Shown piece by piece: positions 1 through 64,000 of a DNA stretch of 64,000 nucleotides (the stretch's first letter is position 1; every line of letters starts with the position of its first letter). The DNA is from Ulota crispa (taxonomy: Eukaryota > Streptophyta > Bryopsida > Orthotrichales > Orthotrichaceae). The translations under genes were made by a program, and so were the position numbers. Below the pieces are notes generated by a model. It saw nothing but the letters and a program-made list of their open reading frames with translations. It did no database searches and was not told the origin of the DNA. Where the stretch lies: NCBI GenBank assembly GCA_963920765.1, contig OY987244.1, positions 19,696,358 through 19,760,357 of the forward strand, written 5' to 3'.

Positions 1-2639
1 CGAGAACCTGAATCCATCAGAACAGCAGATGGAGGGCCTAAAATTGGCGGATAAACGAAATCATCATAACTCCTGATGCATACATAAGCTAAAAGAGTTC
101 ATAAGAATTTCCAAAAATCACCCCTCGATCTCCTCTATAGTAATGTAAGAAATGGTAAAACCTTTCTAATGCACCCCTGAAAGATTGGTTTCTGACTTCA
201 AAATGGAAACACGTAAATTCCTGGTCCGTGTATGCATTGGAACTTCCTCCATGCTGTGCCAGAAATTTATCATACTGCACGAAGCCACACGGAAATTAGA
301 CCCAACATATATGGCAATCTAAAGAATATCACATGACTTGCAAACAGATGCAGTTGTCAGAAACGGCAGAAGAGTAAATTATTCATCATAAATCGACTCT
401 ACATCACAATAAAATAGTTTGGCATGTGAATAGTACATAGCGGGAAGTTGACTCTGGTACAACATGTCTGAAGTAATTCCGTTGACGTAGAAGACGGCAA
501 TAAGTGAGGATTATTCGACTGAAATTTGTTTTGTACATACGCTTTCTGAAAAGTTCATGATGAGAGAGATAGGCAAAGAGAGCAGTACCTCATTCTCATC
601 CGGGAATTTGGTGCTACCCATAAACAGCATATGTTCTGTATTATCAAGGAATCAGTAGTTAAGCTCGCTATTTGTGTAACATTCACAGACAGTTCTGATT
701 TCGTCAGGAGTAATTTCTGGCTGAAGAAAAAATCAACCAACTAATGCAACATTAATTAGAGTGAGCAAGGGACATCAGCGTACATGTGCTAAAGCTAAGA
801 GGTGGGGCGTTAGTGAATGACAAGATAAAATATTGATTAAAAGCACAATAGCATAATTTGTTAATCACAGACTCTCTGAATGGCGTTGATGTCAGCCGCT
901 TCTTTACAATGGATTATGGACTACAAGATTGGCATTCATGAATCAGGTGGATGAGTCCTGAAGATGCGGAAAACATTGAAAGGCATAGAGTATTTCTCCT
1001 TGAATTTTCAGAAGCTTGATTGTCCACACAAACAGTTCTAGGTCTCACATAATACCGGCTGTTTCCAACTCTACACTTACCAAGAAAGTGAGCGAGACCT
1101 GGAGCCTCTGGGGGGTCCACCATGCTTCCCACTCCCACACACATGGCAGCTGCAGCCTGACGTTAGGCACCGTGGACATGTTATTCGACGCCAGAACACC
1201 TTGAAATCAAGCCTTATTTGAGTCCACAATTTTGATATCTTGCCACTCAAGCAAGTACAACCCTAGGAAATATGGGTGATGGATACACTATAATGCATGA
1301 GTCTCTTCGTACCGTCTCTTAGTGCAGATGTTCCACATACTTCCGTTTAAGCTTGTTATTATCAAGACAAGAGGCGAGGGTTTAGTGATCCTGCCAGCGC
1401 ACATTTTTATGTGATTGATCTTGCGCTGATTCCTCATCCTGCTTATCCTGCTTTAACCTGTTCTGCTTCCACCGGTTCAATTGCTTGTCCTGCTTTAACC
1501 TGTTGTAAAGCAAGGCTCTGTTTGGAACCCCTTCTTCATCTGTAGGCCCACTTTTGCAACCAAAGGGAAAATCAGCTCTACACTGAACAACCAACACAGT
1601 TTATATGTAATGTTGCCTGGAAATTGGTAGACTTCGTCTACGAAGTACAACACAGATCTTCGTGGCGTGCGCTTGACACCCTTTATTATCGTGTATTTAC
1701 TTAAAAGCAGCTAATCGAAAGCTGCATAGATATGGGTAAACTGGACTCAGAAAATAAGGGGACACACTTGTGTTCTTCACTCTCCTACCTCCGAGATGAC
1801 TATGCTACGAGATTACTGGTTTCTGGTTACCAGGATGATACGGCAGCCGAAGCTTCACCTCGGACACGAAATCTTCGCCATATAATCCTGCCACAGGAAA
1901 AGAACGTATGAGCATTACAGCAATGAGAAGAAGATAAACTCTTCATGTTGCAGAAATGTTGCAGAAGTTAACAAGAAGGAAATTGGAACAGTAATGGGAA
2001 GTATGCCGATCACCACACCAATTCGAGAACTACACTCATTTCGCACGAGTTGTGTCAATTAAAAAAATTCTTAGATTGTCATCAAAGATGCATTGAGAAT
2101 GCTTGTCTAATGACAGCACACCTATACCTGGCCATGCGGTCTAGGGTTTGCAGGAAAAGCCACACAAGTCTTAGCCCATTGCCAATCATGCTGTCATAGC
2201 TTTTGATAAATATCAATTTTGTACAATCCGTATGCATGTCAACATAATCAAACATCACCACATCAAATTTGAAGTAATTTTTATCGTGTTTTCACTAACG
2301 GAGATCGGCTCAAAGTTGGTGCATGCGATCCATGCCATAGCGACAATGAGAAGGAGATATGAAAGGATGCAGACCTGTGCAATGCGATTGGAGCTGGGGC
2401 CCGCTACACGAAAAGGACGGGTCCCCCTCGTCGGCACATCTCGCTGGACCCTCCCATTCAAGATCCATCATGTCTTCCGGTTCACCACCATCCTCGTCCT
2501 CGTCACTGCTCTCAGGGACGTCGGCCACATCTGGGTCAGAGATCAGCAGCACTCCCAACCCATTGCGCAACTTGATCAGCTTATACATCCGTTTGTCGCT
2601 CGCTGCTTTCACGACCGGTGGCCCTTCCTCCACCTCCAT
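1..2639 (-). CDS. Nardilysin/insulysin-like M16 zinc metalloprotease, 5' part
   Basis: Six minus-strand exons join in one frame: 2375-2639, 1831-1887, 1403-1539, 1081-1156, 589-635 and 162-274 (231 codons plus 2 bases); the gene continues beyond position 1. The start ATG is at 2639-2637. The N-terminus has the family's DKR.Y..I.L.NGL..LLI.DP pattern followed by an acidic stretch (SSDEDEDGGEPED), which is typical of nardilysin-like M16A enzymes. A spliced AAAAMCVGVGSMVDPPEAPG segment leads into HFLEH, the inverted HxxEH zinc and catalytic motif (His and Glu on either side of the 1081/635 intron), then HMLFMGSTKFPDENE and YDKFLAQHGGSSNAYT. Family members cleave peptides before or between basic residues in cytosol or organelles. 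Exon 2 and exon 3 (1403-1539, with donor AAT|GTGCGC) are less certain than the others because their sequence is lineage-specific, but phases fit. The next exon left of 162 was not resolved. Confidence 0.9.
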
Positions 2640-3176
2640 GATGGTCAGCGTTCCCGAGAGGACGCAATGTATTCCACGAAGTTGTTTGCACTGCAAAGCT
2701 CCGAATACTGGAGATTGAAATTCAACATTATCGCATACCTTCCACCCTAATCTCGCCTTTGGAAAGGCACGCAGGCTTGACCAACACATGGCTTGAACTC
2801 GAGAGATACGAAGCGATGGAAGCTAAAGCTTCACTAAACCACTCCAAACAAACTTCCCTTTCGTCGTCCTCAAAGAGCTAACTCTCACCACGCAAACAAT
2901 CTGGACATCCCATCGCTGCAACGACCCACCTCCACGACCAGCAAGACCAGCACGTGCAAATGGGGACAGGAGAGGACGGCCATCCCCGGGTGGTCATCCT
3001 CGGGTGGTCATACATCCTGCCACCAGATAATGTTGCACTCAAATGCAAGAGTTCAAAGCTGCATTCGATAGAAAAGGCAGGGATTTGAAGCCATTTAAAG
3101 GAGACATTCGAAAGCATCACCAGACATCGCGGCATCGAGGACTAACAAAGAAAAGAATTGATCTGCCCATCCCAGC
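2640..3176. promoter_or_regulatory. Divergent promoter interval between protease and MORN genes
   Basis: The two start codons lie 537 bp apart in head-to-head orientation, so this interval should hold both 5' UTRs and a shared promoter. A short direct repeat with core CGGGTGGTCAT occurs twice at about 2987-3010. No clear TATA box was seen on either side; a TTTAAA occurs at about 3095, some 80 bp before the MORN start codon. Confidence 0.5.
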
Positions 3177-6100
3177 ATGGACAAGCCAATGCTAAAATGC
3201 CATACCAGGACGAGGTCACCCGACTCGCCACCGCCGCAGTCGCCGCGGCCCGCAAACCCACCGCTGTGGCCCGTGAAGAGGAAGAAAAAGAAGAAGGAGG
3301 GGCGGAAGAAGGGGGAGAAGGGGCCGCAGCCGTCTAACAAGCACCCCGACATCGAGACGCCGTCCATGGCGATCGTGGAGCGAGCGCTCAAGCCCTACAA
3401 GGGCGTGACCACAACGTGGGCCGTCCGGTACCTCCATCCACCACCGTCGGCCTACCATGACGAGCAAGGCCGCATGCGGGTGGCGGGCAGCAGCGGAGGG
3501 CGCTACTCCGGTGACGTCTTCGGGGGTCTGCCTCACGGCGTCGGGCAGCAGTGGGTGCCTCTCTCGGCGCCCAAAGGGAAAGAGCACTTGCTGTATGAGG
3601 GCGAGTGGGAGTTCGGCGACAAGACCGGCAATGGCATCTTCTTCTACCTCAACGGCCAGGTAACGCCCGCGCGCGAGCTAGCGATCGATCCCCTCCACCA
3701 AACCATAGTTGCAATGAAACGCGTCTCCGGACTTTCCAGGGACCATATCAATCGATTGAATAGGAATGCGCTGCTTGCATTTCTTTTCTCAGCTCGATGC
3801 AACGACTTGTAAACTCAAAGTGCAGACCCCAAATCAAAGAGATCCCTGTAATTCCAGCAAAAACGTTTCATTGCAACAATGACTCGAGCTCGTTGCTTGC
3901 CTGCTCCCTATCAGTAACAACTATTTCGTTACGCTGGCATGATTCAGGGCTCCAAATTATGACATTCATTAAGCTCAAAAAGATGAGATTTGTGTCGAAT
4001 TGCGTTTTCAGATGTTCGACCATAAAAGTACCAACGTCGTGATACTCCGCCAATGTGACGAAAGTGGCGTTTTAGTTCACGGCGAAGTGCTGCCTCCCTC
4101 TGCCTGGTCGTAGCCGATTCGCCGGTTCTATACAGAAAGCAGGCGAGTGGCGGATCACATGACTGCCCGCCCCTGCTTTTGAGCGATTCTTCAGAAGAAG
4201 GGCATGCTACAATGATGATCTGCATAAACAGTGATTGAATATTCCAGACCCAAGTTACTTGTACTGCTTGTTTTGCTAACATTTTTTTTGTGTTTGGTCT
4301 ACTCTTTTTCCACGTCCTAGTTCCGTTTATGAGCAGCCACCTCGCAAATGTAATACTAAAAACACCCAAATTGACTGGGAGGCTGAAAGCCAGAACATTC
4401 TCAAACCCTGTTCGTTGTATTTGTGCACCATCTGGATTGTCGGTGGTCGGGCGCCTTCCCTCCCCTCCTCCAGGGTGTAGTGGAGTGTCATCACATGGAA
4501 ATACAATCCTGATCCCCTTCACTCAAAGCTCTTTGTTCTGACCTTCTCTAAAATGACACTCCAGAATTACACGCTTGCCACTCACTCTCATCGACTGTAG
4601 CGCGCTTGTCACGCATTCTAGTCATGTCATAGATTTGCGTCCTCAGCTGGTAAGTTTAAAGGGATTTGAGTGCACTTTTACAGAGTACCGACCTGCCAAC
4701 AGAGTGGGTACATGGGACGTTGCCTTGGAAAGGATACCAACGATCTCGGGGGAAATTGCAGGAGTATCGAGGTGGAGTGCAGAAGGGCGTGCATCACGGC
4801 GTCGGCGCCATGCATTATGCCAATGGGAATATCTACAAAGGAGATTGGTGGCGAAGTCGGCGACATGGCCTCGGTACTTTTGTAAGGAATTAAATGTCGC
4901 ATGGCTGCATCCATCTCTGATGCAATTTTCCTTGCGCATGCTGCTATGGAATATTGGAAGCGAGCGATTGAGTGGCGATGGTGGGGGTTGGCAGTACTAC
5001 AACGACGGCGCAACCTACGTCGGGCGATGGACGAAAGACAACCGCGACGGGTGGGGAACGAACTACTGGCCAGACAGGCGGCGCAAGTATGAAGGCGAGT
5101 GGAATGGCGATGACCCCATCTGTGGTCGCTGGTCCACCATGAATGCCATGGACTTCCAAAAGCTCGCCAGTCACGGCCTCACTTGGCCTCCTGCTCTTGA
5201 CGCTATCATCAAAGATGGTTACCCTCAGGAACGAGTGCAGGTACTCGCTCACTCTGATGTGTCTGGACTCTTATGTTCTGGCATGCCGAATGCAATGAAC
5301 TGATTTACCAGCGTCGTATGTTTGTTTACAAAGTTAGGGTGAGATTCATGCTTGAATATCTCTGTGCCGGCTATACAGACTCCAATGAATGTGATCGTTG
5401 TACATATGTGATCAGGTGGCATTCCAAGGGCTGCGATATCCCGAATCTGTTTACTTCTCAAGAACATGCACGATGCGCAACAAGCGATTTGAAGGAGTGA
5501 ACATCGACAGAATGATTGAACGCGTAAGAATCCACTCTACCAAAACTCCTTTGCATGCATGTTGCAACATTAGGTGGCACTTTTCACTTGTCGATTGTTT
5601 TCCTCGTGCTAGAGAATCTGAAACTTAATTGTTTCTTGGTTTTCAGAACGACGGAAGGCAGATTGGTTCGATGAGAGCGGAGCACATGGAAGCTTTGTGG
5701 CATGCATTTGATGAACTCACTCCTGGGTACTACCGGCGAACGCGGTTGCACTTCATCCACTTGCGTCGCCTTATTCTGCTGGCTCGGCTTGACCCCGACA
5801 ATGAAATGGTCAGCATCTCATCACTTCCTCCGCTCTCACCCTTTGGCAGCAAAATGTTAGGCTGTAGCTACCTGCTAATGTCATAAATTTCCAATATACT
5901 AGTCAATCTGATGGCCATATTGACTACACCAGCACACAGGTTATTCCCCGTGAATCCCACAATTCATGAGGAGGTCTCCGTATGGTCACAATAATCAGTG
6001 GAAGCCTCCATATGATTAGTGTACCGTAAAGCCCTCCTCACGAATGCTGGGACATTCTCTATACGAAGCTAACTAAAAGTTCCTAAAATTTCCAGTTTTG

Positions 6101-6303
6101 TTTTCCTGGAACCCGTGTTTAATCTACCTGTCTTTTGGTTTGTTCATACTTGGTTAATTCATGACACATCTGTTACGTTGAATTGTTGGCAGGGCAAAAA
6201 GCTGTTAGCTAAGTTGTTGGACAGTGCAGTTGCAACGAACGGGCTTACGTTCAACAATTTCATGCATATAATACAGGGCTTCCACGATCCTATACCTGTT
6301 TAA
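3177..6303 (+). CDS. MORN-repeat protein, 435 aa, six exons
   Basis: Exons 3177-3659, 4684-4881, 4995-5240, 5416-5523, 5647-5808 and 6193-6303 all join at phase 0 with GT/AG borders and end at TAA, giving 435 residues. Residues 35-50 form a very basic Lys/Arg/Glu tract. About six MORN units follow: GRYSGDVFGGLPHGVGQQW and YEGEWEFGDKTGNG in exon 1; YRGGVQKGVHHGVG and YKGDWWRSRRHGLGTF in exon 2; YVGRWTKDNRDGWG and YEGEWNGDDPICGRW in exon 3. The last three exons encode an all-helical-looking tail without MORN units. It lacks any kinase domain, so it is not the plant PIP5K type. MORN proteins of this kind are often ciliary or membrane-associated; a ciliary role here is inference. The ATG at 3177 is the first in frame after the presumed promoter; an internal start is possible. 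Confidence 0.9.
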
Positions 6304-8199
6304 CAGTAGGTATGCTATGCCAGTTCTGTGACCCTCACTCGAGCCTTGGGTGTATAGAGAGCGAATCGTCAATCTCTAATACGGATTCTGTAGCTTGTAG
6401 AAATTCAGGTGAAATTCAGGTGCATATATCCTAAATTTGGGAGAAGGCAACAAATATGTAGCTTTTGCATTAGTTTGTACATTTCTCAGGGAATTTATTG
6501 AAAACCCACTTAGGACAGCATTGTATAATTATGGGAAAACAACGAGCAACAGCATCACTTGCAGTTTTACTGAACAACAAATCACAAAACGAAAGTTTGA
6601 TTCATTACTAATGGAAACCTTTACAACAGTGCTGATCACTGTTAAACTTTGAAGCTTACCACACAAAAGGAAATGACACAACGGTAAGGTACCGGTCTGT
6701 GAACATTGGCAACTGGCTACCACAGCGAGAAAGATTTAAGGAGTCCCTTTTTGATCATTTGGACACCATACGCGATGCATAAAAAATGACGAAGAAGCAC
6801 GTGCCCTTTCAGGCTTTATCCTGGGAGCCGTTAAATGGGGAAAAGAAGTGCTTTTTTAGGCCATTCCATTTGTTTGGTTAATCCATTTTTCACATATTGT
6901 CACTACACTCTTGCATCATTATGACCTAACCTCTCTTTGCATGGAGAGGATTTTCTAATTTGAAAAAGTTTGTATTTTAAACAACAATACAATATAGCTT
7001 TTTAAAACTCTTTTCTGTACAACACTGATTGGCAATAATTTCGCTTGTCAGTTGCCTGAGTGCCAGCCCTTTCGTTCTTGAGCTTAAACCCTGAGGCCCT
7101 GAACGCCCCACAGGACTAAAAGTATCCTCAGAAGATTTCGTCTAATTTTTTGATCCATGCAATTGGAGTAATGGTAATGCGAGCCAAATGTTGTATGTGT
7201 GCCTCTAAAGTCTTAATGGGGTGGAATATCATATGAGGCAAGGTGGCAATTGCAAGTAGCATCTGTAAGTTGTAAATGGTCAATTGGGCAGTCAATATCC
7301 ATTGCAAGCTTTCTTGCGTGTACTTTGAGGTGACAAGGATTGGCTGACACAGGTTCAAGCAAGTTCCAAACCTTTGTTGTATCAGCCCTCATTGACTATG
7401 CTGGTTATTGATTTTTGTGCAATAGCAATTCAAAGCCTTAAAACTTAACATCCAAAAAAGTACGGTCATTAATAATTTACACATATGTGCAAACACATCT
7501 AATCTTGCTACTCACAAAGCTTGAGGTGAATTAGGGGCTTCTCAAATTTTGCAAGAACTAACAAATAGCAACTACTTGCCAAAAATGAGATTTTGTCATC
7601 ACAAGTTGTTTAATTAAATGTTACAATTTCTTATCTTAGAGGTTAGGGGTAGTTGCAAGAATGACTTGTACTACATTCTGTCCCCCTCGCCCTCTATAGC
7701 TTCTTTTTTGCTTATAACTTTTGCAAAATCAGTTATTTTTGCTTCTCCTTTTAAAGCAACGTGCACATGGTAGTTACTAATGTTCAAAAATTATTTGGTA
7801 TTTTTTAAAATTATTTTGCTATTTTTGGGTTGACCCCAATTGCATGTCTATCTTTGCCATTTTGGTGGTTTTTAGTACTATTTTGGGTCCAAAAAAGATT
7901 TGTTAGGGCTATAAATCAAGGATGCTCTTTACAAAGCATAATTACATGCATTTGTAGAAGGATTTTGCAAAATTATGAATTCCATGGCGTCTGCATTGTC
8001 TCAAAGTGGGCATCCTATCTCCCTTCATTAGCAAAATACAGAGAAATTCGTGAGCAAGGCAATTATACCATGTGAATGTGTTCAATGAGTTCTCAAATGG
8101 CCATTTTTTGTTTCAATTTTTTGGTTATTTTTGTAATTACTAAAATTAAAAATATGGCAACATGCAAATTTGGCTAATTTCTTGTCCCCAAGCCTGAAT
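6304..8199. other. Intergenic, AT-rich, no gene seen
   Basis: This follows the MORN stop codon and should include its 3' UTR. Short open frames occur but none has recognisable motifs, splice context or raised GC. Base composition becomes AT-rich after about 6.9 kb. Confidence 0.5.
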
Positions 8200-10700
8200 A
8201 GTACTCATGTAGCGGTGCATGCACTACGTAGTACCATTGGTAGATGACATCCTCTGCAGTTCACTAGCTACACTTCATTTGTTCACCAAGTTCCCGTTAC
8301 TAGTAGTTGGCTTTGTGCCGCCGTTCCTTTGAGCGCAAGTAAAGTCTAGCAGCATCACCACGTCGGACCCTTTTCCATCTGTTTCTTTCTTTGTTTTCGT
8401 TGTCACCAATTCTTCTTCGTTTTTTTTGCGCTTCTAGAGCAGTCGTGCAGTGGGGGGGGGGGGGGGGCTCCAAGCTGTCCTTGCAGCGACGACGCCATGC
8501 CAGCATCGAGGGAGAGGCGCAACGGGCCGCAAATATGATTAGACGTTGAACGCCTATGTCAGGACGCCTAAAGAATGAAGAAGAGGGACAAGCAGCGTCG
8601 CTACTATGAGTCAGAGACGTCAGCTTGCAATGGAGGAGGCTCAATTGGACCCATCACGCGCCACACTCCATCGATGTGGAGCTGAATTGTCAAGAGACCT
8701 TGTGTACTACTTGGAGCAGTTACCAGACGAGGACTTTTGGGCAGCGGTCATGGATATGGTTTTCCAAAATCAAACAGTGAGAATGCTCATTCTAGATTAT
8801 TATCCAACTCCAAAGGACACACAAGCTCAACGCGATATCTTGCAAAATATTTGTCTGAATTTGCAGGCAATGAAGATCCCCCGCTCTTATGGGATGTTGG
8901 CTCGGAAGCGCTCCATTCTAGAAGCAGTTGTATTTGACTAGGACTGCAACTCCAGCAGACTTCACAAGCTCCTAGGCACTCACAAGCACAACGTGGAATC
9001 AGCAACCCGAAGGCTTCAAGAGATCAAACCAAGACCGGCATTTTGTTTCAAACTGCCTTGTAGGAAGAAACACGACGAAGGGGTCGCCAAGGAGGTGCGG
9101 GCCATGGTTGTTACATTGGACCAATTCTAACCCGCTCATCCGTCCAACGCAAATATAAATGGTCAAGGCACAGACACATGTACCTTTTTTTCTTGTATTT
9201 TATTTCAATATGGGTTTAGATACAATCTTGCACTTACGCTAGAACATCCACTTCTTGATTTTAGAGTGGACAACCACCCCATTTGGATCTGTCTGTCCAT
9301 CCGCTTGTCCTGTCCGACAGTCAAATCTTGCCTGATGTAACAACCCTGGTACGGGCCACTGTCACCGCGTGGTGGACCGAAGAGACGAGGGGCAGTCCCA
9401 ATCGGAAGCAAATTTGTAAGAAGCAGCTTGGGCAAAGCTTGTACAAACAACATGCTGCACATTTGCTCATGGAGAGCTAGGTTATTCCAACTCCCAACAT
9501 TTTGGAATGAATTGTCGAATGTTGTATTTCCACTTCAATAATTATTTAGTGCTTCGCTTATTGTTAGCATGAACGTGAAGGTCAAGTTCTCTAGGGAGGT
9601 TTTAGGATATCTATAAGTTGGGCGATGCTTTTGCACTTGTTGAGCAAATGCGTTATATAGGGGTCGTTCTGCGCTTCACGTCATCACACTCTGCACCCAC
9701 CTCCTTTGTTGGTGTTGTTGATGTTGCAAACAAGACCCTACATCTTCTTCTATCATTCATTCCACCGCTGTTCCCCTGGTAGTACACTAAACTTTGCTTT
9801 AGTACAAATTCCTAATGTGTTTGCAAAGACCTTCAATCTCCATGTGCATGCTCAGTTAGACAGTCGAAGGTAATACAGTTATTGGACATGTCCAACCCAT
9901 ACACTGCATGCTAGGAGTGGATCAGATAATACTGTTACTCTCTCTATTCAGTACTAAACCACGTTCAAGGACAATGTTGACCACTTGTTCCATATTACTT
10001 GTTCTAACCCCCATTTCTGAAGAAGATCCAATCCACAAAAGTAGCGTGGACACATGACTGAGTTTTGTATTGTCACTACCAACTGACACGGTCATGTCTT
10101 GTCCTACGTGTACACTAGCACTATGTAGTACACTGTCTCTCCTCCTTCGATATTACAACACCTCCTTCCACCTTTAGTGGTTCCACTCTCTCCTCTGTAG
10201 TACTAAGATCGCAAACAACCACCGTTCCACATCTACTACTGTGTCTTCTAGTACTCTGTAATGAAAGAAGCCCTCACTCCGTATGCATAGATGCCATACT
10301 TATGAGATTGGTGTGCTCACGCACTACACTATGATATACAATACTGTCACTACAATAGTATCCATGACTCTCGAACGCCGTGACAATGCTGTTATCAGTA
10401 CTATAGAGGACTGCAATTTTGTACAAGTACATGTGCATTTGCTCTATTGCATAGTAAGTGCCTCATGCGTTTACCACGTAATACTGTAGAGTTCTATCTG
10501 TTCTGTTAAGTAGCATACACTTATGCTACTTAGAAACTAGGTAATACTATATTCTTGCTAACTACTTCATGCGCCCACCACGTAGTACTATAGAATCTTA
10601 CATGTTCTCTTATATATCATACACTTGTACTATGTGTAAACTAGGTAATACCATTCTGTCGCTACTTTCCAGTAGTAGTACTAAATGTTCTGCATCTACA
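8200..10700. repeat. AGTACT/GTAGTAC-rich zone
   Basis: Short palindromic words (AGTACT, GTAGTAC, TAGTAC) recur, most densely at about 9.8-10.7 kb, far above the rest of the window. Similar words recur at 15.9-16.3 and 22.0-23.0 kb, on either side of the decayed genes. This looks like subterminal or internal repeat DNA of one large element. It contains the first exon of the transposase-like relic at 8606. Confidence 0.4.
8452..8467 (+). repeat. Run of 16 G
   Basis: A homopolymer of 16 guanines sits about 140 bp before the first ATG of the transposase-like relic. It could form a quadruplex or be a sequencing or assembly artefact. Confidence 0.9.
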
Positions 10701-11835
10701 AATTTGCCTAACTGCTAATACCTGTTCCTTGAACACCGTGCCAAGATGGCAGGTACAATTATTCCAACGTTTCCGCCAAAGTCATCTTCATTTTCAAATA
10801 CAAATTTTAGTCCTTCATCAAGTTACGGCCATTCTTTGTAATCCGCTATGAAAAACACAACATCTGTAGCTCCCACCATCACATCCAAGTCCATTTTCTT
10901 CTACAAGCCCTCAATGCTTTTAGGGACCCTCAACATGGGGCACACGTTTCATTCCATTGCAGCTGCCATTGCGGCATTTGCGGGTCTAGTGCTGATAGAA
11001 GATGCCATGTTGGGGCCAGTTAATTTGAGAATGTGACATAGATGTAGATGTCTGTCTTGTGCACAAAAGAAGAGGAGGCCAAAATCCACAACATGAGGTG
11101 TTGATTCATTCAAACGCTTTGAATCAATGCGATGACGCCACTAAATTGTACTGTCCTACTCTTGTACGTACCTGTTACTGACTGTGGGCCTTGCAGGTGC
11201 TTAACCGGATCTTGCAAACAATGCAGGGTGCGAACATTTTGTCTATGTCCCCTTGAAAGAGTTGACGGACCTCACCGTGAAATAAGCTAGAAAAAATTTG
11301 AGTATCAAATCAATAAAGAGGTTGATTCAAACAAGCCCCAATGGAGGATCACAAAGGTGACACAACAGACCAGTTTCTCAATGTTCATGGACTTTCTCAA
11401 GTCAAATTTCTAGGCCTTTGTGCTCCACAACTTATGCGCCTATTGGCAATTTGATTAGGCAAAGCTAGCTAAGGACTCATTGCCCCAAGGTTCAATACTA
11501 ACACACATTGATTTCGCTAAAAATTATTCATTTCAAATTCAGAACAAGATATAGTCTATGTATTACCACTCTACGCAGATCACAATAATGATTCAAGTTG
11601 TTTATTGACTAGAAGTTCTAGAAGACAACAATAACGCAAAACCAATGCAAATGCAAGAGACGCACTACCGGATTTTTGATGACAAAGCACACAATACCAT
11701 GTTTGTTTAACACTGCCTCCTAAAGTACTAGGCGTGGTTGCTTGACCACGGATGCAGTCTAGACATGCACCTCATTTTTAGCAACGACTGCGCAGCTCAA
11801 TACAAAAGTGCTAGGTCCCTATATTTTATTGCTAG

Positions 11836-14120
11836 GTAATGTTGCCTCAACAACCCAACGTAACGTTATTATTCTTTCATAGATGTATCTTTTTAGTTCT
11901 ATTATTTGTAACTGGCTAATGCCTCCGTATGTGCCTCAAATATCAGGTATTCATCTCTTACAATATCGGATTAAGAGGAGTGCGCTTTGGGAATAGGCAG
12001 GGTGTCTTGCTGCAATCGTATGTTGCTGACTAAAATCGTCTTTGGTCTTAATCTTCACTCTTCAGATCTTTAGACTTCAGTCTTCCGTTGGCCTTTCTTG
12101 TGACTGGCTCTAGGGATATAATGGTCAAGGTAGAGATAAGAGCCTAGTAGATACAGGACGGATAGATCAAAACAGCAGACACAAGCTGCCGTCCATATGA
12201 CGGGATCTTAAATTCAAATTCACGATCTGTTGGCCAAAACTTCAGATCGTGAGAACAGAACAAGTCTTGATCATGTGGGTAATCAATCTTACTTTGTCAC
12301 TATAACAATAAATGAGGTTCAATTTGATTTAACTCAAACTATCCGCAACAAGGTTTACAAAACAGAATGGAAATGAATTGACAAACAAGCCTCCAAAACC
12401 GGCTAGGAATAACAAAATCACATCCAACACATACATAAAAAATAAATCCAAAACATTCTTTTTGAAGTCTTCATATCTTCAGATCTTTGAGTTTTTATAT
12501 CTTCAAGTCTTTGTGTTTTAATAAAAACAATAGGGAAAATCACAAATAATAAGTCATAGAAAGGCTACAATTTTCTATCAAGTGCCACAAATGACTCAAA
12601 GATTCAAATACTAAATATAATAGCAATTTCAAAAGCTCTTCTAACTTTTTAACATCTCTTTAAATTTCAAGTCAATCTAAGCTACCATCCAAAAGTTATG
12701 CAGGTTCAAAATAAAGGCTCTTTTTCCTCCTTGCAAACTAAACATTGCCTCTATAAATCTCTATAACTTTTGTTTTACACATCACCCATAGAAATGTGAT
12801 ATTAATTTGAAAAAACAATATCACTAGCTACAGCTTTTAAGATTTTAATTTCAAAATAAAACTTTGTTCAAAAGTTTTAGTCAATCAAAGTATGAGTCTC
12901 AATTTTTTAAAGAGCACCCAAACCTCCAACTTCTATACACTATAACTTCTTGAAGAAGATTCCAAATGAAATGATTGAAGACAATTCAAAAAACTATGAC
13001 AACAAAATATTACTCCTAAAATTTTGAGAAAAAAATTTCATACTATCTACAAGTTGTAACTTTGAAAAGTTTTAGCCTTCTCATAACAAAAGAGCAGCCA
13101 CCTTCAATCCTTCACACTTCCATAACTTTCTCTTTTAAGTTTCAAATCTTGAGTTTAAGAACTATCTAAAAAGCTAAGACTAAGATAAACACTCCTTTTA
13201 AATCTTATTGCAAAATAATATACAGATTATAAACTATGGCTTGTCAAAGTCTCAACTTTTCTTCATAGTTTGGCTTTTTGACTCCAAAATTCAAACATTC
13301 ATAACTTTTACATCACATTCTAAATCAAACTTGCAAATTCATTTTGGAAAGGTAATTACATAAAAAACAAATCTTCTAAATTTCAATTCAAAATTATGTA
13401 TACACAAAAAGTTTTCTTACATCAAAGTTTTGGAATTTCTTCTCTTTTTCCACCAACACTTATACACTAACTTCCAATATACTAAGGAATCTCTCTCCTC
13501 CTTAATTTTGAGCCTATCTAAGGTAGGGAGGTGGAGCACATCAGCCTATATCCTCTCTATCCATATCCAAATCTCACCATAAATGTCAAATCCCTTTTCC
13601 TTTTACACCTTTTCCATTGATTTCTAAACCCTTAATATTTTTTATTCAAACAAAGGCAAAATATATGAGTCTTGCAAAATTTCTAGATAAACATATAAAA
13701 ATGATTAAATTATAAGATAAATACCACTATAAAGTGGCCACATGTCCTTGCGGACATATAATAGAGTCAAACGCTTGTCTTCAGTCGCCAAGTCGTGGAC
13801 TTGGTTGGCTGGAAAAGCGGTCGTTTCTGGCCGCCCGCCGGTCCGGATTCGAACTCCATTGAACTCGTTGAGCAGTGATGGAGGGCCACGGCTTAGCAGC
13901 TAGTGAGATAGGAAATTGGTTTAGCCAATCCGCTACTTACTCCCTTTGAGCTGTGCATGTGATATGACGGCGCAGTGCATTGGAATCTATGGCCGCGGCG
14001 CTATAATTAAACCGTGGTCTTCACCACGACCACCTCTTTTGCCACAACTGTTAATTTATTGAAATTAACACAAACATAAATAAATAGCGAGTATTTACAT
14101 GATGGAGAGATCTCCATCAG
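11836..14120. other. Probable long intron of the transposase-like relic
   Basis: This interval separates two relic exons with compatible phase. It is mostly very AT-rich, with no coding frame recognised, apart from a GC-richer island at about 13.78-14.03 kb. Confidence 0.45.
13781..14030 (-). repeat. Possible tRNA-derived SINE fragment
   Basis: The GC-rich island in AT-rich DNA holds, on the minus strand, a match to the RNA polymerase III B box (GTTCGAATCC, at about 13845-13856). A loose A-box-like word lies about 40-50 bp upstream. It does not fold into a tRNA by inspection. No poly-A tail or target duplication was identified, so this is weak. Confidence 0.2.
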
Positions 14121-15811
14121 GATAATGAGAGGCTATCAATTGATTTGGAACTTCTACGGGTCTGGTCACGGCAAGGAAGAGTGGGATGGTGCTGGCTCTG
14201 TAATTAAAAAAGTACTACGACATGAGCAACTAAGGAATTCAAGTTGGCCCCTCCAAGACGTGCGTAACTGTGTCTCATTTCTGGCGGAAACAATGGGCGG
14301 TGCTGTACCAATGAAGCATGGCTAGATGAGATAAGCAACAAACCCTCAGGTAACTGAAAAGTTTATTTTTAAATTATGATCGCTTTAGGAGGTCCAATTT
14401 TGTTATTGTTAAATTATACCTGTTTGTCAAGATACAAAGAACTTCTCGGACCTATAGTGCCTGAAATCAATTTCACCAGTTTAGTTTCTTTTTAAAAATA
14501 TACTTTGCTAAGGTCATGAATCGACAAGAAAAACAACATAACTGCTCCAGATTCTATAAAAAATAAAAATATATTGCTCAATACTGGTTCCAATCAACTT
14601 CTGATAATGTACAATATCTTTTCTTTTCTTTATAGACAAGGCTGATATTACTTATATAGATGCAATTGTAAGCATAGTTGAAATTAACCAAGTAGACCAG
14701 AGCTGTTACATGTTGAAGAATTCAAAAATACCGGTAAGCACTTTATTAAACAATTGTTGTGGTCGACAATTACAACAAAGCAAGACGACTAAATGAGGTC
14801 TGGAGTCTCCATATCTGAGGTGTCTACCCGCAACATCCTTTTAAACTGCACCCACCACAACTCCCACCCTCCACCACAAAAATAGGAACCACACAAACTA
14901 AGTGTACTACCAGCGATAAGCATTGGCTCTTAGTAGAGCAAGCTACGTTATACAAGGACTAATAGTGATGGTTGTCGTCAAATTAAATGAATGACTACAG
15001 TACTCAATGTTCTATGCTATCAAGCAGCATCTACATACAATATTACTTCAACTTGTGGTTGAAAATTCCGCGTAAGATTGCTAACAAATTGTTGTTCCTT
15101 GCTTGCAGATTGTATCGGTACTTCCATTTGGTTGGCCTCGACGACGTAGATTGCAGCCTTGCGCATGCATGCCGCCCCATACTGGGGTCCTCAAAACTGC
15201 AATCTGTATCCGCACCGGATGCACAAGATCCAACCAAGCTCCTTATTTGCCCTTGGAGTTCTTTTTGCGGGCCATGTCTGGATGAGAACTTTGCTACTTG
15301 CAACCAGCAAGCATACGTTCTTGATTGGAAGGTTTATAAAATTCAGTCAGTAAATATTACTTATACACATGCTGTTCTAGAAACCGATGAAAACGACAAC
15401 AAAGGCAACTGGGAGTACGATAAAGACAAAAGCCACATGGTGAATTTGGTCCAGCCAGGAGACAACTTTGCCATACCTGCAGAAACTAATAACGTCAAAG
15501 GAGTTTCTTTCTACATCCTTCCATGCCAAAGATGGAAGCACCTAGTGGAGCACAACTTCAGCTGTTCTTAGGGCGGAGAATTCAAAATAGGCAACTATGT
15601 AATCACAGGCACTTACTACTAGAAATGGGAAAGATTGGTCCATCAAAACTACATATATTTAAAGGACTCCAGACCAGTTCATATAGACGCGGATATTGTT
15701 CTTGCTTGCAAATTCTAAATGATACCATGTTCACACCAAGTCAAGGGCGGAGATTTAGACTACACATTGCCAAGCAAAAACTTTGACGTTATTACATGCC
15801 CGTTACAATAA

Positions 15812-16270
15812 TACATTGATAACAACTAAATACAAGAGGCTGCAAGTATCTTCATAAGGTTAAGCACATAAAGAAAAATAGTACTTCTCTTTCAAGCACT
15901 TGACAATGTTACAATACATTGTGATATACTAGTTGTATTCCAATAGTACTGCATAATACTACCTAGTCTAGCATAGGATTGTGATTGTTTCCATTCAATA
16001 CTAGAAGTACTAAATACTTGCAAATGTAGGAGCTTCCAACACCAAAAGTATTATACAATGACAATTTCCATCTTTGTGAATCATTAACTCCTATAGCCCT
16101 AGAATAAATAGCCACAGTATAAACATTTCAAAGAAGAGGTTAGAAGTTCCTCTTATTTAAGTTCTGTTTTAATGCACCGAAGCACTTATTGTAGTACAAA
16201 GAGTCTCCGTAGCATTAGCTATGCAAGTACTCCTCTTAGAACAATACTTTTGGCCGCTACGTAGCATCAC
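15812..16270. other. Gap between convergent decayed genes, AGTACT-rich
   Basis: The stops of the transposase-like relic (15811) and the SET relic (16271) face each other 459 bp apart. Several AGTACT and ATACTA words occur at 15.9-16.25 kb. No gene is seen. Confidence 0.5.
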
Positions 16271-17652
16271 TCACTTTTGTCGGCAAAACCAACTATCGCA
16301 AGCGCAAGTGAAGGGGAAAGCAGATGAATCACTTGTGTTGAACTCAACACCATAATCCCACGTCAACTCCTCCCTCCTTGGAATATCCTTGTTTGCAAAG
16401 AAGGTGACTTGCGCTGCATGCAATGACAAAAACTGTAAATTATACTCTAGTACTCATGTCAGTATTATCTACTTTTTTTAGAAATCATCATTAAGGATGC
16501 TTTACCACTTACTCAATAATGGGTTGACTGGGTAGTACGGGTCCAAATTGGCATGTCCATGACATTTACGTCGCCACACCTGCAACCATTACATACAATT
16601 ACTAACTTGAATGATTCGCTCACACATGTATTACTTCAAGGTCATTTTGTTTGCGTACCTATGGTTCATCCACCGGGCTAAGTTAGTGATTTTCCTTGTA
16701 TCAATGCATAGCAACTCGTTATCACCCTTAGATGACTCAGATTGCTACTGTGCATCGAGTTGAAATGAAAATTTACTACTGTCTCTACGTTTGATTAATT
16801 CCGCGTTAGTCATGACTTCTTTGGCACACTCAAAAAGAAAAGGCCCTCTACAAATTGCTTTGAGGGACCTGATGCCCTAATCCTTTTGGGTGCTTGCGTA
16901 GAAAACTTGAAAATGAGCTGGTCATCACTCTATTTGTATGGAAGACAAGAGGCATCTCAAATCTCAGAACAACAAAGAAATGGTAGGTTCACAATTATTC
17001 AAACCTCAAATGGTAATTTTATTCCTCTCTGCATGATATGATTAGCGCAATTAGGGTTACACCGGTAGCTTGAAGAGCACTCATTTATGAATAGTCGCTA
17101 CAAGTGACTAGGACAAGCGCCCTTCCAGTAACCTTTGCATAGGAAGTCATCGGAGCAATGGACCAGGCAATTGTTGCCTCCGTCTCTATAATTTATGAAT
17201 TAATGAACAACATAGTAGACAGTGAATGGCACTCATGCGAAGCCAACATGTCATCTAGTAGATGAAACGAGAAGCAACAATAATCTCAAGTGAATTAAAT
17301 AAGAAAGATTAATTCCAAATACTTCAGAAATGGATACATAGAACTGAGAAATTACCTGCTTGACAATGCGGTCCTTTAGTTGGCTGTCTCTCCCGTACAC
17401 ACACCCTCCACTCAAAGCACAGCAGCAACACTCACTACTTTGATTTGTACAACAGCTTGTACAAGAGCACAGCATTTTTGCCGAAGAAGATGCCCCTACT
17501 ACACTGGACCGTACAGAGGAGTGCAACATAGGGCAGCGGATGTATTTGTAGGAGGACACGTCCCAGTATGGGCCTCCAGGCATGCCACCACGTTGAGAGT
17601 AAAGAATGGGAATGCTCTCAATACCCTGGGAGCAGTCAAGCTTGATACATTC
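16271..17652 (-). pseudogene. Decayed SUVR-type H3K9 methyltransferase (pre-SET, SET, post-SET)
   Basis: Five minus-strand exons are recognisable: 17356-17652, 17005-17185, 16659-16905, 16513-16579 and 16271-16413. The first has a pre-SET start (QGIESIPI, then SYKYIRCP and Cys-rich CSCTSCCTNQSSECCCC). The second has INECSSSYRCNPNC and MQRGIKLPFEV, matching the ECxxxCxC...C...VQRGI end of pre-SET. The third has SET sequence GIRSLKAI, FECAKEVMTNAEL and LARWMNH. Across the next splice (AG|G) comes RCGDVNVMDMPI, completing the NHxC motif and matching the SUVR1/2/4 subtype. The last has FFANKDIPRREELTWDYGVEF and post-SET CACDSWFC, then TGA. In-frame stops are at 17098 (TAG), 16877 and 16745 (TAG, both at expected Trp positions) and TGA at the 16513 end; some exon phases no longer match. 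Intact relatives methylate histone H3 lysine 9. It is spliced, so not a retrocopy. Confidence 0.85.
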
Positions 17653-18433
17653 CTGTGTCCATCACTCATGTTTAAGACAACTAAAACAATGAAGACTCAG
17701 ACTCAATCACAACACAAAACCATGACTTGCCGAACTCAAAAACCAACATAACAAAAAAACAAACGCAATAGAAGTATTCTAGTCAACCACTTACAGCATT
17801 TCTAGAAGGAGTACTTGCACGGTTTGTGAAGACCATGTTCAAAAAGGTTTCCAAACAACAACAAGTTTGTATAGAACTTTGTAGAATGAAGAAGTCAATG
17901 CAAAATTGGAAATCTTTTCCATTTCATGTGAGCCATAAACAGCTAAGAAGGAAAACGACATTGGTGACTAGTACCAAGAGAGCAGCAACCACAATGGGCA
18001 AACCTCATTGGTACGGCCATAAGCTTTATGGCTTAGGGTTGAAGGTGAACCGCCTCAGCATCACTTGCAAATGTGCAGGTCCAACAAGACAAAGCAACGG
18101 ACTCCGTCATTTCTTTGTTACCTTCAAGTTTTGTGCCGCACGGCCCGCCTGAGGCCCTTTCAATTTCAGAGCAGGTGCAGTCGCAATAGTTGGCCTTGAC
18201 GAACGCAAGGAGTGCGTAGGTTTGGGAGATCCACCACTTTGCTACAAAGGGAGGCTAGTCCTGCCCTCCTTGTGGGTGTTGTAGCAGTTGTACATTGGCA
18301 AGGCCAACGGAGCCTTTGCTGGTTCCACCAAAGTCACCTCGCGTAATTCAGGTGTAAAACTATGACCATCAATGCCGTTACCTACAAAACAAAACCTACA
18401 AAAATTGAGATTCATATGCAAGGCCTGGGATGT

Positions 18434-19296
18434 TTATTCAATGTAAAGCAAACCATTGATTCCAAATGCGCTGCCTTTGTTGCATACCTGCAGCGACCTT
18501 CTGCAACACTCAAAGCTCCTCCTCCTTGAAAATTCCATATAGACGTCCTTCCTAGGCACTTGATTAAATCCATGAACGGGCACTCCAAAAGTGTTGGCAA
18601 AGTTACTACAACAACTAATGCTGCGAGGGCCAATGCTGCAGGGGCCGATGACATGGCAGCCTGGTGCGTACCCTTTGATGGCGAATAGCACAAAATGAGA
18701 CGTCAAATTAGAAATCCCATGTACGAGATTTTGATTTAGCAGACAAGAAAAAACACTTTTGGTAATGTATAGACACCCACTTGCGTTTGATTATTCATTG
18801 GCTCCACGTGGAGCACTGTCCACTCCTTGCTCGTAAGCTCCACAGGTGTTTCTTCATCCACGTTCTTGCTTCTTTCAACGACGCCTTCCAACACTATTGC
18901 CAAAAAAGGAGCAAGATCCTCGGTTCCTCTTAATGGTGCTTGTTCAATGCCAACGCCGTGGGAGACGCGAACCTCACCTGCACGTGACCGGAGAGAACTA
19001 GAAGTGAGTGAAGGCAACACGTAGGCTACGTCTGCGCCTACGCTCTTTGACGCGTTTTGCTGACCAAGCCCTCTTGTCATGTCAACCGTCTTGGCGACGG
19101 ACGTTGAGAAAGTGCTCCCGGAAGCCGAGGCTAAACCTAGACCTTCACCAAAGATGCCAGTTCTTGTAATGTACGTGACAAGGTAAACTAATGTTAGATA
19201 AACATTGAGGACAACATTAGTCTTTCTAGAAGGAACTGCAGTGAGGCTTGTGTAGGACAGTATTCGGAAGCAGCATTGCTCAATCCTAAACCACAC
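18434..19296 (-). pseudogene. Unassigned coding remnants upstream of the SET relic
   Basis: Minus-strand frames with raised GC occur here. One, within 18781-19150, is Ser/Gly/Thr-rich and ends ELTSKEWTVLHVEPMNNQTQ before a GT-like border; another lies near 18434-18700. Position and strand suit N-terminal exons of the SET relic, but no domain was recognised and exon joins could not be fixed. They could instead belong to another gene of the same element. Confidence 0.3.
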
Positions 19297-19630
19297 TAGA
19301 AAGCATTACATACTAGTAAGATGTGGTTCATTTCACAAGAGCCAAAAAGCATAGTCTACTTACATGAATATTTGACAAGATCCATAAACCTCAATATTTT
19401 TAAATTGCACTACGTTGACAATCTAGAAACGCACTTCTATTCAAAAAAAGAGCATTTATGTAAGTGGATAGGGAAGAAAGTTGGCAAAAAACTATAAGAA
19501 CCTAGACTCTACATATAGTAACTCCACTCAAGGCAATCAAGTAAAGCACAATCTAAATAGAAGCGACAAGTCTTTTAGGCCATGAAAAGAGAATAAACAT
19601 ATTAAAAAAGCCTCCTTTCCAAAGGAGACA

Positions 19631-21773
19631 CTATGTATCAATGCCTGCATGGCCTCCACTTGAATGGAGGTTGGCAACATCAACTTTGGAGCCCGGTGTC
19701 ATGCTGTCACAAGTGGCAGCGCTACGGTCTTTGTCATTCAAGCCCGCAAATCCGCATGCCTTCAACCACATCGGGGAGACACGACCACATTGTATCAATG
19801 CGCAATCGGAAGTATCCCTAAACCATGACGCAGCACACCAAGGATGGTAGAGGTGTTTGTAGCTGCATATAAGCGCGTGCCAGTAAGGAAAGCCCTCCAA
19901 ATAAACGGCGCACAACAGTGCAGATGGCATCTCGCCAAAATCTAGCTTTGATGGAATATCAAGCCCGGGCGCTGAAAGCGGTGCCGAGTGCATGACGCAG
20001 CAGAGGCGTCCAGCCTACAAGGAAACTTGCTCCATTCGCAAGGCCTCAAGGTATTGACTGGAGGCTTGCAGTTTGCACCTGGTGGTGCATTGCTTAGCCT
20101 CAAGTAACTATATCCGTAGCAGCAAGTTGTCTTGATCAAACAAGCTGTTGCGTAGCATGTCATGCATGGGCTCGTCACCTATAATTACATTGTTCCAACC
20201 TCCACGGTCTCCAACATATGAGAGGTCAAAAGTTGTGCCAAATTTGGCAAATTGCCTAACAAGTTGATCAACCATCCCACTGCAGAAAATGGCCTCTTTC
20301 TCCGCATTCGCGAGTCTGCTTGCAATGTCGTTAGAATCCTCTAGTAGAGTCTCCGCCTTGTCCTCAACTTTACTAAGTACAATCTCCATGTCGGCATTCC
20401 TGCGTTTATGTTGTTGTAGTTAGTTTTTTATTCTAATAGTAAGTGTAGCTGTGAAAACACAAATAAGAGGAGAGGACATCTGAAAATCGCAAGCCATCAA
20501 GAGCAACCGGCAACAACTATCAATGAGCACCTCAATGCAAGCATGTCAAAATCCAACGTCGCCATAGTGAACTCTGACTCCATCGCTTTGTTGTTGTCAG
20601 GCGCCAACTTCACATCACCAAGATGTCGGAAAGGTATGTTCATCGCTGCTTTGCTGTCAACACTTGCCTGGCCCTTCAAAATTGAGTCCACCTTGGCCAA
20701 TATGTCAAACTTGCTATTCTCTGCTATTTGAAGGGGCTGTAGCCAAGTCTTGACTTGAACTCTGTAGTTGCTTTGTTGCAAGTGGTTTGTTTCTGTTGCA
20801 AATTTTGCCCAGTCAATGCTCTCTTCCTTTGTATGCTGCAGCAACTACCCCATAGCATGCTCCTTTGCAACATGATGAGCAGGCGACTCCTTCTGGTAGC
20901 AAAGACAATACAGTGCCTCCAATTCCCGTCGCTGATCAGTAGAAAGTTGCTCAACTAAGCTATAGCCATTGTGACTTTTATTTGGACTAAAGATTGCCTC
21001 CATCTCAAGGACTTGGACGTGTTTACCTACTTTTAGTTTGTGCAAGGTGAAGCCGAAGCTACTCAAGTGGAATTTGTCTTGGAAATCTACATTAGATAGC
21101 ACACAAGGAGGCCTCCTTGTCAGCAGTTGCAGGTAGTTGAGTACCTTCCGGCACTAGTTGGCGGTGTAGGTCCTCTTCTTACGCTTTGGTTGCTGCCCAA
21201 ATTAACAATGAAAGAACAAATGATCAGCAAGGAAACAATGAAACCCTTCAAGTAAACTAAAAACAACATCCAACTAAACTAGATCTGTGTACATGATAAA
21301 GCAACGCGGCAAAAGGCAGTCATTGTTAACATACCTGTAAACTAGCAAGTTTGTCCATGGTGGAGTTACCGTTGTTGTCTTTGTCTTCCTCCGTGTGGTA
21401 ATCATAACCATTGGAGTCACCCGTCCTTTTGCCCCCTTGCTCTTTACCGGCATATGACTAGGTCTAGGAGCTGGTGCTCGATCTTTGTTGATAGCGTCCA
21501 CCACCTAGAATTTGGTAGCTGAATTGTTGGGCGCGACGTGAGGTAAACTGTGCCCGGCCCCGTCTAACCCAAGCAAGCCCTCCGTGACATTGGCACTGCC
21601 ATGTCGCCCAAGAACGGAAGCAGACGTTGATGCCAAAGGTGCTGGCATACACTTCCCCACCACAAAGGAGCCCCTCTCGGAGGAGTTCTTTCTCCTAGAT
21701 TGGAAGACCCTCTTGAAGGTGTATGGAGGCTGACTGAGATCCCTCGCAGCTGCAATTTGCACCCCCCTTGCAC
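19631..21773 (-). pseudogene. Decayed gene with C-terminal Cys/His-rich RING-like domain
   Basis: Minus-strand coding blocks lie at about 21300-21773, 20500-21102 and 19631-20389. The last block is a single frame of 253 codons to the terminal TAG, broken only by TAG at 20108 and 20015. The other blocks contain TAG at 21505 and 20845. The N-terminal part is basic (TTRRKTKTTTVTPPWTN). The middle block is helical and Lys/Glu-rich. The C-terminal block ends in ALICSYKHLYHPWCAASWF, then CALIQCGRVSP, a C..H..C...C..C layout like a RING or treble-clef finger. I do not recognise the family by name. The same kind of stop-codon decay and the adjacency to the SET and transposase-like relics suggest they belonged to one element. 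Confidence 0.5.
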
Positions 21774-23000
21774 TTGCGTTCAGCTTACCTGAAGCGGCCT
21801 ATTTAGCGACGTCATGTAGACCGCCACAAGCATGTAGCAAAACAGTCAGAGCTTTGTGGAATTCACAAGTGGTGGAAACGGGTCAAACTGCCTAGTTAAA
21901 CCAGAAATTCAAGTCATACTTAATCAAGTGAAAAACATCAACATATAAAGAGGAGTGGATTGGCATCTAAATAAAAGAATCCATTGTAACATATTGTACA
22001 AGAGTCTGCATATAGGAGGAATATAGCATAACTATAGTACTTCAAGTAATGTATGAAGTACTATAAATGGTGAGGGGAGGACTATTGCGGTACACATAAT
22101 ATTAGACAAAGTGCTTGAGGAATACTACGTTGTACAAAGTAAAGGTAGGTCAGTACTTTGTAATAGAAACTTGCATACTTGTAAAGAATGTGAGGTGGCC
22201 TATCTACAACAATACAGAGTGCTAAGGATGATAGGCATAACCAACACTAGTGTAACATCTGGTACTATTAGTAGTCAGAGTTTGTTGGAGCATACTACAG
22301 AGCGGACAAAGCAAGTACTAAATGTCGGCGCAAGAGAGGAACCTTCAAAAGAAGTGGAATGGATCACTAAGAACAGTGTGGTAACACCTAATTAATGTAC
22401 CTAGAAGCAACCGGTCAACAAAGGCTTGGTGAAAATAGTATTGCAAGATAGGAATGATAAGTGTGGAAGGCATGTGTAGTGGTGAAGGAAGGTAAACGTG
22501 GTCATTGAACTACTATTACTAGTGCTATCTTGTAAAATATAGCACCTCATAAGATTAGCGCAAATAGTAAGTGCGGGCTAGTACTTCCTATGAAACACAG
22601 TGACGGAGCAAACATTCTTTGTGGACAGAGACCGGCCAACAAGGGAAAGTACTTCGTATTTGTAATGGTGTAAATCATACTTGTTACTATCAAAAGTATT
22701 ACTGAGTGGTACTAAGTCCATTTGAACTCCAAACATGCACATGGCAATGGAAACCTAAAAATGACAAAATCTGCAGTTATCAAGAATTTAACGTCATTAG
22801 GTACCACTGAGCACTTAGTTCATTTGAGGGTACTATCAATTTGTCTTGTACAGCAGACTTAGTAGGGTATGACTGAAACAAAGAACAGACATTACTGCGT
22901 AGGCCTTAAGATCAGGCCCAAAAAAGCAAATGAACTAAATTGGAAGATGCTACAGTGTGCAAGAGTGCTAGTACAGTTTTAAAGCAATTTCCGAAGGACA
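21774..23000. repeat. Second AGTACT-rich zone
   Basis: AGTACT, GTACTA and TAGTAC words recur (for example at 22040-22070, 22150 and 22310-22320), mirroring the zone at 8.2-10.7 kb. A 94-codon plus-strand open frame at 22111-22395 has no recognisable motif. No terminal inverted repeat was found. Confidence 0.35.
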
Positions 23001-26000
23001 TGCTATTTGTTATATAGATTTTTAGGATTGTAGTCTCTAAGCATACTCGTTAAAAAGTAACATTGTGTAAGAAACTTGAATTTTGAGAACAGACTCTGAA
23101 CTTTAGTTAGGTATCCAGGAGAGAAGTGACAAGGATGGGCAGGAAACTAGAGAGTGAAGAAGGGAAGGTTTGAGAGAGTGTGGATGGAACCAAAATTAGT
23201 TACCTCTTACATGGAGAGGGGCCAGGAATTCATGAAAAGTAGGTGAAAGAAAGAACTGGTGACATGTATTAATGATTGGAGGTTCACTTGTTTGTTAGAT
23301 GATAGTACAGACCGTGTGCATTGTAATTTGGCCATTTTCCATTGCATGGGTGGCTAATAAATTTTCATTGTCCCCCCTTGCTTTGTATTAGTCTTATCCT
23401 AATCCCAAAAAAACTGCCTTAGCAACGTAGTTTTTTTTGTAAGGAATATGTAAATCCACCCTAGACAAACACATAGTAGCCTGAATTATAGAATTCAATA
23501 TGTATAATGTGGGATAGAACATTTCCTACAAAAGAGTAAGTCACAATTAAGGGAATGATTATTTGGAGTGATTTAGAATGATTTGCTTCAGAAAATTGGG
23601 GACATAATGAAAGGGAGTACGTATGTCTACGGACTATAGGAATTCTTTGGAGACCCTCTAGGGGGCTTTGTCTCTGTAGGTCCCCATGAACTTCAGAAAT
23701 GGTTCATTTGGTACTAGTTGAATTTATCAAATGCAATATACAGGAAAGAATTCCTTCATATTGCAGCAGTTTTGTTTTTTATCGGAGCTTTCTAGTAGTA
23801 TTGGTTTGTCAATAATGTAATTAAGCAAAAATGCCCTCAACAACTTTGCCCACAAGGAATTTAATAATTTAAAAATAAAAACAATTTGGATGGTCCAAGT
23901 AAAGGAAAGCACTTCATGTGTTGGTGAGAGGTCCCTAAACAATGATAGTAGGAGTTGGACTAATACATATACCCTAAACCACTACCATCAATGTCTGGAG
24001 AATGAGAAGCTAAGAGAATGGAAGAAAAAAAAACCGCACCTAACAGCTACAGTGTTATAGGAAACCCTAAAACCGGCAGTGTAAGACAATCTGCGGGGGC
24101 AACTACAGCCATATGCGACAGGGGTTCTGCAATTGTGGATGCAGCAGGAGTCCGTACAACCTCCACTTTCTTGCTATCAAGAACAATGAAGCATGCAGGG
24201 CACACCGATGACAGTGAAGAGGAAGATTGACTGGAACTCCCTCACGGATAAGTCGTTAGACCACATTCAGTTTCTAGGACACTGCAGAGTCGCCCCTTAA
24301 ACTGGAGCGCGAGCTCCAAATTACTATGTTGGACCTGCTGTAGGCTACTATGGAAACCTTGTAAGGGTATTCTACAGCCAACAACAAAACTTTTTAAAGT
24401 GGAACCCTAAACCTGCTAGCAACAACAGGAATACCAAAAATCAACAATGCACGAGAAGGGTAGCACTGTATTCTGAAACAAGAAACTGCAATGTTTAAAA
24501 CAAAAAGGAAAGTGGGAATGTAGGGTTTAAGGAGGACTTACATCTGCCATTTTTAGAGCAGTTTTGCCGGCAAAGCGCACTGCCGCTTGCAATCCTTGAA
24601 AAAGTAATCACCAGAGGCCAAGAAGGCACCTCCGACCATGCAAGCCTAGGTCCCGCAGGAAAACCGCTCTTAATCCAAAACTTTTGTCCTCTTATAAAAG
24701 GTTAATCAAAGACCCCGTTAGTCGTGAAGTACTCTCCTAGATCCAGTAACCCAAAAGAAACTCACAAGCAAAGTGTTTGTAACTTACTTTCCAAATGTGT
24801 GCAAGGGAAGTCAAACCACAAGCTCCGCTTCACCCCCCAACAACACAAAATGACAATCATAGGTGGCGACCCCTGCAGCGCCACAAAGAAACCTTACAGA
24901 AATGGATGTAATCTAGGGTCGTAGTGGATGCATGATGCGCCACAGCGTGACATGTGCCAGTACATTGAAGAACCCGGAACTTTGAAAAATACCTCTGCAA
25001 CAACACCCCAATTATTTCACGGCACTTGTAGCATTCTAGTTACATCTGGCAAGTAACAGATGGTCCGGATTTGCAGTATGAGGAGAGCAAGCAATACTCT
25101 TAGTACTCCACGTATTAATAGCGATGTAGCCCAAAAAACTCCTTTTTGAGATAGAATCGCAAGGTCATTCTTGTAATGACCCTTAGTTGTTCCCAAATTT
25201 TGCAAGCTATTTTTCTAAATAAGTGTTCCAATGTTTTCAGTGGTCACTTTTTGAGAATCATCCAGATGACTAAGATAGCATTTGAACATGGGTCTTATTA
25301 CTAAATTCTCTTGATATTTCATTGGTAATGTAAACAAGATTCCAGTTATTTCCTAAATGAGTGCATTGTTTGGATACCATAAATATAGCATGAATTTGTA
25401 AAACGATCATTATAAGTGTACTAGTACACACCCCCATACTCTCATGTTTGGACAGCGTACATTTTAGTAAGGAATAAAAATAAATTGGTCATGCAAACAA
25501 GTTTTAATTTGGGATACTTAGCCTAGGTCAGGAAGTAGCATGTTTGTTTTAAATTACTTGCTCAAAACTAGAGATAGGACTTGAGTGCATGGGAGCTTGA
25601 GAAGGACCTCGCACAAGACGTTCTTGTGTTGGTAATGCATACTATTGGCACTTAGGTACAAAATTTATTATGAGATTCAGCAGAAAATATCATCTCAATT
25701 TAAAGGTGGTCTTCTTTATAAAAACGTCTTGCACGGAATTCCTCTCAAACAATGTAGCTTGATAGTATATGACCACATGTGGGCAATGTAAGACGATACA
25801 CCCCAAATCACGTACCACTCAAATAATTAGATTGCACAAATCAATCTAGTTTTCTCAAAACTGTCAAGAACAATGTCCAAACCAATACATATTTGTTGAT
25901 TTAGAATTTGGACTAGTTGATATCTAGAAGGTAATTTAAGTTTTTTAAGAAGGAGATCTCAAATTATGGACTACAAGGAGAATTTATGACACAAAATGGC

Positions 26001-26725
26001 AAACCGTATACTATTAGCAAATTACTTAGTCAACTACTAGAATGTCACAATTAACTAAATATGAACTATCCAAGGTCCATAAGCAATCACCTAAAAAAAT
26101 TGGTTGGGTTTGCAAAACATTGGAAGCAAATTAAAAAAATATACAAAATTTTGAAAAAAAACATAATTATGCAATATATTGAAAGATTTCTAGTGATCAT
26201 GACAAAAAAAGTCCATAATTACATGAATAGTTCATAACAAGTTAAACATGTAATAATGACACTCTTATATTTTAAACTATATTGGATGTATCTACCATAA
26301 AAGAGTTCATAATATAAGAGATAAATTTTCAAAGTTCCCATTGTGGTATTTGTTTTTGTGTTATCATGATTCCAAACGTTTGAAACAATGGTTCTTCAAT
26401 ATTCTAGGTGACTTTGGTAAAGTGGCTTTTGACTTTTCAGAATTAGAATTTTGGCAGCTTCAATACAAAACTTCAAAGTCGACAGAACATTGAGTGAAGG
26501 GCAATGGTACTTGAAGAAATAAGAGAGAATGATTTGAAACTTGCAAGCTACCCTTATCACATCTCGTGTTGGGACTCAAATTTTCAGAACAACTACGTTT
26601 TAGGATAGAGACCTTCTCAAAGTCCAAGTAGTAAGGTAGCAGCATCCATAAGCATTGCATCCCCATGCCTGTCACCTGACAGTGGTAGGGCTAATCAATA
26701 AAAAAAACAAATGGTTGTGGGTGGC
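23001..26725. other. Intergenic, no gene recognised
   Basis: Mostly AT-rich. A somewhat GC-richer patch at 24.0-25.0 kb holds only short frames without motifs on either strand. Nothing else is supportable. Confidence 0.4.
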
Positions 26726-27030
26726 TAAGTGATAGTTATGGGTGATGAAGTGATGGTTGTGGGTGAATAGTATGAGGTTTTGAATATCCATCTCACTATT
26801 TAAGAACCAACAAGCCTTGTGATTAACATCCCTTACACATGGTTCTTTCAATTTCAGTGATTTTGGACTTTGAAAAATCTTTGTGAACAAATGCTTGCAG
26901 CTGGAACCTTGAAATTGATGCCAATATTTTCGGTTTCCATTTCCTAGCATACAATATTTTTTCAAAGTTAGTCAATTGTTTTACCTACTCCAAAACCCTT
27001 ATTTCCACGCTTATGGGTGAGCCTACCTTA
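26726..27030 (+). repeat. Dispersed ~305-bp repeat, copy 1
   Basis: This segment matches 44763-45067 in direct orientation over its whole length with moderate divergence. Shared landmarks include AAGTGATGGTTGTGGGTGA, AACCAACAAGCCTTGT and AAAGTTAGTCAATTG. No coding content or terminal repeats are evident. Confidence 0.8.
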
Positions 27031-27445
27031 AAGAAAATCATTCTCATAGCAACACCAGTTGAAGCCATTACTTGCAAACTAAGTTTCAAGCAGTTTCAAA
27101 CTAGCACTTCCAATCTAAACCATCAAATGTGTTTCAAGATTCCTCATTAAATTGATTTGTATCATATTTCCATACTCAAAAAACAAGAAACTTTCATTAT
27201 TATAGGTCACACAAAGCTTTGTTGATACTTGAGGATGAAGACGACAATTCATGTTGGAATATTTCACTACCCAAATCCATATTGTATAGTCAATAAAACT
27301 ACTTCCAAGTTCCAACAACGATTTTTCTACAGCAACACAAACAATAAGGAGAATATGCGAAAAACACATTGCTCCTAATAGAAAATCCATTCATACTGGT
27401 CCTTCCAACCAAAATTCTCCATCTTCAATACTCCAGGTGTCAAGA

Positions 27446-30400
27446 CTAGTTAGAAACTTCACTGAAGACCAACCCATTCTTTGTTACGGTTTGGTATTTC
27501 CTTTTGGTTTCTTCATCAGGCCAAATTTGTGTGGGTTGGTTGGCCGACACCCACAAGCATTCTCCTACTTTGCTTTCATCGTCCAATAAAGAAAACGCAG
27601 CTGCATGACAAGCATACAATCTTGGACTGTAGATAAAGTTTGCAAAGAATATCATTCAGCTTTCTATAGTAGTTTAATTTTAAACTAAATTTGAAGTTAA
27701 AAAATACTAGATTTGTCATATATTTCATATAAATCTCAACCTCATTTCAAAATTAATGGGCCACCAATAGATTAAATCTGGATCATCAACTTCTGTAGAA
27801 AAAAACTGTTAGAAAATTATAAATTGATCTCTACTTTTATATTAACTTGACGGTAGTCCCTTACTTTGACATATCCATGTGTTTCTTTTCTACAAAGTAG
27901 CAATCATCCAAATAGGGAAGCATGGATGCTGGAGATGCTTACCCTCTACCACACTCTCCATTGCGATGAATCCCACATGGTGATGAACAAGGTCCACGAG
28001 GGCAGATGGCGCGTTGCCTAGAATTGGTGTATCTACAAACTGCAATATACCAGTTCAAGGAACTTAGTGGTTCTCCCCAAATACAAAACGGACGTGGCAT
28101 GAGGTATAGCAAGTGTTGCAAAGTTCTTTCAATAGAGAAGTCATAACCAATTTCATGGACGGAGTTAAATTCTCAGAAGTGATCTTAATTTAATTGGCAC
28201 CAAATGTGGAAATTTAGGCGATGAACTTTGGTGCAAAATTTATGTACGCTTCATCGACTCCAGTTCAATGCTTAATCAATCGGGTTTTTACCAAATTGCT
28301 GGAAGGATCACTAGAGGACTCAGAGGAGGTCTCGATGTGAAAGCAGGTAAGTCTAGTCATTCAACAAGGGAAGCAAAGCATGTTGACTGAGTGAGCGACC
28401 TACCTCGGGACAAAGCGCATTCACCCGAATGCCCATCCCCAGGTTAGCCAGGGACCTTGTGAACATGGCTACTCCAACTGCATTTCATGCAAGCATGACA
28501 TTCAAAGCCAGGACACCCACAACTGTGGTGCACAAATTGTGCAGGGATATATGTAGTAAAGAACACGTAAAGTTGTAACTAGAGTTGAATATAAACAAGG
28601 CTGAAGTGGGAAAGCTATAATTCATTTCAAACCTGTCAAAAAAGAAGCTCATTCTCACATCTGTACTCAAATCTATATGCAGCTGCTTGGTATCACAACG
28701 TGTGATAGTGAGAGAACAAGTGAACTTGAATTGAGTACATCCATCCCTAGGGATTTGTGAGAAAACAGAGGATGTGATACTAAAATTGACGATGTTAAGA
28801 AGGTTCAGGGGTGATCATCAGAAAAGTCAATCATGCTATGATTGAAACTCTGCACAATAAATGATTGATGAAAAAGGAGTATAAAGATGTGGACTAACCT
28901 TTGCTTGCACAGTAAACATTCATACAATCAATGGGCATAAAGCTGGCACATGAAGCTAGATTCAGTACCAGACCTCCTTGCCCTGTCATTGCTTGAATCT
29001 GAGCAGCATGAAGTCGACAGGTGGTGCGTTAGTTTCCATACAAAAAAACACCAGTTGGTTTCACACCTCTCAGTTCCATTGCACCTAAGAATTGTTTAGT
29101 CCGGGTTACCAAATCTTCAGCAATTTGGAAGTTAAATACTAGAGACACCCATTTGAACATCATTTTAAAGTTAGGTTCTCATTGGATTTAACATCATGAT
29201 CAATTTGATGTTAGACTGATATTCAATCCTACCTTAGAGCAATGACATTTTCTAGTACACATTTTAATAATAACATGATATCACAAGAGAAAGATGTGTG
29301 ACTAAAAAATAGCATGATACAACTTGCTTTCCTCTAAAATGAAGCAAGAAAAGAAGACAAGAAAATCCAAGCAAACCGTCTAAGTATACACTAATCAAGA
29401 TCCTATCCACAACAATAGTAGTGAGGACAATCTTGAAGCTTTCTTGCAGTTTAGAATTCAAAAAAGCAAGAAAATAATTCCTCAATTTTGGTCTTTATGA
29501 TTCATTTTACTTTTTGGTCAAAAATGTTGTTCATCTGTGACGTGAAAATTACAACTGAAATGAAAAGGGTTATATACAACAGTTCACTTCTGTTTAAATT
29601 ATTATATTTCCACCATCCAAATCTCTTATGCAACTAACCAAATCAATTACGAAACTCTGCAAATAAAACACAAAATTACCAACTAAAGCCTACACCATGT
29701 ATACTGGTCACTTAAACTCCATCCTTTACAGAACAGTACAGGGTGATAAAAAAAAACTGGAGAGGGGGCAGAGGAGTACTGCTTTGCTGGTGCCATCAAT
29801 GACGGCTATAAGGTTGACATCAATCATTCTGCGCCAGTCTGCGTCCTCAAAGAAAGGCTTTGTACTCAGCACCCCGGCGTTGTTGATACAGATATGCAGC
29901 CGTCCAAACACAGCTTGATGGCGCGCAAATGCAGCAGCCAACTCCTCTGAAGGAAAAAGCCCAACAAGTATCCCCACAGGTCATTGCATGTCCTCTCCTT
30001 GGAAGCCGCTCACCCTCCCATGGCACAAATTCCTTGCACAGCGTTTGCTACGAAAACTGCCGTTAGTTACTAGTACACTGCATTCACAGCTGTTTACAGC
30101 AAAGACAGTACCGGTGCAACGGAACCAGAACAGTGCAAGGAAGCGTAGTTACCGCTTTTGGAGACATCACATTGTATGAAGAGTGCCGAAGGCGAGTCAA
30201 TGGGCTTGTACGAGATCCTGGCATGCTCCTCTGTTACCAATCGTACACTCTCCTCGCCTTGAGCCACCTGCACATCAATAATGGTGACCCGCACTCCCTT
30301 GCTTGCTAGAGCTATGGCCAGCGCTCTTCCTGCTCACAACACTTGCCAGTGTTAGATGATCTGCAAACGCCACAACTGGAAATATCTTCAAAGGAAGGCA

Positions 30401-30551
30401 TGCATCACTGCATTAGTTAGACTGGAAGATCTTTCGGAAAGAGCTTCAACAAGAGGAATGTCAAATAATGATTGAGGGAGCAGAAAGGAAACATGCCGAT
30501 GCCACTCCCTCCTCTCGTGACGAGCGCAGCTTGGCCCTGTTCCACCTTCAT
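27446..30551 (-). CDS. Short-chain dehydrogenase/reductase, 274 aa, seven exons
   Basis: Exons 30497-30551, 30153-30329, 29780-29946, 28899-28998, 28404-28477, 27943-28039 and 27446-27600 join in frame to 825 nt. Classical SDR landmarks are present in order: the Rossmann turn TRGGSGIG (residues 12-19, where the family has TGxxxGxG), the adenine-site CDVS, NNAGV, VNLIAVIDGT, LASCASF with the catalytic Ser, YCASK with catalytic Tyr and Lys, and IRVNALCPEFVDTPI. The C-terminal block ending DDESKVGECLWVS resembles plant and animal 15-hydroxyprostaglandin-dehydrogenase-like SDRs. It should be a cytosolic NAD(P)-dependent oxidoreductase; the substrate is unknown. Oddities are Arg at the first glycine of the cofactor motif (AGA, one transition from GGA) and a first intron with a GC donor (ATCG|GCATGT) that is required to keep the GIGRAL motif. 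Confidence 0.93.
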
Positions 30552-31143
30552 GTTGCACGATAGTCAGCAGGCTGGATAGGCGATCAAATGCACAGCTGCA
30601 AAATGTGAAGCAATTCTCAAGTCAGGCTGCTTTCATAGGGCCCGGGCAGTTTTCATGATCCCGCAAGTACATGACCATGTCGGAAAAGCCAAGTTCTTTT
30701 CATGGAGTTAAATGACCATTTCAGACCCACTGACCCTTCATTGATCACCGTTGCCAAAACAGTCAATGACGCGAAGGCACATCTTTGGTACAGAAATAAC
30801 ACCTTCCAGGACTCCCATTGCTTTGACGTGTTCTTTCTAATAACAAGCCTTTTAATTCACAATATGTAATCCATTACTTTGTGCCAGTATTTATAACTCC
30901 AAAAAGAATTCATCACATAATTGATAATATTGTTATACGCAGATCCCTTGGATGAAGTGTTGCATTTTTTTGACTTGCATCTTTGAACAACTATGTTCCT
31001 TACATGGAAATCACCAAAAGTGGTCTTGAAGAAAGGTTTGTTCTTGAAAAATCATGCATTGTTTGGGAGAAATGAAAAACATTTGGACAAAACATCAATT
31101 CATTCTACTATGTTCATAAATAGAGTATGGACTTTGGAGCTCT
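30552..31143. other. Upstream region of the dehydrogenase gene
   Basis: Expected to hold the 5' UTR and promoter of the minus-strand dehydrogenase. No TATA box or other gene was recognised; the distal half is AT-rich. Confidence 0.4.
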
Positions 31144-32088
31144 TACTTGGGTGGATCACTCTTAGTAAGTTGGGTACCCCATGTGCAGCAAGTGGGTAAT
31201 TTTTAGGGGGTTATTTAGTTTTTTTGGCTGAATAAAAGGGTCTCTATAATTATATAATTTGGCCAAATGACCTATTTTAGGGCACTCTTCAATTACTTAT
31301 AAGAGCTAGACAATTCTTTTTTTCCTATGCTATTTTACTTATAAAAAAAAAGCATGGATTGTTAAGCAAAATGACGTTTTAGGGGTTTAACCTTTAAAGG
31401 ACCAAGCTACTATAATATGTAGTATGCATGGTGTTGTATAACTAGCATTTGCTACCAACAAAAAAATTTAATTTGGGATCTTGACTACCTCACTAGAACA
31501 GCATTGATCTATATTCTAACTTCTTTGTTGATCTCAATTGTAATAAAGGTGCAGATGCACTCCAAATACAAGAAAAATACCCAATATTGTACTAGTCGCA
31601 AAGGGCTGCTTGGTTCTTTAGGGGTTAATGCACCATAGTGTTATAGGTAAGATAAAAACAAAGAGCATATTTTCAAAAAAACATACAATGATATAACTTC
31701 TAGAATGCACAAGTAACTAAACTAAAAATCAAAGCAAGTGAACAATCTTCATTTACAAGTATGCATTATGCAAGAAAATTCATAATCATTCTTGCAATCA
31801 TTGATCTCATTTTTCATCTAGTAACACTTGGCACCTTGTATACCACCCTGTCAGACTAAATACAATAACTGCCATAGGATACCCCACGTCTTTGGTCCCT
31901 TTATTACTTGTAATAATAATTAATATCCCAAATTTTTTTTCACCCTATATTACTTATATTGAATGTAGCCCTTTTAATGTACCCTTTATGTGTTTTAAGT
32001 TTGTTATAATTTTTAACTGAAAGAATAAACCCCTCCCTATATTATGCCACACGTTAAATCTAAAATGCAGTAAGTTATCCACCCCAGA
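31144..32088 (-). mobile_element. Three-copy repeat family (CTTGGGTGGAT ends), copy 1
   Basis: The ends are ACTTGGGTGGATCACT on the left and TTATCCACCCCAGA on the right, an imperfect inverted pair. The interior matches 40891-41733 and 52480-53270 in the opposite orientation; all share a block reading GGGACCCTTTTAT- or GAGACCCTTTGAT-like next to TAGCCCCCTA. This copy is split by the TTAA-bounded element at 31391-31624. No protein is encoded. Confidence 0.65.
31391..31624. mobile_element. TTAA-bounded MITE, 234 bp
   Basis: Flanked by TTAA at 31387-31390 and 31625-31628. The left end reads CCTTTAAAGGACCAAGC; the right end in reverse complement reads CCCCTAAAGAACCAAGC. The interior matches the elements at 50555 and 62290 in inverted orientation. 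Confidence 0.75.
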
Positions 32089-33814
32089 ACTCTTAGGGAC
32101 CAATCTATCATACTTCAAGATCTTTGTCACCTACAATTTTCTTACATTAATTTAGCTCCATTTACAGCTTCTTATTCACATAAAAAATCTCTCTACATCA
32201 CTCGTTTAAAAATATTTTCAACATTATTCTGATTGACCCAACATCAATACAAATTGATACTTCAGTTCCACAATAAAACCCTTTTTGAAAAGATTGTGAG
32301 CAGCACAATATAAGGTGATTCACTTTAGAGTATCCCTCTAAGTTCTAATTTGTTGTTTATGAACTAGACCTCTCAAAAAACTTAAGAAACTCTTTTTCGC
32401 GAAGCAAACAAAAGCTACATCTAAACCATGTTTCATTTTTTTGAACCATTATAGAATTAGTTCAATACTTATTAGTACTCCCAAAACACCCAAAGCCAAA
32501 AAACAAAAATAAAAACTCCTCATTTGCCCTTTAGTAAATGTTCAAGGCCCGAAAATGATAACAAGGACAAACTAAATTCACTTAGTCTTGTAGTGCGTTG
32601 TTTTTTTTGATTTTTTTCTAACAAGTTTTTTATTCAACATTTAAAATTTGGTTGGCCAACAAATTTGTTCATGTTCAAACAAGCATTTTTGTCCCGTAAG
32701 TTGCTCATTTTTTTATATTTTTTATTATATATTATTTAAGTTGCAAATATTTTTTTCTAATTCAAATCTTTATTTGTAAAATTGGTATGACTTTCTTTGT
32801 AATTTACATGTTGGAAATCACTACAATTTTTTTTGCCACCAATTCATTTTAAGAAAATAAGCATATATAGAATAGTTGTGTTTTGCTTGTTTCAAACACT
32901 AAAATTTTGTTGTTCATTATATGAAGTCAAAGCCAGGTTGATTGTGGTAAATTCACCTTTATGTATTGAATGTTCAAGAGTGGACTGTCTAGTCTTGACA
33001 AGGTTATAGCAAAAAGAATCTGATTCAAAATATTAATAATGTTCGTCAGTGCTACTTATACCCTAAAACTAAAAGAATTTCAAATTAGTTGGATTCTATT
33101 AGTTAGAGTAACCATTTTTCATTTGTCTGCAATTATATTTTTAACAATCTCATTGTTTTACGTCACCAATGGAAACTCTGCATTGTCATGAACAATACTC
33201 CGTAGATGATTTAGTGTAGAAGTATAAATTGAACTTGGATTGTACTCATTAAATGTCAAACTGAGCTTCTAAATGCTCCTGAAGTATGTGGTTATGAAAC
33301 TCTAATCCTTAATTCTGTACAGATTAGGGAATATTTTAAGTTTCAAAAGATGTGAAGATGAGTCATGGAGTGCAACCTAGAAGAATAAGTAAACTATGAC
33401 TTTCAAAAAAGAATTGTATGTTACAACCCATAAATCACATAAATCACATCCAGAGAACTAAATTTATTGTTGAATTAATCAAACAACTTCAATGAATTTT
33501 GAAACAAATAATTAAAAAATTGCTCTTTAAATGATTATGGAATGAAACTTAAGGATATTCACAGTGATTTTTCCCTCAATGTTTACAGCGTGAGGTTCTA
33601 CTCGTTGTCATTTGGAAAGATGATTTATAATAATAAAGTTTTAAGCCAATTTTTAAACAATAAATGTATGACCAAGAAAGCAAGTTCTAAAAAGAAAAAA
33701 ATACTTATACTCTTTGAATTATAGAATAATTACACACAAAAGTTTTCAAAATCTATACCATTCAAAATGCCAAAAAAAAACACTAGAATATAATAACATT
33801 TGCATAGGTGAAAC
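32089..33814. other. AT-rich intergenic DNA, no gene seen
   Basis: Very AT-rich with many poly-T and poly-A tracts. No open frame with recognisable content and no clear element ends. Confidence 0.45.
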
Positions 33815-33941
33815 ATGAAACCCCATATTTGATCAATATGGAGTTGTCAGTTATATATGGAGTGTATATGGACAAATGCAATGTCCAGATACACTCCATA
33901 TGTAGCTGACAACTTCATATTGATTGAATATGGGGTTATGA
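33815..33941. repeat. Near-perfect hairpin, ~60-bp arms
   Basis: Arms 33815-33874 and 33882-33941 pair with only a few mismatches around a loop of about 7 bases. Cores are CAATATGGAGTTGTCAG against CTGACAACTTCATATTG, and ATATGGAGTGTAT against ATACACTCCATAT. It could be a small foldback MITE or a young microRNA-like hairpin. Confidence 0.75.
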
Positions 33942-34576
33942 AGTTCCTAGAGATAATACCTAGTTACAATGATTAATTGTTTAAGATTTGGACCTATGGT
34001 CCACAAGAGATTGAGGAACTAACCCAAAATACTTTGGAATTTGAACAAAACTTAGATGTTTTATTCTGCACTAATTCTTAATTCTCTGAAAAAGATTGCG
34101 TTAAAAGACCAAAAATATTAAAGTGAACATCAACATCATCAAATCATCTTTTAAAGCCTTTGTAAGGTCAAATTAGAAGCATTTAACTCCTGGTACGACC
34201 GGACAAGCTAAAGTCGTGAGATTAAGGATATGGTACAATATGAATGCTAAACTCAAAGTTAATTATGTTTAGAGTAATAGAGTTTTCCAAATTTAACAAA
34301 TGCTTTTGCCAAAGGATATCTACGCACTTAAAAAAAAATTGAGATTTTTTTTTCTTAAGGAATGGAAAGCATGGTAGACAATTGTGAGAAAACATCAATA
34401 TTACATGGGGTAACTCCCTTTTGCATTAGGCAATATCCATACCCACCTTCCTTAAAAACTCTTCTTTAGATAAGGAATTCCTATTAATGGACATTAGAAA
34501 TAGGGAAAATTTGATGAATATCCCTAAAGTTTACGGTATTTGTATAGATATCCCTGATTTTTCAGAAATTGCATAA

Positions 34577-35013
34577 AGGGGATTGATATGTCTACCACAC
34601 CCTTTGAGCTATTCTACCACATCCTTTGAGCTATTCTACCACACCCCTTGGGTAAATTTTAGATTTCTACCATCAAAAAGCTGAATTTGAGAATTTGGAA
34701 TTTAAATTTGGACTTAGAGACCTTGATTTAGTCTGGAATCATGAAAAGATTGTAATTGAACAACACCCAATAAAAAAGCTTATCTTTTTTTACAAACAAA
34801 AGTGAAAGTAATACTTTTTCCCCGAAGTAAGCTTTTTCATTAGGTGTTGTTCAATTACAACCTTTTTTTTATTGTTCTAGACAAAATGAAGATTTCTAAG
34901 CCCAAATCTGAATTCCGAATTCTCAAATTCAGCTTTTTGATGGTAGAAATCTAAAATTTACTCTGGGGGTGTGGTAGAATAGTTGAAAGGGTGTGGTAGA
35001 CATGTCAATCCCC
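34577..35013. mobile_element. Foldback element, GGGGATTGATATG family, intact copy
   Basis: Long arms run from GGGGATTGATATGTCTACC to the inverse near 35013, with AAATTTTAGATTTCTACCAT and TTGAACAACACC in the left arm and their complements in the right. A second copy is at 56276-56685 and a third is split at 48663-48929 and 61646-61800. Confidence 0.8.
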
Positions 35014-35067
35014 GAAACAAATGCTTGAAAATTATGATACAAGGGCATTTGTATCAAGCAAAAATTT

Positions 35068-35383
35068 CATGGATACCCCTGAAGTTTGCAATATTTTCAT
35101 AGATACCCCTGCTTTTTCATAAATATCACAAATACCCTTGGATCAAGAAATTTAGGCATTTGTTTTGTTGTGCATGCCACTTCCTTTCTTCCTTTGTGCA
35201 CACGCATAACAAGAAGGAAGAAGTGTGCGCACAAAGGGAGAAGGAAGTGACATTTATAACAAAACAAACGCCTAAATTTTTTGTCTAAGTTTTTGGTGTA
35301 AGGGTATTTGTGATTTCTGAAAAAGCAGGGGTATCTATGAAAATATTGCAAACTTCAGGGGTATCCATGAAATTTTCCCTTTA
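35068..35383. mobile_element. Foldback element, ~150-bp arms
   Basis: The left arm begins ATTTCATGGATACCCCTGAA and the right arm ends with its complement near 35370; the centre holds CTTCCTTTGTGCACAC against GTGTGCGCACAAAGG. It adjoins the previous foldback inside the same outer arms. Confidence 0.75.
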
Positions 35384-35451
35384 TCAATATCTGAAAAACC
35401 AGGGGCATCTAAACAAATATTGCAAACTCCAGAGGTATCCATCAAAGATTC

Positions 35452-35971
35452 CCTAGAAATAACAAGACAGGTCAAGATCCAAGGTCGCGCTATTAAAACA
35501 TCCGGCAGGTCTCCAAACGATTAAAACAATAAGTGATTCAGGCTTTAGCTCCGTACCATTGATGGCTATGTGTCCCTAAAATATATATGTGCCTAAAACG
35601 TACAAGTACGAAATGTGCTATGTGTACGCACTGAAAATAGTGTTCTACTTATTATATTTTTTGGTTATTTGCCAAGAGCAAGTGGGACTCAAATGATTCA
35701 CTACTTTGCCATCACCATTGAATTCATATCAACACTTCAGATATTCTGCGAAAAAGATAGGAACATATATCATGACCATGAAAGAGTCGTACCATGACTA
35801 GTTTGAATAGATACAGGTACAGAGCAACCCAAAGATTGCAAGAAAACTCAATTCATCAGTAACCTTTGCTCTGACTGCTGCCTCACACCTTCCTGGCACG
35901 TAGGCTACTTCCAGCAGTAAGAACTCCCAGTGCTGCCTTGTGAAGGTCCAGGAAGATGATCCTGGATCCTC
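35452..35971. other. 3' flank of RPS15A
   Basis: This lies downstream of the minus-strand RPS15A stop and should contain its 3' UTR. No other gene is recognised; the 60-codon frame at 35615 has no support. Confidence 0.45.
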
Positions 35972-37676
<1,705 letters not shown>

Positions 37677-38092
37677 GGTGGCGACTGTGGGAGGCTCCCA
37701 ACACCAAGAGCGGCAACAGGACTCACAGCACTGCGATGCCGGTCGCAAGAGTCTAAATGAAGGGGTCAATATTGCGCACTCGCTCTTGAGCGGAGTGACG
37801 GCCCCCCAGACCTAACTCATGCACAGGTTCGACTTAGACCAGGATACACTGGTAGCTAGGTTCGTAAATGCGGACGGAACCGAACCTCTTTAATATTACC
37901 CTCCCTCTCTGATATCACATACTTTCATCTACCATTCTCATTAATAAATCTGGGTGCTCTTGTAGGTCAGCCCAACCAAACCAAATATGCACACTAAAGA
38001 TTTAATGTATTTTCTTTGATTTTGTTACGTTTCTTTTACAAGTGAATGCAACCAAAATTTAACTTACATTTAGAAGAAAAGTAATATTGGCC
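37677..38092. other. RPS15A 5' UTR and promoter region
   Basis: GC-rich for about 190 bp upstream of the start codon, then AT-rich. No TATA box was identified with confidence. No other gene is seen. Confidence 0.4.
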
Positions 38093-38096
38093 TTAA

Positions 38097-39216
38097 CCCT
38101 TGAAAGCCCAGTGTCCCTTCTAAGTTTGTTCTATCGGAATTTTAAATTGATTTCTTTAAAAAAGAATTTTGCAAGGGCTACGTAAGGACATAATTTTTAT
38201 TGAAATCAGATTTATAGTTCAAAAGTTATTAATATTTTATGATCGGGTTTTTTTGTTCACTACAATAGAACACCATATTCGTTAATTTGGGAAAAACAGA
38301 GGTACCATTTTGTATTCCACCTCAAACCCAAAAAGCTATTTTAAATCAGATTCAAAGGTATCAAATTCAATTTGAGCCACTAAGATTTTTTCCCTTGCAA
38401 ATCTCTCCTCTCAAGTGAGGGCACGTGTACAAAAAAAAAAAAAACGTTGAGCTCGGTTTGAGGTGATCACCCCAAACTTCTTGAAAATCTCAAAATGTAC
38501 CATTTTTCTCAAATTAGTGGATATGGTGTTATAGGTAGTTTGGGCAAAAAAAAATTCATTGATATTTCCCAAAAGCAACCAGTGAAGGCATGACTCGTCA
38601 TTGGAGTACATTCAAAACAATAGTGTATTAGAAAAATACATTATTATTTATGATATATATTATAGTAGTTGAAATGCAATAGCTATTAGAAATTTAGTTT
38701 TTTTTCAAAAAAAAAATTGTGGTTGACAATAAAGGTAAAGTCACTCAATCTACTGTTTTGATTTTTGTAATTCAAAATTAGATCTTAGTAATTTGGTTTG
38801 CAAAAAATTCCAAAGTAGTGTGAATTTGCACATGTTTGTAATGCAAAGTCATGTAAGTGTGTTCCATGTCACCTTAAAACTTGTGGAAATATGCCAAACT
38901 TGATTAAGAACATGTTGGACAACTCTCTACAACACTCATGTTGCAAATTACATTCAAAACATGCGGTCAAAAGAGTTTGAGAAATTTGGACAGATGTAAA
39001 AAAAAAATTCCGCTAACTTCAAATGATCTTATCTCAATTCGTACAATCAAATGTCATGAAATTTTTACCATAGCTTTTCACATAAGTCTAATGTAAGATT
39101 TAAGATCCTACGGTTAGATTTGTACTAAAGGAAAAGTACTTCTCTTGAAATCAAATGTCTGAAGATGGCAGTTTTGAGTGTAGTTTAAGAAAAAAATGGG
39201 CTCGGGCGATTAGGGG
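38097..39216. mobile_element. Probable TTAA-bounded element with a nested MITE
   Basis: Left TTAA at 38093-38096 is followed by CCCTTGAAAGCCCAGTGTCCC-like sequence. The right end reads GGCTCGGGCGATTAGGGG followed by TAAA, one base from TTAA. The element at 38269-38530 is nested in it. Confidence 0.5.
38269..38530. mobile_element. 262-bp MITE, TSD ATAG
   Basis: Ends are AACACCATATTCGTTAATTT and, in reverse complement, AACACCATATCCACTAATTT. It is flanked by ATAG at 38265-38268 and 38531-38534. A sister copy lies at 62405-62663 with TSD CAAT. Confidence 0.85.
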
Positions 39217-39773
39217 TAAAGCCCAGCACGTACACAATAAACAGATTGTTTATAGAAATCAAGTTCATGTTTTAATAAAATTCATCACATATTTCTAATA
39301 CCAAGTTCAAATTTTACTTTGTGTTCGTGCCGTAAGGAAGAAATCTAAATTGAAATCTTCTACATGAAAGTAGTATGAATTCATGAAAAACGTATCCAAG
39401 GTTTTGCACTATAATTTATATACTGAATAAAGGAATTGACTTGCCCAGGTATCAAATTTTGTTGTGTAATGGTTAATTCTCTATAAAAGTATAAATAACA
39501 CGTTTAGCAACATGAAAATAAATTATTTGTTTGTATCAATCGTACATCCCAAAAACCTCTTCACTGTTACATTTATTTTCAACAGTATGCCACCACAATT
39601 CTGTAAAACTCCATACAATCACATGCATTTTATGCCTCTAAGCTAATTCTTTAATCCTGAGAATTCCTTTGGCCTTTGTGACAGGACTATGTTGGTGTTA
39701 TTTCGAGTAGGAGTGGTGGACACAAATTCCCAAGTTTTAAAAGTACAAAATACAAAAGATCAATTTCATTGCC
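39217..39773. other. AT-rich DNA, no gene seen
   Basis: No coding frame or element end recognised between two TTAA-bounded elements. Confidence 0.4.
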
Positions 39774-39777
39774 TTAA

Positions 39778-40422
39778 CCCCTAAATGTCCAAGTGACCAG
39801 ATTTGGGTCTTTACAAAACTTTGAAGACTAGTAAAATCTTATTAAATCACTATTTTTATTATTATTTTTTTCAATATGATTTTCTTTTAAGTTTATTTTC
39901 AACCTTAAAAATCCAATTTTGAAAATGAGTGTTGATGATTTTTTTACTCAAACTTTTGTACAAGGGTGTCTACTCCAATCTTAAGTTTTCTAGTGTTAGA
40001 AGATCTTGAAAATGAGCCTCAACTACACTAGAGCTTGGAGAAAAATCCATATTAGAAATTCCCTAAAAAAAAATGTAGGAGTAAATTTTTAAAGCCATAA
40101 ATCAATTAAAGTTATACATGTAATGATCTTAAACCTCATATTTTTTTGGTAACCAACTTTTTAGATTTGACATGTGAAATGAGGATTAGAAGACTTCAAG
40201 TCGCTTTTACAATTTTAACACCCTCATGTTCAAACATTATAACCTTTCAAACTATAAGTAATATTGTTGTTTTTTCTTTTCCCATGTAATCTCTAATATG
40301 TTTAGTTTAAATTTGTACAGTTACAATTTGAAAAAACTTGATAAAATTGATGAATATGTTGATTGATTGTCCAACATCATGTAAGTTCCAAGAAGCTTGA
40401 AGAGGCCTTGGGCATTTAGGAG
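39778..40422. mobile_element. TTAA-bounded element, 645 bp
   Basis: TTAA at 39774-39777 and 40423-40426. The left end reads CCCCTAAATGTCCAAG; the right end in reverse complement reads CTCCTAAATGCCCAAG. No protein is encoded. Confidence 0.75.
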
Positions 40423-40890
40423 TTAAGATTGTTTTACAAAAACAAACAACCTATAAGCTCTAGAGACCCTAACCTTTATGAGATCTAGGTACAAAAGATG
40501 TGTGAAGTTTTTTTTTTTTAATTTAATTTTTGTGACGGACACTTAAACTAAAAATATTCACTTAGTGAGTTGCTTTTTAGAGTAATTAAATTTTTTCCTA
40601 ATTCCCATTGATCCGAGCATTGATCTCAAAGGAATTATTTATTAAGCTTATTAGCGAAAAGAGACACGTGTCTATTACTGGTTGAATCTCCAAAAGAAAT
40701 CCAAAAAATGGATTTTAATCCAAATTATGACGTTAAAGATCGCAATGTCAAGAACCATGAACAAATGCTTAAGAAATAATTTTGGTCAAATCCAAACTTC
40801 GGTATACTTAATACTTATGTTGTAATCAATCAAATGTTTGACACAATTTGCCTGTCAAAAGACTTGTATAATACAAAGTATTTATAGCAT

Positions 40891-41733
40891 TCTTGGGTGG
40901 ATAACTTAATGTATTTTAGATTTGACGTGTGGCATAATATAGAAAGGGGTTTATTTTTTTGAAGTAATAATTATAAAAAAAGATACAATTAAGAAAGGGT
41001 TTATTCAAATGGCAAACTTGAGTATAAGTAATATAGGTAGGTTTTAAACATGCCTCATTAACTTTTTTTATAAGTAATTAAGGGGCCAATATTGTGGGTA
41101 TCTTATAGTCCTATTGTATTTATGGTGGGTATAGGGTATTTGATGTTCCAATGAGGGTGCCAAGTGTTGGGTGATGAAAAATGAGGGCAACGGATGTGGA
41201 TGAATGGTTAAAGTCTACTTCACTTTTGGGTTAGGGTTTTGTTGCTTGGTGTTAGGGTGCACGTTCCAGCCTTCCAGGTTTTAACTTGTTTCATTTGGCT
41301 TTTGCGCAATAGGGTTTTTTTAATACATACATCTAAATGGAGTTCATTTACACGCTTTGACTCTTAGTTGATTTACTCTTGAATTTTTGAAATGAAGAGG
41401 CTTTTCTATTTGCATTGGATATTACCATGAAGGATTAGATCTTTGTCTTGAAATTACTTATGAAAGCATAGTGTATTCATACCCTAACCCCTAAAGCCTA
41501 GATTGTCAAATTACTTAACAATTCAAAATTTTCAATTATAAATAAGATAGTTTAAGAATTTTTTTTGCTTAGCCCTTATAATTAATTAAAGAGTGCCCTA
41601 AAACTGGCCATTTGACCTAATTACATAATTATAGAGACCCTTTGATTTGGCCCAAGGAACTAAATAGCCCCCTATATATTACCCCATAATCACATGTGGG
41701 GTACCCAACATACAGAGAGTGATCCACCCAAGA
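40891..41733 (+). mobile_element. Three-copy repeat family, copy 2 (843 bp)
   Basis: Ends TCTTGGGTGGATAACTT and, inverted, TCTTGGGTGGATCACTC. The interior matches 31144-32088 (inverted) and 52480-53270 (same orientation). No target duplication was settled. Confidence 0.7.
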
Positions 41734-42331
41734 TGGCATATTCTTGTTTTCCAACATAGTTTTGTAATTCTTATGCAATCTCAATCAAGTATACCAAATT
41801 TTAGTTCCAAAAAACCTAAATCCCATTTTTAATGATTCTTTTTGTATTAAATTCATGGTTTCACATGATAATCTATTGAAAAACATTGGTGATGAATTTT
41901 TGAGATTTGATTGCATGGGTATGTAGGTAACATTCATATGCACCTCTTTCATGCTAAAACAAACCCCTTCAAGCAACAAAATACTGATCTACAAAAAGTT
42001 TAATGTGAATTGTGATATGCCCAAATTTTATAAAATAAATGTTTCAAACTTTGACTAGCTTTTCACCAAGTAATCATAACATCATGTTCAAAGGTACAAA
42101 CTTGGTCACTATGTATGAGTCAAATAGCAAAATTTGATTATCATAACAAGTGGTGGGTGTGTGCATAGATGGTAGGGTGAAAAAAAGTGTGTATGTTTTT
42201 TTTGGATAATGCACACAAACACACAAGGCACAATTCATTTATTCTAAACCTAATTTATTAGATTTTGTGATGATAAAGAAATTATGAAATTGCAAAAACT
42301 TGGAAAATTGGTACCTCTTTAAAAAAATTCA
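41734..42331. other. AT-rich DNA, no gene seen
   Basis: No coding content or repeat ends recognised. Confidence 0.4.
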
Positions 42332-42955
42332 ACTAAGGTTATATGCTCTAAAACCATCACTTTAAGGGCTAGTATGCCTTTTCATGAGCTTTTGAAGATA
42401 AGAAGATTTCTTATTTAATTTTTAGGCATTAGAAATGGATGTCAAATGTGTCACAATTTTTTCAATATTTTTTGAAGCATTATTATATTGTTGATGAATT
42501 TTCAAAGTTTATTTTTATAGATGGTACCTATTTGTGACTCTAGGTCTCCCATAAATTATCCCCTTGTAACTTGTAAATAGGTGAGGTGAAATCAAGAAGA
42601 ATGATTGGCTCACGCAATAGAATATACCTTTTCTTTCATGACTAAGATAGTATGCTCTAAAATTGTCATTTAAAGGGTTGGTCTAATTTTCGTGGGCTTT
42701 TCAAGCTAGGAAGATTTTTTATCTAATTTTCAAGCAAAGAGAAGTGGATGCCAAATGTAGCACAATTTTTTCATATTTTTGAAGCATTATTGAATTGTTG
42801 ATGAATTTTCAAAGTTTTCAATAGTACATAGAGACCTATTTGTGACTCTAGGTCTCTCCTAAACCGTCCCCTTGCAACTTGTGAAGAGATTTGTGAAATC
42901 AAGGAGTATGATTGGCTCTTGCAATAGAATACACCTTTTCTTCTATTACATGAAG
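42332..42955 (+). repeat. Tandem duplication of a ~310-bp unit
   Basis: Units at about 42332-42641 and 42642-42955 align along their whole length but are clearly diverged. Shared words include TATGCTCTAAAA, TTGTTGATGAATTTTCAAAG, TTTGTGACTCTAGGTCTC and GATTGGCTC. The function is unknown. Confidence 0.75.
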
Positions 42956-43046
42956 GGGTCCGTTCAAGGACCACTTTATATCCTTTCCTAATCTACCATT
43001 GGAGCCCTTTAAATGTAAGAGTCTCAATTAGAGCATACTACCTTAA

Positions 43047-43582
43047 CTCCTAAAGGCCCAAGGGGATAAGGGCAAAACATAGATGTGTTATGAAATGGTA
43101 CTTTTGTAACTTTGATGAGGTTTACTTCAAAAGAGAAAATAAGAATCATGATGTCTAGTAATTATCCATACAGTCAAACACTCAAAAAAAGTTTTGAATC
43201 TTTATGTAATGAATTCAGAAGCATTTACCATTTAATATTCACCAAAATTACAAATTTTACTCATAGATTTCAAAATTTGGTACGATTGGTTAAAAATAGA
43301 CATTCTATCCTAAACTTCAAAAATACAATCTTTTCAAAGGAGAGAACATCATTAGTTTCCCAAAATTGTGAATTTTACAACATTAGCAAATATTGAAGTG
43401 TTTGTCTTTGAAAAATTCTCCTTGGTGAAGTTTAACTTGGACTAACATGATTCAATTTAAGTTGGAAAGTAGACTTGAATTTCTATTACATAAAAAAAAA
43501 AATTGAAATGTTTTATTTTTGTCTTGGGCAACCTGAAAAAAATGAGCAGCGACCAAAAAATGGTCGATTGGGCTCTTAGGGG
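43047..43582. mobile_element. TTAA-bounded element, 536 bp
   Basis: TTAA at 43043-43046 and 43583-43586. Left end CTCCTAAAGGCCCAAGG; right end inverted CCCCTAAGAGCCCAATCG. A 94-codon frame inside it has no recognisable content. Confidence 0.75.
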
Positions 43583-43837
43583 TTAAAGAGGGTTCATTCA
43601 AGAACCGCCCATATCCATTCTTGAGCTACCCATGGGACGCTTTTTAGGAGAGGCATTGCAATTCTAGCTACCTACCTTGTACTATAGTTCTAACTTTGTA
43701 GCATAGTGCAATTAAATACTACAAAGTTTGATACTATAACATGCCATTCCAACAATGACATGACCATTTTAATTGTACACAAAGTAGCAGCACCCACGGG
43801 TGTCACTTACAGAGTCAAGGTGGTTAAAGGTATTTAA

Positions 43838-44760
43838 CCCTTAAAGGACCATTGTCCCTCCAGAGGAGAAATGGGATTTTGGGCATGTATCTATGGCTAA
43901 ACTACTTTACATGGTTTTCTGAAACTTTTATTGAAGGTGAGGAATTCAAAGATCTATGTGGGAATGTAATTTTTCTTCATTCTGACATTTATTGAAGAAG
44001 TTATGCATGAAAATTTGGAAAATGCTGCTCCCCCCTAGGCAGCCAAAAACTTCTTTTATTTTTTTATTTTTTTCAAATAAAAATCTGAAATAGGCTCTTT
44101 AGACTTATATAGAAGTGGGGAGCTTTGAATCATTCAATTTTGATAGATGAGATGAAATTTATGAGGAGTTTTTGTTTGCAGGCAATTCTAGATTCTCTAC
44201 TCTAAAATAAACTTTGAAGTCCTTTATTTTACTCAATTTTCATTACTTTGGAAAAAAAACAAAACGAAAGGATGTAGATTGTTTATCACAACATTATAAC
44301 TATTGGGGATTTTCATTTTTCATTTTAAAAATTAAATTCTTAACAATTTAGTGTTTTGACTCATTCTCTACTTGTTATTTACTTACTATTTTTTTCCATG
44401 TGTTTTATAGTTCCAATTCATTTGAAAATTCTCCCACACATACCTAACTTGGTCTCCTACATGGGAAAAATAAACCTCAACTTTGAGTAGAGTAATTTTC
44501 TTTCTCTAAGAGTGGTCAAAGCCTTTTGAAATTTTTGGGCAGTAGCAAAAATAAAAAATCTACAATTCAAATGTAAATATCTCACTTATTTTTGTGCAGA
44601 TTGAGCTGATTTTTTTACCACATGTACCTCTTGTAGTCTACTGTAAGATCTTATGGTTGAATTCTTGTAAAATACTTTTTTTCTTACCATTGTACTTGCT
44701 TCCCCAAAAGTGGCAATTTTCTATGTTTTTCACAGAAAAAATGGCTTGGTCCCTTAGGGG
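43838..44760. mobile_element. TTAA-bounded element, 923 bp
   Basis: TTAA at 43834-43837 and 44761-44764. Left end CCCTTAAAGGACCATTGTCC; right end inverted CCCCTAAGGGACCAAGCC. The left 270 bp match the element at 51049. Confidence 0.8.
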
Positions 44761-44762
44761 TT

Positions 44763-45067
44763 AAGTGATATTTATGGGTGACAAAGTGATGGTTGTGGGT
44801 GACTCCATGACAGTTTCGAGTACCCATCTCACTACTTAAGAACCAACAAGCCTTGTTTTTAGCATCTCTTACATATGATTCTTACAATTTTAGTGAATTT
44901 GAACTTTGAAAATTCTTTGTGAACAAATGCTTGCATTTGGAACCTTGAAATTGATGCCAATATTTTTTAATTCCATTTCCTAACTTACAGTATTTTTTTC
45001 AAAGTTAGTCAATTGTTTTACCTACACCAAAATCCTTATTTCCACACTTATGGGTGCGCCTACCTTA
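44763..45067 (+). repeat. Dispersed ~305-bp repeat, copy 2
   Basis: Direct-orientation partner of 26726-27030. It begins exactly at the TTAA that ends the preceding element. Confidence 0.8.
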
Positions 45068-45720
45068 ATTGAAACAAACACAACAAAAGCATTGTCTTAT
45101 AGGACATGCAATATTCCGTGAAACGTTGGCACCTTTCACCAAGTGACCGGTTCATGTCTTTGGCTGTCCCTTCACCACTCCCGCCATAGCAGGGTCTCCA
45201 ACCTCCCAATCCTTCCGCCATTTCAGATGGCAACATGCGACCAACCTCGATTGCAACCAATCCATGCGCCAAAAGATTCACTTTCGTTGAGAAGACTGCA
45301 CGCGATCGGATTCCACGGCAATTGCAGCATCTTAACAAACAAGTCATATACCTGCTAATTTTTGAGGCATTTCCCAAGAACAAGCAAGAAACGGATTTCC
45401 GGTCTTCAGGTAAGTGTTCTTTCCCTTGAATATTGCACCCGCAGCACTCAAAACACTGTCAAACTTTGAAACTGTGCAATCTAGAAGGGAATAGAAGGTT
45501 GTATCTGTAAGAAGGGCGTGTTTAAAATTGGGACATACAACGTAGACTGGCTTAGATTTGAGGTTTCAGATGGGCAGCTAGAAAAGTGCCTATCTCTTGA
45601 AATTCCGCCATTTAACGATCGATTGTCAGAATATAGCACAATGCTAGAGCCACCAGCAGAGATGGCATTGCAGGTTAGAGCAGGGCTATAGAGCCTTTAA
45701 TTGAGCAGACAGAATCTAGA
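45068..45720. other. GC-richer island, no gene established
   Basis: Plus-strand frames of 60-70 codons occur, one ending at a good donor-like CAG|GTAAGT at about 45408-45413. It may be a remnant of the retroelement whose protease follows, or an upstream exon. No motif was recognised. Confidence 0.3.
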
Positions 45721-46452
45721 ATGAAGAACACAGCAGAGGAGAATCCACCGAGTACTGCAGTGTGCACTCTATGTAAAACACTAAACAGACCCTCACACAA
45801 ATGTTGTTTGCAAAGACTATGGAAACACGTCGAAGACACCACCAAAATGGAAACGACCATGTCTATGGCAGCTGCCAATAACCGGCCGAAGAAGGCAACG
45901 AGCGTCACGCGCATGCTGCCCGTGAAGGCGCACCCCATGAGCAGGCACGGCATCAAGCCGACCTCGACGTGGATGGTGGAATTTGGCAACAACACCACGA
46001 CGAAGCCTGAAGAGAGTGAGGATGAGGAGCAGAGCTTCCAGAGCTGGGAGCACATGAAGCTGCGGGGGAGGGTGATGACCAAGGACGTGATGGTGCTCAT
46101 CGACTCAGGGTGCACGCACAACTTCATCAACTCCAAAGTGGTGAAAGCGCTGGGGTTGAAGCCCACGGCACTGGATCCCTACGTGGTGCACTTGCCGGAT
46201 GGCAGCAACCGGCTGTGGAACCGGCAAGTGAAGAATGTGCCGCTTCGGATGCAGACGTACTACGATCTGCTCACGTTCGGGATCATGGACCTGGCGCACA
46301 TTGACGTCATTCTCGGGCAGCAGTGGCTGTTTGCCAAAGACCCTAGCATCTCCTTCCGCAAGCACACCGTGGAGCTGGACCACAATGGCAAGCGCCACAA
46401 GCTTGTTGGGGAGAAGGGTCTCCCTGACGCAGCTATGGTCACCGGTTTTTGA
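45721..46452 (+). CDS. Stand-alone retropepsin-like aspartic protease, Ty3/gypsy type (243 aa)
   Basis: An uninterrupted frame of 243 codons with much higher GC than its surroundings. The catalytic loop VLIDSGCTHNFI lies near residues 128-139 and the second conserved block DVILGQQWL near residues 197-205, as in the gag-pol protease of plant Ty3/gypsy retrotransposons (RVP_2 type). A Cys/His cluster near the N-terminus is not a proper zinc knuckle. No reverse transcriptase, RNase H or integrase follows within the next kilobase, and no LTR pair was found. It is either a truncated retroelement or a captured protease gene. The ATG at 45721 is the first in the frame; an upstream spliced start is possible. 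Confidence 0.75.
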   Translation: MKNTAEENPPSTAVCTLCKTLNRPSHKCCLQRLWKHVEDTTKMETTMSMAAANNRPKKATSVTRMLPVKAHPMSRHGIKPTSTWMVEFGNNTTTKPEESEDEEQSFQSWEHMKLRGRVMTKDVMVLIDSGCTHNFINSKVVKALGLKPTALDPYVVHLPDGSNRLWNRQVKNVPLRMQTYYDLLTFGIMDLAHIDVILGQQWLFAKDPSISFRKHTVELDHNGKRHKLVGEKGLPDAAMVTGF

Positions 46453-46621
46453 GCTTTGGCCTCCTGAATTTTGGAGACACCCTAATTTTTGTTCTGCGTG
46501 GTCCTTGTAGTTCTTGCTCTCAAATAGATTGCAAAGAGATTCTTCTTTCCTCAAAGAACTGTCCAGTCCCCGTAGAGTTTTGGAACACAATGTTTAGATT
46601 TTGTTCACTGATATGCTTTAA

Positions 46622-47379
46622 CCCCTGAGCGCGCAGGCCAATTTCACCAAAATCGGGGTTTTTGGAGACCGACAACTTTGATATATTGTATCTCGGTCAA
46701 TCGGATGATCCACAAAAAGTGACCATCCAAAATAGTGGAACACCTACTTAGAAGAAGACTTGCAAATTTTGGGCACAATTAATCATGGGAGATGGGAGAT
46801 TATAACATCTGATCTAACAACATGTGATGACAGTAGCTCATTTTTTGGTAGGTAGTTGTTATTTGATGATTTTTACATAATTTTATAAGTCCCTTTCATC
46901 TTAAATTTTGTGAGCAACAAGATTAGATGTGAATGCACACACTTGTAAATTGTTGAAGATTACACTTATTTTTATGTCAAGTTTTAGGGCTTCAAATTGT
47001 TATTGCACGGAAAACAATGACTAGCAGAGTTGGTGATGGTTGCCATAATAAGGGTCTAGAACATGCTTGAACCCTTGCCAACAACTTTCCCGCTACCACA
47101 AAGCTTACACTAGGAAACTTGCAAGGGATGATGATTGATTGCAGCTTGTAAAACACTGCTTGCCACCACACCCCAGTTGCCTTGTATGGTGTTTCACTCA
47201 ATCAAATCTCTTACAGCACTTGCACAACATTTGGCTTTCCTTGCCATTACTCCATTGGCATGGAAAACTTGAATGCCTTCATAATTGTAGTTTACAGCAA
47301 GATCAAAAAGATCCAGTGCCTCAAAACAAGGCTTTGAAATCATGGGAGGCAATATATGAGGCGCTCGGGCACTCAAGGG
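46622..47379. mobile_element. TTAA-bounded element, 758 bp
   Basis: TTAA at 46618-46621 and 47380-47383. Left end CCCCTGAGCGCGCAGGCC; right end inverted CCCTTGAGTGCCCGAGCG. No protein is encoded. Confidence 0.75.
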
Positions 47380-47686
47380 TTAAATAGTATGATCCGTGTC
47401 CTATGGGCACAATAGCCATTGACTTGGGCTCTTGAATTTAGGACTTGAGCTCTCAATTTCACATCTTGACCTCTCGATTTCACGACTTGAACTCTCGATC
47501 CATGCTAAACCATGCTCTTAACTTAAATTGCTTGAATGACAGACGCAACTAATACAATCTAATCAATTATATATATACTAGTATGACATGTGTGTCCTAT
47601 GGACACACTTTGGAGCATAACCCATTATATGCAGTAAAATATTTATCTTTTTTTAACAAACATTTCCTTGCATTAAAGTATTATTT

Positions 47687-48200
47687 GTTTTGTACCCACA
47701 AAAAATTTACCCACATAGTAAAAGGAACATCATTGTTTTCTCACACATAAGATTTTTTCTTTTACCTACACAAATATTTTACCCACATAGTAATCACTCA
47801 TGCAATTTTTTTGTAGTTTTTTGTTTTTTACCCAAGCAATTTTTTACACATGCCATTTTTTACTCATGCAATTTTTTACCTATGCAGCAAATTTTTCCAT
47901 ACGCAAATTTTTTTACCCATAAGTTTCCATCATGTTGCAACTAATACAAACTGACAAACAACGTAATCTATTACATATATGCATAAAATAGTATGTGTTG
48001 TTTACCTACACAAATATTTTACCCCTTGAGTTTTACCCACATAATAATCATTCACTTTATTTTTTTTAATTTTTTGTTTATCATCCACGCATTTTTTTAC
48101 ACATGCCATTTTTTACTTACGCTATTATTTACCCATTTTTACCCTCAACTACTGCGGCACGCAAACACCAAGTTTATTATTTTAAAAAATCCCCAACCCA
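47687..48200 (+). repeat. Degenerate TTTTACCCATGCAATTTT-type minisatellite in two blocks
   Basis: Two related blocks (about 47690-47940 and 47990-48160) are built from repeated words such as TTTTACCCACATA, ACACATGCCATTTTTTAC and CATGCAATTTTTTAC. Each block is preceded by a related CAACTAATACAA segment, so the whole unit appears duplicated. Confidence 0.6.
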
Positions 48201-48662
48201 TGCCATTGGTTTTGCATTTTTACCATCGACTTTATAATATAAAAAGCCAGCTCTTTGGTGGAGTGACACGTACCCCCGTTAGACGGACAAACAAAGCTGC
48301 AACCAGGTTTATTGTAAACAAAGGCAGATCTATTTTATATATGTATAGATAAAATTTCCCACAAACCACAAGATGAAATTGCATGTGAGCCAGGTTGTTG
48401 TGGAGGTTTGAAGAAACAATAATGAATCTTTTATGGAATACAACCTACAAGCATCAGTTTATGTTTTTAAAATCAAACTTCTTATCAATTTTCCTTTAAT
48501 GAACTTTGGAAATTATAAAATAACGTCAAGCGGTTTGTATATAATTTTATAATTATTTTCATTTAAGGTTTTTTCTTATGTATCCTTAAATCAACAGCTC
48601 AATGTTTGTGGAATAGTCAAACGATTTTCTATGTGAAATGGCATAATTTTAAAAAATGATTC
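48201..48662. other. AT-rich DNA, no gene seen
   Basis: No coding frame or element end recognised. Confidence 0.4.
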
Positions 48663-48929
48663 GGGAATTGATATGTGCACACTACGGGGCTGATATACGT
48701 ACATCCCTGGTGGATAAATTATAGATTTCTACCATAAAAAGATGAGTTTGAGAAATTTGAACTCAGATTTGGACTTAGAGATCATGCTTTAGTCTAGAAC
48801 CATAAAAAAAGTTGTAATTGGACGACACCCGATGAAAAACTTAGTTAAGGGTAAAAGTGTTACTTTTACTTTTGTTCTTGTTTTTGTTTGTAAAAAAAAA
48901 TAAACTTTTTCATTAGGTGTTGTTCAATT
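48663..48929. mobile_element. Foldback element, GGRATTGATATG family, left part (split)
   Basis: Starts GGGAATTGATATGTGCAC and follows the arm of the intact copy at 34577 until TTGTTCAATT, where the large CACTA element interrupts it. The remainder is at 61646-61800. Confidence 0.85.
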
Positions 48930-50554
48930 CACTACAAGAAAAGAAGCCTTTTTTGACTAGGGCCACTTGACTCTAAACACTCCTGCTAGTCAAATTTAGG
49001 AAAAGCTAGTCAAATTTGAAAAACCTAATCAATTGCGTGAGACATATGACTCACAATCAAGTTCTAGTCATAAAGTTGGGAAATCTGGCTACATTTTTAA
49101 GAACTTGGGTGGGAACATCATTGAGAACAGGTTCTCATGTAGATGTGAACAAAGATGACTGCTACTAATGACTACGTGATTGGCACTAGTCATGTCATTT
49201 TTGGGTAAGGTAGGTCCCAAGCCATATTGGGCTAAGGTCTTACATACCTTTCATTTTCAATTTTTGTCTTCTTTTTTGATTATTGCAAGGATTGTGTGGT
49301 GATGTGCATTCACTTAGTAGAAATCATGAAGGCCGTGGACACTAAGAAATGAAAATAATTTGAATTGTATGCATTGATTTTATTTGCTATGTAAAAAGAG
49401 AAATTTGTAAAACATTATTGGAGCAATCTTTCCTCCATTCAAATTTTCAAAAAAAAACTACAACATGCATAAGAAATTCTTCTAAACTTCCTAATGTATT
49501 ATCAAGTTTTTAAACCTCCTTGTCTTGCAAGGCAATTTAGAGTAAGTTAGACTTATAGTTTGTCCTTAATTTTTTTTATGTATGCATCTAATAAGATACT
49601 AATGTGAATGGGCAAAAAACTTTAATTCATGCCATCCAAAATTTTACTCCAAAGAAGCCCAAGGTCTATTGACCCTATTGGGCAAGGACAAAAAAATCTT
49701 TTTTTAGAACTTTGAATCTTATAATTTTTCAATCCGTGCGGTCAAATGGGTTGAATTTTTTGCACACATTACATAAATGTTTTACTAAAATTTGTAAGGT
49801 TAAAGTATCAAAAAAAATTCAATATTCATTTTACCTCAAAATACTCAATAAATACAATTTTTTTTAGTTTTTTGTGAAAAAACCCCTTAGGCCTTTAGAA
49901 GTTAAGCTTTGTTTTTTATATTCTTTATGCCTTCTAAAATTTTGATATGATGAATGCCTTCCCTATTGTTCCATTCCTCTTTTCATCCAATACCAACATA
50001 GACATGCAAGTGTGTTGGCAATTTTTATTGTTCTCTAAATATATTTTGGATTTGATGCAAGACCATGTGAAGCTATATGCTTAAAGCCTCATTTGTTATG
50101 ATAGTGTAAACTATATAACATATGACTACTTTCAGTCATCCAAAAACTTAATTATGACTACTTGCAGTCAAATTGTTGTCCTACATGCCTCACATTAGAC
50201 ATTGGTTTTATGCTTATACTTGTCTATGACCAAAGCTAGTCAGGTTTGTACAATACATGATTGTCTTTAGTCATCTAACAAATTTCTTATGACTACAATC
50301 ATTTTATCCAACTCACTTGGCCTTAATTTGAAAACAAGTTACAAAAGCTATAATATACCAAATGCCATGGTTACAATATCACTTGAAAAAAATTAAGCTA
50401 AGGTTTTGTATCAAGTTTCAAAATTGTATTCATATAATGATATGGATGATTCTTTTTGAGGTACCTACAATGCTCTAAATACACAATCTTCTCTAAAGCG
50501 AATAGTTTTAGACTTGAGCCAAACCCACACTTTGAACGTTTTTTATAACCTTAA

Positions 50555-50788
50555 TCCTTAAAGGACAAAGCAGCCCTTTGCAACCAATAAAATATGGGGT
50601 ATTCCTCTTGTATTTGGAGTGCATCCACACCTTTATTACATTTGAGATCAACAAAGAAGTTAGAATATAGATCAATGTTGTTCTAGTGAGGTAGTTAAGA
50701 TCCCAAATTTAAAAAATATATTGGTAGCAAATGCCAATTATACAGCAGTGTCCATACTATGTATTATAGTAACTATGTCCTTTAAGGG
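50555..50788. mobile_element. TTAA-type MITE, right border mutated
   Basis: TTAA at 50551-50554, then TCCTTAAAGGACAAAGC. The right end GTCCTTTAAGGG is followed by CAAA instead of TTAA. The interior matches 31391-31624 (inverted) and 62290-62771, and it keeps the empty site for the MITE at 62405. Confidence 0.65.
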
Positions 50789-51048
50789 CAAATCCCTAAA
50801 GGACCAAGCTATATTTTTGGCAACATAGCAATTTTAGGCAAGCGCATGAAATTGGAGATTTTCATGCTTTAGGTTGGTTTTAGAAGGTGTATATGAGGAA
50901 TATCTTTCATATGCACTAAATTTCAATGCATTTGGAATTATGAGCAAAAAGTTATGGCCAAATATGTTACTTCTTTTCTTGGCCGGGAAGTTTGGATAGA
51001 TTAGAAAAATTTAAGTTTTTCAAAAACAAAAATTTAAAACTAGTTTAA

Positions 51049-52238
51049 CCCCTAAAGGACCATTGTCCCTTTTGGGAACAAATGGGATTTCAAGCATGTA
51101 TCTATGGCTAAGCTACTTTGCGTGATTTTTTGAAACTTTTATTGAAGGTGAGGGTTTCAAAGATCTTTATGGGAATGTAATTTTTTCATCATTCTGACAT
51201 TTATTGAAGAAGTTGAAAATGAAAATCTAGAAAATGATGCTCCCCGGGCAGCCAAAAACTTCTTTAAAAATTTCACTTTTTTCAAATAAAAATCTGATAT
51301 AGGTTCTTTAGACTTTCATAGATGTGGGGAGCTTTGAATCATTCAATTCTGATAGATGAGATGAAAGTTATGAGAAGTTTTAGTTTGCGGGTAGGTGTGG
51401 TTTTTCAATTTTCATTTTTAACTTCTTCAATAAATGTTGGAATGAAGAAAAAATCACATTCCCACGTAGATCTTTGAAATCCTCACCTTCAATAAAAGTT
51501 TCAAAAAATCACACAAAGTAGCTTAGAGTAGGTACATGCCTGAAATCCCATTCGTCCCCCGCAGGGACAGTAGTCCTTTAGGGGATTTATGTGTATGTGG
51601 AATGCTTTGAATGATTCCATTTTGATTGACGAGATAAAAAGATATGAGCACTTTTTGTCTGCGAGTAGTTATAGATTCTCTATTGAAAAAAAAATTGAAG
51701 TCATTTACTTTACTCAATTTTCAATATTTAGGAAAAAATAAAATACAAAATAACATAATTTATTTATTATAATTGCAAAATTGTTGGGATTGGCATTATT
51801 CATTTCCACAAATAAATTTAACAATTTAGTGTTTTGAACATTCTCTACTTCTTTTTACTTACTATTATTTCCCATGTGTTGTACAGTTCCAAATGATTTG
51901 AAAAATTTCAAGTATACATCCAACTTGCTTTGAAGAATGAATCCAAAGAGTTATAAGCATTTAAAATAAAATTCATACAAATGTGACCTTGTGAAGTATA
52001 ATTGCCTAGGTTTTTGCAAGGACAAAAAATGGCTTTTTGTTAATTCAAACTCATACGTATCTTACAATCTGCATGGTGGAATTTTTTGAATTTTTTTTTA
52101 CATATTTTGAAACTTTTGTTCCACACAATCTTACAATTTTGTGTATGAAAAAGTGTTCTTTCCTAAAATTTGGTACTAGTTTTAGAAGTGGCAGTTCTAG
52201 AGCAGTTTTGATGAAAATATAGCTTAGTGCTTTGGGGA
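51049..52238. mobile_element. TTAA-bounded element with internal inverted duplication
   Basis: TTAA at 51045-51048 and 52239-52242. The left end CCCCTAAAGGACCATTGTCC is shared with 43838. The first ~180 bp (51049-51230) reappear inverted at about 51405-51590, ending in AGTCCTTTAGGGG, after which the original element resumes. Confidence 0.6.
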
Positions 52239-52479
52239 TTAAGTAGCGGTTGGTGCTTGCTACACTACGCATTTAGCATTAGAATTGTAGTAGGATTTTC
52301 ATATGTTAGATAGAATGCAAAGTAAAAATTTTGATAGGTTTTCAAATTGTATCTATGTGATAATATCAAAATAGACTAGAGATGTGATATTACAAAGGTG
52401 CAGATGTGATAATAGAGAGATTTTTGTGATTTTAGTAGTATGACTAGTTGTTGGAACTTGCTACGCTATGCATTCCCTA

Positions 52480-53270
52480 CCCAAGTAGATCACTTAGCGC
52501 ATTTTAGAAATGACCTGCGACATAATATAGCAAAGGATTTATTCATTGGAGATAAAATCTATAAAAAACTTACAACTGAATTAGGGAGCATTCAAATTGA
52601 TAAATGTAGTATAAATAAAATAGGTATCTGTTATAGTGGTGCATTAATTTTTTGTAAAAGTAATGTAGGGGTTGATTACTAGTTTTACGGTACCATTAGG
52701 TATCCTATGTATACCAAGCTTGGTCCAGGGTATTTAGTAAGGGGCGGGGTATATACTATGTGTTGGATGAAAAGTTGAAGCCACTCAGATGAATGGTTAA
52801 TGAAGGAGATTTTTTGTCCAAGTAGTACCTGTAAGGATTTGCACGTTACAATTTTAGGGTTCTAGCCTTACCATTTCACAAAATTTGGTTGCTAACTCCT
52901 TTTTGCCCCCAAAGACTTTGCTTTCGTGTGTGCAAGAGAGCATTTGGACATTGTTGTTCAATTTTGTTGTGTGAGGGTTCATTTTTGGAAAATTGGCTTT
53001 ACCTAAGCTCTCTATATTCATGTTGCAGAAAAAAAAATTGTCCAAAATTATGAACCACTACATTTGAAATATAAATAACATAGTGTGGAAAAAAATGGGA
53101 GTGCCTAGGTCTTATAAGTAATTATAGAGTGTCACCAAATAGGCTCATAACCCAAATTATGTAATTAAAGGGACCCTTTTATTCATGCCCGGGAGGTAAA
53201 TAGCCCCCTAAAAATTACCCCCCTGTTGCACGGGGATACCCAAATATACAAAGAGTGATCTACCCGAGAT
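52480..53270 (+). mobile_element. Three-copy repeat family, copy 3
   Basis: Ends ACCCAAGTAGATCACTT and GAGTGATCTACCCGAGA, an imperfect inverted pair. Same orientation as 40891-41733. It lies inside the large CACTA element. Confidence 0.6.
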
Positions 53271-53283
53271 TTCCTATACCATA

Positions 53284-53402
53284 TATGACAACAAAATGGG
53301 CATTTTATGACTCTAAATTATGACTGTTGTGAGTCATTTGTAATTATAAATGACTCACAATAGTCATAATTCAGACCCATCAAACGCCATTTTGTTGTAG
53401 TG
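53284..53402. mobile_element. 119-bp palindromic CACTA-like MITE, TSD ATA
   Basis: The right end inverted reads CACTACAACAAAATGG; the left end reads TATGACAACAAAATGG. Both arms continue ATTATGACT(G/A)TTGTGAGTC to the centre. ATA flanks it on both sides (53281-53283 and 53403-53405). Confidence 0.9.
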
Positions 53403-53405
53403 ATA

Positions 53406-54571
53406 CATGAATAAGAATTTTATATATTTAGATAGAATATAGAGTAATACTTGTAAATTGAAATGTACAATACAAATTTGAAGGCATGAAATACATGCAA
53501 TGATGAATACATTGAAGGCAAAAAAAAAGATTCATACTAAAACTTCTTTAACATCACTTGGCTTAACCTTCATAATATCATTGTACCCATATAATATTAC
53601 AATTTAACACAATGCAATATTACAAAAGTGCAACGGCTATTGGTGAACTTTATAATATCACATTTTGTAAAAAATGTGATATTATGGAGAGCCTTGTGAT
53701 TTTAGTAGTATGATAGTATGCTAATTTTAATACCATAATATCACAAAGATTGAAAACATGATATTACAAAGATTAGGATGTGATACTACACAAGTTGCTA
53801 TGATTTTAGTTGTATGATGTGGTATCGCAAAATGTGTATGTAGTATTATGAAGATCTTTACGATTGTAGTATTATCGTTAATTGATATCACAAAGACTAG
53901 AGATGTGATATCATAGAGATGCAGATGTGGTATTCTAGAGATTATTGTGATTTTAGCAGTTTCATGATTTTCTTACCTAATTTCAACCCATTTCTTTGAC
54001 CTCTCAAGAAAATTTGGCCACTCAATTCTACGGCCTCTCTACTTGGTTGGCCATAATGTAAATTGACCCCAATATATGTTTAATCGTTAAGGGCACCATA
54101 AGTTGTTGAAATATTTATTTTTACAGTTATATAAATTTAACAACTTTGGGAACTCCCAAAAAAAGGGTATATTTTTAATTGTGACCCTATGAGCATGTAT
54201 AAAATTCTCAAACCAAAACAATCCCAGGTTGAAAAAGAGAGAAAAAGAAAAAGAAAAGTTTCCTTGTTCCTCTCCTTCTCCGCAACCACCAATGCTATCT
54301 TTAAGTCCTCTTCTCCCAAATCCTATGTTAGTGTTTAATTTCTTGGCAAATTTTTGCCTAAATCTTACCTAAAAATGTCTTTGGCTTATATAAGCTCTCC
54401 ACATAGTTAACTAGAGTTCACTAGAGTTTACTTTAGTAAAGGAATCCCATGAACCAGTAGTAGAGAAAGACTTTTGTTTTCTATCATTACTTGTCCTTGT
54501 GTGCAGCGGGAAAACCTATTTGGCTTGCATACTTTGGTTATAAGGTAGGAGGCTCTGAAACCATCCCAACA
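53406..54571. other. AT-rich interior of the CACTA element
   Basis: A stretch at 53.5-53.95 kb is unusual for repeated GATATTA/ATATCACAA words with no fixed period. No gene is seen. Confidence 0.4.
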
Positions 54572-54575
54572 TTAA

Positions 54576-54646
54576 TCCCTAAATGCCCAAGGCACCAAAT
54601 TCTGGTATTCCAAACACCAAAGTTTGATGACTTGGGCATGTAAGGG
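54576..54646. mobile_element. Very short TTAA-bounded element, 71 bp
   Basis: TTAA at 54572-54575 and 54647-54650. Left end TCCCTAAATGCCCAAGG; right end inverted CCCTTACATGCCCAAGTC. The ends take up about half of the element. Confidence 0.65.
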
Positions 54647-56275
54647 TTAAAATCGTCCACTTTCTCAAATGTGCGCTCTTTGTACATGCTGTCTTTATAG
54701 GCTTCAGAAATTTACAAGTGGAGTACATTTGAGGAGGTGGACAATTTTAGAGCCCTATGCACTTCAACTTCAAAATTTCATAACTATGTCCACCAAGCTC
54801 CAAAAATTATGAAACAATTTGAGTTGGATGCCAATTCCTCTTGTCTTTCAAGGAAAATTTACTAAAAAATGTTTCAAAAAGTTTCACCTCCCCAAAATCT
54901 AGTTTTAGCGCTTAGATGGACGATTTATGAGCCTCCTACCTAATCTCTTTTGTGTCTTTGCTGTGTTTTCTATTCCCAACAATCTCCTTGAGCAAACATA
55001 ATGTCTACTAGATTTTGGATGAAAAAAATTTATGTTAATGAAAAAGTGGATGAATGTGCACATATCATTCATTTTGTCCAATTTTAGCTTTTTTTTCCTT
55101 CCCAAATGTGGTTTAGGCTGCTATACCTCAACAAGCACACCAAAAACCCTAGCCCTACCATTCTTTGCAACCACCGCCCATCCCTCTGGGTCTCTTCCCA
55201 GCCCTTCTCTCCGGTTGTTGCTACCCGCCCTTCTCTCCCTCTTTGGCTATTACTACTCCCAGCCCTTCTCTCCAGCTCTCCACTCCATTACTCCTGTTGC
55301 GCTGTAGCCCTGCCCTTCTCCTCAACCACTGGTGCTGTCTTCGTGCCCCTTCCTTGTAATCCTAATTGGCTCCTTCCTCCCTGCATTAGTGTTGCAACAC
55401 TAGTAGAAAATTCAGCACAAAATCAACAAAATTTCAACCAAAAATTGTTGATTTTTTCTGTGAATTTGGTCAAGTTGATTTGGGTACTTTTCTGTTGATT
55501 TTCTGTTGATTATTTACAGTTTTCTGTTAATTTGTTGTTGATTTCTACTATGTATTTTATGTTGTTCAATTCTATTTCTTTTCATTTTTACATTTTTTTT
55601 TTATAGAATTTGTTATTATTTTACGAAAATGTGAACTTTTTAGGGGGATGGGCAGCTGCCCGAACTCCCGGGCAGCTACCGACAGCGGAGTCTGAACCCT
55701 CCACCTCTCCTCTCACACTCCACAACCTTAACACATTCTCAAAACCACTAGAGAATGTGCAAATGCACATGTATGCATTAGTATCTTAATTCTATTTATA
55801 CATTAAATGTTCATATCTTTAGTAATCCAGTAGACTTTGGAGGCTATTTCCGCCCATTAAAGGACTTTTTTTCAAAAAACTTAGAACTAAGGAAAGTTGG
55901 CAAATGTGTTTTTCTTTCACCTCCAACAATTTCTTTTGGATTTCAATCTTTTTATCAAAAGTTATGAGCTAAAATCAAAGAAAGTGTTTAGAAATTTTAA
56001 ATAAATTGTTTATTTCCATCCTTTTGATTTTGTTTATAAATTTTTTTTGGAATTCACAAATCTCATTAGGATTGTTGCAGGCAAAGGTTGGATTCATTAA
56101 TAATTATTATTTAGTGTTAGTTTTTTTGTAAAAAAAACCTTATTTTGTTAAAATAGCCTCCATAGTTTGATAGCTTCAAATAACATGAAGTCATGAAAAG
56201 TTACGAAATTAAATCCTTGCAATTATAAAATCAAAATTCTATAGACTTTTGAATAGTTTTGGATATTTTGTAAGG

Positions 56276-56685
56276 GCATTAATATGTGAACCACACCCTT
56301 TGAACTACTGTACTACATCTTTGGGGTAAATTTTAGATTTCTACCATCAAAAATTTGAGTTTGAGAATTTTGAATTCAAACTTGGACTTAGAGACCATGG
56401 TATTGTCTAGGACCATAAAAAAAGTTGCAATTCAACAACACCCAATGAAAAAGCTTATCTTTTTTTACAAACAAAAGTAAAAGTAACAATTTCTCCCTAA
56501 CTAAACTTTTTCATTGGGGGTTGTTGAATTGCAACTTTTTTTATGGTTCTAGACAATACCATGGTCTCTAAGTCCAAATCTGAATTCAAAATTTTCAAAT
56601 TCAGCTTTTTGATGGTAGAAATCTAAAATTTACCTCATGGTGTGGTATAGTAATTGGAGGGTGTGGTACACATATCAATTCCCAT
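56276..56685. mobile_element. Foldback element, third copy of the GGRATTGATATG family
   Basis: Arms run from about GGGCATTAATATGTGAACC to the inverse CACATATCAATTCCC, sharing AAATTTTAGATTTCTACCAT and CAACAACACCCAATG with the other copies. It lies within the small CACTA element. Confidence 0.8.
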
Positions 56686-57559
56686 CTTTTAAAACTTATA
56701 AAAATATTTTATAAGATTGTTTTTTTTAAATTTATTTGGTTAGTAATAGAAGGAAAATTACTAAAAATACCCTTTAAGTCTTTCAAAATATCAAGTTTAC
56801 GCCAAAAATATGTGAAATATAAAAAGTAGTCCTTATTTTTTGTAGGAATATCAATTATACTCCTATTATTTTGGAAAATTAATAAAATAACTCTTCTATT
56901 TTGAAATGTTAAATATATCCTTGTGTTATTTGAAATGTAAAAATCACCTTTGGTTTCTTGTAAGAATTTGCATTAAACTATACACTTGGTTATCATGTAA
57001 CACAAAGATATTTTTGGTACTTTTAATCCTTAAGGGACATTTATGATTTCTTCAAAGAATTGAGGAGCATCATTTACATTTGTTTGTAAAGAAATTTTGA
57101 TATTTAAAACAACAAAATGTTGTACTTTTTATATAAAATTTTGTTGAATTAGTGAAGTTGTGTCCAAAAGTATCTAGATCAACAAAAAAATGTTGAGTTT
57201 TTTGTTATTATGGTCATGTTTTTACTTGACTTTAAAGGCTGCTAAGTTTAAATCTTACCAAATTGTGAAAAGTAAAGAAAAGAAAACCAGTCAATGTACA
57301 CTCAAACTTCTAAAAGATTCTTTTTTTTTAGAAAACTTCTTTTATTTTTTAAAACTTCAAAAAAATTTAATGAGGTCCAAAAAGATTTTAGAAAGATTTC
57401 AAAAACAAACCTAAACTATTGTGATAGTTTTTTTGAAAGTATTTTGATGATTTACAAAAAGATTCCTAAAGGACTCTAATTCAGTCTAAGAGATTCTATT
57501 TCTATAAGTATTTTGAAGTACTTTAACAAATTCCATAAAGATTTTAAAAAGATTTTCAA

Positions 57560-58450
57560 AGATTCCAAAAAGGTTCTTGAAAATTCTTAGAGATTTTCAA
57601 AGATTTTTTGAATTTCAAAAAAGATTCTCAAAAGATTCCCAAAGATTCTCAAAGATTCTCAATTGTTCTCAAACATTCTCAAAGATTCCAAAATACTTGA
57701 AAAGATTCTCAAAGATTCCAAATGATTCTCAAAGATTCTCAAAGATTTCCAAAGATTCTTGAAGATTCCAAAGAGATTTTTAAAGATTCTCAAAGATTCT
57801 CAATTATTCTCAAACATTCTTGAAGATTCCCAAAAAAACTTGAAAAGATTCTCAAAGATTCCAAAAGATTCTCAAAGATTTCAAAAAGATTCTCAAAGAT
57901 TCTCAAAGATTCTCAAAGATTCTTGGAGATTCTCAATTGTTCTCAAACATTCTCAAAGATTCCAAAAAACTTGAAAAGATTCCAAAAGATTCCAAAAGAT
58001 TCTCAAAGATTCCAAAAAGATTCTCAAAGATTCTCAAAGATTCTCAAAGATTCTCAATTGTTCTCAAACATTCTCAAAGATTCCAAAAAAACTTGAAAAG
58101 ATTCTCAAACATTCCTAAAAGATTCTCAAAGATTCTCAAAGATTCTCAAAGATTCTCAATTGTTCTCAAACATTCTCAAAGATTCCAAAAAAACTTGAAA
58201 AGATTCTCAAACATTCCTAAAAGATTCTCAAAGATTCTCAAAGATTCTCAAAGATTCTCAATTGTTCTCAAACATTTTCAAAGATTCCAAAAAAGCTTGA
58301 AAAGATTCCGAAAGATTTCTAAAGATTCATGAAGATTCCTAAAAGATTCTCAAAGATTCTAAAATCTCAAAAAGATTCTTAAATATTCTTAAAAATCCTG
58401 AAAAGATTTTCAATGATTCCCAAAAGATTCTTGAAGATTCTCAAAGATTC
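57560..58450 (+). repeat. AAAGATTCTC satellite-like array with a higher-order unit
   Basis: About 890 bp built from a 10-11 bp motif AAAGATTCTC with variants. A marker word CAATTGTTCTCAAACATT (or CAATTATTCTC) recurs with ATT(G/A) at 57662, 57804, 57936, 58057, 58159 and 58261, so spacings are 142, 132, 121, 102 and 102 bp; the last two units are nearly identical. Open frames rich in Lys, Phe and Ser across it are a by-product of the repeat. Confidence 0.95.
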
Positions 58451-58865
58451 ACAAAAAATTCCCAAATTATCTTCAAAAGATTCCAAAATTTTTGTTGATT
58501 TAAACAATGGTGTCCAAATCAACAGAACGTATTTAGTTTTTTACATAATTTTGTTAAATTAGTCAATTAGCGTGGGCAAGTGCCCAAATCAACAAAAAAC
58601 TGTTGGTTTTCTGTTGTTTTGGAAGGAGTTTTCTACTAGTGCAATATCCACAGCAACTCTTCGCACTTGTCTTTTTTCTCACAATTCATTTCCATTTTTG
58701 TGTTGCTTTTGTCTTACAAAATTGGGTTTTTGGTCAACTACCTTTTAACTCGGTATGCTTTCTCTTGCCTTAGAATGTGGCAATTTTGGCCAACTTGCTT
58801 TGAACTTGATATACTTTCTCTCGGTGTTGTTCCTGCTTTTGAAGGTGCTAGCTTGAAGCTCTTCA

Positions 58866-59041
58866 CAAGTTTTGTTGTGTCTTGGTTCAAGCACGTTGGA
58901 ATTGCTTCTTAGGGTTTGTTGTGTCTTGGTTCAAGCACATTGGAATTGCTTCTTAGGGTTTGTTGTGTCTTTGTTCAAGCACATTAAAATTGCTTCTTAG
59001 AGTTTGTTTTGTCCTAGTTCAAGCGCATTGGAATTGCTTGA
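58866..59041 (+). repeat. Tandem repeat, four copies of 44 bp
   Basis: The unit contains TTGTGTCTTGGTTCAAGCAC and TTGGAATTGCTTCTTAGGG. Equivalent positions 58881, 58925, 58969 and 59013 are exactly 44 bp apart; copies 1 and 2 are almost identical and copy 4 is the most diverged. Confidence 0.9.
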
Positions 59042-60005
59042 CTATTGGTGTATGAAGCCATTGAATGTAAAAAAAGCATTGACTATTGGCATCTTGCATT
59101 GTGATCTCTCTTTAAATAATAAAATTCCTATTGTCCTTAGGATCATCATTGGTTGTGAGTGTGCAATTTTTTATGGAAGAGTTTTATCTATTTCCTATTA
59201 CCAAACATGTGTTTTGAATTCATGCAAGGTTGATTGACATTTGAATAGTTTTTGTGCCTTTTTAAAGAGTATGATTGGTATATTATACAATTTGAAGGAC
59301 TTGAGTTTTGATGGTAAAAATTAGAGGCAGTGTGCAATATTACATAGGTGTTTCTGTGATATTACAAAGGACCTTGTGATTTTAGTAGTATGATTTAGAT
59401 CTTTCTCATTGAATGTTGTATTGTATGTTGGTTAGAAAGTAGGGAACTATGTAAGCATTTTGTCCAACATGCAAGAAGAGCTAAATGGAGATATCATTTG
59501 GACTTTTGTACCAAAAATTCTTTTTGATAGTTCAAACTTTTTTTGTAGGTGTTTTGCAGCTGCAACATTCACAAGGAACTACCTTCTTGTAAGTTGCCAC
59601 ATTCTCTCCCTAGTTTAGAACTTTCCTTTTAATTACCTTATCTAGTTACAACCACGTCTTGACAAGTGTAATAGGGGTTGTAGATCATCTACCTTTTTAA
59701 ATCTTGGTATATCCTCAATTATTGTCATGTCTTTTTTATAGGTAGCAATGTTATGCATAATAATCACATGTATTTTAAACACCAAGATTGTCTCTTTGGA
59801 CATGTCCAAGTTTTTGATGTTTAATTTTATTAGGATCTTGCTTGTATTTTGGACTTGTATAGATGAGATTGTAAAAAATAATGTACTGTACTTACTTTGC
59901 ATGTGTGCCTAAGTTTTATTGCATAAGTATATCCTTTGTTTGTGATTATAGAAAGAGTAAGAAACAATTTTATGCACGTTTTCTACTTGTTTACATATTT
60001 TACAA

Positions 60006-60231
60006 TATAAATATGTTTCCATTTTGTTAATGTAGAAGCTCCTTAGTGCTATCTATACTAGTCACATAAGTAAAACCCTAGCCTCAATAAAATGAATAAT
60101 GTTTAAGCTTTTATGGAGTATAAATATGTTTCCATTTTGTTAATGTAGAAGCTCCTTAGTGCTATCTATACTAGTCACATAAGTAAAACCCTAGCCTCAA
60201 TAAAATGAATAATGTTTAAGCTTTTATGGAG
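60006..60231 (+). repeat. Perfect 113-bp tandem duplication
   Basis: 60006-60118 and 60119-60231 are identical by inspection, both starting TATAAATATGTTTCC and ending CTTTTATGGAG. The lack of differences implies a recent event or an assembly duplication. Confidence 0.95.
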
Positions 60232-61645
60232 ATGTTTTATTTGTATTTTGAATGGTAGTCAAAGTTTAGTATGCAAAAGCGTCACAACTTCACTATGTGT
60301 GCAATGTTGAGACATGTGAACCTTTGTATTTGTAGATTTTGAAGATTTACTTGTTTGTAGAGGTGGTGATTGTATTGAGAGATTTTGTGTCTTTTCAAAA
60401 GTTCACAAACATTTGTGTCCATATCTTCAAGTCGCATCTAAATTTTAAGTATTTGTGTTTGAATTTTCCTTAGTTGTTTCTCTTGTTATTGTCTTGTATC
60501 CTAGTGATTTCAAAGATTATTAACTTGTTGAAATTCAAAATCAAAACTTGCAACATTTTCTTATATGTTGTTTTAACTTATGCTTTATTTTTGTGATTAC
60601 AGGTTCAACTATGAAGAATGAACCTATGTGCAGAAGACACTTGACAAACATGGGTACATGGAAATGTAAGCAATATAGAAGAAGACCCTAGAGCAATATT
60701 TATAATTGCTACTTCACCTATAGATTTTATAGTAGCTGTTATTTTTATATGGCTAGTAGTATTTATTCAATCATCTAGTTATGACTCCACATAGTCTAAG
60801 ATGATTAACTACACAAGTTAATTCATACAATGTAACTACCCATAGTCTTCAACTATACTTTGCAAGAGTTTTAACAAACATTCTATGACTTGTAGTAATC
60901 ATTGAATTATCTATATTTGACTATACGTAGTCTTGCTTTGATTCAAAATAACAATTTTTATAAAAAGTAATGATTTTGGACATAGTTGACTAAACATAGC
61001 CATATTTGATAGTCATCATTGACTAAGCATGTGTGTATCTAAAATAAAATGGCTTACAAGAGTCTATGATTTTGAGCAAAATTGACTAAGCGCAGTCATA
61101 TTTGATAGTCATCATTGACTAAGCATATGTATGTGACTTTGTACAGTACTTATTAGCAAAATTAGTCATAAAATATCCTAAACATGACTAATAGTAGTCA
61201 TAATTGAATTTTAGGAGATTTTAGTCAAAGTTCTAAATAAACTTGGCTAAAATGAGTCATAAAAAGTGCATAAAATTTCAAACCACAGTCATAATAATCA
61301 AGAGATTTTTTTATATACATAACTAAACGTAGTCACAATTTAACTTTTGTATGGGTAAAATTCACTACATATAGTCATATATATATGATTATATGTAGTC
61401 ATATTAGTCATAAATATATGACTACGCGTAGCTAAGAAATTGAGAATCCCAAGTCAGGTTTCATTTGAGGTCCCAAACACTGTCGGGAACGCTTCTTTGG
61501 GAACCATTTAGGCAGGGATATGACTGGTAGTCAAATTACAAGCTCAACTCAGAGTTGTAGCCTCTACGTAGTCAAGTCAAATCGCCATTTTTTGTTCTTT
61601 TGTGGTCATAAAACCTGGTCAAAAAAGGCCCTTTTTCTTATAGTA

Positions 61646-61800
61646 ATTGTAATCTTTTTGTGGATCTAGACTAAATCATGGTCTCTAAATCCAAATCTGA
61701 ATTTGAAATTCTCAAATTCATCTTTCTGATGGTAGAAATCTATAATTTATCCCCAAGGGGTGTGCATATATCAACTCCTCAATGTGCACATATCAATTCC
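61646..61800. mobile_element. Foldback element, right part of the split copy
   Basis: Continues from 48929 across the CACTA insertion and ends GTGCACATATCAATTCC, the inverse of the start at 48663. Confidence 0.85.
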
Positions 61801-62073
61801 CTAGGTAATATATAGACAAACAATGTTGTTAAAACCAATAGCAAGATTTAATTTTGGCACTTTTTCGTGTGCTCTTATGTTTCACTAAGAAATTGCGCCT
61901 TGGATCATAACAAAACAGAAGACTCACTCAGCAACTATTGTGATCATAATTTTTTTGGCATGATCCTCACTATGTTTTTTTTCAGCGTCCATCACTGTTT
62001 CTCCCATACTTTCTTTGCATTGCAATAGACAATGAGAATTTAGAGTCCATCAATGCTTTTATATAACCTTTAG

Positions 62074-62285
62074 CCCCTGAAGGGCCTTTGGGCTCTGGAG
62101 CTACGGTAGCAATTAATATTCAGAAGTTTGAATCAGCTAGAAATTAAGTGTTACAATCATACATATTGAAGTGTTGTATGATGGTGGGTGCATAAAAAAA
62201 TTTGGAAAGTCCTCAAAACATCTCAAATACGTTTGAACATATGGTCATACATACGGCCGCAAAGGGCTTTCTTACCATTCAGGGG
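62074..62285. mobile_element. TTAA-type element, 212 bp
   Basis: The left border TTAG (62070-62073) is followed by CCCCTGAAGGGCC-like sequence; the right border TTAA is at 62286-62289 after ACCATTCAGGGG. The left TTAA has one substitution. Confidence 0.55.
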
Positions 62286-62289
62286 TTAA

Positions 62290-62771
62290 ACGACTAAAAG
62301 GCCCTTTGCAACTAGTACAATATGAGGCATTTTTCTTGTATTTGGAATGGATCCACACCTCTACTACATTGGAGACCAACAAAGAAGTTTGAGAATAGAT
62401 CAATAACACCATATTCGTTAAATTGGGAAAAATAGAGGTACCACTTTGTACTCCACTTTAATCTTACATACAATAAATGTAGGCATAGCTATAGCTCAAA
62501 GTTGAAACTTATATGAAGTTCTTGTAGGCAATCACTGAGACTTCAATACTGTACAAAAAATTGCATGTTTTTTCCTTTTGTAATATGCTAAATTTCACAT
62601 AATGACAAAAATAGCAAAAGTCCCAGAATGTACTCTTTTTCCCAATTTAACAAATATGGCATTCAATGCGGTTCTAGTAAGCTACTTGAGATCCCAAATT
62701 AAAATTTCTTATTGGTAACAAATGATAATTATATGTCAGCGCATATACTATGCCCTATGATCATTTAAGGG
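62290..62771. mobile_element. TTAA-type element split by a MITE
   Basis: Shares the TTAA at 62286-62289 with its left neighbour and TTAA at 62772-62775 with its right neighbour. The interior outside 62401-62663 matches 50555-50788. Confidence 0.65.
62405..62663. mobile_element. 259-bp MITE, TSD CAAT
   Basis: Ends AACACCATATTCGTTAAATT and, inverted, AATGCCATATTTGTTAAATT. CAAT flanks both sides (62401-62404 and 62664-62667). The related copy at 50555 retains an empty site reading ATAGATCAATGTTGTTCTAG. Confidence 0.9.
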
Positions 62772-62775
62772 TTAA

Positions 62776-63668
62776 CCCCTAAACGCCCAAGGGTATTTTT
62801 TTTATTGTTGGAAGGCAGTTTTGAAGTTTTTGAATTGTCCTCATATGATCATTATTAAGAATAAAATAAAAATTGTAATTGTAGGATCTTGAACTTCAAG
62901 GTTTTTAGATGGTGCTACCAAAAAAACCTCCAAAAAGGCCACACAGATTCTAAGATATATGTGATTGAACGTGGATGAGTATGGAATATTTTGGTTTTTT
63001 TTAGCCATCCAAAACTTTTAATGCAAAAATGGCAACTTTTGTGTACAAAAATGGGAAGCAACCACTTATGATGATTTAGTATTTGTTGTTATTTCAAAAC
63101 TTACTAGTGATCAAGTTCCAAGTCCATGACCACAATCTCATAAATGAGCTTGCAATATAACTATCCAAGCCCACGAGCTACCACCTAATACAAAGAATTT
63201 TTTAAATTCTAGTTACTGACCAAAACTTATTATAAATAGAAGAAAATTTAATCAAGAATGAATTCCAATATGTATAACAAAGACATTCTAAGTGAAATTA
63301 ACACAAATACACATTTAAATTTTGTTGGATGACAAAATCTCAGTAAAAGGGCCTCATTGCCTAAGAGAGTGCCCAAGGGAAATCTTCACTCTATTCTCAA
63401 CCTGGTGCACATCTTTTCAATGTGACAACTTGTCATAGGCTCTGCATTGACACAATTCATCATATTGTTTAGTGTGCAGGAGGTATTCTTGCAGTTTAGC
63501 TTCCACCAAAAACAATTGGAAAAAAGTATGGACATTAAAATTGAACGTTGAAGCTAACTTCTCCCAAAAAAAACCTTAATATACTCATATCTATGTCTTC
63601 AACAACATATAAAAGTTACTTGAAGTATCCTGAACACAATTAAATTTGGTGCATTAAGGATTTAGGGA
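62776..63668. mobile_element. Probable TTAA-bounded element, 893 bp
   Basis: TTAA at 62772-62775 followed by CCCCTAAACGCCCAAGGG. The right end GGATTTAGGGA precedes TTAA at 63669-63672. Confidence 0.5.
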
Positions 63669-63754
63669 TTAAGTTCCCCTCCTTCACAAGAATCCTCAAC
63701 AGTATATGGTCACCAATGCTAGCTCTCATTAAAAAATGGTAAATTTTTTAGGCT

Positions 63755-64000
63755 TACAAACATTGCAAGCTGGGAACCTTAGGCACTGAGACAAACCTCA
63801 TAAACAAAGAAAGGTTGATGCCTTTGGCGGACTTTGCAGGCGGCAGTTCGAAGTAAGGGAACGATATTTCTTTTGAAATTGGAGAAGGATTGAAACGAGT
63901 GAATGATTGTACGTTATTACTCTCAAAAGAACTTTGTACAAATTTTGCTTCCTGAAGTGTTTTGTAGTCCAAAACGACATCCACTCCGAGGCTCTTGGAT
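63755..64000 (-). CDS. Possible exon of an unidentified gene at the window edge
   Basis: A minus-strand frame open from the right edge encodes LGVDVVLDYKTLQEAKFVQ and later FPYFELPPAKSAKGINLSL, with raised GC. It could end at the donor-like ATGAG|GTTTGT near 63801-63806. No family was recognised and no neighbouring exon was found in the window. Confidence 0.3.

Follow-up and report, generated by a model that had tools for sequence, protein, structure and literature searches.

A decayed DNA transposon in Ulota crispa with a SUVR-type SET gene among its three genes

Does a decayed SUVR-type SET gene that lies among transposon relics represent a dead host gene, or did it belong to a transposon? 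The question is raised by the window, a 64,000-nucleotide stretch of Ulota crispa contig OY987244.1. The initial annotation of positions 16271..19296 proposed that the SET gene, a facing transposase-like relic and a third decayed gene might have formed one DNA transposon with its own H3K9 methyltransferase. Terminal repeats, a target-site duplication (TSD) and a gene order repeated in many copies bear this out, the role of the enzyme being predicted. The SET gene lies inside the annotated positions, but the element extends well beyond them, over 7647-25182. We are quite confident that it is a DNA transposon of the cut-and-paste type, now dead, with three genes, an interpretation that together with the mechanism proposed below best explains the locus. 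Transposons that carry chromatin enzymes reveal which host step counts in the silencing arms race.

The pre-SET/SET/post-SET part of the SUVR-type gene occupies 16276..17656 on the minus strand. As annotated, it is spliced and decayed, with five exons (about 17354-17656, 17006-17199, 16656-16910, 16511-16577 and 16276-16411, ends good to a few bases only) and 3 in-frame stops in 307 aligned codons. It contains the motifs ELTWDYGVEF, NHR|CGDVNVMDMP, which is split by an intron, and CACDSWFC. The best PDB match in a sequence search is EHMT2/G9a (E 1.4e-18). Pfam matched SET only (E 8.4e-12), and the pre-SET and post-SET regions were assigned from motif and alignment. All sequences of the 10-row alignment A1 retain the Tyr of ELTWDY; outside A1, the L020 copy has lost this active-site residue and carries Cys instead.

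A SET phylogeny, suggested in the initial annotation, places the transposon SETs in multi-copy groups apart from two host-like SUVR loci (L049 and L050), which lie separately in the genome. They are nevertheless nearer to these loci, with which they cluster (100/99), than to SUVH and G9a. The NHR|C intron is common to the transposon SETs and the host-like SUVR loci. The NHRCxDAN/ELTWDYG pattern likewise agrees with both loci and with SUVR4. Judged from its sequence, the element protein is of SUVR type, an H3K9 methyltransferase class, by architecture and SUVR affinity. Neither the window read-through nor the 10-row alignment, used as queries against the 5.8-billion set, found a match at E 0.001 (142 and 402 candidates), and a SET relative outside the source genome could therefore not be shown.

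Further upstream, tblastn revealed one or more conserved N-terminal exons at 18740..19200 on the minus strand, with the motif LTxEEWSVLHAxPM..QVGxYSLPKV. The region has matches in all 16 copies from L009 to L024, the weakest best E being 0.002 (L023). By position, it probably belongs to the SET gene. Pfam found no WIYLD match in P0003, the single piece scanned of this decayed and incompletely assembled N-terminus. SUVR4, an H3K9 enzyme of the same class, has an N-terminal WIYLD domain that can bind ubiquitin (PMC7218100).

The bounds of the element were obtained by comparison with another member of its family, T1. The C7 copy is homologous to the window at 83-89% identity from 7647 to 25181, with no similarity beyond these positions in the flanks compared, and the terminal inverted repeats (TIRs) and TSD coincide with the limits. 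The window copy measures 17.5 kb (7647..25182), including two nested insertions. Its ends are imperfect inverted repeats of about 20 bp, GGGTAGTTGCAAGAATGACT on the plus strand at 7647..7666 pairing with GGGTCATTACAAGAATGACC, the minus-strand reading of 25163..25182. The same four bases, TTAG, directly precede the left end (7643..7646) and follow the right end (25183..25186).

Matching TIR ends are present in the window, C7 and C4 copies, and these three, whose two ends were located by homology, all have a 4-bp TSD (3/3; for C7, the right end has to be taken one base shorter). Of the 9 copies compared in their left flank, 8 have the left TIR, C4 among them and L031 being the exception; its first letters are altered in three of the eight. 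The genome contains 970 exact TIR cores, compared with 0 for the reversed control. None of 8 inverted TIR-core pairs guessed by proximity shares a 4-bp TSD. These pairs are probably mispaired, as most resemble the left ends of two different elements, so the proximity test says little and lends no help to the TSD claim.

One of the nested insertions, about 245 bp of an abundant repeat at 9103..9348, is missing from the C7 copy; among the 44 matches listed for this repeat, 36 places show 86-90% identity. The other, about 2.2 kb of another element at 11963..14140, interrupts the transposase gene and is missing at that point in L010. L013 and L015 contain related sequence, and L022 a part of it; the insertion has no AGTACT. 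Other repeats also occur in the window.

Within these bounds, a DDE-like transposase gene on the plus strand converges on the SET gene, whose own strand carries a RING-H2-like gene upstream of it. The decayed, spliced transposase gene spans 8579..15815, with blocks conserved in T1 copies: N-terminal exons at 8579-9480 (assigned by eye against P0008), the core at about 10749-11840, a further block at 14141-14320 and a C-terminal exon at about 15100-15815, all with approximate ends. The relic that had been described as facing SET is the C-terminal exon of this transposase, the core being outside the annotated positions. An initial assignment of the block at 15.1-15.8 kb as the entire transposase was rejected in favour of the C-terminal exon.

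The homologues of the transposase include P0005, P0006 and P0008, the last from Ceratodon purpureus. The fold of P0005 also supports the DDE/RNase H-like assignment, with no Foldseek match at E 0.001 when that search is taken alone. The transposase, homologues P0005, P0006, P0008, P0011 and P0012 included, matches no Pfam family at its cut-off, and these five lack a Harbinger-type match. P0005 has a sub-threshold similarity to Zea_mays_MuDR (E 0.13, 12.4 bits, cut-off 20.8). The element thus shows the terminal inverted repeats, target-site duplication and DDE/RNase H-like transposase of class II.

The third gene, at 19631..21800 on the minus strand, confirms the decayed neighbour that had been noticed on the SET strand, and its position is conserved among copies. 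It combines a coiled-coil-like part, recognized by eye, with a RING-H2-like Cys/His cluster (C-x2-C ... C-x-H-x2-H-x2-C ... C), of which the window copy has already lost a ligand Cys. Its RING matches in Pfam stay below the curated cut-offs, and no family reaches its cut-off.

The AGTACT-rich zones around these genes, also pointed out previously, are a property of the element. AGTACT occurs 25 times in 15.4 kb of element versus 7 times in the 46.5 kb of the window outside it, and in 200 shuffled versions of the element that preserve dinucleotides the count averages 4.2 and never exceeds 9. A cluster of AGTACT/TAGTACTAY lies between transposase and SET (15880..16454), with further AGTACT clusters at about 9950-10682 and 22036-22653. 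A subterminal TAGTACTAY is located at 7874, +227 from the left end, and the motif was found within 1 kb inside all 14 termini checked. These subterminal sites may be mere transposase-binding sites. Motif clusters occupy internal noncoding zones too.

A similar arrangement is known from the VANDAL MULEs, plant DNA transposons that also have an additional chromatin gene and accumulate short motifs in their noncoding zones. Their anti-silencing protein VANC21 has the motif YAGTATTAY (C- and T-types; Hosaka et al. 2017, PMC5735166), compared with TAGTACTAY (ending TAC and TAT) in our element, where protein binding is putative. The elements differ in that VANDALs are MULEs and that VANC is not described as a methyltransferase in the part of PMC5735166 drawn on here.

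The T1 family comprises at least 20 loci on eight contigs of the source genome, with SET at 20 and the transposase and the RING-like gene at 19 each; L012 has no transposase match within its 10 kb. Most of the 20 loci keep one order and orientation of the three genes, as the initial annotation had asked of other copies, and the TIRs and TSDs bound the unit. This number of loci excludes capture of a host fragment in one copy only, one of the two alternatives originally considered. Most of the copies are old, with mostly 64-75% DNA identity to the window copy. A wider search identified 54 transposase loci, with a convergent SET within 12 kb at 44, so SET is neither single-copy nor generally missing beside the transposase. 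At two of the remaining 10 loci, 4 kb downstream was read without finding SET, and one of these two breaks off inside the transposase. The wider grouping contains 61 SET loci, 4 of them resembling host genes.

For 14 copies, the SET and transposase trees built with FastTree have 11/11 splits in common. The correlation of their distances drops to 0.41 (p 0.047) when one copy per close pair is kept. The tree of the RING exon (13 copies) is less concordant, for instance in joining L018 with L019 at 0.81. A single origin of all transposon SETs is not rejected by the AU test (p 0.378), which is no proof of it.

Median dN/dS between copies is 0.11-0.18 in five coding blocks, which indicates purifying selection; the values are rough, since synonymous sites are near saturation. 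For SET, the median is 0.16 in the correct frame against 1.06-1.08 when the frame is shifted, a coding signal well removed from chance. It is 0.108 for both the core and the C-terminus of the transposase, and 0.18 and 0.16 for two exons of the third gene. Pairs with defined dS number 105/120, 44/91, 52/120, 38/105 and 9/45. We consider it very likely that the transposon carried a SET gene kept under selection. One order in many copies, purifying selection on each gene and the single history of SET and transposase argue that the methyltransferase was of use to the element as long as its lineages were active, and that it was not a hitch-hiking fragment. The SET cargo, long maintained by selection and present on several deep branches, is a member of the class that hosts use for transposon silencing.

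All 17 T1 SET copies scored contain in-frame stops. CAG-to-TAG changes number 61 (213 CAG left), against 15 CAA-to-TAA (449 CAA left), a pattern that fits decay of DNA with CHG/CG methylation. The copies show CG- and CHG-biased C-to-T decay, as expected for CG/CHG-methylated DNA. An altered code in which TAG encodes Gln was rejected, as stops replace Trp and Arg too and CAG-to-TAG is far above CAA-to-TAA.

How might an H3K9 methyltransferase serve a transposon? An element lineage may have captured a host SUVR gene at the DNA level, introns included. A DNA-binding element protein, the transposase or the third-gene product, would recognize TAGTACTAY in the element, with the SUVR-type enzyme then altering H3K9 methylation on the element's own copies. 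The altered H3K9 state could then change the silencing of the copies or their competence to transpose. We give action of the SET protein at the element's own copies an even chance. Counter-silencing, for example by a shift of H3K9 away from me2, the state by which CHG methylation is maintained, is a tentative version of this scheme and less likely than not. A more doubtful extension would be an old, broad plant lineage, with at least three deep families in this one genome, that practised SUVR-type counter-silencing through a TAGTACTAY-binding element protein, a histone-level equivalent of VANC in which the RING-type partner may have assisted. A silencing histone mark is an odd cargo for a transposon that aims at escape.

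The enzyme could instead have restrained the element, placing repressive H3K9 methylation on its own copies to limit copy number and host damage, with TAGTACTAY acting as transposase-binding sites only. H3K9 methylation silences invasive and repetitive sequences (PMC7218100), and both the CG-/CHG-biased decay and the motif near all termini checked are consistent with this idea. However, the host would methylate dead copies regardless, and the motif also clusters in internal noncoding zones. We regard such self-restraint as possible but doubtful, counter-silencing being somewhat more likely.

It is rather unlikely that the SET protein acted away from element chromatin, on a non-histone host silencing factor or on the chromatin of the target site or transposition complex. 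Non-histone substrates occur among SET enzymes, which speaks for this possibility, though not directly; a protein with pre-SET/SET/post-SET architecture and SUVR affinity would rather be expected to act on H3K9.

Explanations without a transposon fare far worse. Segmental duplication of a host block with a DDE-derived gene, a SUVR and a RING gene, lacking transposition of its own, would agree with the conserved order and the age of most copies. It is very improbable given the end of window/C7 similarity at 7647/25181 in the flanks compared, the TIRs with 4-bp TSDs in 3/3 copies and the 970 TIR cores. Even less credible is a dead host SUVR gene beside unrelated transposon relics, an ordinary heterochromatic pseudogene neighbourhood and the other alternative of the initial annotation. 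The protein is clearly of host SUVR type and the window holds other repeats, but nearly all of the 20 loci share the arrangement within TIR/TSD bounds, SET and transposase trees are identical, and the genome's own SUVR loci are separate; a multi-copy, co-inherited unit excludes it. An endogenous large DNA virus with SET and RING genes would account for the size, the several genes and the chromatin enzyme cargo, but is equally implausible given the spliced genes, the intron common with host-like SUVRs, the TIR/TSD structure and one IMG/VR scan in which six 8-residue P0005 patterns had no match.

The dead transposon copy with its own SUVR-type gene therefore remains our preferred reading. SET-carrying DNA transposons are already known; to the extent of the literature searched, where none of plant or SUVR type was found, plant host and SUVR type appear to be novel. 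In Phytophthora, a gene for a SET histone lysine methyltransferase is part of HarbingerS and MuDR families (Kojima & Jurka 2014, Repbase Reports, as cited in PMC12730594). Compared by description only, these have oomycete hosts and Harbinger/MuDR transposases, whereas our element has a plant host, a DDE-like transposase without Pfam family, 4-bp TSDs, SUVR-type pre-SET/SET/post-SET and an added RING-H2-like gene. Its TSDs do not match the 2-3 bp typical of Harbinger (PMC3627910). Fungal DNA transposons with TET/JBP dioxygenases (PMC12730594) likewise carry a modifying enzyme, one that oxidizes 5-methylcytosine in place of a histone-methyltransferase-class protein. In SETMAR, a primate fusion, SET is joined to mariner genes, but as a domesticated gene and not as cargo of a multi-copy family.

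Our results suggest that some SUVR genes counted as host genes in plant surveys may belong to transposons. Why a transposon would write H3K9 methylation could be learned from relatives with open genes, in other bryophytes or among the less decayed lineages of this genome. The Sola superfamily, as described, resembles the element in having a transposase, short TIRs, 4-bp TSDs and extra cargo genes. In Sola2 the TSDs are AT-rich and 4 bp long, the TIRs measure 12-13 or 21 bp, and some elements have captured Fanzor genes (PMC3627910); the window element agrees with this definition in its 4-bp TSD and short TIRs.

The window lies on contig C3 (19696358-19760357), and its SET relic is one gene of a transposon. 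Its five exons on the minus strand (16276-17656) encode a pre-SET/SET/post-SET protein, and conserved sequence at about 18.7-19.2 kb is probably the N-terminal part of the gene. The top solved-structure match by sequence is EHMT2/G9a (E 1.4e-18), with SUVH6 a weaker one (E 5.1e-9). DNA searches of the same genome (274.8 Mb, 157 contigs) placed the pre-SET exon at 17 sites, the C-terminal block of the convergent transposase at 14 and the third gene, a RING-H2-like gene upstream of SET on the same strand, at 22, the window counted in each case. Across 16 further SET loci that we fetched (L009-L024), the recurring blocks keep a constant order and orientation: transposase (window 10.75-11.84, 14.1-14.3 and 15.1-15.8 kb), SET (16.25-17.7 kb) and third gene (19.6-21.2 kb). 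Individual blocks are missing from some copies. The 10 kb of L012 yield no match to the transposase, and the third gene of L011 and L021 is present outside the stretch fetched. Three loci with transposase matches (L037-L039) lack a SET match at the DNA level, yet their SET exons are detectable at the protein level. The family, T1, comprises 20 loci including the window, spread over contigs C1-C7 and C10. SET is found in all 20, transposase in 19 and the RING-like gene in 19, the sole exception for the latter being C3:33.02M. The single unit of three genes raised by the initial annotation is thus multi-copy. A nested element of ~2.2 kb (window 11963-14140) also occurs, whole or in part, close to three other T1 copies, at L013:8074-10000, L015:7868-10000 and L022:1-472; the L013 copy holds a short tandem repeat, visible as a repeated peptide.

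The closest relative of the window element, on C7, is 83-89% identical to it and has itself since been interrupted at least once, by an insertion of ~29 kb. The match between the two spans 7647 to 25181, with none past these points in the flanks fetched. Imperfect inverted repeats, GGGTAGTTGCAAGAATGAC and GGGTCATTACAAGAATGACC, lie at both end points of the window element, each flanked by TTAG. The C7 copy has TCAT at both flanks, if its right end is taken one base shorter, and a C4 copy has TTGT. The shared terminal repeats sought since the initial annotation are therefore present, as matching terminal inverted repeats (TIRs) with 4-bp target-site duplications (TSDs) in these three copies. The left TIR was found in 8 of 9 copies with a fetched left flank, the C4 copy among them, three with altered first letters; the fetched left flank of L031 has none. 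The TIR core GGGTGATTGCAAGAA has 970 exact occurrences genome-wide and its reversed control 0, so related ends are present in large numbers. They are of two types or more (AAGAATGAC and AAGAAACAC), and an insertion inside L021 (3700-4430) holds one TIR-core end. Since the genome-wide cores, some of them in the first 3.1 Mb of C1, far outnumber the SET-carrying loci found, there are probably many non-autonomous relatives. None of eight inverted core pairs chosen by proximity shared a TSD.

The SET and third genes evolved under selection, and SET and transposase share a common descent. Medians of pairwise Nei-Gojobori dN/dS were taken over the pairs whose dS is defined. For SET the value is 0.16 (16 copies, 105 of 120 pairs defined; L012 left out, eight intronic codons at the exon 4 edge wrongly included), and shifted-frame controls give 1.06 and 1.08. 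The medians are 0.108 for the transposase core (44/91 pairs defined), 0.108 for its C-terminus (52/120), 0.18 for the RING exon (38/105) and 0.16 for another exon of the third gene (9/45). Every defined pair in all five sets is below 1; the many pairs without defined dS indicate near-saturated synonymous sites. The closest pair, the window and L009, has a SET dN/dS of 0.64, as expected from recent decay. In-frame stops, 2-9 per copy, occur in every one of the 17 SET copies scored. For the 14 copies having both genes, the SET and transposase trees (FastTree) have 11 of 11 splits in common, two deep ones with low support; 2000 label shuffles gave at most 4 shared splits. In the RING-exon tree (13 copies) close groups agree and the rest do not throughout, with L018 joining L019 at 0.81. 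Distances correlate between SET and transposase (0.72, p 0.0001; 0.41, p 0.047 with close pairs reduced to a single copy) and between SET and RING (0.79). Together, the low dN/dS, matching trees and distance correlations show that SET and transposase were passed on and maintained as a unit, to which the third gene most likely also belonged.

SET-carrying transposons extend beyond T1. A homologue of the window's transposase (P0005) gave 88 matches in the genome, 76 of them retained and merged into 54 loci, and the L011 SET protein gave 148, of which 63 were retained, at 61 loci; the counts in this paragraph are lower bounds, because only the best candidates were scored. A convergent SET lies within 12 kb of 44 of the 54 transposase loci (14 T1, 30 other) and was not found within that distance of the remaining 10. 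The 4 kb downstream of two of these ten contain no SET, and one breaks off inside the transposase. Seventeen SET loci lack a P0005 match: six T1 loci including the window, all except L012 holding a decayed transposase, four host-like loci, and seven in neither class. A RING-like match occurs within 9 kb upstream of SET on the same strand at 19/20 T1, 15/37 other and 0/4 host-like loci (46 of 50 RING matches used, the rest being second pieces); 12 of the 46 do not adjoin a SET.

The four host-like loci look like host genes: L049 and L050 are SUVR loci with open exons, separate from transposase loci, and L047 and L048 are SUVH-like, their reading frames staying open for 598 and 648 aa. The SUVR and SUVH genes, together with a Ceratodon match, point to a bryophyte or another land plant as the host. 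The SET phylogeny proposed in the initial annotation (28 SET domains; partial L051 and L052 left out) recovers T1 (n=16) and two lineages that we name T2 and T3, sampled by 4 and 3 SET loci, as single multi-copy groups (support 100/99 or 100/100). One branch (100/99) parts the transposon SETs and the two host-like SUVRs from SUVH and G9a. A constraint uniting all transposon SETs is not rejected (p 0.378), and they may form a single group. The intron splitting NHR|C has an identical position in T1, the T2/T3 loci read and the host-like SUVRs, which points to capture of the gene as DNA rather than through RNA. L040-L042, the three T3 loci read, have open SET exons. T3-type loci, among them C7:173-192k, C3:3525-3545k, C11:3765-3784k and C9:18893-18912k, show a second RING-like match on the strand of SET, ~9-10 kb more distal; such elements may therefore contain two RING genes and measure 20 kb or more. 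Two loci of a further SET-carrying lineage, at C11:5575-5584k and C11:6137-6145k, have (near-)identical P0005 and L011 SET scores and are probably a recent duplicate pair.

The five coding blocks contain 227 stops, mostly replacing Q, W or R (Q to TAG 61, W to TAG 47, R to TGA 22), and 28 frame-breaking indels. In the window element and T1 copies, stops arise chiefly from C-to-T (G-to-A) changes and frame-breaking indels are few. C-to-T rates in the window and C7 lineages are 0.20 and 0.27 at CG, 0.21 and 0.14 at CHG, and 0.11 and 0.07 at CHH, with A/T transitions at 0.04. The fastest rates being at CG and CHG, the copies carry what looks like a methylation scar at these sites.

The AGTACT-rich zones of the initial annotation are borne out: the element has 25 sites in 15.4 kb, compared with 7 in 46.5 kb of the window outside it and a mean of 4.2 (maximum 9) in 200 element shuffles. 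Among 8-mers occurring at least 40 times across 16 T1 loci, AGTACTAC (14.5-fold) and AGTACTAT (9.3-fold) rank highest over first-order Markov expectation. AGTACT density ranges from 0 (L012) to 2.0 per kb by locus. In the window element, noncoding sequence has 2.41 sites per kb and coding sequence 0.34 (2 of 25 sites), with clusters before the transposase core, in the transposase-SET interval and past the third gene. Each of 14 TIR cores near the beginning of C1, the first in the genome-wide core and 9-mer listings, has TAGTACTAY within 1 kb on its inner side, often near +226 and +665; 1 of the 14 has one on the outer side. Genome-wide the 9-mer shows a modest excess (8890 vs 7267 for the reversed control). 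The motif resembles YAGTATTAY, described for VANC21 (PMC5735166); a subterminal transposase-binding site would be as likely as a VANC21-like role.

We infer that the SET protein would have H3K9 activity and act on the element's own copies, an action that may be linked to TAGTACTAY. SUVR4 is described as an H3K9 enzyme able to bind ubiquitin (PMC7218100), and the RING-type protein could partner a ubiquitin-responsive SUVR-type enzyme. No plant DNA transposon with a SUVR-type gene was recognised among the top-ranked literature, with most subscription journals and Repbase Reports outside coverage.

Elsewhere in the window, a plus-strand ORF at 45679-46449 is a retrotransposon piece, encoding an aspartyl protease of retroviral type (RVP_2, E 5.9e-12). 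A 162-aa ORF (57844-58329, plus strand) matches several profiles weakly and in scattered places, among them OSCP and the PARP12 winged helix (E 1.1e-8, no single stretch of which passes), and is perhaps of biased composition.
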